A stretch of 64,000 bases of DNA from Sipunculus nudus (Eukaryota > Annelida > Sipuncula > Golfingiida > Sipunculidae), in assembly GCA_026874595.1 (NCBI GenBank), contig CM049306.1:20887019-20951018 (forward strand), read 5' to 3'. Below, piece by piece: positions 1-64,000 of this stretch. Position numbers and translations under genes: made by a program. Below the pieces are notes generated by a model. The model was given only the letters and a program-made list of their open reading frames with translations. It had not been told where the DNA came from and searched no databases. The stretch's first letter is position 1, and every line of letters begins with the position of its first letter.

Positions 1-1140
1 TTGAGAAAAAATCTGCAACAGTATTTAAGTTTGTCGAGCATGTTGCGAATAGCTGGTATACCGCAACAGTGACTTATGACTAGGTTCAGACAATGGCCAC
101 TACAGTGAATGTATGTGGCAAGTGGAGCTTCCTTCCTTATCAGGGCCTGAACACCAGCACTGCCTGAAGACATGTTGCTCGCCCCATCATACCCCTGACC
201 CCTGATGCCCTCGACTGGTAATTTTAATTCGTTCAAGACGTCCAATATCGCTTGTTACTGTTCCCACTAATACTGGGTACGTTAGCAAAGTGGAGGAATT
301 CCTCTCTAAGGTTACTGTTGTTGTCAACAAATCGAACACACAAGGCTAACTGCTCCGATTTGTAAAAGGTGACTTCATTTGCCAGAATACTGTAGAAGCG
401 AGCTGCCTTTATTTCACACGCCAGATATGCAAGGATTATTTCATTAGACATTATTGGAGCAGTTCATTCTGTGTTTGAGATGTCATATAGGTGGCATTTT
501 TCGTTGCTGGATTGTTCAAATGATTCAGAAGATCTTGGTCATAATGTCCGAGCAGCTTCACCAGCGCAAGGAAGTTACCAGGGTTGCCTGGGGTGTGGAT
601 ATTTTCATTTTCACCACGGAGCGCGATACACTGTCTGCCACAAATTAAAGCGATGTCAGCAAAGATTTTCACAAGGTGTCTGTTTCTTTGGATATTTTCT
701 TCTTTCCTCTTATCAATGAGAGATGACAGAGATTTTTCAGGCTTCTTAATGTGACGAGCGAATATATCTGCACTGATAAGTGAATCATGTTGATATTGGC
801 TCCTTTCATGTTCCTTGCGCTTTTCTGACTATGCCAGGCGGCGAAAGGTGTGTTCACAAACTGGCCCTTGTTGGTGCGGGTTTTACAAAAAAAGTGCACA
901 CACGATACAGAATACACCAACGAGGACCTCGCTGTATACCATCCAGGGGTATTCGTCTAGCCAGCATGGTCTGAACTTTCAGTTGGCGCCCCAGCCATAT
1001 GTTGGTGGGAAAGGATAGCTTTCGTGCGGCTTGTTGTAGTGTTTAAAGAGATCATACATTTGCTTTGATGGCATTTTGTCAACTAACTCTTGAATTTCTT
1101 TGGCTGTCATGTTCGCAGTGATATAATTTCTAATATCCAT
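1..1140 (-). mobile_element. hAT-type transposase (DUF4371/TTF-zinc-finger class), decayed, cut by window edge
   Basis: Read from an ATG at 1140 down to base 1, the minus strand gives about 370 residues typical of the hAT-like 'TTF zinc finger / DUF4371' transposase group. First comes an N-terminal stretch beginning MDIRNYITANMTAKEIQELV, then a TTF-like block (VGVFCIVC...FFCKTRTNKGQF...FAAWHSQKSARN), then EQLALCVRFVDNNSNLREEFL, then GYDGASNMSS and HCSGHCLNLV, which belong to the catalytic core. An in-frame stop near 976 and a frame change near 260 break it, so it is a pseudogene as it stands. The catalytic C-terminus and hAT dimerisation region would lie left of base 1. No terminal inverted repeat is seen here. 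Confidence 0.75.
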
Positions 1141-1762
1141 TGCAGGTGTCTCCAGGACTTAAATAAAACAGTCTTACATTAGGGAAAAATATCAAAATAA
1201 AAGTTATTATCATAAGGTAAACACCACCCAGCTGTTTTGCTTTACACCTCATGACATGTATCCGTTTACTCACTCAGTTTAGCCAGGTTCAAAGGGACAA
1301 GCTATCATGGGCAGCCAAGCAAAGCATAGAGTATCTATAGGACTCCAGAGGGCCAGGCGGAACTCCAAAGTGCCCCGTGGGGGGGGGGGGGGGGCATCTG
1401 AACCATCTTAACCCCCCCCCCCCCGGGCTACGGGCCTGTATCCTACAACATGCATTATTAACAAAGCCGCGTATTTTATATCGGTATAACCGTATAAGCA
1501 GACAGAACAATATTAGAGTATGTCTGAAACACTGGTTCCAGAATGTAGTGGTTCGAAGTAGTGTGGTCCGAAATCGTCGGCCCGTGGTCCGAGATTGTAG
1601 TGGACCGATCTGAAGTGGTCCGACTCCGTGTGGGCCGAGATCGAAAAGGTCCGAGATCTCCAGGTACCTTGTTTGGCACTGCACCTCGGATCTTCTGCGC
1701 GACGATCCGAGAGGCAATTTGTAGAACAGCGTGTGAGAACTCTTGCACGGTCTCCCTTGAAG
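1141..1762. other. No gene seen; G-run/C-run pair and GGTCCGA-rich tract
   Basis: This stretch holds a G tract (about 1377-1394) followed 17 bp later by a C tract (about 1412-1424), so the two can pair. From about 1560 to 1665 short copies of GGTCCGA/CCGAGAT recur. Long open frames across it are low-complexity and match no family I recognise. The right end may be leftover LTR sequence of the gypsy fossil, because the insertion at 1763 is flanked by the same 9 bp on both sides. Confidence 0.4.
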
Positions 1763-2323
1763 TAGCCCGAATGAATCGGACTCAATATTACTAGGCCCTG
1801 CCATATATTGAGTCCGATAGCCATACCGTGAGAGTTTCTACAATATAAGCCACGGAAGATGCAACGGATCTGTTGCATCTTATTTGACTGCCTGTTTACT
1901 GCCAAACAACAAGACCCAGGATTATACCATTTTAACACCAATAAGCATGTGTTTCATGGTTTCGATAGCAACTAAAATTAAACTTGGATCATCATTTTTA
2001 AACATTTACCGACGTTTTAACCAGAGGCGTGTCAGCGAGTTTAGTAGGGACAGAGAAAAACGGTTGAACAGGCGCACCTGATGACCTCACTGATAGCCTC
2101 GCTGACTCGAGTGATTGACAGCTAAAATGTTGTTACATTTTGTTTCAACGGGCCCGGCTCTGAAGAATGACCGCAGGCACGGGGTAATAAACCCCTGTTG
2201 ACACTGGTTACAAGGGCATTGGGTGGCTTGTAGTCTGAGCCTTTTATTGTAGAAACTCTCTCTGTATGGCTATCGGACTCAATATATGGCGGGCCTAAAA
2301 ATGAGTCCGATTCAATCGGACTA
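1763..2323. mobile_element. Mutator-like non-autonomous element (MITE) with long TIRs and 9-bp TSD
   Basis: The ends are long imperfect inverted repeats of about 85 bp. The left end runs TAGCCCGAATGAATCGGACT..., then on to a block containing GGCCCTGCCATATATTGAG and GAGTCCGATAGCCATAC. The right end, read on the other strand, has TAGTCCGATTGAATCGGACT, GGCCCGCCATATATTGAG and the same later block. The 9 bp CCCTTGAAG occur directly outside both ends (1754-1762 and 2324-2332). Long TIRs plus a 9-bp duplication fit the Mutator/MULE superfamily. The interior (about 390 bp) has no coding potential. An alternative reading is a TA-flanked element starting at 1794 and ending at 2295, but that leaves the outer inverted homology unexplained. 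Confidence 0.7.
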
Positions 2324-3382
2324 CCCTTGAAGTAGTAATGAGTCCTTGTTTATAATACAGTTTTATTATGTATTGTATTACAGGCTGATCGTATAGAGCA
2401 CACATCTTGTAGAAAACATGGCTGGCTGACTAACCACTACTCGATGATGTGTGTACCGACTCCTAGTATAGTTAATGTAGTTCCTAATATAATCATAATA
2501 CAATATTACAACACCTCCCCTTCTCAAGCTTAATAAATAAGGATAAAATATTTTACTTTTTGATAACTAATGAACTACTAAGAACATTAAATGAAACATA
2601 AACTGAACGTGTATTTTACTTTTCCTTACTCTTACTTTCAGTATCTGGTATAATAGAGTACATCTTACAATTGATCTTTGATTACACATGCATAGGATAT
2701 GAATTTTATATAAGTAGCTAATACACATTCAGCGAGTGTTTCTACATTGCTTATATGGTGAATACTGTTTTACCCTAAATGTAGTAAATCTGTTCTTGTT
2801 TAGGTCTAACTGTCCGATCTATATCTGTTCGGTGGTTTGACTACTCTCCCGTATCTTGTTCCCACCTCTGAATGTTCCTGTCCATTATCTCTGTTTGTTT
2901 GATTTTGCCCATGTTGTTGGTCTTCGAATGTTACTCTTTTATGGGAAGATGGAGATACAGTTGTGTGTTAATCTTCACTGACCGTTCTTAATGCAGATCT
3001 GTTGCGTCGTAGTGATCCTCCATCTGGTGTAGATACAATGTACGATCGTATTGCGCTTAGTACTTTCTGTACCTGGGCAAGGTGCCATGTTTCTCTGTCA
3101 TTGTTAAAAACTCGTACAATTTGCCCTTCGTGAAGAGGTGTTAGTTCACGTCTGACCTGTTTATCATACTGATCCTTCATCATCTGCCTCTTCTCTTGTA
3201 ATCTTCCGAAATGTCTCATGTTTTGATAGCGAGATGGATATATTACTTGGCATTGTTATGCGAACTGTCTGCCAAACATTATTTCTGCTGGTGATGGTAA
3301 AGTGGAATCGGTAGGTGTGGCGCTGAGATGTAACAGAGCTATATCGATATCTTTTCGCTCTTCTTGGCATTTCTTTATTATT

Positions 3383-3427
3383 GTATCCCCAGACAAAGTC
3401 GGGGGATACTATGTTTTCATACCGGTC

Positions 3428-3464
<37 letters not shown>

Positions 3465-6400
3465 ATATGAATCTTGTTGGCGCGATAACCCAAAAAATAT
3501 TTCACGGAACTTTACCAAACTTGGTATATGTATAGATATGGGTAAGAGGACGACGCCTATTTAAAATGAGGTCATGACCTTTACTAGGAGAGTGTCCTTG
3601 ACCTTGAATAGGTCCAATTTTGGGGAAAATCACACAAATTCTTTAATATCTCAAGAAATCTTGCATGGATTTATCCCAAAATCAAGTTGATGGAAGATCA
3701 TGGATAGGGTTGTCATGTTCCAGAAACTGGTGGCGCCACCTATTATTCTTTACTTGTTTTCGTGCCGTTTAATACCCCCTAAATTGCCACCTTACAGCAC
3801 TGTGAGCATTATAAGTCAAAAACTAATGGACAGATTTCTTTTATATTATGCATATACATAGGTATGGGTTATGGGATGATGCTTATTTAAATTGGGGTCA
3901 TGACCTTTACTATGATAGTGGCCTTGACCTTGAATATTGCCATATATGGTGAAAATCACACACCTCTTATGATATCTCCAGTGTTGATAGCCATATGGAT
4001 TTCAAACATGACTTATGTATGGCCCACCACTAAAGTAAGAACCCTATAGGTTCTAGGGTCATGAGGTCAAAGGTCAAGGTCACTGGACTGGCATTTTAAA
4101 AGATACTGTGGATGCATTTTAAGCCAAACTTTCATCCCAGGTCTTCCATCTTGAATATATAGCTCACTTGCCAATAATGGATGATCCATATAAATTTTGG
4201 GGTCACAAGGTCAAAGGTCAAGGCCACAGGAGCTATCTGTCCAAAAATTAGTTTCTGGATGATAATTCCTGCTTTTATTGATGTAATGATTTCAAAATTG
4301 ACTTATATATGTCCCATTGAAAAAGCAAGACCCAAATTGATTTTGGGGTCATGAGGTCAAAGGTCAAGGTCACAGGAAATCTCTTTAAAAAGATTGTGGA
4401 TGCATTTTCAGCCAAACAATTCATCTCAGATCTTTCATCTTGCACATATAGTTCACCTGCCAAGAGTGGAAGACCCCTATCAATTTTGAGGTCACAAGGT
4501 CAAAGGTGAAGGTCACAGGAGCCATATGTCCAAAAATTAGTTTCTGGATGATAATTCCTGCTTTTATTGATGTATGGATTTCAAACTTGACTTATATATG
4601 TCCCATAGGAAAAGCAAGACCCAAATTGATTTTGGGGTCATGAGGTCAAAGGTCAAGGTCACAGGACACATCTTTAAAAAGATGTGGATGCATTTTCAGC
4701 CAAACATTTCATCTCAGACCTTTCATCTTGCACATATAAGTCATCTGCCAATAGAGGATGACCCCTATCAATTTTGAGGTCACAAGGTCAAAGGTGAAGG
4801 TCACAGGAGCCATCTGTCCAAAAATTAGTTTCTGGATGATAATTCCTTCTTTTATTGATGTATGGATTTCAAACTATACATGTATTTGACCCATTGGAAA
4901 TGCAAAACCGGAATTGAATTTCGGGTCATGAGGTCTAAGGTCAAGGTCACAGGACACATCTTTAAAAAGATTGTGGATGCATTTTCAGCCATACAATTCA
5001 TCTCAGATTTTTCATTTTGCACATATAGTTCACCTGCCAAGAGTGGAAGACCCCTATCAATTTTGAGGTCACAAGGTCAATGGTGAAGGTCACAGGAGCC
5101 ATATATCCAAAAATTAGTTTCTGGATGATAATTCCTGCTTTTATTGATGTATGGATTTCAAACTTGACTTATATATGTCCCATTGGAAAAGCAAGACCCA
5201 AATTGATTTTGGGGTCATAAGGTCAAAGGTCAAGGTCACAGGACACATCTTTAAAAAGATGTGGATGCATTTTCAGCCAAACATTTCATCTCAGATCTTT
5301 CATTTTGCACATATAGTTCACCTGCCAAGAGAGGAAGAACCCTATCAATTTTGAGGTCACAAGGTCAAAGGTGAAGGTCACAGGAGCCATCTGTCCAAAA
5401 ATTAGTTTCTGGATGATAATTCCTTCTTTTATTGATGTTTGGATTTCAAACTTGACTTGTATTTGACCCATTGGAAAAGCAAGACCGGAATTGAATTTGG
5501 GGTCATGAGGTCAAAGGTCAAGGTCACAGGAAACCTCTATAAAAAGATTGTGGATGCATTTTCAGCCAAACGATTCATCTCAGATCTTTCATCTTGCACA
5601 TATAGTTCACCTGCCAAGAGTAAAAGACCCCTATCAATTTTGAGGTCACAAGGTCAAAGGTGAAGGTCACAGGAGCCATATGTCCAAAAATTAGTTTCTG
5701 GATGATAATTCCTGCTTTTATTGATGTATGGATTTCAAACTTGACTTATATATGTCCCATTGGAAAAGCAAGACCCAAATTGACTTTGGGGTCATGAGGT
5801 CAAAGGTCAAGGTCACATCTTTAAAAAGAGGTGGATGCATTTTCAGCCAAACATTTCATCTCAGACCTTTCATCTTGCACATATAAGTCATCTGCCAATA
5901 GAGGAAGACCCCTATCAATTTTGAGGTCACAAGGTCAAAGGTGAAGGTCACAGGAGCCATCTGTCCAAAAATTAGTTTCTGGATGATAATTCCTTCTTTT
6001 ATTGATGTATGGATTTCAAACTATACATGTATTTGACCCATTGGAAATGCAAAACCGGAATTGAATTTCGGGTCATGAGGTCAAAGGTCAAGGTCACAGG
6101 ACACATCTTTAAAAAGATTGTGGATGCATTTTCAGCCATACAATTCATCTCAGATCTTTCATTTTGCACATATAGTTCACCTGCCAAGAGTGGAAGACCC
6201 CTATCAATTTTGAGGTCACAAGGTCAAAGGTGAAGGTCACAGGAGCCATATGTCCAAAAATTAGTTTCTGGATGATAATTCCTGCTTTTATTGATGTATG
6301 GATTTCAAACTTGACTTATATATGTCCCATTGGAAAAGCAAGACCCAAATTGATTTTGGGGTCATGTGGTCAAAGGTCAAGGTCACATCTTTAAAAAGAG

Positions 6401-7404
6401 GTGGATGCATTTTTAGCCAAACATTTCATCTCAGGTCTTTCATCTTGCACATATAGTTCACCTGCCAAGAGAGGAAGAACCCTATCAGTTTTGAGGTCAC
6501 AAGGTCAAAGGTGAAGGTCACAGGAGCCATCTGTCCAAAAATTAGTTTCTGGATGATAATTCCATCTTTTACTGATGTATGGATTTCAAACTTGGCTTTG
6601 TTATTGACCCATTAGAAAAGCAAGACCCAAATTGATTTTAGGGTCATGAGGTCAAAAAGGTCAAGGTCACAGGAAACCTCTTTAAAAAGATTGTGGATGC
6701 ATTTTCAGCCAAACAATTCATCTCAGATCTTTCCTCTTGCACATATAGTTCACCTGCCAAGAGTGGAAGACCCCTATCAATTTTGAGGTCACAAGGTCAA
6801 AGATGAAGGTCACAGGAGCCATATGTCCAAAAATTAGTTTCTGGATGATAATTCCTGCTTTTATTGATGTATGGATTTCAAACTTGACTTGTATATGTCC
6901 CATTGGAAAAGTAAGACCAAAATTGATTTTGGGGTCATGAGGTCAAAGGTCAAGGTCACAGGACACATCTTAAAAAGAGGTGGGTGCATTTTCAGCCAAA
7001 CATTTCATCTCATATCTTTCATCTTGCACAAATAGTTCTCCTGCCAAGAGGATGAACACTATCAATTTTGAGGTCACAAGGTCAAAGGTGAAGGTCACAG
7101 GAGCCATCTGTCCAAAAATAAGTTTCTGGATGATAATTCCTGCTTTATTGATGTATAGATTTCAATCTTGACTTGCATATGTCCCATTGGAAAAGCAAGA
7201 CCCAAATTGATTTTGGGGTTATGAGATCAAAGGTCAAGGTCACAGGACACATCTTTAAAAAGATCAAGGTCACAGGACCAACATCTTCAACAAGATTGTG
7301 GATCTTTAGATGGAATAAACAATAGATATGCCAAGTGTCAGTATATGCTGCTAAAAATGGGGGTCTGTTCTTGTAGGAGGGGGGCCTACTATGTCTGGGG
7401 ATAC
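3383..7404. mobile_element. 4.0-kb non-autonomous element with 17-bp TIRs and internal satellite (family A)
   Basis: The ends are near-perfect inverted repeats: GTATCCCCAGACAAAGT on the left and, on the other strand, GTATCCCCAGACATAGT on the right (16/17). Just inside the left end is a short hairpin (TCCCC...GGGGGA), then the motif GGATACTATGTTTT, then a CCG repeat (about 3427-3463). Next comes a unique-looking block of about 520 bp that includes GGTGGCGCCACC at 3731-3742, followed by the satellite array to about 7265. The gypsy integrase frame on both sides shows that the element landed inside that fossil. No clear target-site duplication is visible. No coding capacity was found; the short open frames are all repeat translations. 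It could be a Helentron-like (HINE) or a TIR-type element. Confidence 0.75.
3985..7265. repeat. Satellite array, about 11 units of ~288 bp, rich in AGGTCA half-sites
   Basis: The landmark CTGGATGATAATTCC recurs about every 288 bp (near 4255, 4543, 4833, 5121, 5410, 5698, 5981, 6270, 6551, 6840, 7130). Each 288-bp unit is itself two diverged halves of about 145 and 143 bp. Both halves begin TTTTGRGGTCA and both carry a cluster of AGGTCA repeats. From about 4590 the units alternate between two variants (ACTTATATATGTCCC and TGTATTTGACCC), giving a higher-order period of about 577 bp. About 23 half-site clusters are visible between 4050 and 7240. The many short open reading frames here, on both strands, are repeat artefacts. 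Confidence 0.9.
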
Positions 7405-8122
7405 TCTGGTACCTGCGGTGCCAAGAAATGTCTAGTTCCTTTAATAGTTTGTACTTTGTGCCATTCTTTCAGCCATGCTATTGCCTGTGGATATCATGGT
7501 GATGATGTCACATGACTAATGTTCCACTTTCGGCACATCTTTTTGAATGGTTGGCCTATAAACTTTCCATTTTCTGAGACAATCTCTGTAGGTGCTCCTA
7601 AAAGTGCGAATGTTTTTGATGTTATCTTTGCCAAGCTTTGTCCATGGGATGGTTGGTATCTCATGGGGTATTAGAGGTTCTCTTTCCTGTTTTATAATCA
7701 TAATATAATATTACAACATCCCTTGGCCCTTGACGTCTGTTGAAGAGCCTACGCTTTAGCTGACGTGTTGCGCTGAGCCGTTCCCCCAAATAATCTGTCC
7801 AGGGCCTTGAAGATTTCCTCAGGGATGTTTTTCAGCGAGTCGTCATAGAACTTGATCTCATTTCTGGTTTGGCCTCTACAGATGTCTCATGAAGAATTCG
7901 GCAGCTTCCCTAGTCTTCTGAGTGCGGATAATTCCACGGGCATCTTCAGTCCACTCCACATTGTCATCATGTCTGCCAGGAAAACGCCTGAGCTTCTTTT
8001 CAGGTGGCGTCTTCGGGACAACTGCCGGCATACTTGATGAGTCTGTCACATTAACATTCTCCATAAGTTGCTTCCCGAAGAGATTCCAGTTGTTTTCCGA
8101 GCAGGGTTATCTTTTCCATTGC

Positions 8123-9082
8123 CACTGTCTCTCAATCCCAATTACCCTCCTGCTGTTCGGTTGGACAGAAATAAATCTCTGAGTTTAACAGTGTATTCAA
8201 AGTATCCCCGTTACACTAGATTCTCATCATGAAAGTATATTCACATGCAGTGATCATTATTAGTTTATAATTTTCCACGAAGCATTTATCTTAAATTACT
8301 GACAGTTTCTTATTCTTCATTTTGTAGAAAAGTCATTTTTCCTTACATATTTAATTTACAAAAATGACGTACAATATACCAGGAAACGTGTAATGTGCAA
8401 CAGTTCATTTTCTTTAAAGGGTTCTTCTGTGTTCGATTTTTGATATAACAATTGTCAGGACCAAAATACAGTTCTCAGTTTATATAATATTTTCACTTCT
8501 TTTTTTGCCAGGCAACATCTGTTTCTGCACTTTAAGTTTCTGTTTACTACACGTATATGTTTTGTGTGCGTGTATAAGCAGAAATTACTGCATAAACGTG
8601 GATTTATTAAGTATTTTAATAGTGTTCTCTCATTATGTATAATCCATTGCATTTTCTTCTACCACTTCTGTACATAGCTTTGGAAAAATAAACGTTTGCT
8701 TGTATACGCATTTTTGTTACGATACCGTTGCGTCACTGACATGATAAAACTAAGCCATGGTGAACCTTGGCATCTCTCTTCTTGTCCGTAGCTTGCGTGC
8801 CTAGCGATTTCCAAGGCCACCCGCGAGGCACACCATCTGACTGAAGGATTATACATGACTTACTTGACGCTTTGTTGGACTCATTTCCTGTATGCAGCGG
8901 TATCCTTCGAAGTGTAAATTCGAGAGAGTTCTGCATCAGAAGACCAATAGGCATCGTCTCAAGACAAACAAAACAGCAGATGACAGACATGTCGACAACA
9001 TCAGGCCGTCCCACAACTCCTTGTATTTCTTATATATATTTCTTTATTTTCCTTTGAAAAAAAATGTGTCTCCTATAATTTT
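8123..9082. other. No gene supported
   Basis: AT-rich sequence without recognisable coding domains. A minus-strand open stretch (about 9014-8830) meets a donor-like GTAAGT near 8857, but it has no ATG-based start, no homology I recognise and no partner exon, so I do not call it a gene. Confidence 0.3.
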
Positions 9083-10246
9083 ATCCGCCAAAAGAGATTT
9101 TTGGATACTACGTTTTTGACCGGGTTCCGCCGCCGCCGCCGTATTCGTTTCCGGAATAGAACTGGACCGAATTTTCCGAAACTTTACACCATTATTGGGT
9201 AACGTGGACTGGTGCCAAAATATTTTGCATTGACATCTGACCTTTTCTCTCTCCATTTCGTCCATCTGTGCGTCTGTTTTGACACATTAACCCACATATC
9301 ATCGGACTCGTTTGACCAATCAGGCTAAAAAATTTGCACAAATGTAGCCCTTGGATAGCTTTATAACATACACAAAAAATGGTGTCGCGCAGTCTGCAAC
9401 CATTTTTGCACAGCGTCCATATGTTCATCTGCCTTGGGATAAAATCACTCAAATCTCTGCAGTGGTTGCACTTATCCACCTGAAACTGCATGTGTATACA
9501 TCCTGGATAGCTTTCTTGATTTAATGACAGATTGCGCCACCTACATTCACGTTCAGGCTGCAGACATCCAGGCTTTTATATCAGGACTGGTTTGATATAT
9601 CCTCCTTAAATTTTGCATGTGTATAGATTTTACATAGCTATTTATCATACGGAAAACTAGTGGCGCCACCTGCAACATTTTTGCACAGCGTCCGTCTGTT
9701 TGTCTGCCAAGGGATAAAATCACTCATATCCCGGCAGTGGTTTGTCTTATCTGCCTAAAATTTTGCATGTATATACATCTTGGATAGCTTTCTGGATTTG
9801 TGGCAGGTGGCGCCACCTACATTTATGTTTACGCTGCAGACATCCAGGCATTTATCTCAGGACTGGTTTTATATATCCTTCTGAAATTTTGCATGTGTAT
9901 AGATCTTACACAGCTCTTTATCATAAGAAAACTGGTGGCGCCACCTGCAACCATTTCTGCATAGCGTCCTTCTGTTTGTCTGCTGTGGGATAAAATCACT
10001 CGTATAGAAGCAGTGGTTTGACTTGTCTGCCTAAAATCTTGCATATGTATACAACTTGGATAGCTTTCTGGATTTTGTGGCAGGTTGTGCCACCTACATA
10101 CACATTTCCGCTGCAGACTTCTATGCTAATATGCAACACGCCTCACTCTATTTCCACTTGCCACTCAATCCATGCCTCACTTCACCCGTCCCACTCTGAT
10201 TTCGGCGGATACACGTAGTCGCTTGTCGACTACCCGTATTCTAGTT
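9083..10246 (+). mobile_element. Family B tandem-repeat element, copy 1
   Basis: The left end has TATCCGCC (9083-9090) followed by GGATACTACGTTTTTGACC and a short CCG run. The right end has GGCGGATA (10204-10211), then a hairpin GTAGTCG...TCGACTAC (10215-10233), ending near CTAGTTT. The interior is built of half-units of about 148 and 128 bp. Most open with or contain GTGGCGCCACCT (near 9661, 9808, 9936), and they carry the repeated phrases TTTTGCATGTRTATA and CTGCAGACATCC. An inverted second copy lies in MFSD3 intron 2 at 32,921-34,522; sharing of both ends defines the element limits. No coding capacity was seen. Confidence 0.8.
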
Positions 10247-13200
10247 TCATTAATTTGAAAGCAATTAGGACCTAATCTCCTGTATTTAACTATTTTTTTC
10301 ACTGCACAAACATATTTCCAATATACCTGTTAATATTGAATAATTATCGTCATATAGGTCTGATAGTATTGAAAACATCTAGCTCTTTTGTAGAATTTTG
10401 CAGTTAAGTATTAGAGGCAGACAAGTAAAGCTGTAGCTATCTAAACCATTTAAACATACATTAAGACGCCGCTTCAAGAATAGACGCCGCTTCAAGAACT
10501 GATATTCATGGTTAGTAAGCGAGTAAGACACGATTGTGCAGTAAAAAACTCCTATAGTTTCCCTATATACTTCTGGCTTGAAAATTCTTATATACTGATA
10601 TCTATAGTCCTCAGGTACACCTGTACAATTCCTGTTTTACATCAAGAGCCTGGAGATAGTCCTGTGATTTAGAAGATAAACTCCGGGCTACTCTTCTAAG
10701 AAAAAAAAAACATACATCTGCCATTCGAAATTATATCAATGAAAAGGACCATGCAATAAAATCAACCTTTCACTGAAAAAAAAGTTGACAAGCCAGTCTG
10801 TTCCTGCAGTTGCCATTGAAAAGATATTCATAAAATACTCGAGTCAATAAAAAAACTTTGGCCTGCTACAAACACCTTAGTGGACTTCATTGTCGGAGCT
10901 GTGATGAATGGACGGTCTAACAGGACGTCTGTGATACAAAGTTGCATCGCCATGGTCAATCGCAGTAGACCAGGCCGAGAACCCGCCAAGGGTAACACCA
11001 CAGGAACCTAAAGCAGGCCGACTTTTTTGGAAAGTTCATAAAAACATAGATTTATTATACATTTCACAAAAATTGTGAAACAATGACCGATGGTCAGCAT
11101 AATGGAATTAATATTATCCCTGATGGAATTAATAAGACTTTTCCATGATCGCGGGTCTTTACCACTCGCGGAAAAGAGTTTCGAAGATACGAAGAGTATC
11201 CCTACAATATTTAATTGGCCTGTTTTACGTTCCTATGGTTTTGTGAATGAGAAAACAATCCATGCATGTGTGTCTTTTTACCACAACAAGACTGCGTGAC
11301 AAGAGGTCCGATCTTGAGCATACGTGACAACTCCCAAATGAGGTGAAGAAGCATGTAGGCCCACGAAGAAACACAGAAGGAACACCGGTTGCAAGCTTAA
11401 TTGAAAAGCCCTGGTTTGCGAAGTTGCGATGTACCGCCACCGGATTGCACGCGCTCAGGGATGTATCCAGGATTTTTTCTGGGTGGGTCGTGATCATAAT
11501 ATTTTGGACCTTTTCCAAGGGCATGCGCAGGATTTTGGCCAAAGAAGGGAGGTGGAGCTCACATGTAAATGCGAGAAGTACCAGAAAGTGGGAAGCCCCT
11601 CCCAAGGTGAATGGGTTGAAAATTATTTTTTCAAGGTCAGTGAAAAGTTAGGGAATTATTTGATATTTTGGGGAGCCAGGGAAAGGTCAGGGAATTTTTA
11701 ATGGCTGGGGTGTTTTTTGTTATCATGTTGAAAGAGTTTGGCATCTCTGATAAAAATATGGTAGGTTTGAAGGGATTTACTCTTGTTTTCTTTGAATATT
11801 TGTATAGAAATCTAAGTTCGATGATGCAGAGCATAGATACACAACATATAACACCAACAATTAATGATGGACCAGTTCTGTTCATGAGCAGTTATATAAA
11901 GAATGCAGGATCTCATGTATGATTCTGATGTTCCATACATTTTTCCATTGAAGCTTTGACTTTGTAAAATGGCTGTAAAATGACGTTTTGAAACCAAATT
12001 AAAAAAAAAATTGTGATTATTTATACTTGAAAACCAACTGAAGGTCAGGGAATAGTCAGGGAAAACTCAGGGAATTTTTCAGAGTTAGCTGCTGAAAACC
12101 CTGTTAATTACATCGATACATGTCTTATTTATTACTTATTTTCTCATGAAAATTTTTCATTTAGTCGAATTGGCATTTTATGTAAATGTTATCCATGCGG
12201 CCACCCCCGTGGATTTAAAAGTCGAAATGCGAAAGATTAATAAATAATAACATCTTTTGTTGCTTTTAGCTCAAAGATTATGAACATGTAATATCAGTAT
12301 ACGCGTGGGTCTAAACTAAATATCACATCGATCGTATATGCACAACATTATTTTTTTGGACTTTGATTTTCTTTTAGTGAAATAGCAAGTAAGTTAGCAG
12401 AGACAACGGTTTGCCAACCACCCGCAGTTTTTGTTGATGACATAGTAATGTGTTGTCATGTTATTCTTTGGAAGGAAAATATCTTTTTCACATTTCATTT
12501 GAGGATAATTTAGCATTAAACAGATATAAAAATCATTAGCCAAATCATAAAGTCAAACGTTTCAGTTAAAAATGGAGATTAATAGCTCTATTAATAGTGA
12601 TTGATGAAAAGTCCAGCTCACTGAACAAGTCTGCTAACTTAACTGATGTGATAGTAGTCTGACTTTAGAGGATTATATATATATATAGAGAGAGAGAGAG
12701 AAATTGAATTTGTATTTAGACCATATTGCTTGTCCGAGTGCGCTTGTGAAGATATATTTTTGGGTTTTGTTTATATATTTTGTGTTTAAATGTTTGCAGG
12801 TCGTTCTATCATATATATTGTCTTGAGCGGTTGCCTTGTGTTGTGCTTCTGGGTACTTTTAGTTCTGATGTTTTCGTTAACCTACCAACTCATATTAATA
12901 CCGACTTTCCCGCTTTAAGACTGGCTTACACATCGACTGGCTTACTGGCTTACCGTGATGTGTCCCAGTAGGCCGTTCCGATGTATTCCCGATGCCAAGC
13001 CGATGTAGCCCCGATATGTTCCGGAGTGACCCCGACACTAAACATTTTTGAAATGTTAAAAAAATATCTAGATGTCACCCCGATATGCCCCGATGTTTCC
13101 AAGCTGATGTTACTCCAAGACAAGTCGATGTCATAACGGGGTCGACATTCGCGATGATCAGCTTGTATATAACTGCGTATAAGTGATATGCAATGTCTTG

Positions 13201-13569
13201 CAATAACCACGCTCGATTGAATATGAAATTGACATATGAAAAGACTTGCTGCGGCTCGTACCTGAGCTTGTTAGGCTGTAGACTTTGCCTCGAACAGAAA
13301 TTGCGCCAACAAATTCAACTGATGTTCAGCTGATTCGCTGCTCCATTTTTTATTTTTTGTTGTTGTTTTTTTTTTTTGGGTGGCAGATGAGGCTTGTTTC
13401 TAATTTTTTTTCTTGCTTTGATTTGTTAAAAAGAAATCTTAAAGGTAGTGAAAAATGACTACTTTTGTGTAGATTACATGCACCATACATTGAATTGAAT
13501 CAAATTTTGTATTTGTCCTGATAAGTATGCACATTTCCACACATATTGTATCCAAATAATAATAATAAT
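10247..13569. other. No gene supported; scattered repeat fragments
   Basis: About 10,463-10,500 has an 18-bp direct repeat (GACGCCGCTTCAAGAA). About 11,630-11,705 and 12,040-12,085 carry repeated GTCAGGGAAT phrases that look like the two ends of a decayed dispersed element. About 12,675-12,702 is an (AT)n(AG)n microsatellite. About 12,972-13,135 has many irregular CCGATGT/CCCCGATRT copies. I found no open frame with a recognisable domain on either strand. Confidence 0.4.
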
Positions 13570-14339
13570 CAACTGGCCCATGGGCCATGACGCTTAGCTG
13601 AATTTGACAAATAGGTGATGCATGTATTAATTATTATTATATTAATGTTATGATATAGACAGTTCGGTCCGCTTTTATGTCACCCCGTAACATATATTTG
13701 TTTAAGATAGAATGACTTCCAGAGTGCCTTGAATCAGGCGTTTTGCCCATAAGCCTTAGAAAATATGATACAGTGACCTTATTTATGGTTTACAAGAAGA
13801 TTTTACCAAGAACTCCCTAGATGCTAAGTTCTATGTAGATTGCTATGATTTGCACATTTCTAGCTTATAGGGTGCTATATGCTCTCAGAATATGGGTCAC
13901 ACCCTTAATTAGGGTTTCTAAGAAGGTTTAACAGGGCTCTCCCCGGATCTGAATTAAAACAGAAGTTTCTACGTCCAACTGCTAACATTTGTACCAAATC
14001 ATGTCTTTTCCCTATCCCACAGAATATAGGTGATCGTTTCCCTAAAGCTTATTTCATGTTTCCACGGACATTTACCCAGGACCTCCGTTAATATTACATA
14101 AGAAGATTTTTAGCCCAATGGATACACTCAGTGCCCTGTCTTATGGTTCTAAATCATGCATGTCTTCGGCCTGTAGGTCGCTGAATATAGATCACCATGA
14201 CCTAATTTCATGTTTCCAAGGAGATTTGCCTAGAAATTCCCCGTGTAGTGTTTGAAGATTCTAAACCTAACAGATACGGTTTCAGCTCATATGACATTCA
14301 GGGCGCTCAAATCATATTTTCGTCCCAAAGGTCGCAGAA
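13570..14339 (+). repeat. Degenerate family C element (5' end and old units)
   Basis: It opens with CAACTGGCCCATGGGCC and ACGCTTAGCTGA, a diverged form of the family C start (CAAGGGACCCATGGGTC...GCTCAGCTGA). It then holds about four strongly diverged units with the phrases TTTCATGTTTCCA-GGAGA, CAGAATATAGG and AAGATTCTAA found in family C at 31.7-38.3 kb. It is far more diverged than the copies in MFSD3 intron 2. It is interrupted at 14,340 by the LTR listed next. Confidence 0.55.
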
Positions 14340-15157
14340 TGTTAAACCAGGTAAAAAACTTACCCTCTCAGAGATTGTGTGAAGAAGTCTAAAATTTTGT
14401 TTTTGGATATTCTATTTTTCAATTGTTACCGGTGACTCTTTTATTGTGCGCTGTTGACATTCTGATTCTTGTAAAGTAGGCTCTGGTTTATTGTGCGCAG
14501 GAGTGTTGCATGTGTCTATTAGGCAAGCAAAGTCCGTTGCCATGGGAGACGCGCGAGCCGGGCCGGCCCGCGTGTGGGGTATGAAGTGTAGAAACACAGC
14601 GTTCTTTGTTCTAGATTATTCAAGTCTGTTCCTGTAACGTGTGTATTGTTCTTTGGGATTTTCCATTTCTAGTACTTTCGGATAAAGAGTTATAAATAAG
14701 GGCTGTGTCTAGAGGCGGACACGGAAGAGTGTGAGTCAGTTTGTGGACCTTTCCGATAACTGCAACACTTATAGATATTCTTCGAACTTTGTAACAGATT
14801 TTATTCAGTCTTCAGTTTGCCTTTGGGACTATTACCAGAACTTCACTTTTGGATTACAACAGATTAATTTCTGGATTGAATTGGACTATTATTCTCTGAG
14901 AAGATTTACGTGAACTGTTCATCTGGATTATATGTTTTAAAGGACTTGTTGAGCTGTGACAGTGCTGGTATCCAGAAAAACCTTGGATCCGGACACTCTG
15001 GTACTGTACATTTTTATTGTTTTACTGTGTGATTGTATTGAATTAGTGAAATGTAATGTTAGGATTGTTTTAAGAATAAATTTTAATTATTTGTTAACAA
15101 AAAACCACTGACTTCTTTATTTATTACCCTAGACATTTCACGCTGCCTAGTGTTACA
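14340..15157 (+). mobile_element. Probable solo LTR of a retroelement fossil
   Basis: An 818-bp block begins TGTTAAACC and ends AGTGTTACA (TG...CA ends with TGTTA/TGTAA inverted tips). It contains a TATA box, TTATAAATAAG (14,690-14,700), about 390 bp before a polyadenylation signal AATAAA (15,075-15,080), the layout expected of U3-R-U5. CAGAAT is found across both borders and the interrupted family C repeat resumes as AGAATATG, which supports insertion at that point. No internal coding part is attached, so it is a solo LTR. Family (gypsy or BEL) cannot be told from the LTR alone. Confidence 0.5.
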
Positions 15158-17089
15158 GAATATGTTTTTATTTATCTCCGTAACAAAATTTATGCTCGTC
15201 ACGACTACGTGATTTGTTGTTATTAGGTTCCGTAACACAATCAATACATATATACAGGCTGTATATACAGACGCAAAAACTAGGTAAGCTACTTGTGACC
15301 AATAGTTTGCCAAAGCTGTTCTCACGCTGTTCTGTATTGTACGTGTTCAACAGTTGTGCATGAAAAGTGGCTTAAACTTTTGATCAAGAAGGCAAAAGCA
15401 AGCTAACCTGATCACAGGTCCAATGTTGTTAATCAAAATACAAAGCCTCAGTTTCCTCTTGTTTTTGCCTATGCATAGAGTTAGAAGTACTTTGCCTCAG
15501 GGGTGAGAATCATTAACGATGGGTCAGGTCAGGATCCCGGGGGGGGGGGGGGGGGGGGCTTATTCCTGGATCCGCGCCTGTTGGTAATGTGTCTATTTGA
15601 TCAAATTATTAAGACCCCCCCCCCCCCCCCCTTTGCATACACCCATGGCGCTCTATGCTAATGGTTTGGGCCACTGATCGCGCCGGTGCCAATTCATTCC
15701 CACTTGTGTACAGGAGTAAGCAAACTGCTTCAGAATTAAATATTGGCAGATGTCATAATATTTGACAGAGAAAATACTTCATGTATATTTGACAAACCTA
15801 GGATGTAAATGGGTTCCTTTATTAGCAACTGATTATGAAAAACAAAATTTTGTGGGGATACTCATCATTATCTAATCTATTTAAGTAGAAACTTCCTGAA
15901 AAATTAGCATTCACGGATAATCTTGAAAAAAAAATTTGCTGAATATAATTATTGCTTTATTTGCTACACATGACTTGCCCGAAAATGTTAAAAGAAAATA
16001 TGTAAGCTATAATCTAATCTATCAATTTATAAACTTTTATCCTAAATCGGAATACTTTATAGTATTAATTTATACCTGAATGTACTTTTGAAACTTATAT
16101 AAGCTATCGTGCCCTTTTCTTTTTTACAGCACAGCTTTTTCAATACAGTAAATATATTCCATAACACTTGGCTTATATGCTGTTCCACTCAAAATTTTTG
16201 CATAAAAAATTAAATTTATCCTTAACGGTATACCGGTTTTTAAATTGGGGGGGGGGGGGAGGGGGATTTGGAAAATCGACTAAATATAGCGTTGTTTTTT
16301 TTTTTGGCTCACTTTTATTTATTTATATACTCACACCCTCGCCCACAAATTACGCCCTCCTTTTTCTACGTTTTCCTCGAGATTTATAAATTGTCCCCAG
16401 TGCTATTTTCAGTTTGTATGTTTTTATAATTTTATCACAAAAATGCAGCAGCGAAATGGCACATGCGACATACCGTCATTAGTTAATCTATTGACCGCCA
16501 GAGTTCGCCAGCATCTGGTTTATTTTATCAGCTGACAACCGTGGGGTGGCGAATCCAGCTGAGCGATCGCTGCACTGCCATTCAGGTACGGTATTGATAA
16601 AGGTGTACAAATCGATTAACATTCCGTAATGATTAATCCAGCATCTAACGATACGAAAGCGTTCCTGACTGACGTAACCCGAGGTCACTGGATCTTGACC
16701 AGTCATTGTTTGTCAATGAATTTGATATTTGCAAATGGCAGCCCCATCTTTACCGTACTTAACAGATAAAACAATCCTCATCTCAATATAAATTATAATG
16801 TTGTCATATGACGTTTGACCTTTATTCAGTAAAAGCATTTACCTTGCTGTGCTCAAGTCATGATTGCAATGCCTCTCTGCGTGTGTGTGTATTGTTGGTG
16901 GGTGTGTGTGTGTATGGGGGGGGGGGGGGGGGGGGGGGCAGGTGTCTGACAGCCCAGGTTTTTGACAGTTCTCAGCTGGTTAAAAAGACTTGTCATGGTT
17001 GTTGTTTGAGTTGTGCATTGATGGAATTTGCCTAATTAAAACTAGTCAGTTGCAGCATGTATGTGTACTCGCGTTGTCTTTTCAATTTA
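15158..17089. other. No gene supported; G- and C-tracts, hAT-end fragment
   Basis: A long G tract (about 15,538-15,558) and a C tract (about 15,615-15,631) lie 56 bp apart. Between them CTGGATCCGCGCCTG resembles the terminus of a hAT-type element. Further G tracts occur near 16,249-16,262 and 16,915-16,938, the latter after a TG run. Open frames spanning these tracts are low-complexity. No exon could be assigned. Confidence 0.4.
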
Positions 17090-17371
17090 CAGGGCTCAAC
17101 ATTAACTTTTGAAAGTACTTGCCCAGTCAAGGAAGTAACATGTATATACCCCTTTTACTTGCTCTTCATGAATTTTTACCTGTCCTACAAATTTTATTGA
17201 TTGTATTCAAGAACACAAAGAACCTTTTCCAAGCCTCAACTTAGGTAAAAGTTTATGTTTAACCCACTGGCCCAGTAGGACAAGTAGGAGGAGACTTCTA
17301 GGTGCCTTTCCACTATTTTCTGGAACTTTCAATTGCCCCGGGCAAGTAGTAACCGTTAATGTTGAGCCTTG
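17090..17371. mobile_element. hAT-like MITE, 282 bp
   Basis: The left end CAGGGCTCAACATTAAC and the right end (other strand) CAAGGCTCAACATTAAC are inverted repeats. They extend inward with ACTTGCCC on both sides, about 35 bp in total. ATTTA is present directly outside both ends (17,085-17,089 and 17,372-17,376), a 5-bp target duplication compatible with some hAT subgroups. There is no coding capacity. Confidence 0.75.
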
Positions 17372-19384
17372 ATTTAGACAGACTTGACCCTACAGTGAGC
17401 TCTAAGCCAATGTTGCCATGACAACATTGACATCTTCCTTGTGTAACAGTGAAATAAAATTGTATATTTTTACAGTGTCCCAGGTTCTCAGTTAAAAAAT
17501 AATAATATAAATTACATTAATTGAAGTAATTATGTCATAATATGTAATTCACATAATCATTTCAGCTAAGTAAAATGATATTATAGTCCCACAAATACAA
17601 CCAGAAGGTAGGTAGAGAGGACATTTAATTTATGGGGTGCTGAAGGGGCAGGCAGCCTAAGTTTAATTCACAAGGTTTTCTGTCAGGCTCATTGTCTACC
17701 CTTCCTTTTTTTTGTACATTATCTGTTATCTTTAGAATGTTCAAGGATAAAATATAGAAATTTGGCCCTAGTGAGACAATATCTACTACATTTGCACCAA
17801 CCAGCTTGGAATTCTATTTACAATTATGTCAATGATTGTTTGAGCACCTGCCTTTTTTGTTGGGCATAGTTGGGTCCATATCAAGGACCTTTGCAGTCTC
17901 AGTTATTTCTAGTTGATTTATGGCAGTCATGTCTTGCCCACTAACATTGGTTAACTTTGGGGCAGTGGTCAAAGCTTATACATGCTTATAACAAGCTGAT
18001 TTCACTCCTTTTAAAACTGGTTTGTTGGCTGATGATGAAAAGTTTTGCTTGTATATCATTTGGACAATGGTTAAAATTATACATTGCCAAACTGTCTGTA
18101 AGCTGGTTTAAGGTTTGTTTAGGTGATTGGTATCAAGTGGGTGGGGTTGATGTTGCTCAGCTGGCTACTATGACATCTCCTAGGCTGGGCTGTCTGCAGC
18201 TGTGGAATGTATCTTGGCTGTTTTGTGCTGGGCTTGGTTTGGTATTGTCTTTCATCTAGAGCTATATCTCCTTTATATAATATTACCTATATTTTGGTCA
18301 AAACAATAAAACTATCCACTTTGCATTGCCAAGGGAGCTGGCTCGGCACCGTTTTTACTGAATCAACAGCTCGGGCACCATCTTTTCCTGTTGTATCATA
18401 AACCTAGTTTATTTACAAAGATCACATTTTGTGCCCTTAATACATTTCTTGGATAATATTTTGTATTTTCAGTACCATAGACTGGGCAAGGTGAAAAAAA
18501 GTTGTACATAGGTTGTAGTCTGTGAATTACATATCTTGTGCTACATCAAGATATAACAGAATTGGCCCTTTGACTAACTTGCCCCTCCCCCCTTCTCCAT
18601 CCCTTCTTTTTTTGAAAAACCTTAAGATAGCCTCAGCTTTTATTTGGCTGTACTGTCAGGTTCTGCAGCTCTGGGATCAAGAGTTGGTTTTAAAAATCTG
18701 TTTAGTTTGTTTTGGCCTTCCTTAGGAGTATTTGACAAATATTAACTGATGTTTTAAAATCACCTGTGATAGTAAATATTAATCTTCTTGTCAGAATTCT
18801 TTCCCAGTTTATAAAAGAACACTAGCATCATCAATAACTGCCCATTGTTTTATTTCTTATTTAAATAAATGTGTAAATATTTACCAGTATGTATTAATAT
18901 TGGGAATCAGTTATAATTTCATGATCAGTCATCAGTAAAAATCAGTTGACCTCTACCAACTGATAATCAGAATTAATTGGTTTTATTGGAGTATGAATTT
19001 TTTTCCCTATGTACAGACCTATACATTGTCTCACAATATGCAGGCATAAATATTTGGTACTATATATAAAATTATAAACCATATGTGTGTATAGTAACCT
19101 TGGGTATGAATTTATCAGTAAACATATGTACTTTGCTATAGTTCGCTCATATGAATTAAATAAAAGCATACATTTCCTCTCCACAAAGCCCAAGTTATGT
19201 GAAAAACTCAGAAATTGATTATATAATATTTTGCACCAACCGACTGATCATTGATTATAATCAGTCATCAACCCATCACTAACATGTACTTGTAATTAAG
19301 TGGTCAAGGTGAGACCATTGTTTAATAGGTACCACTAACTTTAATTGTCTGCTTTCTGATATATGACTTGATTTGTCTTTACAG
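17372..19384. other. Upstream region of the ankyrin/SOCS gene; no exon proven
   Basis: No domain-bearing frame is visible. The only useful signal is at the right end: a pyrimidine-rich stretch ending in TTTACAG at 19,378-19,384, a good splice acceptor just before the ankyrin/SOCS coding exon. One or more 5' exons may lie here, or further left, but none can be identified by reading. Confidence 0.35.
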
Positions 19385-19443
19385 GACATTCACCATGTTG
19401 GTTCAACTCTGCCAGCAATCATCCTAGGTATGAAAAAAAGAGT

Positions 19444-22224
19444 ATGAGACAATGCTCTGGCCTCAAGCTCAGCACTGAAGCCCAAGACCAAGCAAAAGAT
19501 GGCCAATTAAAAGTGGATGCTGATGCTGGAAGCAGAGTACAAGAGAAGTCAAAGAAAGCCAGAAGCTCAATGGGGGACGCTCAGACTAAAGGACAAGGAA
19601 AGGACACCCAAGCTGTCAATGTGAGCAGTAGTACTGATGCTCAGAGCAATGAACAAGAGAGGGCTAAGGATTCCTTTGCATCAGCTTTTGATAATGCTGC
19701 TCAGAGCAAGGATCAAGAGACATGTCCCCAAGCATTTGGATCAGCAGGGAACCCTTGTACTCCTAGCAAAGACACAGAGAGGGCTGTCATAGCCTCCAGT
19801 TCAATAAAGGATAGCGATAGTCTGGGTATGTCAGGTGTGTCATCATTGTCATCCCCATCTTCCAAGGAAAAAGAGAAATCTGGCCTCATGCTAAGCTCAC
19901 CTGATGACTCCAGTACGACAAGTGCTGCAGAAATCTCTGGCTTGTCTTTAAGTTCACTGAGTGATGTCCCTCAGGACTACGCCACCAGAGCAGCTTTGGC
20001 TATTGAGCAGGGAGATATTGATGAACTGGACAGGCTCCTACAAAAGTGCTGTCATGTCAATGCTGCTTGCGAATCAGGAAAAACGCTTCTGCATCTTGCT
20101 TGTGAAAGAGAGTCTGTGGCATCTTGCAGTCTGTTACTCTCACAGCCGGGTGTAGATGTAAATATCGTTGACAGTGAAGGGAGGACACCCTTATTTATTG
20201 TAGCCCGAATGGGAAATCATCAAATCCTTCGTCAGCTTGTACATTATGCTTGTGACTTTGATGTTAGAGACTCGCAAGGAAATACAGCGTTACACATTGC
20301 AGCAGAGAGTAACCAGACCAGGATGTGCTCGGACCTTATAAAAGCAGGCGCAGATGTTAATTCACAGAATGCTGAAGGTGAAACACCGTTAATCCTGGCT
20401 GTGATCGAGGAAAACTTGGAGACTGTCAAAGTGTTAATCTCACATGGGGCTTGTTTGGATAAAGCTAACGATACAGGTGCTTCACCATTAACTTATTCCT
20501 GCATATGTGGCTTTCTAGAGGTTGCATCATATTTGGTGGCAGTGAAATGTTCAATTAACCACAGAGACTCCTATGGAAACACACCTTTGATGCATGCTTG
20601 CCTGTATGGACATTGCAAGACGGCCAGGTTTTTGATGGAGAATGGTGCTGATGTAACAGTAACTAACAACCTAGGTCGCAGTGCACTACATATTGCTGCT
20701 GATAATAGTCACGCAACGATTGTCCAAGACCTAGTCAAGCACAATGCTGATCCGTCTCAGCTGGCACTGGGGAAAACCCCTCTGGCATTAGCTGCCATGC
20801 AAGGCCATGCAGCTGTTGTGGACATTTTAGCAAAAACTAAGAAAGCTGTGAATTTGGTGGATGATATCAGTATGACTGCTCTCCATTGGGCTGTCATTGG
20901 TGGCCACACACATTGCGTTAAAATCCTATTGGATCATGGTGCAGATGCAAATTTAAGAAATGCTGGCACTGGGAATAATGCACTGATATTAGCAACCGAT
21001 TGTGGGTACTCTGAAATCGTTAATCTGTTAGTGCACAGTAATTGTAATGTAAACGCTGTCAACTGCCAAGAGAGGTCTGCCCTTCACGAGGCTGCTGAGA
21101 AGGGATTTTTAGATATCTGCGAGCTTTTGATTCCAGCTGGTGCTTATGTGAATGCGCAAAGTTCTCAATGTGAAACCCCGTTAATGTTGGCCACACGCCG
21201 AGGCCACACACCAGTGGTTGGTTTCCTGCTGGACATGAGCAGTGATGTCCACATGACCAACAGTCGCAGCATGTCTGCGTTGCACGAGGCAGCCCTGTGG
21301 GGGTTTAGTGCCCTGACGTACATGCTGCTGAAGGCAGGGTCCAGTGTGGATCTGCCAGACAGTGAAGGTGACACACCCTTGTTGATGGCTAGTATGAAAG
21401 GACACGGAGCCGTGGTACAGCTGCTGCTTCAGAACGGTTGTGATATGAACTGGGTCAATGAGATGGGTAGGACAGCCTTGATGGAAGCTGCCGAACATGG
21501 CTGTGAAGATGTTGTTAAACTTCTAGTCAATGCCGGTGCAGATGTCAATGTATGTGACACAGAGCAAGATTCAGCTTTGACCTTGTCCTCTGCTAAGGGT
21601 CACTACAAGGTTGTACAGCAGTTGCTGCAGGTAGACTGTGATTTGTATCATGCAAACAGATGGGGGCGTAATGCCCTGCATGAAGCCTGTGCCATGTGGT
21701 CTGGACCTGTACAGACAGTGGAGTATCTGTTACTGGCTGGATTAGATCCTGACATTCCAGATTATATGGGGAACCCCCCACTGATACTGGCAACACTTGG
21801 AAGCAGTGCTACTATTGTGCGTGAGTTATTAAAAGGCAATTGTGATGTTGATCAGCCTGGGAAATCGGTGCATGCTGGGAATGCAGTCCATGCCATCCAG
21901 GTGGCGGTGACCAATGAAACATTTCCCATCGCTCAGATGTTGTACCTGGCTGGATGTGATATGAACGCTGTGAACATCTGGATGCAGACTTCAGCAGGCT
22001 TGGTGTACATGCTACCAGTTCGTAATCTTGATCTCAAGACCTGGCTCATGGAGGTTACCTCCAACACCGCCCCACTCAAGCTCCTCTGTAGGAGCAAAAT
22101 ACGTAAATGTCTTGGAAAAGGCATAATATTTAAACTCTGTCAGTTGCCAGTGCCAACTATAGTACAGGATTACCTGGCAATGGCTGACTTGGACGAGTTT
22201 GTAGTTGCTGATGAAAAAAAGTAA
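19444..22224 (+). CDS. Ankyrin-repeat and SOCS-box protein (ASB-like), large single-exon form
   Basis: 926 residues uninterrupted. Residues 1-178 are a Ser/Lys/Gln-rich low-complexity region with no fold I recognise. From about residue 179 to 845 there are about 20 ankyrin repeats of roughly 33 residues (for example EGETPLILA, MGRTALMEAAEHG, AGADVN). A SOCS box follows at about 877-914: LKLLCRSKIRKCLG fits the elongin-B/C box, and LPVP fits the LPxP cullin-5 box. ASB proteins of this plan are substrate-recognition subunits of Cul5-Rbx2-elongin B/C ubiquitin ligases; the substrate here is unknown. Known vertebrate ASBs are mostly 300-650 residues, so this one is long. The ATG at 19,444 is the first in frame, but the frame stays open 19 codons further upstream to a splice acceptor at 19,384, so a preceding coding exon is possible. 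An upstream ATG at 19,394 opens a 10-codon frame that ends before the start. TGACGTCA lies downstream at 22,582. Confidence 0.88.
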   Translation: MRQCSGLKLSTEAQDQAKDGQLKVDADAGSRVQEKSKKARSSMGDAQTKGQGKDTQAVNVSSSTDAQSNEQERAKDSFASAFDNAAQSKDQETCPQAFGSAGNPCTPSKDTERAVIASSSIKDSDSLGMSGVSSLSSPSSKEKEKSGLMLSSPDDSSTTSAAEISGLSLSSLSDVPQDYATRAALAIEQGDIDELDRLLQKCCHVNAACESGKTLLHLACERESVASCSLLLSQPGVDVNIVDSEGRTPLFIVARMGNHQILRQLVHYACDFDVRDSQGNTALHIAAESNQTRMCSDLIKAGADVNSQNAEGETPLILAVIEENLETVKVLISHGACLDKANDTGASPLTYSCICGFLEVASYLVAVKCSINHRDSYGNTPLMHACLYGHCKTARFLMENGADVTVTNNLGRSALHIAADNSHATIVQDLVKHNADPSQLALGKTPLALAAMQGHAAVVDILAKTKKAVNLVDDISMTALHWAVIGGHTHCVKILLDHGADANLRNAGTGNNALILATDCGYSEIVNLLVHSNCNVNAVNCQERSALHEAAEKGFLDICELLIPAGAYVNAQSSQCETPLMLATRRGHTPVVGFLLDMSSDVHMTNSRSMSALHEAALWGFSALTYMLLKAGSSVDLPDSEGDTPLLMASMKGHGAVVQLLLQNGCDMNWVNEMGRTALMEAAEHGCEDVVKLLVNAGADVNVCDTEQDSALTLSSAKGHYKVVQQLLQVDCDLYHANRWGRNALHEACAMWSGPVQTVEYLLLAGLDPDIPDYMGNPPLILATLGSSATIVRELLKGNCDVDQPGKSVHAGNAVHAIQVAVTNETFPIAQMLYLAGCDMNAVNIWMQTSAGLVYMLPVRNLDLKTWLMEVTSNTAPLKLLCRSKIRKCLGKGIIFKLCQLPVPTIVQDYLAMADLDEFVVADEKK

Positions 22225-24562
22225 ATTCAACTTTGTCCAAGACAGAAAATACACAATGTTTTTTATAATTAAATTATTTATATACAGACCTTGAAACAAT
22301 TCAATTTGCGATGCTTGTAATGATCAAACTCGTGCTTTATTTTTAAGAATTGCTGATCTATGATAGCTCCAAGTCTAGCTAGTCTGCTTGTATTCATTCA
22401 AATAGGTTGTAAATTATAAACACAGAATGAGAGAAAAAATTTGGATTTACCGGTAATGACTGAGGTCCATGTTACCTGTTGTATGCACATTTTACTCGCT
22501 AGGGAAAAGCATTGCATTAAACACTTGATTTGTTCAGCCTGTCTATCAATTTTTGTTTCCTACTCTCCCTTCAATTTTACATGACGTCATAGTAAAAGCT
22601 GTGTCCTAAGAAATATGAGTCACTTTCAAGTCAAAGATATTAAGTCATATTTTGATTGAGCATTAAAATGAAGCCACTCTGTGAATACTGGCATGAGACA
22701 GGCTATCAATCTTGACACAGCCATGTTATGTTTCTTGCTAATGGTGCTATAAATTTATTTAAACATTTAACTGATGCTTTTGATGAACCTTAGGTAAGTA
22801 TCAACAAGAGTACTGGTATGACTGACCACCAGCAGGATCATGAAAACACAGCACTCGGCCATAATCCATTCATTAATATCTTGCATTCAGACCGTATGCT
22901 GCTTCAGGTGAACATTCTTAAATCATCATTGCTTCCACCTGGAGGGTATGTATTCATTCTCGTTTGAGTGTTTGTTGCTTGCCGGAAATCTTCAATTTCA
23001 GGGCATTTCATGAATGGGCCAATGAAAAATCATTTTGATTTTTTTGTGGGTCAGACTTCCAGGTCTATTCACAAATTTATAGTCATGCAAATACTTGTAG
23101 GGGAACATATGCACCAATGAACCTGGGAATATTGGCCAATATGTAAATGATAGCACGGGTTGCAGAGTATCCCACATTAAGGATGGCCCACAAAGTGGAG
23201 GCCTGCATTCCTGAGAATGCATCTTCCTTGTTTGATAAATCAGTTACACATTAAAGTTAACATAGCCATATCCAAGCATGTAAGTTTTTGTCTGATATTG
23301 TAACAGTGATTTCCCTTGGCTCCTAGTCAGTCTGATGACTACAAAATGACCAGTTTAAAAATCTCTGCCATCACTGCATCCTCTAGACCACCACATTACT
23401 GCAACTCGTCTGCATCATGTGACTGCTGCCTTCATGTGATTATTATCAGCCATCATATGACAATTTTTGCTTCAACCTGTTGTCGGTTATCACAAACTTG
23501 CCTTCACATAGCCATATATCATCACATGACCACAAAACAACCACTCGTATACCACCTGTTGTACAGCTTTTGCAATGTAGTCTTCACACACCATAAATAA
23601 ACAGGCATACATCAGCAGACATCACCACATAATAACATATAATAACCCATGATTTTATTATTGTAACCTCTGTATGAGTGGAAGAAATTGGTTGTAAAAT
23701 CATGTTTGATGATTGAAAGAAATAAAATGACCAGTGAATTATGATAGATTATTAACTGACCTTCTGTTTAACCATGAAATCTGCTGTGTAGAATTGTACC
23801 TAACATCGTGACCAAGTTTATTCAGTCTGACTTTTACATCATGCTGAATGGTCAAGAAAAAGCCAGGAATTTTACACTTTTATACTGCACAAGATTCAGT
23901 TATAATGCTGTTCACTACTTTTTGTCTTGTCAATCATGCAATGAAGTACCTAGATGTCATTGGGTTAATTAGATGTTTTTTCTGGATAAAAATACTTCTT
24001 TGCTATATAATGGTTTGTGATCTTTATTTCAAACAATCTGACAGGTCTGTGGGAACACCCTGCCAACCAAAGTATATACCATAACAGGTGTGTTTGTGTG
24101 ACTTGAATTGTTGGGAAACTTGTCCTGCAGACAGCTCAATTGATGCTGGAGCATTGCTACCATCAGTTTTATTACATGCCTGCCAGTCCAGTGCTGTATA
24201 CAGAAGTTAGGCCAATGCATATTATTTATAAGTATGTGGTATTTACATCATACTTAACCTTAAGTTATATACCATTGTAGATTATTTATTATTGCAGCAT
24301 CATTGTTGTATCATCAGAATGTGTAGAAAATTATATTCATTTATTTTACTATTCAACTTAAGCTTTGTGCCATGTGTGCAAAACTTACACTTTTCCAATT
24401 AATGACATGATTTTACTCAAGCTACAGATTAACAGATTGTTATGGACCAGTTAAGTACAAACTCAAGATCACTCCTACATAATGAGTTTCTACTGTATTA
24501 ACAGATTGTTTCACCAATTACAGTATTGATAATCCTTTAGGTAATGTAGATCTGTTTAGTTA
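22225..24562. other. 3' flank of the ankyrin/SOCS gene; no further gene seen
   Basis: The probable 3' UTR follows the TAA. The first AATAAA I find is near 23,596, with another near 23,715, so either a long UTR or a non-canonical signal is used. A perfect CRE palindrome TGACGTCA occurs at 22,582-22,589. A dispersed repeat lies at 22,995-23,180 (listed separately). No coding frame with recognisable content. Confidence 0.4.
22995..23180 (-). repeat. Dispersed repeat, shared with 52,010-52,215
   Basis: Read on the minus strand this contains ATATTCCCAGGTTCATTGG and GCATATGTTCCCC. The plus strand near 52,040-52,075 has TATTCCCATGTTCATTGG and GCATGTTCCCC. Further matches lie on both sides (TTGGCC, TTCATGAATGG-type ends). 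The family is not identified. Confidence 0.5.
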
Positions 24563-24706
24563 CAGGGAAACCTGTGATATGAGACCACCCATGGAACTGT
24601 ACAAAAGTGGTCTTAATTCACAGGTGGTCTTATTAGAAAGATCAGTATAATAAATGTAAATGCTTTCGGTTCATCCAAGGGTGGTCTTTCAGGACAGGTT
24701 CCACTG
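24563..24706. mobile_element. Tc1/mariner-type MITE, 144 bp
   Basis: The left end CAGGGAAACCTGTGATATGA and the right end (other strand) CAGTGGAACCTGTCCTGAAA form inverted repeats. Both continue into AGACCACCC, about 31 bp in total. TA flanks both sides (24,561-24,562 and 24,707-24,708), as expected for Tc1/mariner target duplication. Non-coding. Confidence 0.7.
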
Positions 24707-27700
24707 TATTGCTATACTTTGTCATTGTCATCTGGCATTATAAATATTTTGAACTTCCAGAATATTAAACACTCCTGTCAATCTTCTTTAAAAAGTTTAA
24801 ATGCACTGTGTTAACCCCATTGTTATGAATAAACTCATTTGTACCCATATGTGTCTTTTCTGTTCCTGTGCCCATTCATTCATGCAAACACTCCTTATAC
24901 AAGACAGCATACTTCAGTCCAAAGTAAAACACAACAGAAGTTTAAATATGTTTTATTTTGTTGTATCAAAATCCAAAGACATCACAAACGTGTGAAAATG
25001 GGTGGTCTTGTATAACAAGTGTACATTTAAAGTGATTTATGGAATTTTATATAATAAAAAGTTACAACTTGAGTTGAGGTGCTAGTCAAATGTTAAGCAT
25101 ACCCTATGGGAGGTTTGGCCTGGATGCAAACTGACTGATGGGTTGGGGTGTCAAAAGGTCATGAAGTGTAGACTTGTCATGGTGACTGTGTACTAAATAT
25201 GTCATTCAAGGTGGCTATAACATCCAGGTGTTTCACAAACAACCTTGTATTGTAGATGGGCAAAAAATACACCCCCTGTCTGCCTGGCTGTTCTGCATGT
25301 TCTGTATAGTGTAGCAAACCTGTTCCTGTTCAGTTGGTTCATGTTTTACAACATTTACACATCCACAAATGTAAATGAAACTGAAATCATTAATATTCAT
25401 AAACAACATTTTCAAGTGGCACTGAAATTTGCATTATACAAGACTCGGTAATCCTGGAAACTGATGGGTGAACAGTGTAATATTAACAATTAATGATCAA
25501 TATATTCTTTGTGCAGTGCTCTCTACATCATGCCTTTGTGCATTATCTTTCCATCCTGTTGATGTGTGTGTGTGTGGGGGGGGGGGGGGGTTTAAAAAGA
25601 TATGAAAACTCCTGTAACTGAAATGTAGCACTGGTACATCTCTTATATTTCCTGGTCATCATTTAATTAGTAAAGTAAAAATTCATACTAAAGCCACCTT
25701 CAGTGATGAAACATCATATGACCTATAACAGCCTGACTGTACTATATCTGATACATTTAACATATTAGTCACTCTTGGTTGCTAATGCATGGAGTGCCTT
25801 GAAATCCACTTTGCTTATAATTCAAGTTGGATAGCTTTATTTGTATGAGACTAGTGGTGCCACATAGTTTGTAAACATTTTAAACAGTTTAAAGACAAAT
25901 AGCTTATGTGTTGGCTGTGACAAACACGACTCAGTTAGGCCCCCCACTGAGTTGTGACACAAGCCAAATTGAGAACCCCCCCTGCAAGTCCATGCCATGC
26001 TTTATAACCGAATCTCCGCATACAGTCAGCAGGCAGACCACAGGCAGAAATCTCCCATACATGCAGAACAATATACGAATATATTGGGTTTTAACGGAAT
26101 ATTTCAAACACATGGTAGGTGTCGTTGAAGAGATAAGAAACTTATTAAAAGGTCTAGTGGTATTATTTGAAGTGACACGATACTTGTAAGGAATGAGGCG
26201 TCAAAAATGACGAAAATATTTGCATCCTCATGGGGCCTTATAATGCGATCCTTAGAGTTAGATGTCCAGGCACTCTGGCAAGCCAGTGATCTGGCCATAA
26301 TGTCAGAGGGCAGATCTGGCGTTACTTATGTGATTGCATAATTCTTTACATAAATCGGACATTGGATGATAAACCTAGAATATAGTATAGCTTGAACAAA
26401 TATTCATACTCCATGATCCATGCAAGAAATCTGAGCACAAAGGTTCTCCCATCGCAAGATGCTCTCACTGTGGAATTGTTGAAAACACGTAATTTATGCC
26501 TACGGACTTGCAAAGAGGAAGAATAAATATACCAACTTCCAACTGTACTGAACTTTACTTTATATTCAGTATCTATTAAATACCTATGTCCTCACTGGTC
26601 CTGAATAAAAGCCAAGTACATTGGCACTGAACCCATTTTAAAGCAAATTATTTTGTATACACATTAATTAATATGCAGTAGTGTTATCTGGTAATCTAGT
26701 TATTCAAGGCATAAACTTGAAAAAGGTTTGCAAACCAATTTGCATACTGCTGAGTGGAACAGTGAATCAGTTTGTCTTGTGAGTTGCCTGGCGATACACA
26801 GCCCCAGTATAGAGTAGTAAACTTTCATTTTAATAGATTCATTACAGTAAAAATTACAATTTCTCAATTATTAAAGCTTGGATTAAATTGGAACTTGCTA
26901 TGCATGTTGATCTTGGACATCTTTATAGATTAAACTTGACCAGTGGCTCAACCTGCAATTACTTCATATATCCACTAGCGATCCTCACGGTAATGGTGTA
27001 GTTTAGGGTTTTTTTTATAAAAGGCCTATATTACCAATTGTTAAAGGGGCCCAATCACCTATAAAGCATGTTGAGTTAACATGAAAAATAGCTTCTTCCC
27101 TTTAAAATAAATCTGTACCTGCCAAAATATTGCCCTGAAACTGTTTATTTTCTCCTGTAAACCAATGTTAAAAACAGTGGACTGGGTGCAATGACAGGTG
27201 TAAACATAAACACAGCACATGGGGCTGTGTGCATCACTGAGCCAAAACATGTCAGTCAGGAGATGCCATTTATTCTACAACCCTTCTCTGGCATGTTGTC
27301 AGGACAGAACTGAACACTGGCTCAATTAAGTAGGAATACCAAAATCATTCCTGGCAAAGTAGCAAAATATTTGACTAACTATTTGTAAAGCCATTCTTCA
27401 TTAATCGCACACAGTAAGGGTGAAAAATCACATGAATGCACAGAGAGGTATTTATGCCTCCACCTGTTGAGATATCTGATTCTAAGAAACCTCGAAAAAA
27501 AAATTAATAACTGTTACATGACAAACTGTTCCACAAAACTCAAATAAAATCAAAGAACACTTTGGAGATATTGTATTGACAGAAAAGATGTCCCAAAATG
27601 TAATAATTTTTTCTTTTGCCTGAACTTTGTGGCGATATTCCATAGACATACACAGACTAAAAGATGAACATCGGTGAACACAGCCTCTGTAAACTCTCTT

Positions 27701-28443
27701 GGTGAAGATAACACATAAACTAATAAGTGAATGTTTGTCTAGTTATATAATAAATGTACTAATTTGCATATTGATATCATGTTATTGGCAGCCGTCTACA
27801 AATACAACCACCATACCAAGGTTCTGATCTTTGAAAAAGATGCAGGCACAAAATCCGACTCAAAGAAGGGGTCACTCAGTGAGGCTTATATTGCTTTTTC
27901 TTTTGTGCTTTATGCTCTGAACCCTAATACAACCTCTCATTATAACAAATAGGCAAATCTTTAAATGAGAATTCTTTTCCTCAAAAATGAGGTACAAGGC
28001 TAAAGTGTAAACCCATATGTCTGTATATGCAAATATGTATAAAATCACCAATAAAATTTTGCTGAAGCCTACTGCCTGATATCCATAAAGGATAGAAATT
28101 GCCCCAGAAGGAATTTTTGTGCATCTATTGGGCATACTTGAAGTAGAGGAATTCCTTGCAAACCTGTCAGTTTAGCATATTTTGGGTACAAATACCTGGA
28201 CATTTTCCAACTTATTGGCTTAAAGTGTCAATGTGGTTTCTTGATGTACAGGTATGAGAACCGACCCCAAAGCATGGTGCTTTGTCCACACAAAATACAT
28301 ATATCCATAAACATGCACACAGGTTTTAAATTCCAGAATCACAGCTCAGTAATAATAAATATTAAGTACCTATATCAACGCTCTATGTTATACAGAGCAA
28401 TAAATAGTACAACAATGTAAAAAAGACTGAATAATGAGCAATC
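24707..28443. other. Intergenic between two convergent genes; no gene seen
   Basis: AT-rich with a TG run followed by a G tract at about 25,565-25,591. A stretch near 27,040-27,300 (AAAGGGGCCCAATCACC...) looks like a dispersed repeat but has no clear ends. The right part is the likely 3' UTR of MFSD3 on the minus strand; I saw no clear AATAAA for it close by. Confidence 0.35.
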
Positions 28444-28868
28444 CTAGTCCACCTTCTTGTGAAAATGCTCTGTAAATTCTTCCTCTGGTTCTTCTTCATT
28501 TATATCATCATTATCATCATCATCATCATCATCATAATTATCATCCTCATTAGTAACCCTTGTAGGCTTGTGGTACTTTCCTAATGTTACAAACTGTTCA
28601 GGAATCCTGTTTAACCACACTACTGTCATACCTGACAGCATCACAAATAACAAGTAAGTTTGTCTGTGTCCGATTGAATCGACGATAAATCCACTGACTG
28701 ACATGAACAGAAGCTTCCCAAGGACCTCTAGGGTCGCCAGTGTTGTGTAGTGTGTAGCTTGGACAACAGGGGGTGCTGTTCTTGAGCATTCCATCATTAA
28801 GGTAAATGTTGCAGTGGTCAACATGCCTCCCACCAACAGGATTCCATTCATGCATATAATTGACAAGT
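28444..28868 (-). CDS. MFSD3: MFSD3-like transporter, exon 4 (last coding exon)
   Basis: The acceptor is at 28,869-28,870 (pyrimidine-rich CATCTATTTACTTACAG), phase 1, which fits exon 3 exactly and yields LMLHYLSIICMNGILLVGG. The exon encodes the last transmembrane part of MFSD3 with the conserved phrase ATFTLMMECSRTAPPVVQAT, then ATHYTTLATLEVLGKLLF. It ends in an acidic tail with an Asp run encoded by a GAT/GAC triplet run (plus strand 28,506-28,541), then the stop at 28,444-28,446. The open frame continues upstream of the acceptor, but that sequence is the 3' end of a repeat element and is not part of the protein. The acidic tail is absent from the vertebrate protein as I know it. Confidence 0.85.
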
Positions 28869-28904
28869 CTGTAAGTAAATAGATGACAAATAAAACACTT
28901 CCTG

Positions 28905-28998
28905 AAGATGCATAAAATTTGGTAATGCTAGCTCCTGCCATTTTTGAGATAGTATATGTTAACATACAGATGACACCACACCATGGCATAAGATCACA
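28905..28998 (+). repeat. 3' end of a family E element in MFSD3 intron 3
   Basis: The phrases ATAAAATTTGGTAATGCTAGCTCC, GACACCACACCATGGCATAAG and terminal GCTAAAAAAAA match the 3' ends of the family E elements at 57,700-57,765 and 59,030-59,145. It stops about 36 bp short of the exon 4 splice acceptor. Confidence 0.75.
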
Positions 28999-29239
28999 GC
29001 TTAGCTAAAAAAAAGTCAAATTTGGATGGACCTGGATCCAGACCTACATTTCAAAAGTGAACCTATTGGTCTGAAAATTATGATTTTTTTGTCTTTCTCC
29101 CATGGCCCATCTTTCTGCAAAATTTCATTGAAATTTATTCAAAACTTTCAAAGATATGGCTAGGGCAAACACACACAAAAGCATGGCCGATAACATAACC
29201 CCCTGCTACCTTCCAAGATAATGTGAATATGTTTGATCT

Positions 29240-30058
29240 CAGTGTATTGTACTGTGAGAAAAAAACTAGTTTGTTGTTCCACATGGTCAGTAATACCAGC
29301 ACGGTGCCTGTGTGTGTACTTACAGTGTACTATGAGTCCTGACATAATTAGTTTGTCGGACCACATAGTGGTACCAGCAAAATTACCCTTGGGCATCAGG
29401 TTCAGTAAACACAGTTGATGGACAGTAGTGCCACTGTACCAGCAACATCCACTGTGTGTTTTTACTTACCATGTAGCATGAGGTATGACAGTAGTTTGTT
29501 GTACTACATGGTCAGTGGTACCAGCACCATGTCCTGGGGCATCATGTTCAGTAAATACAAATGATGGTCAGAAGTACCACTGTACCAGCACCATGCCCTG
29601 TGTGTGTGTGTACTTATAGTGTAGCATGACACATGAAAGTAGTTTCTTGTACCACATGATCAGCAGTACCACTGTACCAGCACAATGCCCTGTGTGTATG
29701 TGTATGTGTACTTAGTATAGCATGAGGCATGACAGCAATAGGTTGTGCCACATGGCCAGTACTACCAGCACCATGCCCTGTGTGTGCGTGTACTTATAGT
29801 GTAGCATGAGGCATGACAGTAGTTTCTTGTACCACATGATCAGTAGTACCACTGTACCAGCACAATGCCCTGTGTGTATGTGTATGTGAACTTACAGTGT
29901 AGCATGAGGTGTGACAGCAATAGGTTGTGCCACATGGCCAGTACTACCAGCACCATGCCCTGTGTGTGTGTGTGTGTGTGTATGTATACTTACAGTGTAG
30001 CATGAGGCGTGACAGCAGTTGGTTGTACCACATGGTCAGTAGTACCAGCACCATGCCC

Positions 30059-30090
<32 letters not shown>

Positions 30091-31020
30091 CTTACAGTGT
30101 AGCATGAGGCGTGACAGCAGTTGGTTGTATCACATGGTCAGTAGTACCAGCACCATGCCCTGTGTGTGTGTGTGTGTGTATGTGTACTTACAGTGTAGCA
30201 TGAGGCGTGACAGCAGTTGGTTGTACCACATGGTCAGTAGTACCAGCACCATGCCCTGTGTGTGTGTGTGTGTGTGTATGTTTACTTACAGTGTAGTATG
30301 AGGCGTGACAGCAGTTGGTTGTACCACATGGTCAGTAGTACCAGCACCATGCCCTGTGTGTGTGTGTGTGTATGTGTACTTACAGTGTAGCATGAGGCGT
30401 GACAGCAGTTGGTTGTACCACATGGTCAGTAGTACCAGCACCATGCCCTGTGTGTGTGTGTGTATGTGTACTTACAGTGTAGCATGAGGCGTGACAGCAG
30501 TTGGTTGAACCACATGGTCAGTAGTACCAGCACCATGCCCTGTGTGTGTGTGTGTGTGTATGTGTACTTACAGTGTAGCATGAGGCGTGACAGCAGTTGG
30601 TTGTACCACATGGTCAGTAGTACCAGCACCATGCCCTGTGTGTGTGTGTGTGTGTGTGTATGTGTACTTACAGTGTAGCATGAGGCGTGACAGCAGTTTC
30701 TTGTACCACATGGTCAGTAGTACCAGCACCATGCCCTGTGTGTGTGTGTGTGTATGTGTACTTACAGTGTAGCATGAGGCGTGACAGCAGTTGGTTGTAC
30801 CACATGGTCAGTAGTACCAGCACCATGCCCTGTGTGTGTGTGTGTGTATGTGTACTTACAGTGTAGCATGAGGCGTGACAGCAGTTGGTTGAACCACATG
30901 GTCAGTAGTACCAGCACCATGCCCTGTGTGTGTGTGTGTGTGTATGTGTACTTACAGTGTAGCATGAGGCGTGACAGCAGTTGGTTGTACCACATGGTCA
31001 GTAGTACCAGCACCATGCCC

Positions 31021-31054
<34 letters not shown>

Positions 31055-31059
31055 CTTAC
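29240..31059 (-). repeat. Minisatellite of about 18 copies derived from MFSD3 exon 3 plus its splice donor
   Basis: Each unit (90-105 bp) holds, on the minus strand, GGCATGGTGCTGGTACTACT to CTACACT|GTAAGTAC, that is, the last 64 nt of MFSD3 exon 3 with its 5' splice site. A variable CA/TG run (5-11 dinucleotides, with TATG) precedes the next unit. Copies from about 29,990 to the true exon are nearly identical. Copies from 29,240 to 29,900 are diverged. The two at about 29,335-29,420 and 29,460-29,570 also include the 5' part of exon 3 (GGGCATCA.GTTCAGTAAA on the plus strand), so the earliest events copied the whole exon. Long open frames across the array are repeat translations, not genes. 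Confidence 0.92.
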
Positions 31060-31178
31060 AGTGTAGCATGAGGCGTGACAGCAGTTGGTTGTACCACATG
31101 GTCAGTAGTACCAGCACCATGCCCTGGGGCATCATGTTCAGTAAACACAACTGATGGACCAGAACACCAGCAGGTATC
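31060..31178 (-). CDS. MFSD3: MFSD3-like transporter, exon 3
   Basis: 119 nt. The acceptor is TGTATTGTAG at 31,179-31,180 and the donor GTAAGTAC starts at 31,059. Entry phase 2 and exit phase 1 agree with exons 2 and 4. It encodes RIPAGVLVHQLCLLNMMPQG, then MVLVLLTMWYNQLLSRLMLH, which covers the region of transmembrane helices 8-9 in MFSD3. The final 64 nt are the template of the minisatellite that fills the following intron, so this functional exon is flush with its own array of copies. Confidence 0.85.
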
Positions 31179-31544
31179 CTACAATACACATTAAGAGTTA
31201 GTGAAGATGCTAACTCAAACATCTAACTCTAATTGAAAATAAAGAAAAAGAAGAATTCCAATTCATTTTCTAAGTAATATTACTTCGGGAACATGGAGAA
31301 ATGCTTAATATTTCCATTCTGTCAGTCTTTCATTATGTTTTACACATATTTGATGGATAATTCTGGCCTGTCTATGTAGGGAATTCAATACAGGAGGGGA
31401 TGTGGGGTATATATCTCCCAACTTTTTAGCAAGGGGGAGGGGGATGTTCAATGAAATCATCCACCTTGATAAACCAGAGAATAATATTTGTCTCCCCCAT
31501 CTTGAGAAACCAATATTTTTCAACAAATATGGGGGCCTACACAG

Positions 31545-31733
31545 AGAATCACTCTTCTGAAAAGGGGATAATTTATACTATAAAAAATGGTAATATAGGT
31601 GGCGCCACCTGTCTGGGTGACAAGAAAACTGTCCAAGATGGATGTACAATTGGAGACCGACACATTGAAGGACTCCTCAGATATGAGCAATTTTCATCTG
31701 AAACAAATGACCAGATGGACACCACACCAAAAA
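31545..31733 (+). repeat. Family F element, left fragment
   Basis: It contains GGTGGCGCCACCTGTCTGG followed by GACAAGAAAACTGTCCAAGATGGATGTACA-type sequence, matching the units at 42,241-43,274. It breaks off at CACCACACCAAAA. The other half of that unit appears to resume at 42,241 with TGGCAGATGGCGCCACC, so the intervening 10.5 kb looks inserted. Confidence 0.6.
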
Positions 31734-32741
31734 CAAGGGACCCATGGGTCACATCGCTCAGCTGAATTTTTGAAAATATTAGTAACTGCAAAATATTTTT
31801 ATTTCTTTTGGTTTTTCATGTATATTTTCATTTGACAAGCTATGAGAAAATGGCCCCTGCTAAAATGAAACTCTGTAAATTATAGAATAATGGACATGAG
31901 CTAAACCATTTAGTGATGCAACAAGGGAAAAAATGGGCCTACAGTAAGTGTAATATAAAAGTAACATTGAATGAAGATTCTAGGTCCAGTTGTTACAATT
32001 TGTGCCATGTAAACAGATGACAGCATCCTTAAAGGTCTCCAAAATAGAGAAAAAAATTCGAAAAATTGAATAAAATATAGGTGGCACCACCAGTCTGCAG
32101 AAACTGATGAAACACTCCATAAAAAATATCCATCCAAAGAATCATGGTGATCTCTGCATTAGCTGTTCAGATACTTCAGCTTTAGTACCAAATTTTCCAT
32201 TATTCTGAGGGATACTTCGGAGTCCTATAGCTTGAAGGATATGGGTAACAGAGACCTGATTTCAGGTTTCCACAGACACTTTTCATGGGCCTCCTTGCAT
32301 GACAAGTATGAAGATTCTAGGTCCAGTTGTTATGATTTGTACCCTGTTGACAGATAACCACATCTTTAAAGGTCTCAGAAATAGAGAAAAAAAATTAGTA
32401 AAAATTTGAAGAAATAGAGGTGGCGCACCCAGTCTGCAAAAATTGATGGAACACCTTATGATCAATATGTATGCCAAAAATCATGACCATCAGTGTTTTA
32501 GTTAATGAGATACTGCAGTTTTTATATCAAATTTTTCATTATTCTTATGGGTATTTTGGAGCCATACAGCTTAAAGGATATGGGTAACAGAGACCTAATT
32601 TCAGTTTTTCATGGAGACTTTTCATGGGTCTCCCTGTGTGTCAAGAATGAAGATTCTAGGTCCAGTCCATACGATTTGTGCCCTGTTAATAGATGTTCAT
32701 ATCTTTAAAGGTCGCAAAAGTAGAGAAAAATATTCGTAAAA

Positions 32742-35700
32742 CAAGTGACCCATGGGTCATGACGCTCAGCTGACTGGGAGGAGATTCACAAAAGGAAATT
32801 TTAGCATCAGAATGGTAGATACCCATTCAACTGAAGCATCAAACAGATTAACCAACAGGCCAAGATTTAGTCTGTATTTATATATCTGAAAAATAGAGAA
32901 AAAATGTGTAAACTTTAAAAACTAGAATATGGGTAGCCGACAAGTGACTACGTGTATCTGCCAAAATCAGAGTGAACTGAGGCATGGATTGAGTGGCAAG
33001 GGGAAACAGAGTGAGGTATGTTGCATATTAGCATGGATGTCTGCAGCCTAAATGTGTATGTAGGTTGTGCAACCTACCACAAATCCAGAAAGCTGTCCAA
33101 GTTGTATACATATGCAAAATTTTAGGCAGAAAAGTCAAACCACTACAGTGATTTTAGCCCACGGCAGACAAACTGACAGACGCTGTGCAAAAATGGTTGC
33201 AGTTTTGTGTATGATAAAGACCTATGTGAGATCTAAACACAAGCACAATTTTGGCCCAATCGGTCAAATGGTCCCTGAGATATTAGCTTGGATGTGTGCA
33301 GCGTTAACTAGAATGTAGGTGGCGCCACCTGTCATAAAATCAAGAAAGCTATCCAGGATGTATAAACCTGCAAAATTTAAGGCAGTTATGTCAAACCACT
33401 ACAGAGAAATGAGTGATTTTAGGCCACGGCAGACCAACAGACAGACGCTGTGCAAAATGTGCAAAAATGGTTGCAGGTGGCCCCTCCAGTTTTGTGTATG
33501 ATAAAGACCTATGTGAGATCTATACACATGCAAAATTTTGGCCCAATCGTTCAAACGGTTCCCGAGATATGAGCTTGGATGTCTGCAGCATAAACTAGAA
33601 TAAAGGTGGCGCCACCTGTCATAAAATCAAGAAAGCTATCCAGGATGTATAAAACTGCAAAATTTTAGGCAGATATGTCAAACCACTGCCAAGATGTGAG
33701 TGACTTTATTGCACGGCAGACAAACAGACAGACGCTGTGCAAAAATGGTTGCAGGTGGTGCCACCAGTTTTGTGTATGATAAAGAGCTATGTTAGATCTA
33801 TACACATGCAAAATTTTGGCCCGATCGGTCAAACGGATCCCGAGATATGAGCTTGGATGTCATCAGCGTGAACGTGAATGTAGGTGGCGCCACCTGTCAT
33901 AAAATCAAGAAAGCTATCCAGGATGTATAAAACTGCAAAATTTTAGGCAGATATGTCAAACCACTGCCGAGATATGAGTGACATTATTGCACGGCAGACA
34001 AACAGACAGACGCTGTGCAAAAATGGTTGCAGGTGGCGCCACCAGTTAAGCGTATGATAAAGAGCTATGTTAGATCTATATACATGCAAAATTTTGGCCC
34101 GATCGGTCAAACGGTTCCCGAAATATGAGCTTGGATGTCATCAGCATGAATGAGAATGTAGGTGGCGCCACCTGTCATAAAATCAAGAAAGCTATCCAGG
34201 ATGTATACGCATGCCGAATTTCAGGTGAATTAGTCAATTCACTGCAGAAATATGAGTGATTTTAACCAAAGGCAGATGAACAGATGGACACTGTGCAAAC
34301 ATGGTTACAGGTGGCGCCACCATTTTTTGTGTATGTTATAGAGCTATCAAAGGGCTACATTAGTATAAATTTTATTTCCTGATCGGTCAAACGGTTCCCG
34401 AGATATGAGCTTGGAAAGCTGATAAAATCAAGTCCCAGAGGAGCTCTCTGGAAATGAACGCGGCAACGGCGGAGGAACCCGGTCAAAAACATAGTATCCA
34501 CAAAACTTCGTTTTGGCGGGTACAAAAATACAGGTGGCTCCACCAGTCTGCAGAAACTAATAAAAACACTTACAAACATCAATATCCATGCAAAGAATCA
34601 TGGTGATCTCCCCATTAGTTGTTCAGATACTTCAGCTTTTGTATCAAATTGTCCATTATTCTGAGGGATACTTCGGAGTCCTATAGCTTGAAGGATATGG
34701 GTAACAGAGACCTAATTTTAAGTTTCCACAGGCACTTTTCATGGGCCTTCTTGCATGACAAGAATGAAGATTCTAGGTCCAGTTGTTGCGATTTGTACCC
34801 TGTTGACAGATAACCACATCTTTAAAGGTATCAAAAAAAAGAGAAAAAAAATCGTAAAAATTTGAAAAAAATAGTCTGCAGAAACTGATGGAACAGGTCA
34901 TGATCAATATGTATGCCGAAAATCATGACCATCAGTGTTGTAGTTATTGAGATACTGCAGTTTTTGTATCAAATTTTCCATTATTCTAGGGGGGTAATTT
35001 GGAGCCATACAGCTTAAAGAATATGAGTAACAGAGACCTAATTTCAGGTTTCCATGGAGACTTATCATGGGTCTCCCTGTGTGTCAACAATAAAGATTCT
35101 AGGTCTAGTCCTTACGATTTGTACCCTGTTGACAGATAACTACATCCTGAAAGGTCTCGAAAATAGAGAAAAAAAAATTGTGAAAATTTGAAAAAATACA
35201 GGTGGCACCACCAGTCTGCAGGTACTGATGAAACACCTCTTGATCAATATGTATGCCAAAAATCATGACCATCAGTGTTGTAGTTATTGAGATGTTGCAG
35301 TTTGTTTTTATCAAATTTTCCATTATTCTGGGGGGTTATTGGGAGCCCCCCATAGCTCAAAGGATATGGGTAACAGAGACCTTATTTCAGGTTTCCATGC
35401 AGACTTTTTATGGACCTCTCAGTGTGTCAAGAATGAAGATTCTAGGTCCAGTCTTTATGATTTGTGCCCTGTAAACAGCTGTTCACATTTTTAAATTCGT
35501 AAAAAATCGAAAAATTCAGGTGGCGCCACCAGTCTGCAGGAAGTGATGGAACATCTCATGATCAATACGTATGCCAAAAATCATGACCATCAGTCAAGTA
35601 GTTAATGAGATATTGAAGTTTTTGTATGAAATTTTTTACTTTTTTGGGGGGTACTTTGGGGCCCCATAGCTCAAAGGATATGGGTAACAGAGATCTAATT

Positions 35701-36546
35701 TATGGTTTCCACGGAGACTTTTAATAGGTTTCTCAGTGTGTCAAGAATGAGGATTCTAGGTCCAGCGGTTACGATTTGTGCCACGTTAACAGATGACAGG
35801 ATCTTTAAACGTCTCAAAAATAGAGGAAATAATTGTAAAAAAATCGAAAATTACAGGTGGCGCCACGAGTCTGCAGGAACTTATGGAACATCTCATGATC
35901 AATATGTATGCCAAAAATCATGACCATCAGTGTTGTAGTTATTGAGATATTGAAGTTTTTGTATGAAATTTTTTACTATTCTGGGGGGTAATTTGGGGCC
36001 CCATAGCTCAAAGGATATGGGTAACAGAGACCTAATTTCTGGTTTCCAAGGAGATTTTTCATGGACCTCTCAGTGTATCAAGAATTAAGATTCTAGGTCT
36101 AGGCTTTACGATTTGTGCCTTGTTAACAGATGTTCACATTTTTAAAGGTCTCAAAAATAGAGAAAAAAATTTGTAAAAAATCGAAAAATACAGGTGGCGC
36201 CACCAGCCTGCCGGAAGTGATGGAACATCTCATGATCAATATGTATGCCAAAAATCATGACCATCAGTCAAGTAGTTAATGAGATATTGAAGTTTTTGTA
36301 TGAAATTTTTTACTTTTCTGGGGGATTCTTTGGGGCCCCATAGCTCGAAGGATATTGGTAACAGAGACCTAATTTCTGGTTTCCAAGGAGATTTTTCATG
36401 GACCTCTTAGAATCCCAAGTTACAAGGTTCTAGGTTCAGCGGTTACGATTTGTGCCTGCTTAACGGACGGACAGACGGACAGATGGACGACGGACAAAGA
36501 GTGATCGCTTTAGCTCAGATGACTTTCAGTCAGCTGAGCTAAAAAA
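32742..36546 (+). mobile_element. Family C element C2, inserted in C1 and itself interrupted by family B
   Basis: The start is CAAGTGACCCATGGGTCATG and ACGCTCAGCTGA. The end near 36,546 has the GACGGAC tract and the terminal hairpin TAGCTCAGATGACT-TTC-AGTCAGCTGAGCTA (13 of 14 pairs). Its own sequence is 32,742-32,920 plus 34,523-36,546, with units of about 335 bp at about 34,527, 34,870, 35,208, 35,517, 35,856 and 36,190. Confidence 0.7.
32921..34522 (-). mobile_element. Family B tandem-repeat element, copy 2 (inverted), inside C2
   Basis: This is the inverse of the 9,083-10,246 element. It opens with ACTAGAATATGGGTAG and the hairpin GTAG.CGAC...ACTAC, and ends with GGAACCCGGTCAAAAACATA and a CAAAAC-TTC-GTTTTG hairpin beside GGCGGG. 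The interior alternates half-units of about 149 and 128 bp that start GGTGGCGCCACCTGTC or GGTGGCGCCACCAGTT (near 33,318, 33,606, 33,755, 33,883, 34,032, 34,161, 34,311). Non-coding. Confidence 0.8.
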
Positions 36547-38195
36547 CCCAAACAAATATACGTGGTGCCATCAATCTGCAGAAACTGATGAAACATTCCA
36601 TGATAAATATCCATGCAAACAATTATGGTGATCTCTGCATTAGTTGTTTAGATACTTCAGCTTTTGTATCAAATTTTCCATTATTCCGAGCTGTACTTTG
36701 GAGTGCTATTGCTCAAAGATATGGGTAACAGAGACCTAATTTCAGGTTTCCATGGAGACTATTCATGGGTCTCCCTGTGTGTCAAGAATGAAGATTCTAG
36801 GTCCAGTAGTTACAATTTGTACCCTGTTGACAGATAACTACATCCTTAAAGGTCTTATAAATAGAGAAAAAAAATTGTGAAAATTTGAAAAAATACAGGT
36901 GGCGCCACCAGTCTGCAGGAACTGATGGAACACTTCTTGATCAATATGTATGCCAAAAAATCATGACCATCAGTGTTGTAGTTTTTGAGATGTTGCAGTT
37001 TTTTTTTTATAAAATTTTCCATTATTCTGGGGGGGGGGGGGGGTAATTGGGAGCCCCACAGCTCAAAGGATATGGGTAACAGAGACCTAATTTCAGGTTT
37101 CCATGGAGACTTTTCAATGGTCTCTCACTGTGTCAAGAATGAAGATTCTAGGTCCCGTCTTTACTATTTGTGCCCTGTTAACAGATGTTCTCATTTTTAA
37201 AGGTCTCGAAAATAGAGAAAAAATTCGTAAAAAATAAAAAAATACAGGTGGCGCCACCAGTCTCCAGGAACTGATGGAACACTTCTTGATCAATATGTAT
37301 GCCAAAAATCATGACCATCAGTGTTGTAGTTTTTGAGATGTTGCAGTTTTTTTTTAATCAAATTTTCCATTATTCTGGGGGGTAATCGGGAGCCCCACAG
37401 CTCAAAGGATATGGGTAACAGAGACCTAATTTCAGGTTTCCATGGAGACTTTTCATGGGTCTACCTGTGTGTCAAGAATGAAGATTCTAGGTCCAGTCTT
37501 TACGATTTGTGCCCTTTTAACAGATGTTCACATTTTTAAAGGTCTAAAAATAGAGAAAACAATTCATAAAATATCAAAAAATACAGGTGGCACCACCAGT
37601 CTGCAGAAACTGATGAAACATCTCATGATCAATATATATGCCAAAAATCATGACCATCAGTGATGTAGTTAATGAGATTTTGAAGATTTTTTATGAAATA
37701 TTTGACAATTCTGGGGGTTACTTTGGGGCCCCATAGCTTGAAGGATTTGGGTAACGGAGACCTAATTTCTGGTTTCCATGGAGACTTTTCATCGGTCTCT
37801 CACTGTGTCAAGAATGAAGATTCTAGGTCCCGTCTAAACTATATGTGCCCTGTTAACAGATGTTCTCATTTTTAAAGGTCTCGAAAATAGAGAAAAAAAT
37901 TCGTAAAAAATAAAAAAATACAGGTGGCGCCACCAGTCTGCAGGAACTGATGGAACATCTCATGATCAATATGTATGCCAAAAATCATGACCATCAGTGA
38001 TGTAGTTAACGAGATATTGAAGTTTTTGTATGAAAATTTTTACTATACTGGGGGGTACTTTGGGGCCCAATAGCTCGAAGGACATGGGTAACAGAGACCT
38101 AATTTCTTGTTTCCAAGGAGATTTTTCATTGACATCTCAGAATTTCAAGTAACAAGATTGTAAGTCCAGCGGTTATGATTTGTGCCAGGTTAACG

Positions 38196-38226
<31 letters not shown>

Positions 38227-38300
38227 GGACAGACGGACGACGGACAAAGAGTGATCACTATAGCTCAGCATGACTGAAAGTCAGCTGAGCTAAAAAAAAA

Positions 38301-39183
38301 TCAAAGTTGTCAAATTCTAAACAAAAAGAGTTTATCTAACATTAAAATTATAAGATTCATCTTGTTATAAGTCCTGTATATTGAAGGGGTGGGTGGGGGG
38401 AGGGGTCTCTGTTGTTACTGCTGGTTACTGAAAAAAATTTAATTATAAGACTCATCTAGTTCATAGTACAGGTCTGTAAACAGAATGGGGTGGGGGGAGG
38501 GGGGAGAGAAAAAGGCTCCCTATTGTATTAACTGCAGACAGCCTGATCAATCTTAACTCTGTGGTGAGAGGGCTTGCCCTAGTAATGGGATTACATAACA
38601 ACAGCCTGGGGAGCATAGAGAGCTGCACTGAGTGACGTACTGTGACCAAAGTGGACTGCTTGACAATGTAAAGGAATACAACAAGAGCCTCCAAAACAAT
38701 TCAATAAATATCCTAATTTTGCAGCTTTTCTTTTTAAATTTTTTTAGATTTTAACAGATCAAATCCTTATGTGTACATACTGTAAAAATTAAATCCACAG
38801 TACTTACAGGAAAAATATGTGCCATGGCCAAAGTTTGGCAAAATTTAAGGTACAAATTTTTTAATTTTGCTAATACTTTAAAAATTAAAAAGATTTTGAT
38901 CTAATTTTGGGTATACAATTTAATTTTGATTAATTATAGTTATATTTACTGGAGAAAAAGTCTGTAGCTTTAACATGTTCTGTGTTAAGTGATCAAATAT
39001 CTTTCCTGATTTTTTACAAAATGCATTATGTATGAGCCCATAACTTTTTTAAATTAAATAATAGAGACTTAATTTCTGGCATGTACATAGGAACTATATA
39101 GAGAAATATTTATGGAAAATATGAGGAAAAACAGATGAGTGGTTTTGAAATTAGGCAGTCCAGAAGTGTGAAAATAGGTTTTT
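38301..39183. repeat. Unique-looking spacer followed by one family D unit
   Basis: 38,301-38,690 has two GGGTGGGGGG-type tracts and no gene. 38,700-39,183 is a family D unit (AAATCCACAGTACTTACAGG, GCAAAATTTAAGGTA, TTTTGGGTATACAATT, GTGCATTATGT). Other D units are at about 40,880-41,345 and 41,560-42,020 within C3, and a diverged one is at 51,525-51,960. Confidence 0.6.
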
Positions 39184-42100
39184 CATAAAACAAGGGACCC
39201 ATGGGTCACGGCGCTCAGCTGTTATATATGATCACAAAATATGATTTAGAAGAGGAGGTAGGCAAAGGCTGGTTTTGTGAGGTAATATAAGCTATATTAT
39301 GAGTTGATAGTGTTTAACTCAAGTTATGTAAGATTTTGATAATATCCTTGGAGACAGGGAAGAGGACTGATGTCATTCATATTATTTACAGTTGGAAATG
39401 GTGTGCAATTATCACATAGGTTTTGACTTGGCCATAAAACTTTACCTACATTGCAGCAGTATTATTTGAAAAGTTAAACTATTTATATATTTATAATATA
39501 TATATTTTTATAGTAACAGTATCATGTTTTTTCATCAAAGATTTTTCAATAATATTATCAAAATAAATGATAATTAAAATAATATTATAGAATGTATTCA
39601 TGAATGCATTTGTATTCAAACACTTTCAATCTTACCTGTATTCCTATCCTTTTAGTTTTACATGAAATTATGGAGTACATATTCATATTTGCATTCAATT
39701 ACATTTGCAAAGTAATGCACCATGTCTGGTATTTATTCAGTTTCAGCCAAACAAAGTTCTTAAGAATCCAGAATAAAAAAATATCACAAATTTAAATAAT
39801 GATCATAAGTACCTGGTTTTATGAATTTTATTTATGTTCAAAAATAAAACTATAATATTCACTTTGGACTACGTTCATATCAATTTACACACTAGACATA
39901 GCAAGAGTTTAATGACAGTTATTAACATTACAGAAATCATAATGAGAACTTGTCTAAGATCTGATTTTTTATCATATTCAAATTTTTTTATTTAAAAAAA
40001 TGTATCAGAAAAAAATTTGAAGTATCTCAGCTATGAAACCATTATATGTGTAAAAAATAACCCAAGGATAAGAATACTCTATAAATTATACAAGGAGAAA
40101 ACTAGAGATGGGCAAGTTTAATTTTATTAACTGAAATATAGGAACCAGTAATATAAATTTTGATTATTTACAGTCTTGTGACAGCTGTTACATTCACGTG
40201 TCTGAATGTCATTAGTGAAACATATTGACATCTTTAATCAGTACTTGTCTGAGTAAAATTTAAAAATTTTGACATATTTAACCTTTTTTAAATTTGTAAA
40301 TAAATACAAATTAACAATCTGAAACACTTGGAAAAGACCTGGGAATTTAGATTTATATTATCAACTGCACCTTTGTCAATCATTAATTTCCTTTATATAT
40401 CCCCTAATAGTATAGAACAATATAATTTAATTATTTTTTTTTCATTATTAAAATTGAAAAGAAAAATACCATAGGTGACTCAATGGTGTTACTTTGAATA
40501 CATTTTCATCCATCCATACAAAATCCATAAAACATCATTAACTGTAAGGTAATTTCCCTGTTAGTGTTACTCATCAACTGTCAAATTTCTTTTCTATTGA
40601 TTATTTTTGTTGTTATTATAGACCTATAAAAATTTATTTATTCATTTTTTATTGTTATGCTGTTGGTCTAAACAACTAATAGATGAGCTGGGTTGGACAC
40701 CTGGATCAGCTGTGGCCAGCAATGAGTTGCCCAGCTGCAAGTATATGCCCCGCATCAAGCGTGCATAATTGGACTGAAAGGTCATCTTTAGGACATACTA
40801 GTGTTTGAAGAGGAGCTGGCTAGAGCCTAGGTCTGACATGGTCTCATAAAAACTTTAATAAAAGCTACAGTTTTTGGCCAATTTCTTTCAACTTTCAAAA
40901 CTAACAAGCTGAAATCCTTATTTTTGCATGATATGAAAATTATATCAACCGTGCTCACAGGAAACAAACATGCGATGATCAAAATTAGGCAAAATTTAAG
41001 GTATTGATTTTATATTTATATTAAAACTTATAAAATTTGAAAAATTCAGAACTAATTTTGGGTATACAATTGAATCTTGATTAAATAATGTTATATCCCT
41101 GACAAAAAAAATCTCTAGCTTCAGCAATTTTCATATTACGGGAGTAAATATATTTCTTGTTTACAAAGTGCATTATGTTCGGGTCCATAACTTTTCGCAA
41201 TACTCACATCATTTCTGGCATGTGCATAGAGTATAAATAGAAGAACATGTATATTTTATATGATCACAGTCAGATCAGTGGTTTTGATATTAGGCAGTCT
41301 TAAAGTGTAACATTGGGTTTTTAATTGAAAATTATAGTTTTTTCTTCACATCTCGAAGGAATGAAATTCTAGTGACCAAACTTTTGGTATGGTAGGGGGG
41401 TTTGCAGGACATCAAACTGTATGCCAGATTTGGGAGCTGAGAGCTGGCCTTGGAAGCTGGGGAGCTGAGCTCTAGCAAACTGCATAACACTTGCTTGATC
41501 TCAACAATACTTTACATGGTGCTTGAAAACTGGAATAAAATCAACAGTTTTTGATCAACTGGTTTCAAATTTCAGATGTTTAGAGATGAAATGCTTAAGG
41601 TAACATGCTGTGAAAATTAAATCCACAGCAGTTACAGGAATAAAATGTGCCATGGTCAAATCTGGGCAAAATTTAAGGTACTGATTTTATATTTATGCTA
41701 ATAACTTATAAAATAAAAAAAAATTCAGATCTAATTTTGGGTATACATTTGAATCTTGACTAAATATAATTATATACCTGAAAGAAAGTCTCTAGCTTCA
41801 GCAATTCTCAAGTTAAGGGAGTAAATATATTTCCTGAATTTTTACAAAGTGCATTATATTTGGGCCAATAACTTCAAGAATTTAAAAAATATTAAACTAA
41901 TTTCTTGTATGTACATAGGAAATATATAGAGGAATTAATATATTAAAAATGGTCAATATCAGGTCAGTAGTTTTGATATTGGTCAGTCTTGAAGTGTAAC
42001 AATGGGTTTTTAATGGAAAATGGAGGTTTTTCCTTAATAATTCGAAGGAATGAAGTCCTAGTGACCCAATTTTCGGTATTGTAGGAGATTTTTGGGACAT

Positions 42101-42240
42101 CTAAAGGTATGCCGAATTTCAGATTCGTAGGTCAAACGGTTTCAAAATGTGCCAATTAACGGACGGATGGACGGACGGACAGCCGACGGACAAAGGACCA
42201 CGACTATAGCTCAGATGACTTATAGTCAGCTGAGCTAAAA
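39184..42240 (+). mobile_element. Family C-type element C3 with family D units
   Basis: It starts CAAGGGACCCATGGGTCACG with GCTCAGCTG. It ends in GGACGGACGGACAGCCGACG and the hairpin TAGCTCAGATGACT / AGTCAGCTGAGCTA plus A5 near 42,240. The interior is AT-rich (39,230-40,650) followed by two family D units of about 650 bp each. It shares ends with C1/C2 but not the interior, which suggests that termini and tandem cores are exchanged between families. An alternative is that the start and end belong to two different, overlapping insertions. Confidence 0.55.
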
Positions 42241-43274
42241 ATGGCAGATGGCGCCACCAGTCTTGCATACAAGATGGAAGAGGCCAAGATCTATGGTTAA
42301 TGCACAGTTTGACCAATACAGCAGACCACTCCTAAGAAAAGAGCATTAATTTATTCTACAAAAAAGGAAAGGTAGGTGGCACTACCTGTCTGTTCTATGA
42401 GAAAATTTTCCACGATGAATATACATGCCAAATTTAAGGCCAATACCTTGAACCATATCTGGAGATATGAGCAATATTCATTGAAAGCACATGTACAGAT
42501 TGACATAACATCAAAATGATTGCAAATGGTGCCACCAGTTTTGCGTACTAGATGAAGGAGTCCAAGATCTATGGATATGCACAATTTCAGACCAATAGGC
42601 CAAATCACTCTTGAGAAAAAGGCATTAATTTGTTCTACAAAAAAGGGAAGATAGATGGAGCCACCTGTCTGGTCTACGAGAACATTTTCCATGATGAATG
42701 GACATGCTAAATTTCAGACAAATACCTTGAACCACTCCGGAGATAGAAGCAATTTTCACTGAAAGCACATGTACAACTGGACTTAACGGCAAAATGATTG
42801 CAGATGGTGCCACCAGTCTTATGTACAAGATGATGGAGTCCAAGATCTATTGATATGCATAATTTCAGGCCTATAGGGTTAATCACTCCTCAGGAAAGGG
42901 CATTAATTTATTCTACAAAAATGGGAAGGTAGGTGGTGCCACCTGTCTGGTTTACATGAAAAATTTTAAAGATGGATGGACATGCCAAATTTCAGACAAA
43001 TACCCTGAACCACTCCAGAGATTTAAGCTATTTTCACCAAAGCACATGTACATATGGACGCCACAGCAAAACAATTGCAGATGGCACCACCAGTCTTGAG
43101 TAAAAGATGGAGGAGTGCAAGATCTATAGATAGGCACAATTTATAGGCCAATAGGGCAAATCACTCCTCAGGTAAGGGCATTAATTTATTCTACAAAAAC
43201 GGGATTGCAGATGGCTCCACCAGTCTTGAGTAAAAGATGGAGGATTGCAAGATCAATGTACATGCACAATTTCA
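42241..43274 (+). repeat. Family F tandem array
   Basis: About seven half-units of 130-155 bp, alternating AGGTGG.RCYACCTGTCTG and AGATGG.GCCACCAGTCTTG (near 42,247, 42,376, 42,530, 42,657, 42,806, 42,934, 43,080, 43,208). Shared phrases are ATGCACAATTTCAG, CACTCCT.AG and GGGCATTAATTTATTCTAC. It joins the left fragment at 31,545-31,733. Confidence 0.75.
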
Positions 43275-44040
43275 GTCCATAAGTTTTAGACTTTTAATGC
43301 TCACAGTACTGTCCAGTGGCAATGATGAGGTATTGAAAGGCACAAAAACAAGAGAAAAACAAAAGGTGGCGCAACCTGTCTTCCGCAAAATACAAAGCTA
43401 GATCTTAAGTCAATTTGATTTTTGGACCAATCCATGCATCTCTTATTGAGATATTTATGATTTTGTATGATTTTCACCATATATGGCAATATTCAAGGTC
43501 AAGGCCACTCTCATAGGAAAGGTTATGACCTCAATTTAAATATACAGCATCATTCCAAAACCTATGTGTATGTATATGTATAATATGAAAGAAATCTGTC
43601 CATTAGTTTTTGACTTATAATGCTCACAGTATTGTTAAGTGGCAATGAAGGGGGTATTAAACGGCACGGAAACAAGAAAAGAATACTAGGTGGCACCACC
43701 AGTTTCCAGTACCTGACAACACTATCCAAGATCTTCGGTCAAGTTGGTTTTTGGATCAATCCAAGCAAGATTTCTTGAGATATTTAAGAATTTGTGTGAT
43801 TTTCCTCAAAAATGGAACTATTCAAGGTCACTCACCTAATATAGGTCATGACCCTATTTTAAATAGGCTTCGTCCTCTCACCCATATCTATGCAAATGTC
43901 AAGTTTGGTAAAGATCCATAAAATATTTTTTGAGTTATCGCGTCCAAACGAAAACACTGCAGCGGCGGCAGCAGTAGCGACAGCTTGTCACCCAAAACAA
44001 CAATTTCAGATGAACTGAAGACTCCAGGCCCTATCATTTT
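43275..44040 (-). repeat. Inverted, diverged copy of the family A head region
   Basis: On the minus strand it gives GCGATAACTCAAAAAATATT, CTTTACCAAACTTG, ATAGATATGGGTGAGAGGAC and GCCGTTTAATACCCCC, matching the unique head of the family A element at 3,470-3,960. The satellite array is missing. GCC/GCT-rich triplets near 43,955 replace the CCG run. Confidence 0.7.
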
Positions 44041-44170
44041 ATTCATGTTGTCATGGCTACGGCAGCAGTGGAGAAGGTGCAACCGTGCCTGTCTAAATCA
44101 TAAACCTGGCATTTGAAAGCCTTAGTGAAGGCTTTTATGTAATCAGGATGCTGAGCAGTCAATTACTGAC

Positions 44171-44318
44171 CTGTGCCGTGATATCAGCCAACCTGAGGCC
44201 AATGAACCAGCGATAGACACAGCCTGCCCGACCACACCAGACCAGAAACTCACGTCAGAGGCGGACATCTTCTGATCCACCAGGAACAGAGGCAGCATGC
44301 TGACCATCCCTTGTTCAC
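44171..44318 (-). CDS. MFSD3: MFSD3-like transporter, exon 2
   Basis: 148 nt. The acceptor TACTATTTCATTCAG ends at 44,319 and the donor GTCAGTAA starts at 44,170. Phase 1 in and phase 2 out, matching exons 1 and 3. It encodes GEQGMVSMLPLFLVDQKMSA then SDVSFWSGVVGQAVSIAGSL, and joins exon 1 to give IYKLGEQG, a hallmark of MFSD3 (vertebrate YKLGEQG). About 15 bp beyond the acceptor lies a diverged family C start (GATCCATGGGTCATGGC), so repeat sequence comes almost up to the pyrimidine tract. Confidence 0.88.
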
Positions 44319-44710
44319 CTGAATGAAATAGTAAACCAGATCCATGGGTCATGGCACTCACCTGAAAATCTTATTCACGACTGTTTAAAAAAGGACCCAT
44401 AGGTCACGGTGCTCTGCTGAATTTAGATAAATTCAATGCAAAATATACATATTTCTGTTGTGGAACTGATAGCCTTAACACATGCTGATAAAATTTACAA
44501 AATTCCTGGAACTTATATAAGTAATCTAAACAGCTTCAAATTAAAGAGTCATATTCTATCAATGTTAAAATGTGTAACTTCAGAGTTAGTACTGACGTTA
44601 CCAAATTGCATAAAAATACCTAGACTGATTTAGAGAGTACTGGTACATTTAGAAATAGAATGCTCTGATCTGGTGACCAGGACTTACTCACTGTCCCATT
44701 CACAACTTCC

Positions 44711-46850
44711 TAGTGGCGTACCTAAGGGGGGGGCGACAGGGGCGGTCCGCCTCGGGCGGCACATTTTGGGGGGGCGGCATTTCGAGGAATTAGTATAATG
44801 AGTGGCACAAGGAATTCCTCAAAAAATACAAATTTGTCCTTTTTGTCCCATGTTCAAGTATTCCAGGGATTATAAACTGGACAATGGAACCTACCAAATG
44901 ATCAGCGAACGATTTACACATTTTTGGGGGATTAAGTATATTCAGTGGCATAAGGAGTTCTCAAAAAGTACAAATTTGACCTTTTTGTCCCGGGAATGTT
45001 CAAGTATTCCAGGGATTGTAAACTGGACAATGGAACCTACCAAATGATTAACGAACGTTTTGAACATTTTTTTATGGGCGGCGTTTCTGGGATTTAGTAA
45101 AATCAGTGGCATAAGGAGTTCTCAAAAAGTACAAATTTGGCCTTTTTGTCCCATGTTCCAAGTATTCGAGGGATTATAAACTGGACAGTGGAACCTACAG
45201 AATGATTAGCGAACGAATTGTACATTTGTGGGGGCGGCATTTCTGGGATTTCGTATAATCAGTGGCATAAGGAGTTCCTCAAAAAGTTCAAATTCGGCCT
45301 TTTTGTTTCTTTTCAAGAATTTCAGGGATTAAACACTTGGCAGTGGAACCAACTAAATTATTTGTGGACCGTCTCTATGGAGGCAAGCTATACGCAACAA
45401 AGAAATACATATCTGTAGTTATTCTTTGTTAGATCTGTGGTCTTGCAATGTCAGAGTGCCATCGATAAACTGACCAATTATGCAAAAAGCCTGCATTTCA
45501 GGGCGGTCGTCGTTTACAGAAATCCCTAGCAGCACCTGATAATCACCAGGGAAAAACCCTGCCAGAAGACCAATTGCCCTTGGTGGTGGTGCAACCTAAA
45601 ACTATTTTTTTCCACGATTCTTCATACTCTAACATCAGTCTTGTTAAAATACAGACGTTTACACTATCGTGTTCATAATGAATACAACCTATAAATGTCT
45701 GTGTCTTTTGATTAACCAATATGGCCTGCATGATCTTTTATGTAACGTGAATAAAAATAATAAACAACCAGGCCTATGTAGGAATTATTTAACTTTAAAA
45801 TATAATTCTATTTATAACTTTCTGGCGGGATGAATCCCCCTGGCCGCTTAGCCAATGTTTAATATACGTATCAAGTATCAGTTTTAACTTTTAGAGTTCA
45901 AAACTTAAATTAAAGATATATTTACTTGTACTGTTAATTCTGTTATTAACAGTTTAATTATCCACTACCTACAGACAATTGTTGTATATTGTGACAAATC
46001 AATTGAAATTAAATTTTTAATATATATTTAGATTATATCATTACTTAAAAATTTAAATAAATACTTTATTGAATAACAAATAGTCAAAAGTTCATAAATA
46101 AAACCTCGCACAGTGATTAATCACTATAATTCTTAAATGATTTTGATGTAGCCTTGAAATAAAGTATGCTTTTAACTTGGAGGATTTTTTAATTAAACAA
46201 AGTCAGTTTGTCCAAACAAAGGATTTTTTATGTGAAAATATTAAACATGCCCTGCCTACATATATAGGCTTAACTCATGAATTTCGCTTTTTTAGTAAAG
46301 ACTAAAGTGCCTTGCATGCAACAGTACCATGCATATCTCAATAGCTCTATTAGGTGTACCTGCTGTCATATGCGTTAACAAGAGGTGGAATTATAAATGT
46401 GACAAGGTATTTGTATATGTTGAGAATGGAATAACACTCACCAAATAAAGTTTTTTCCCAAGCTGAGTATAAAGTAATCATGAATCATGTTTACATGAAT
46501 GATGCAAGTTTAATTTCACACATTATATGTGTATCCTGCAGTGTAATCTGTTTATAGTTACAATTCATTCGTTTTATTCCTTTCTGTTCACTTCATGATG
46601 AAATATAATTGTTTGAGCTTCGAGCGATCTTTTGATTTACATTAGCGAAGAGATGTCTGCTCTTTAATATGTGGCAAAAGAATTCCCTGCCAGTGAATCC
46701 ATATAATTGCGTTGTGGTCAAATACAAGCCTATAACAAGGACATTTGACACAATATATTTCAAAATGTTATCCAGGTTTGTAATGTTTTGTTAGAGGGGC
46801 GGCAGTTTCTAAGACCGCCCTGGGCGGCAATGAGGCTAGGTACGCCACTG
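44711..46850. mobile_element. hAT-like non-autonomous element, 2.1 kb, in MFSD3 intron 1
   Basis: The ends are TAGTGGCGTACCTA on the left and, on the other strand, CAGTGGCGTACCTA on the right, both followed by GGGCGG-rich sequence; CAGTGGCGTA is a common hAT-type terminus. The left third holds four tandem units of about 148 bp (44,770-45,370) with GCGGCATTTC and GGATTATAAACTGGACA. The rest is AT-rich and non-coding. No 8-bp target duplication could be seen. The right end lies 22 bp inside intron 1, next to the exon 1 donor. Confidence 0.7.
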
Positions 46851-46872
46851 AACAGCAATGAACTTGACTCAC

Positions 46873-47770
46873 CTAATTTATAAATCAGGACAAACCCAGC
46901 CACCCATCTGGTCCCATCGGACTTTAGAACAGCTTTAAAGATTTTCGAGATGGTTTGATTTTGTCCTGATGTTATGGTTTCAGACATTGGACATTCTGAG
47001 TTAATGTCAGCATCTCTTGCATAGTCTTCTTCATCCTCTGACTGCTTCCACTCATCCACATCTTCCAAGCTATCAGCCTCCGTATCAGAACCTCTTATTT
47101 GAGTATAATCATCTTTTTGATCATTTAATGGATCACCTGGGCAATGTGTAGATTCATATTTATTAGGATCATCGACTGATGAAGGTGAATTTTTATGTAT
47201 AATTTTCTTCGGCTCTGACATAAACCGCAGAACAGGAGATAAATAAACAAACATGGCTGCCTCCATGTAAACGAGACTTAAGGCTACAAACATTCCCCGC
47301 CAGCCGATATACTCCATCAGCATCACTAACACACCACCTCCGAATATCGACCCGATTTTGTACCCCACAACCTGCGCTGAGTTCCCATGCCCTAGTTCTG
47401 CATCCGAAAGCACTAAGACAGCAACTGCATCCGCAGCTATGTCCTGCATAGCTGCAAAAACATTCAACAAAAACAAGACAACACAGATACACCCCCAACA
47501 GTCTTTGGGTAAAACAGCTCCTAAAATACAGGAGGCCACCAGACCAAGGATACTGAAACAAAGCCATTTTTGTTTAGTTCCCCATTTGTCCACCAGGGGT
47601 GCCCATAGCGCTTTACACAGCCATGGCAACAGTAGCACTTTGAGTAGACTGACTTGAGTGAGTGAACTTCCCTGACTTCGGAGATATATTGGCAAGAATT
47701 TGACCTGAAACCCATATGGCAAGCCTTGTATGAAGTATAGAAATGTTAGCAGTAAGATGTTTGAGGCCAT
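46873..47770 (-). CDS. MFSD3: MFSD3-like transporter, exon 1 (first coding exon)
   Basis: Major facilitator superfamily protein. Family placing rests on FIQGLPYGFQVKFLPIYLRS, LPWLCKALWAPLVDKWG and AAMQDIAADAVAVLVL, followed by GNSAQVVGYKIGSIFGGGVL, the MFSD3/acetyl-CoA-transporter-like pattern. The ATG at 47,770 sits in a strong context (AAACATGG). Residues 1-182 hold helices 1-6. Residues about 183-283 form a long acidic cytoplasmic loop, much longer than in the vertebrate protein. VAGFVLIYKLG starts helix 7. The exon ends G|GTGAGT at 46,873 (phase 1). Exons 1-4 (898, 148, 119, 425 nt) add up to 1,590 nt, 529 residues plus stop, with all phases compatible. The transported substrate is not established for the family as far as I know. 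Gene span is 19.3 kb, mostly repeats in introns 1-3. Confidence 0.9.
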
Positions 47771-49642
47771 GTTTGAATAGAGGTATAATGTCTAAGATTC
47801 CCCCAGCTTATTTTACAAGCTGAAAAACCCTCCAGGTATGCTCTGCAGCATAATGGAATGTTCAGTCACATAGGTGTTGTGAAATTCTGATTTAAATTCC
47901 TTTCACTTCTTGGAGTTCAGTTTGTTTCTTCATCTGGGTTTATAACAGGTCTGAAAGACAAAATAACATTGTTGAAGCCAGATTTAAAACAAATGTAAAA
48001 TAATTTAATCACATTGAATGAATTATGAAAATTTATGAATTACAGAATCACTCTCACACATGATACTCCTGAAGTAGCGATTAAAATTGCAATTGAAAAC
48101 ATGCCTCTTGGTTCTTTAATTTTAGATATGGATCTTAACATAAAAATACACATCTATGGGGAATATTTACCAAAAAATGTGAAAAAGTTAAAACTGAATG
48201 ACCAGAAGTATAATGCTATTCAAGTGAACAGACGCATAATAGTTACCCTATGACAGAAGCATTTAATTTTGAAATATCTAAATAAATCCCCTGTTGATCT
48301 GAATCTCATATTTTTCCTTAGCTCCATAGCAGTATGGATTAGGGGTGTAACAATGTATTGAAGAATCGATGCATTGATAAATTGCAAGCCCTTGATTCAA
48401 TTGTATTCAGTTTTAACCTCCTAATCAATTTATTTCAATTATTAGGTATTTATGCACCATCAGGAAGTCCACTGTAAGCTGTGGTCGATGTTTGCTCTTT
48501 ATTGTGTATGTGCCCTAAATCTACTTTAAACATTCCCTTGTCGACCACCAGGCTCACACAGATACATAAATGATGACTGACAAACAGTGGGTGAGCTTCA
48601 GTTTTCTTTTATTTGCTGATATTTACAATTATCCATTTTAGAAAATCTGATTTTATAATTTTTTTTGTAGTCAATTATTGCACTGGAAAGAGACGTAAAA
48701 CGCCTCAGACGGTAAAACTAAACTGTATATGGGAATAATAGCATTGAGAGATCTCGCCTTCATGTTTATTATTACCTGTGCCTCGGTGGTGTTTTGATAG
48801 AAATAACATCCTTTATCGCCCAGAAGCTGGCATTGGTTGGGTCGTCGGTCTTCGTTGAGCTCACCACTGCGTACGTCTGTGCTGTATTACCTAAGTTAGT
48901 GTCAGTGTATATGCCATACAGAGATATATTATTGTTAAGTAAACCTCTTCAGACATCGGTTTAGTTAGTCAAGGTGACCAACGTGAGACTGTCTTTACCG
49001 TCATCATCAAGCCACTGCAGTTCCACTTCAATCAATAACCACAACAACTGGCACGCTGGCCGAACGGCGTGAACATATTTCGAGGTTACAAGGGTCTACT
49101 TCATTTGCCCGTATTCTGTGCATTAAATAAAATTTAATCGCCTGCACATATTATTCCACTTACGTCAAATGTGTCTAAAAAGGAAACATATAACCATCTT
49201 GCCAAGTTTCTTGTTATATATGAAACCCTCAATAAATAAATATATTTCATCTCGTATAAGTAAAAGTATGTAATAAAAAGTAGGCCTACCGGTACCTCAC
49301 ATATAGGACAATTTTCTTAATTCCCTAACAAGGATTTTTTATTTTGTATCATTATAATATTTTGATTGCTAATTACTATTTTTACATACATTCCTTTTTT
49401 TTCTGTGTTTGCCTTTTGTGTATATTCGCCTTTGTGAGATTAAAAAAAAAGAGTATAAATATCCATATAAAAGCATGAGTTAATTAAATTTTAATTTCAT
49501 TTTCACTTATAACTTGTGACAAAATATTTGGAATTTAACGTATCCAGCTTCGACCTGGATAGATATAAATATAATAATAATATCACTGATATGAAATAAA
49601 TAAAAAAAGATGAAATAATTAATTAAAAAAATAAAATAATAA
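47771..49642. other. Upstream region of MFSD3
   Basis: 5' UTR and promoter of MFSD3 should lie here on the minus strand. A possible non-coding first exon ends at a donor-like CACAG|GTAATAA near 48,778, and acceptor-like sites (TTTTTCAG, ATGCTGCAG) occur within 130 bp of the ATG; these are guesses. The rest is AT-rich without recognisable coding content. Confidence 0.3.
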
Positions 49643-49980
49643 GGCAAAAAAAATCAGGTTTGGTTCTCAGGCAATTTTATTCAGAAATCAATGCGGGCGG
49701 GCGTTTTTTTTTATTTTTATTTTTTTGTATGTTTCGATAAAAATGTCAAACGATAAGGGAAAAGCATGATAATAACAGATTTATTTTGCTTAACAAGTAA
49801 AAGCACTACATAACAAAGGAAAGTTTACCAAATTATTTTATCTTCTTGAAAGAAATGTCCGAGTGGCTTGAGCTCAAATTTGGTAAGTTTCTATTGAAAA
49901 TCAAAATAAAAATGTTTGATGCGGGGGTTTAAATTGGCGCGGGCGGTGCCTGAGAACCATACCTTTTATTTTTTTTTGTC
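49643..49980. mobile_element. MITE-like element with GGTTCTCAGGCA inverted ends
   Basis: The left end is GGCAAAAAAAATCAGG then TTTGGTTCTCAGGCA. The right end (other strand) is GACAAAAAAAAATAAAAGG then TATGGTTCTCAGGCA. GCGGGCGGGCG and GCGCGGGCGG lie just inside the two ends. Interior AT-rich and non-coding. Superfamily not determined; no clear target duplication. Confidence 0.55.
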
Positions 49981-50494
49981 TAAGAACTTTATTGTTTTAG
50001 AACATTTTACAGTGGGAATCAAATCATTTTTTAAAAAAATCAAGTAAAACATAATATTTTTCATTGAAGAAAATTTGGTCCAATAAACAATACAAAATTA
50101 TTCCATCACATCACTCAGACATAGGTACCTGCAGTACGTGAGTTGTGTAAATAAAGCAAATTAAAATATGCTGAAGTTATTTAATCTTTAAAAGACGTTT
50201 GTGTGGATCCTTAAAATATGTTAATGATACAAATAATACGTGATAAAATGAATGAAAATAACAAAAATAATCTATATTTAACTGAAGGAAGCATTAAATC
50301 GTTGTGATACAATAAACTTCTGTGTGGCCATGCACTCAGTCACGGCTAAGTTGCTGAAGGAAGTGATAACAGGCCCGTAGGCTGACTACTGAGTGGGAGA
50401 GTTCGTTTTCACTGATAGAACACATTCACCTGATGATCGGTCGCATCCCGTGAAACAGACTGTTGTGAATTTACAGTGTTGTTTTTCTTCAGCG

Positions 50495-50572
<78 letters not shown>

Positions 50573-50582
50573 TTATATATAT
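50495..50582. repeat. (TA)n microsatellite
   Basis: More than 35 uninterrupted TA units, then TTTATTTATATAT. The open frame that crosses it (alternating Ile-Tyr) is an artefact. Confidence 0.95.
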
Positions 50583-52499
50583 TCCCGATGTTTTCTTTTA
50601 ACGAAATAAAAACAATCCGAAATAAGCAATTTTTAGCGAATTGTCCCTTTTCTCGCCGTGTGTAACTCAGAACGTAACAAACTAACATCCAAAGCGCTTC
50701 GCAAGCTTCTGCTACAGCTCAAGTATGCATGGTCATAAGGAGGCTGTATGTACACTAAACCAAAAAAGTGCATTGGCAACCATTTCATTTCAGATTTGAA
50801 AAAAGAAAACATCCATATTCATTGTCAAACTCACACCTCAGTCATCTGGTATTCTCCGATACCTGGCTATTCGAGTGATTATTACGTTAACTGACAGTTA
50901 AATGAGGTTGCTTGAAATTGATATCATTCAATGCAGATAACTTGTAAATTAACATTCTTTGAATGAAATGAACCGGGCGATGTTTGGTGTTTCTAGCTAT
51001 AATTGAAATTTGCATAAATTAAAAAAAAAGGCGAGCAGGCGAGGCAGTTAGAAGCTGAAAATGTCAGAATTATATTCAAATTCGTTGACAAATGAAGCAG
51101 TATATAAGACAGAACTGGGCCGGAGCTGGATCTTTAAGGGATTAAGATCCCGGGGCGTTTCTGCGAGTTCCGATTAAAAACAAAATGTGTAGACTGAACA
51201 ATTTAGGGGATGTATAGCCTAAAGACTGACAAAATAAACGATCAAAGTAACTTAAAAAGCCTTGGTGAATGAAATCCATGTTAATATTTAACATAGCCTA
51301 TTAAAGATAATTGTGTCATTCATCAGTCCCTACAGGCAAGGGGCACACGCGCACACAGCAGATGTGCTCCACTTCGCCATTTATATCTATACCAGATCGC
51401 CAACTATACCCTGCGGTACACTGTTCCCTGGTCTGGATTAGGCCCTACTCATGAATAATATAGTATAACCCCCCTGAAAACTCCCATACCTGACCAATTT
51501 TTTTTGGGTCACTACATTAGAATTTCAGAATCAATAGCTTAAATCCATGTATTCATGGTATTTGAAAATTAAATCAACAGTGATTACAAGAAAACAATAT
51601 GCGATAGTCAAAGTATATGGTGAAACTCATGGTAATGATTTTACATTTGTTGAATGCTTCAAAAATACGTTGAATTTCTGATCTTTCTCCGGCGTATACT
51701 TCAATCTAAATAAACTGTAGTTATTTTTTGGAAGAACTGAGCTCCAGCTTAAGCGGTTAACATATTAATTGAGTAAAAAGATTCTCGACTAAACACATGA
51801 TCCAGTCCATAAATTGTTTTAATTACTCAATACTGACTTAAATTTACTCATATACATCGGACATATAATGAAAAGCTCTGTGCCTTAATCAGAACAATAC
51901 AAGCTTAACATTTTTTATATAAGGCAGTCTTGAATTGGTATAATAGGTTTTGAATGCGAACTGGATTAGTTTAATTTTTTTTTTTTTTTTTTTAATGTGG
52001 GCTGTCAACAACCCGTTTTTTCATTCATTAATTGGTCCTTATTCCCATGTTCATTGGTGCATGTTCCCCAAAAAGTGTTTGCATTCACTTATTCGGCCCA
52101 TATTCCCATGTTCAATCGGGCATATATGGGATTGCAAGTCTAATCGATTCTTCATTGGCCTATTCCCAAGGCGACCTGTAGAAATAAGGGGATTCCATTC
52201 ATGATTGGGTGAGTTATGTTGAGAACAAACCCGTACGGGAAAGAAGGCATACCCTGCTGTCGGAGGCAATAAATAATGGTGGTGCTTTAAAATTCGATCG
52301 TTTTCACTAACTCCTCACTGGCCATGCCTCAGAAATGCCCGTTTTTGGTCTTGAATTGTCGTGAACGATTCCAAGTGTGCCCTAAGGGGTAGGGTCATTT
52401 CCATATTTTAACATAAATCCACAGGAATTCGGCATTATTTGAACATTCATCAAGAGTATAATAATATAATATAATAAAAAAAATAATAATAATAAAAAC

Positions 52500-52548
<49 letters not shown>

Positions 52549-53446
52549 GGTCGGCATTTTAGAGAGGGTTTGCAAGTACAATTTCATTAACATAAATTTT
52601 ATTTACTTCTGTACACATACTTGTATTTCCACTTCATTGATTTCACGTTTATGAATGTGGACACGTCGATGTAAGATTTAAGAAGTAAGTGGAGGCCCAT
52701 AGTTAAACCTTGACTTTAAAAATATTATTTATGAATTTCCTGTCCACAGTGCCCGCGGCAAACTGGTTGTTGTAAGTAGTCAAAAGTTTAGTCACTGGGC
52801 TTATAGACTGTAAAACGCCCCCGTTCTTTATTTTTTTTATTTGAGCTTACACATAATTTTGACCTGGATACCCCCCTATTTCTATCGATAAATGACAAAA
52901 CAATGCTATTTGTTTTATTAATTTTGTCCCGGGGGCAGGAGATCGCCCCAGCTCATGCGAGGCCCTGTGGCTTAATCCGGCAAGCGACATTTTTACAAAC
53001 CTCTATATCCATCTTGCCCTGCAAAGTGAGGTAATGAAGTTATTTGGCGGACAACCTTCACGCCTTTAAAAATCAATATCACACAGATGTATATTGTAAT
53101 ATCAAATGTGTGTTTACATCTCTGGATAATATATTAGCGGTAACCTCATCAGAAGTAAGGTAATTCAAGAACCATCTTTTATCTCTCAGAGTCAGCGGAC
53201 GGTCTGTGATAGACAGGGCTGGCACGTGCTGATCGTTTTACCTTCCGTAAAAAAACCCACATACATGACGATTTGTCATACATATACCAGATTTATTTGC
53301 CACACACTGGACAGGCGCATATGTATTTAAGCAAATTCAATAAGAAAATTACATATATTTCAGTCGTCACAATCCACGCAGTAATGCAAGCCGCACCCTT
53401 CAAACCAGCCATTCTCTGATTCGTCCACTGATGAATGAACGACATG
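50583..53446. other. No gene seen; family D unit, dispersed repeat, (AAT)n tract
   Basis: 51,525-51,960 is a diverged family D unit (AAATCAACAGTGATTACAAG, GCGATAGTCAAA, GGCAGTCTTGAATTGG). 51,965-51,983 is a poly-T. 52,010-52,215 is the second copy of the dispersed repeat at 22,995. 52,459-52,547 is an (AAT)n microsatellite. The rest shows no coding content. Confidence 0.5.
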
Positions 53447-53454
53447 TGACGTCA
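53447..53454. promoter_or_regulatory. CRE palindrome upstream of the TMEM151-like gene
   Basis: A perfect TGACGTCA lies 70 bp before the ATG at 53,524, a plausible CREB/ATF site in the proximal promoter or 5' UTR. The match is seen directly; use by the cell is inferred. Confidence 0.4.
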
Positions 53455-53523
53455 CAGCGTACAATCCGTGCAGGTTAACGGGGTCATTCATGCATTCAGG
53501 TGTGTTCATGTAGTTATGAGATC

Positions 53524-54468
53524 ATGGAGTCATTGTCAAATCCCTCGCTTGGTGACCCGTTCCCGACAACCAGCGATACGTTCAGCGATGTAAGATATGA
53601 AGTAGACACAGATAAAATATTCATCGATGGACCAAACTTAGCCCCGGTCTCACTGAAGCCAACTATCACAGATAAACTGGTTCGATTGCACCGACGTATG
53701 ACTATGGATATAATCCTCAGTGCTGCCACCAATGTGCTGGTGTATGCACTAATCGTGACACTCTGCATTCTGCTACCGGTGGCGACACGGCGCGGACTAA
53801 ATACTGAAGAAGTTACAGCTCTCGTTCTGCTTGCATGCTGTGCGGTTCCTGCATATGGGTTCGTCTGTGTCAGAGAAGGATTAAGACGAAAATCTGTCAT
53901 TGCTCATTTCTTACGCAACCAAATAACTCAAGAAGAAATTCAAAAACAATTATTTGACCGAATCCGCGCAGCACCAGAGCTATTATTTTCAATCAAACTT
54001 AAAAGAGGCGCAGTTTCAAAAGAATCAGCTGATCACTGGACGCGAACGGACCGTTGTACAAGTCGTACAATATCTTACACTTCATGGGAGGATTGTAGTG
54101 CATCGGTTCGAGACTTGCAATGGCCTGAAACGGGACCAGCTTGGATTATCGTAGCTAAAGATTACAGTGCCAGAAACAAGACTGCAAATTCGGCCATCTG
54201 GACAGATGTCGCCACCTTCAAAAAGGAAGCCGGATTTGATGAGTACATGTATTTTATGGAAGCGGAGTTACATCTTGGATTAGAAGGAATGAAAGCCACA
54301 GGAGACTGGGAACTGTATTTTGTAAGAAATAACAAACCCTTCTGGGCCAATCTCACGCTATACCGCATCATGTGTTTGACCAGCACAGACATTATTTTTA
54401 GACTTATTTTTATTTGCTCCACCCGAGCTATGGGAAATTATTTGCTTAAGAAGTTTATAGAAAAGTAG
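53524..54468 (+). CDS. TMEM151-like membrane protein
   Basis: 314 residues in one exon. Two hydrophobic segments lie near residues 62-86 and 96-117. A soluble middle region with a Trp/Tyr-rich pattern (ISYTSWEDCS, AWIIVAKDYS) follows, then EAGFDEYMYFMEAELHL, then two hydrophobic C-terminal segments (about 275-300) and a basic end, YLLKKFIEK. Order and spacing resemble TMEM151A/B, whose corresponding region reads ENEGLDDYMEAREGMHL and ends VEKLFG; identity is low, so it is a divergent relative. TMEM151 function is poorly known. I chose the ATG at 53,524 because no earlier in-frame ATG exists after the upstream stop near 53,476. A 7-codon upstream frame (ATG 53,490 to TAG 53,511) ends 12 bp before the start. 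CATTCAG at 53,499 could be a splice acceptor. A candidate AATAAA lies at 55,243. Confidence 0.6.
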   Translation: MESLSNPSLGDPFPTTSDTFSDVRYEVDTDKIFIDGPNLAPVSLKPTITDKLVRLHRRMTMDIILSAATNVLVYALIVTLCILLPVATRRGLNTEEVTALVLLACCAVPAYGFVCVREGLRRKSVIAHFLRNQITQEEIQKQLFDRIRAAPELLFSIKLKRGAVSKESADHWTRTDRCTSRTISYTSWEDCSASVRDLQWPETGPAWIIVAKDYSARNKTANSAIWTDVATFKKEAGFDEYMYFMEAELHLGLEGMKATGDWELYFVRNNKPFWANLTLYRIMCLTSTDIIFRLIFICSTRAMGNYLLKKFIEK

Positions 54469-55419
54469 ATATAAATTGGGGATAGGGGTTTTAACTATTT
54501 ACCTATAGTATACAGGGCTTTACTGAAAATTAAGAAGTGAAAAAAGAAAAATTTTCTATTGGAGTACAAAAAGCAGAATTTTTACTGAAATTGAGCAAAA
54601 CTATGTTAATGTTTATGCAGTAAAAAATACTCGTACTTACTAAGATATAAAGCGTTTCACAAAATATTTATAAAACGCTCTGGACAATGTTTTTAATCTT
54701 TGGGCAATAACAAGTGCTTGGCTCTCATCTATTACATATAATGTTAATATAGACGCACCCGTATATATGTCTGTCATGGAGGGTCGCTATGTCACTGTTA
54801 TTTGTCTGTTTGATTTACCAAACAAGTATATATTTTATACAGCTTTAACGCAAAAGAAATATATTTTATACTTTTTAAAGGGCAGAGGTGAAATATAGAC
54901 GCTTTTTTTTACAAATAGTGAAGTTCATCTACACTTTTGTTTGTTGGTGAAGCTATTTATTGATATGAAGATCAATATTGTCTGTCAAGGTGTAACGTAT
55001 TATAATTTCCATCTTGTTATTTGTACCCGTAGCCAATTACAAAGGCTCTGGCCCATACGTTTACTAAGACAAATCTTGTACAATATTTTTTCAAGCATGA
55101 AGGCCTATATATAAACTCCAAGATAGTCCTCGAGTATTGGTCCTTAATGGGAAAAGTGGCTGGATTGAATTCTAGTTAATATAATGCCTGTTCATCTTTT
55201 TAATTTTGGCTTTATGTTCATGGACCTTAATTCTAAGTTTTAAATAAACAAGGCCTACAGGCCTAATGCGAACCTGTGCATATGGAAATACACCAGGTAT
55301 AATGCTTCAATGCTGGACCATTACTTCTCATGTATATGAACAATGCAAGTACTAAGACACACTAAGAATAAGACACAATTACACAAACATCACTGCTGAA
55401 ATTCTGCCATGGGTGCACA
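54469..55419. other. 3' flank of the TMEM151-like gene
   Basis: AT-rich with no coding content. AATAAA at 55,243-55,248 may end the transcript. Confidence 0.4.
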
Positions 55420-55750
55420 CAACACAAAAATGATTGTAGCTGGCACTGCCAGTCTTGTATACAACAGAGTTATCAGAGATATATACATATGCCCAATTTC
55501 AGACTCATATATCAAACCCCTCCTGAAAATAAGCAGGAACACACACTGTAGGGGCACCACCTGTCTTGTATACGACAAAGCTATTCGATAAGTATATATA
55601 TGCCCAATTTCTGGCTGATATATCAAATTCTTCTGTAGAAATAAGCAGGCACATACACTGTGCAAAAGTCATTGTAGGTGGCGACACCTGTCTTGTGAAC
55701 GAGAAAGCCATCAAAGACACATAGACAGGTCAAAATATCTGGCCAATACA
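55420..55750 (+). repeat. Family F-like half-units
   Basis: Three half-units headed by GGCACTGCCAGTCTTGTATA, GGCACCACCTGTCTTGTATA and GGTGGCGACACCTGTCTTG at spacing of about 115-125 bp, with TATGCCCAATTTC. This is a diverged relative of the array at 42,241-43,274. Confidence 0.6.
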
Positions 55751-55844
55751 TCAAACTTACCTTGAGTCTGATGCATGGGGCTGACCAGGCTTAGGTGAGA
55801 AAGGCAGTTGCCCCGAGTGAACTGTGACAATTTTGCTGGCTCAG

Positions 55845-56440
55845 TCTACTGCACTGAGCGAACTCATGACCTGCACTTGGCTAGACTGAGTGAACTTTTG
55901 ACCTGTACCTGGCTGCACTGAGTGAACTCTTGACCTGTTGCATAGTCTGACACAGTTGGCACTCTGCCAAAGCTATAAATAGATCCAGGCTGAACTTTGG
56001 TGCCAAATCTGATGCAGTATGCAGTCTGCCAATGCTATAAATAGAATGCAGCTACTGCATTGAGTAAACTCCTGACCCATACCTGGCTGCACTGAGTGAA
56101 CTCTTGACTTGTTGCCTAATCTGACACAGTTGGCAGTCTGACAGAGCTATAAATAGATCCAGACTGACCTCCAGCCTGTTGCCAAATCTGAAATAGTAGC
56201 CACACCATTGCATAAGCTCATTCGGGGGCCCTGCCCTGAGGGGCATGACACCCATGAAGTGATCACATGGTGCCCATGAGGTGTTCACATGTCACCCATG
56301 AGGTGATCAAATGCCTTGTGCTTGGCTGCACTGATTGAACTCTTGACCTATATCTGGCTGCACTGAATGAACTCTTGATCTGTTGCCAAATCTGAAACAG
56401 TTGGCAGTTTCTCAACCTATTAAAGATACACAATCTTGGC
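55845..56440. repeat. Degenerate tandem repeat with CTGCACTGAGTGAACTC and TATAAATAG phrases
   Basis: CTGCACTGAGTGAACTCTTG recurs near 55,850, 55,912, 56,088 and (diverged) 56,325 and 56,360. GCTATAAATAGA occurs near 55,971, 56,034 and 56,146. CAGTTGGCAGTCTG recurs too. 56,250-56,312 adds a short array of CCATGAGGTGATCACATG-like units. No coding content. Confidence 0.7.
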
Positions 56441-56844
56441 CTGATGGAAAACTGAAAGACTTTGGCTATAATGCTTTTTTTAAAGCTGACATATTCAAAA
56501 ACTTGTTATCAAAATATCTAGAATGATAAAAGATGCAGTCACTTTATTGTTAAAGGTCCAATAATTCTGCAAAAAATCATTCAAGTAAACTTGAACAAAG
56601 GCCACCTAAGAATAATTTTTGTGCAATGTTACAGAAGTTATAATTGAAACAATAATTTTGTAGAAGAACAGTTTTGCAGTCCTCAGTTTGAAATAGACAT
56701 AATAATGGCCATAAGACCAACTTAAGCTTTTCTGATATGATTGAAAGAACCATGTCCTAGGATAGTTCTTTTGAAAAATTGAACGATTCAACTTGAAAGT
56801 TTAATAATTAACATTTTAAGCTGAAAGAGGCTAAAATTGTGAGG

Positions 56845-59142
56845 TTTTGCCCATAAAAAACAGGTCAATGTAGGTGGCACCACAAAATCTGCAACTTCAA
56901 ATATGAGTCATGTGACCATCATTTGCACAATACTTGGTAATGCTAGCTTCTGCATTTCTGAGATTACTTTTTCAGTAAGCTTACTTGGCCAAATGACTCT
57001 TCAAATTCATGTAACTCCACTAAAATTCATCAAATGCGAACCATTAGAACAAACTTGAGAGGGCTTGCCTCTGGGATAATTTCTGTAAAATATTGAACAA
57101 CTTGGCTGGACCGTTTACATGAAGACTTTTAAAAGTTTTTCAGCTTTTTCCCTGTAATATCTAATTAAATGCAGATAGTAAAAAAATAAGCGGAATCCCA
57201 CAAAATTTTATATGTGACAGATTATTGCAAAAAATCTGGGGCTGGTAGCTCCTGCTATTCCTGAGAAATATGGGTTAATGTACAGATGACCAATGACCCC
57301 CGTACAAAAAAAGGTCAATGCAGATGGCACCACCAATACCTGAATTTCATATATGACTCATGTGACCAACAATGGCATAAAATTTGGTGATGATAGCTCC
57401 GGCCTTTTCTGAGACTGTCATTTTAGTGTGCTTTTTTGGACAGATGACTAAGTTCAACTTCCTGTAACTCGGCCAAAATTCACCGAACTTGAACCATTCG
57501 AACAAACTTGAGAGAGATGGTTTAAAAGATTATTTCTGTGAAATATTGAATAATTTGGCTTGACATTTTCGGAGGAGAAGATTTTTTAAAGGTTTTTAGC
57601 TTTTTCTCTAAAAAATCTAAGAAAATGCAAAATTTTTCAGATGGCTAATTTTTTGCATTAAATTTCATTATGCTAGCTCCAGTTGTTTTCAAAATAGTAT
57701 GGGTTAACGTACAGACGACGGACACTTCCACATCATCACATTAGCTCACAGGTTCGCTAAAAATTACTACAGATGCATACTGAATGCAAAATTATAATAC
57801 AGATACATCTCACTGATGGCAAAATCTTGAATTAAGTTGAGTATGGTTACCAATTATTTATAATCCATGTACAGCCGTCTTTATATACCCACAGAGAGCT
57901 GTATACCTGTGATTGGAAACATTGCCTGGCATGAGGAATATCTAAAATCATGAATCTACATTTTTTAAAAGCTTTTAAAAAAATATTCTTGTCAATATTA
58001 ACCATGGATATTCTGAAATCTAAATGTCTATAGAGGCATGATGCAACGGATGCTGATAAACTGATGCCAGGCTAGATGTATCTGCTTCACACAGCTAACA
58101 TATATGGTAAAATGACTCAATTCAATCTTTATAATTCAGCCAAAATTCATTCTTTGGAACCATAATAGACAATTATTATAAGAATTATTCAGGGAATTAT
58201 TCTTGTAAAATATTAAACAAATTGGCCTCAGTGGCATCAGTCAAAAATTGTTTTACAGTTTTATAACTCATATGGGAAAATACAGCAAAATGGCTAAGTT
58301 AAGCTTCCCATCACTCAACCGAAAATCACTGAACCAAAACCATTTGAACAAACTTGAATTATCAACATCGAAGGATAATTAATGTGTGAGATTTAAGAAT
58401 TTGGCCCAGTGGTTTTTGAGAAGAAGATCTTTGTAGCCTCTGAGCTAAAATCGGCTGTTACAGCATGACTAAATTTAGCCTCACATAACTCAGCCAAAAC
58501 TCACTGAACTGAGACCATTTGAACAAACTTCAGAAAGCACTGCCCTAAGCTCATTTCTGTGCGATATTAAACAATTTGGCCATATGGTTTCAGAGAAGAA
58601 GTTTTTTGTAGCCGTCAGTATGATACGGGCACTGATGACCCCCCTACAATAGAGGCCGATGCAGGTGGCGCCACCTATACCTCAAATTCAGATATGACTC
58701 ACGTGACCAACACTGGCATAAAATTTGGTGATTATAGCTTCAGCCGTTTCTGAGATTGTAATTTTAGTATGCTTTTTTCGACAATTGACTAAGTTCAACT
58801 TCCTGTAACTCGGCCAAAAATCACCGAACTTAAACCATTCGAACAAACTTGAGAAAGATTGTTCCAGGAATCATTTCTGTGAAACATTGGACAATTTGGC
58901 TGTACAGTTTCGGAGAAGAAGATTTTTTAAGTTTTTTTTTTTGCTTTTTCCCAATAAAATTTAAGACAACGCAGTTAGCCAAAAAATAAGCAAAATCCGA
59001 TTGAGTTTTTTAGATGAATAATTTTTTGCATAAAATTTCGTGATGTTAACTCTTGCCGTTTTCAAGTTAGTATGGGTTAACGAACAGACGACGGACGCCG
59101 GACGACACCACACCATCGCATAAGCTCGCAGGTTCGCTAAAA
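56845..59142 (+). mobile_element. Family E tandem-repeat elements
   Basis: Units of about 450-480 bp hold GGTGGCGCCACC or a variant (GGTGGCACCAC 56,873; GATGGCACCACC 57,322; GGTGGCGCCACC 58,665), then GACTCATGTGACCAAC, ATAAAATTTGGTGAT.ATAGCT and AACTCGGCCAAAATTCACCG, then GAACAAACTTGAGA. Two terminal tails, GACGACGGAC...CACCACACCATCGCATAA then CTCGCAGGTTCGCTAAAAA, end at about 57,763 and 59,142, so at least two elements are present, possibly nested. Non-coding. Confidence 0.7.
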
Positions 59143-59713
59143 AAGATTAGTTTCCATTATATTAGGTCATTCACCAGTGTCACGATTTTCCAAAATGAAT
59201 GTCCAATCAGTTTATTTTAAATAAGTACAAATATACAAAATTAATACCCCAATTACGACCCATTTTTAGGTACCAGAAAACAAAGATGACCACGCCAGAA
59301 TCTCATTCGACCAGAAAACAGAAAGCACTTTGCAAATGAATTTCGTAATTGTACTTTATCAATAAAATACCATTGTTACAAAACAAATATGCAAATTTTG
59401 TGAGAGGAGATCACATTATAGCGGCTCGAGTATTAGAACATGCATGTAATAAGAAATAATAAATGCTTTATTAAAGAACAACAAAAAAAGCTGCAAATGG
59501 CTACCATTTGATATCATAAATAATGATTATGGTATTTTTTGTTTAGGCATATTTGTTTCTTTATTGAACGCGGGTAAACTACTAAAGCTATGCAATATTG
59601 TTCCAAATTAAAATTGAAAGATACCAGATGAACTATACAAACTTTAATTCTTCAGTTCATGGTGACGACTGAGTTCTAATAAAATCATTTATGAATTATT
59701 ACTGACGAAAGCG

Positions 59714-59788
<75 letters not shown>

Positions 59789-60187
59789 GGATACACTCGT
59801 TAACCCTTCTTCAAGTCAGTTTTATCAGATATGGGAAGATATCATGCTGAACTCATCGCCACCAATAGCCAGGAGGAATATTCACCCCTGGCGGAGCACA
59901 TATCTAGACAGAAAGCGAAAGAAGGTTGGCGCTATGTTTAACATTTTGTTATTCCCTTTCCGTATAGAATTGATGGTTTAAAACGGTCCCGTCCATTATC
60001 AGAAACTACATTACATGGAAACCAACAGGAAATGCGTCAAGGAATACTGCATAGTTTGTTTGATACTTAAAAAAAAGTTGTGTAAATATCGCAACAATCC
60101 GCCACTGTTGTTTCACTTCCCGTTAAAAGTGGAAATGTTTGAGTAAATACTGCATAATGTGTATTTTGTATCACGGGTGAAGTTTTC
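59143..60187. other. 3' flank of the Rieske oxygenase gene; CA/TA microsatellite
   Basis: 59,717-59,784 is a (CA)n(TA)n microsatellite. On the minus strand AATAAA (plus-strand TTTATT at 59,560-59,565) could be the polyadenylation signal of the oxygenase gene. No other gene seen. Confidence 0.45.
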
Positions 60188-61116
60188 TCAAATATTTTTC
60201 AGGTAGTCTTCCTGCAGTCTCAGATGAAAATCGTGGTCTGCTAATTCCAGACGGGGAGAGTAACGGCCCCAGTCATAACCACGTGACTTTAGCCCTTTCT
60301 GCACACGTTCACATATCTCGATGTCCTCTTGCTGGACGGTCTCACTGGCCTCCAGGTTATCTTTCACCAGCTTCTCAAGTTCTTCCGGAGACGCGCTGCC
60401 GTGGTGCTTGGAATCCAAGAACCAATCAAAGACTACTGTGCAACTGTTTGGACCATCTGGGAACACGTAGTTGATATCGAGCCAAGGCCCGTAGCGGTTT
60501 AGCATCACGTTAGGGTAGATATGTGTGTACAACACTTTGCTTCCGACCCGATCTTGAGGTCGGCTGTCGTTACCTTGACCCCCTGACCCCTGGATTGAGA
60601 AACCATCGAAGAGTTCTGTTTTGTACGAGTCCAAAGAGAGTAAACCCGCAAGGGCTTTGTGAGCGTATTCCACGTGGTAACCTCCGTCAAGATAGTTGTC
60701 CACGTACACTTTCCAATTGCACTTGATTTCGTAGGATCTGTTTTCGACATGTTTCATGGTACGACTGTCTCCGAATTCGTCCATCCGCGCAGTCAAGGTA
60801 GCCAGTTTCGTGGAGAGCTCGCCAGGTGGCGCCCCTGACAGGTTGAGGAAGATCAGGGGACCCCATTCGGCCACATTAATTGGCTTCAGGCCAAATTCTT
60901 TTGCCTTAAAATCTTGGATTCCTCGCAAACGGGTGGCTTTCAACAGACGCCCATCTAAGCCATACTGCCAGCCGTGATAAGGACACGTGAAGCATTTCGT
61001 GCTTCCGTGAGCCTCCTCCGTAACCAAGGTCGCGTGATGACGACACACGTTGTAGAAAGCTCGGAGTTCCCGGTTCTCGTCACGTGCCACAATGTACGGC
61101 TCATCTCCGATGAAAC
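60188..61116 (-). CDS. Rieske non-haem iron oxygenase, choline-monooxygenase-like, last exon
   Basis: The acceptor TATTTTCAG at 61,117-61,118 and entry phase 1 fit the upstream exon and give YVTGFIGDEPYIVARDENRE. The Rieske [2Fe-2S] site is CRH...CPYH (NVCRHHATLVTEE, then CFTCPYHGWQYG). The catalytic domain has NWKVYVDNYLDGGYHVEYAH, with the two His ligands spaced H-x4-H. FDWFLD is a candidate for the region of the acidic ligand. The stop is at 60,188-60,190. The order matches plant/bacterial choline monooxygenase and related Rieske oxygenases. It is unlike the animal sterol desaturase Neverland/DAF-36, which carries a membrane anchor. Choline monooxygenase makes betaine aldehyde from choline with ferredoxin; the substrate here is inferred from family only. 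309 codons in one exon. Confidence 0.85.
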
Positions 61117-61736
61117 CTGAAAATATACTAAGATCGTAGAAACATGTGCAGTGTGCTTGGAGATATATAATGGTTTGAGTACTCGATTTGTGTCAGCAAA
61201 ATTACCTTCTATCCTAAGTTTCCTGGCAATAGTCTTTGCATCCCCTTTCCACCCTGACTTATTAGGTTTTGCAAGCTGGATAATTCCTGAAGACCTGTGA
61301 TGAGTCTGTGTATCGTACCTAGATATAGTTACAAAGACAGAACCGACATTCCAGAAGTCCAGAATGAGCAATACAAGGTGTCGAATGAAACGGACATGGG
61401 CGGTAATATCGATCAGAATATCGATCTTCTACTATCGTCTACATATTTACATGATTCTATGATTTTATCTCAATTTTCCTATCATCAGATGGAAGAATCT
61501 GAAATCACACCCGAGTTTTCTCAGTGCTTAATGGTACAACAAACCTAAATGTTTAATACTTTTTTTTAATAAATTGGGCTTAAATAACTAAAGAGCACTG
61601 TTAAGAACTATGACTGTGTGATAAGCGTGATTAGCTTAACAGGACGACCTAGAGTGAGGTTTGTAGAAAAGGTTGCGGTGAAGTCTGGACTGTATATTTT
61701 TACTTGTGCTTCGGTCGGAATGGAGTTTGGTTTTAC

Positions 61737-61846
61737 CTGTAACATAACTGCCTGGCTCTTTCAGCTGATCCCACCTACACACCGCTATCCAGTTGTTAGC
61801 AAACACTGTTTTGTTATCTATTTCTGCGAACTCATCCCAAATATAC
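61737..61846 (-). CDS. Rieske oxygenase (choline-monooxygenase-like), penultimate exon
   Basis: 110 nt. The acceptor CTGTTGTTGCAG-like tract (plus strand CTGCAACAAC) ends at 61,847 and the donor GTAAAACC starts at 61,736. Phase 2 in, phase 1 out. It encodes YIWDEFAEIDNKTVFANNW then IAVCRWDQLKEPGSYVTG, the strand region before the Rieske domain in this family (compare the 'W.....Q...PG.Y.TG' pattern). The exon starts mid-codon, so at least one more 5' exon exists on the minus strand beyond 61,847; I could not find it in the remaining 2.1 kb. Confidence 0.8.
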
Positions 61847-64000
61847 CTGCAACAACAATTAATGAAGTTCATCAGCATGGTATGGTATCAACTTTGTTTG
61901 TTTTAAATGGACTGCACAACCAGTCATTATAACTAATGCGAGGAACTTTCCGTGGTTGGGATACGAACATTCGGTAGTCTGTTGGCGTGGAGGTTCTCCG
62001 ATGAACCGGAGATAACCACTGACCTTGGACGGGCCACAACAACCGACCTAATAGCCACGACTCTGATAGGCTCTTCACCAGACTCTAATAGGCTTTTTAT
62101 TTTGACAGTTTCTATAGTCCTATCGCTTACAATATGTGCCTTGTCTGATTTTCAGGGTGCTACAAATAATATTTATTAGCCAAAGTTCACATAAATCACA
62201 GTCTCCTTATTGCAAATCACATAAGGTTTTACGCGTTTCCAATGAGATTTCACCAGGACCTCCCCTGGTTGTAAGGTAAGAAATTTCTTGGCTCAAAAGT
62301 TATAATTTGTCCCCTCTCGTTTTCAGGGTGCTCAAAGTCACATTTTTGCTAATATTTCGCAGAATATAGGCCACAGTGTCCTAATGACAGATGTCAAAGA
62401 ATACCTCACAGAATCCTCTCTGCCTTTGAAGTCTGACTTTCTAAAAACAGTTAAGATATGTGCCGTGTCCGACTTCCAAGGCGTATGGCAACGAACTAAC
62501 ACTAACCAGGAACAGAATGTTTTGTAATATTAATAATGGTTCTCACCATGAAGGTATATATTCATTTCACAGTAGGCCGTTAGTCTTGCATGCAATCAAT
62601 TTGTGCCAACCTGAAGGATAATATTCAAATTGGAGTAAATTCAATGAGCACCCTTCGGCCGAACGCACTATAAAATCACAAGTACACATTAAATCACAGT
62701 TGATTGTAGGTTAATCAGCTACGATACATACTGTGGTTCCTTTTTATTCGCCAGGGTTTTAGTTCTGCGATATTCGCGAATGGATAATAATTGCGAATAT
62801 GAAACCCTCGGGAATAAGATGTGGTATCAACTGAGATGACCTCTGAACAAAACCTAATCAGCAACCAAATCTGTGCATGATATCGAAATTGGCCCATGCA
62901 TTCAATTATTGTAAAACTTATCCATTATTGTAAAACACGCCATACTCACAGAGGCTATAGCGACTATGATACAAGTCATAAGTTACTGACTGAACCAGAA
63001 ATTAGATATGGTATTGTAGGATTCATTCTAACTTTAAAACCATAACAAATACTGCTGAATTTATAGTTTCTGGTGCATCGCGAAAAAGAAATCTTCGCGA
63101 AACGTTCAAATTAAAGAAATCGCGAAATTTCAGCCTTGTGAATATAAAGCCAACCGAAGTAAACGGGGAAATATAAAAGGATGGACGAAGAAGGAAAGAA
63201 AACGGCCAGCTCCACATTTCTCCACAAAATGTAATTAAAAAAATTAATAGTTTTCATCATATCTCCCTCACAACAAATTACTGATTCCCACTGCATTCAA
63301 CTCGGCAGAACAAACACCTCAGACAACAATCAACCCAGTATTTATATCTGCATCCAGATCCGCTGCTTTGCCTTGAGACCAACATCTTAAAATTGAAGCT
63401 GCCCATTCATCTACCTTTTGGAAAAGAATTTGCAGTTTCTGGCTTCCATGTGTATATATTAATGATCTAAGGGAAATTTTGGTTGTGAAAAGTTCTTATA
63501 ATGGCCTTCGTGAAGGATGTATTAACTTGTTTATCAACAACGTGTTTGTAATCACAGCAATGTTGACAAACGGGAAAAACATGTTACCTAAGTTGGTAGG
63601 TTGCATATATGAGGAGGTAGAAAGGTCACTTGTTGCAAAACACCATTTGGAAAGCTCTGGCTAATCTGACTTGTTGCCAGATACCCTTGTTGAATTTATT
63701 TTAATTATTTTGTCGGGCCCCACATAATATAAACACTTTGATATAAACAAAACAAGCAGTCTGTGTGCGGTGATATCCATTTTTTCTGGCCTATTTTTAT
63801 TAAAGCTTTAAGGGATTTCCTTTAGTTTATAAATGTCAGATAGGTGATTGGGCATCTTTAATTCAGTGAAATACATGTAAACTTTTTAAGATACCCTGTG
63901 CATATATAAACAGATTAAAAGACATAATGGAAACCTATATAGGTGACAAAATCATCTGACTCCGTGTACAACTTTGTTGGCGGCGATGAAAATTAAATCG
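61847..64000. other. No exon identified; degenerate repeats
   Basis: 62,170-62,470 carries diverged family C phrases (TTTCCAATGAGATTTCACC-AGGACCTCC; CAGAATATAGGCC). 62,740-62,820 and 63,060-63,130 have TTCGCGAAT/ATCGCGAAA motifs like a common invertebrate MITE, without clear ends. The 5' exon of the oxygenase may be here or beyond the window. No other coding content recognised. Confidence 0.4.

Follow-up and report, generated by a model that had tools for sequence, protein, structure and literature searches.

A tandem array lies at 29,240-31,178 on the minus strand, inside an MFSD3-like gene of Sipunculus nudus, and it is real and far beyond what chance would produce. On balance, the best explanation is that the tail of a putative exon (exon 3), its splice donor, and the CA run behind the donor became an intronic minisatellite, which would be spliced out with the intron and whose copies would act as decoys. 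The window, that is, the whole stretch of 64,000 nucleotides that was analysed, comes from a single assembly and a single haplotype (a genome of 1.43 Gb in 153 contigs, the window being on contig C1).

Minisatellites consist of units, from about 10 to 100 nt or slightly longer, that follow one another head to tail. TRF finds such an array at 29871-31126, with a period of 96, 13.0 copies, 93% matches, and a score of 2132, and it describes the same array also with a period of 288 over 29599-31126 and a period of 146 over 29367-29671. Units were delimited by cutting the array at the core GGGCATGG. Read along the minus strand, as are all coordinates of the array and the gene given here, the order is an exon-like segment, 15 short units (u1-u15), two older long units, and a fragment (u19). 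The exon-like segment is the putative exon 3, 119 nt long (31060..31178), and its tail, u0 (31124), is the first copy of the array unit. The short units are 88-102 nt in length and consist of a core of about 65 nt (longer in u13 and u15, at 73 nt), a donor, and a CA run, which among u0-u11 varies from 15 to 25 nt. Twelve of them, u1-u12 (29871..31020), carry the 65-nt copy of the exon tail, a GTAAGT donor, and the CA run, while the three older ones, u13-u15 (29599..29870), are without the GTAAGT donor. Beyond them lie u16+u17 (29453..29598), an older long unit of 146 nt that is homologous to nearly the whole of exon 3 and contains one TAG in frame, and u18 (29310..29452), the oldest long unit, of 143 nt, which is open in the exon-3 frame with 53% amino-acid identity and has a pseudo-exon of its own (29433-29324). 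The fragment u19 occupies 29260..29309, its low end being approximate. The preliminary description put the number of copies beyond the exon at about 18, in good agreement with the 17 copies and one fragment counted by core cutting.

In a search of the 1.43-Gb genome, all 16 matches to the array unit among the best-scoring candidates lie in this array alone, as do all 16 matches to the exon-3 peptide, and no copies elsewhere that would make the unit part of a dispersed repeat were found among those candidates. The stretch upstream of exon 3, acceptor included, likewise matches only itself among the best-scoring candidates; the second match of that query, upstream stretch plus exon, is the u16/u17 copy, and it covers the exon part alone. 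Within the window, the only other similarity to the array is a plain AC repeat at 59.7 kb. An inflated copy number caused by misassembly is extremely improbable: the sequence represents one haplotype, but the units differ in the length of the CA run and in private substitutions, and the array is shorter than 2 kb in a contig of 110.9 Mb, part of a 153-contig assembly that appears to be based on long reads.

The units follow a gradient of age, the young ones adjoining the exon and the old ones lying at the far end. The 12 youngest cores (u0-u11) differ pairwise by a mean of only 0.97 of 65 nt, and 6 of the 11 cores of u1-u11 are identical to the exon tail u0, so the inner copies are indeed near-identical to the end of the exon, as had been described. 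The core of u12 is about 9-11% different from the young cores, and those of u13-u19 are 12-41% off (in a forced global alignment with indels counted). Identity also recurs in blocks: with tails included, u1, u5, and u9 are 100% identical, u3 and u7 are 100% identical, and u2 and u6 are 98% identical. Farther out, u12-u15 form a two-unit higher-order repeat, with u12 and u14 95.4% and u13 and u15 94.5% identical. Together, the young blocks and the older dimer repeat suggest that several units were duplicated at once, as in unequal exchange, and it is most likely by such exchange that the extra copies have been kept alike. As for the homogenisation proposed in the preliminary description, the near-identity and the repeated blocks are both consistent with unequal exchange; conversion into the exon, however, would look the same as recent copying out of it. 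One young unit, u4 (30637-30736), has an AAGAA patch, that is, two changed bases otherwise characteristic of the old u13 and u15, and it is possible that the patch is a conversion tract across the array.

The unit probably originated from the last 64-65 nt of exon 3, which would encode part of a putative membrane helix, together with the GT donor and the CA run that follows. On the exon side the unit boundary falls at the CA of CCCCAGGGC, and the units close with a CA run, so that a first duplication by microhomology, with the intronic CA run joined to this exonic CA, would be simple. The array beside the exon was then probably enlarged by slippage in its CA runs and by unequal exchange among units, while the units at the far end, being older, drifted. 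The path first proposed, in which the exon was duplicated, trimmed from its 5' side at a CA run, and then expanded, is one of two orders that fit the long units. At the start of these, a head resembling the core (CAGGGCATGGTGCTGGTAC, in diverged form in u18) precedes the 5' part of the exon, which would mean either that the short junction predates them or that it formed later by deletion between two heads. The two outer copies, said to include the whole exon, contain nearly all of its 119 nt: local alignments start 6-9 nt inside the 5' end and stop short of the acceptor.

By its sequence, the host gene is MFSD3-like. The comparisons that follow used tblastn with a working version of the human MFSD3 sequence, and splice sites were scored with position weights that are approximate, rather than fitted to this organism. 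Exon 1 (898 nt, 46873..47770) ends in YKL-G, in phase 1, before a GTGAGT donor with a PWM score of 10.7; it is 46% identical to this human MFSD3 over 188 positions and matches Pfam MFS_1/Acatn. Exon 2 (148 nt, 44171..44318), which we take to be the TM7-TM8 region, ends in GWLISRH-AG, in phase 2, with a GTCAGT donor; it shows 42% identity over 59 amino acids, and its acceptor and donor score 7.75 and 9.29, respectively, by the approximate PWM. The last exon (28444..28868) encodes an acidic tail and the stop codon, is preceded by the acceptor CTTACAG/AC in phase 1, and is 46% identical over 90 positions. With exon 3 included, the joined protein belongs to the MFS family, matching MFS_1 with 104.7 bits and Acatn with 44.2 bits. 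In the PDB, the protein without exon 3 matches SLC33A1 and AmpG chains over its N-terminal half; the C-terminal half of either model, with or without exon 3, has no match there at an E value of 10.

Other features of the window may be recorded here. Tandem arrays with units of 276-339 nt lie at 31969-32741, 33200-34415, 35493-38129, 42244-43204, 3994-7264, and 9394-10118; four of these share the MFSD3 intron region with the minisatellite, and a motif resembling GGTGGCGCCACC occurs in some units. On the plus strand, a frame open from stop to stop over 950 codons (19372-22224) encodes many ankyrin repeats and, near its end, a SOCS box; another open frame, of 329 codons (53479-54468), has hydrophobic stretches and matches nothing in Pfam at an E value of 0.001. 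On the minus strand, 60188-61192 encodes a Rieske domain and the alpha-subunit domain of a ring-hydroxylating oxygenase, in what is apparently an animal genome.

We infer that 31178-31060 is probably used as exon 3 of this gene. Exon 3 has no stop in the frame set by exon 2, which ends in phase 2; it finishes in phase 1 itself, and its junction with the acceptor at 28868 (7.65 by the approximate PWM) is in frame, giving an open MFS protein of 529 amino acids. Of the acceptors close to the last exon that are entirely outside a dispersed repeat described below, this one scores best, and its pyrimidine tract lies outside the repeat as well. Exon 3 also improves the match to MFS_1 slightly, from 102 bits to the value given above over residues 8-415 for the whole protein, a small difference, and from 18.5 to 21.2 bits for the C-terminal half, a small gain, where the best stretch (15-131) crosses exon 3 but lies elsewhere (147-193) when exon 3 is left out. 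To call it the true exon 3, as the preliminary description did, goes beyond this evidence. It fits the phases and belongs to the better of two models, but its acceptor is weak, scoring 3.9, a value reached by 179 of the 653 AGs of the intron (approximate PWM), and the exon-3 peptide by itself has no match in Pfam.

It is possible, though we consider it rather doubtful, that the array is an ordinary intronic minisatellite whose edge unit merely resembles an exon, the gene using another internal exon or none. The absence of a family match to the exon-3 peptide would be expected in that case. Four further large tandem arrays lie in the intron. An open frame is found for 28 one-exon models, 10 of them in other arrays, 8 in the present one (exon 3 being among these), and 10 elsewhere. 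Exon 3 ranks ninth of the 28 by summed site score (approximate PWM), and 10 open pseudo-exons of the intron, exon 3 included, have a combined site score at least equal to that of exon 3. The eight models that outscore it, however, consist of five in other repeat arrays and three in u18, and exon 3 fits the phase both of exon 2 and of 28868. In favour of the rival reading, exon 2 can be joined in frame directly to an acceptor at 28999, giving a protein of 533 amino acids in which exon 3 is skipped. What decides against this route is where its acceptor lies.

A truncated copy of a dispersed repeat, 103 nt long, occupies 28909..29011 on the minus strand of intron 3, about 40 nt upstream of the last exon. 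It is 83-88% identical to all 17 of the genome places that were fetched; the other copies have a common sharp end, start with TTTTTAGC, and extend up to about 350 nt. The copy carries the acceptors at 29004, which is strong (6.7 by the approximate PWM), and 28999, and its long open frame mimics a transmembrane helix. Given its identity to copies across the genome, both acceptors, with the stretch that follows, belong to the repeat. A genome search with the skip protein leads to the same place: among 88 scored matches, three are the exons of this gene, one is an N-terminal match, and the remaining 84 overlap residues 352-379, many of them with stops. The skip model was rejected for this reason, its acceptor and its added helix-like segment both being repeat-derived; a weak second phmmer stretch to AmpG across its join has 8.3 bits and an E value of 7.6. 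Two other routes were rejected as well. Joining exon 3 to the repeat-borne acceptors at 29004 or 28999 shifts the frame and leads to an early stop, and joining its donor to the acceptor at 28901 (score 8.2), whose upstream tract is partly repeat-derived, makes a stop codon. Exon 3 is preferred over skipping because the in-frame rival acceptor sits inside the dispersed repeat.

Other comparisons either fail to separate the two models or favour skipping. The Acatn match falls from 46.5 bits without exon 3 to the value given above with it, and the model with exon 3 aligns to the working human MFSD3 with a score of 307, against 316 for the model with the repeat-derived segment. The alignment to human TM9 is uninformative, and neither model beats shuffled sequences, since 438 of 500 shuffles reach the observed score for exon 3 and 187 of 500 for the repeat-derived segment. 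When exon 3 was forced before the repeat-borne acceptor, now rejected, the score was 313 against 336, and the C-terminal MFS_1 match through that acceptor was 12.1 with exon 3 forced and 9.7 with a mini-exon, as against 18.5. The TM8-TM10 spacing, 53 amino acids with exon 3, 57 without it, and 55 in the working human sequence, does not discriminate, and 11% of the tracts without stops in the intron equal or exceed exon 3 in hydropathy. Exon 3 and u17 differ at 11 sites, with 3, 5, and 3 of them at codon positions 1, 2, and 3, so the lack of a third-position bias lends no support to coding. By codon usage, the exon-3 frame (frame a) ranks within the best 1.1% when set among 1314 intron tracts free of stops. 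Frame c has a still higher score, however, and so have the first 40 codons of the last exon of the skip model, which are largely repeat-derived and were part of the training set; the codon-usage score was therefore left unused.

If exon 3 is an exon, then the array multiplies its donor. On the gene strand, GTAAGT occurs 15 times in the array, where u13-u15 lack it, twice in the remainder of the intron, and 24 times in the whole window; TACACTGTAAGTA is present 13 times. When the exon-3 acceptor was paired with each GTAAGT of the array, the full protein resulted from 1 of the 15, the exon's own donor, and the other 14 gave a truncation of 408 amino acids. Inserting from 1 to 6 copies of one 64-nt mini-exon (CAG to GTAAGT) truncates the protein in every case. 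The short units thus do not give the open, interchangeable products expected of functional tandem alternative exons, though the model with u18 is open. With a single working donor, and with truncation by the other donors and by the mini-exons, the extra copies are most likely intronic decoys. Splicing would join the exon's own donor, at 31059, to the acceptor at 28868, and the array would most likely be removed with intron 3. The near-identical donors downstream and the CAG pseudo-acceptors may compete as decoys, and use of them breaks the protein in each form tested. Exon definition is an established idea for the choice of donors, and on that principle the proximal donor would win.

Perhaps, instead, some copies are used, the 64-nt units or u18 serving as alternative or poison exons that tune the output of MFSD3. 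The young units are flanked by CAG/GG, a pseudo-acceptor scoring 3.2 (6 of 6 scored), and by GTAAGT, scoring 6.3 (5 of 5 scored), u18 gives an open model of 526 amino acids despite several indels, and actual transcripts of human ABCA7 can keep a single unit of its VNTR, which puts them out of frame (PMC5954066). We nevertheless regard this as very unlikely, as one to six mini-exons and each longer form of exon 3 truncate the protein, and the u18 peptide is less hydrophobic than that of exon 3 (best 19-residue mean of 0.73 vs 1.62). The donor, moreover, is lost in u13-u15, so it was not kept by selection there. A different reading is that a constitutive coding exon is continuously exchanged with the minisatellite of its own tail, so that helix codons and donor evolve in concert with the noncoding intronic copies. 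New alleles would in that case add donors whose 65 nt of exon-side sequence is nearly, and often exactly, that of the real donor. This we think unlikely, though less so than use of the copies.

The preliminary description knew of no case of this exact kind. The exact build, an array of exon tail, donor, and pseudo-acceptor, was indeed not found in a literature search of partial coverage, but there is a close precedent in human ABCA7 (PMC5954066). The intron-18 VNTR of that gene flanks exon 18 and begins at its donor; it is transcribed and polymorphic, with a 25-bp unit present in about 12 to 427 units, and use of a donor one unit downstream, seen in transcripts as retention of one unit, puts the message out of frame and leads to a premature stop. 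The two cases share an array directly behind an exon, units that repeat the donor of the exon, and a downstream donor that is out of frame. The ABCA7 array, however, starts at the GT, its first copy being without coding sequence, whereas the unit described here holds 64-65 putative coding nucleotides and also a CAG pseudo-acceptor. The arrangement is thus of the same kind as that of ABCA7, and what would set it apart, if exon 3 is used, is a unit that takes in a pseudo-acceptor as well as the exon's final 64-65 nt.

Other systems resemble it in part. In a potato RdRp gene, tandem duplication of a sequence bearing splice signals likewise multiplies those signals, but there it creates a new intron, whereas here the copies would enlarge an existing intron and none new is inferred (PMC4974935). 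In the earthworm metallothionein clone Lr6F14, whose fourth exon is duplicated, the extra copies likewise lie outside the transcript; that case is described as exon duplications, in contrast to an expanded minisatellite of tail plus donor (PMC12783039). Coding minisatellites such as the zinc-finger array of Prdm9 likewise have codon-bearing repeat units and a rapid turnover, but their units are translated, whereas here the first copy alone would be.

If exon 3 is not used, then the array is an ordinary intronic repeat. If it is used, then the gene would offer a natural intron with a dozen donors in nearly the same exon-side context, in which the choice among them, and the rate at which that choice fails as units accumulate, could be read from RNA. 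A coding segment would also have joined the exchange of a minisatellite, and conversion from its noncoding copies could alter the protein.
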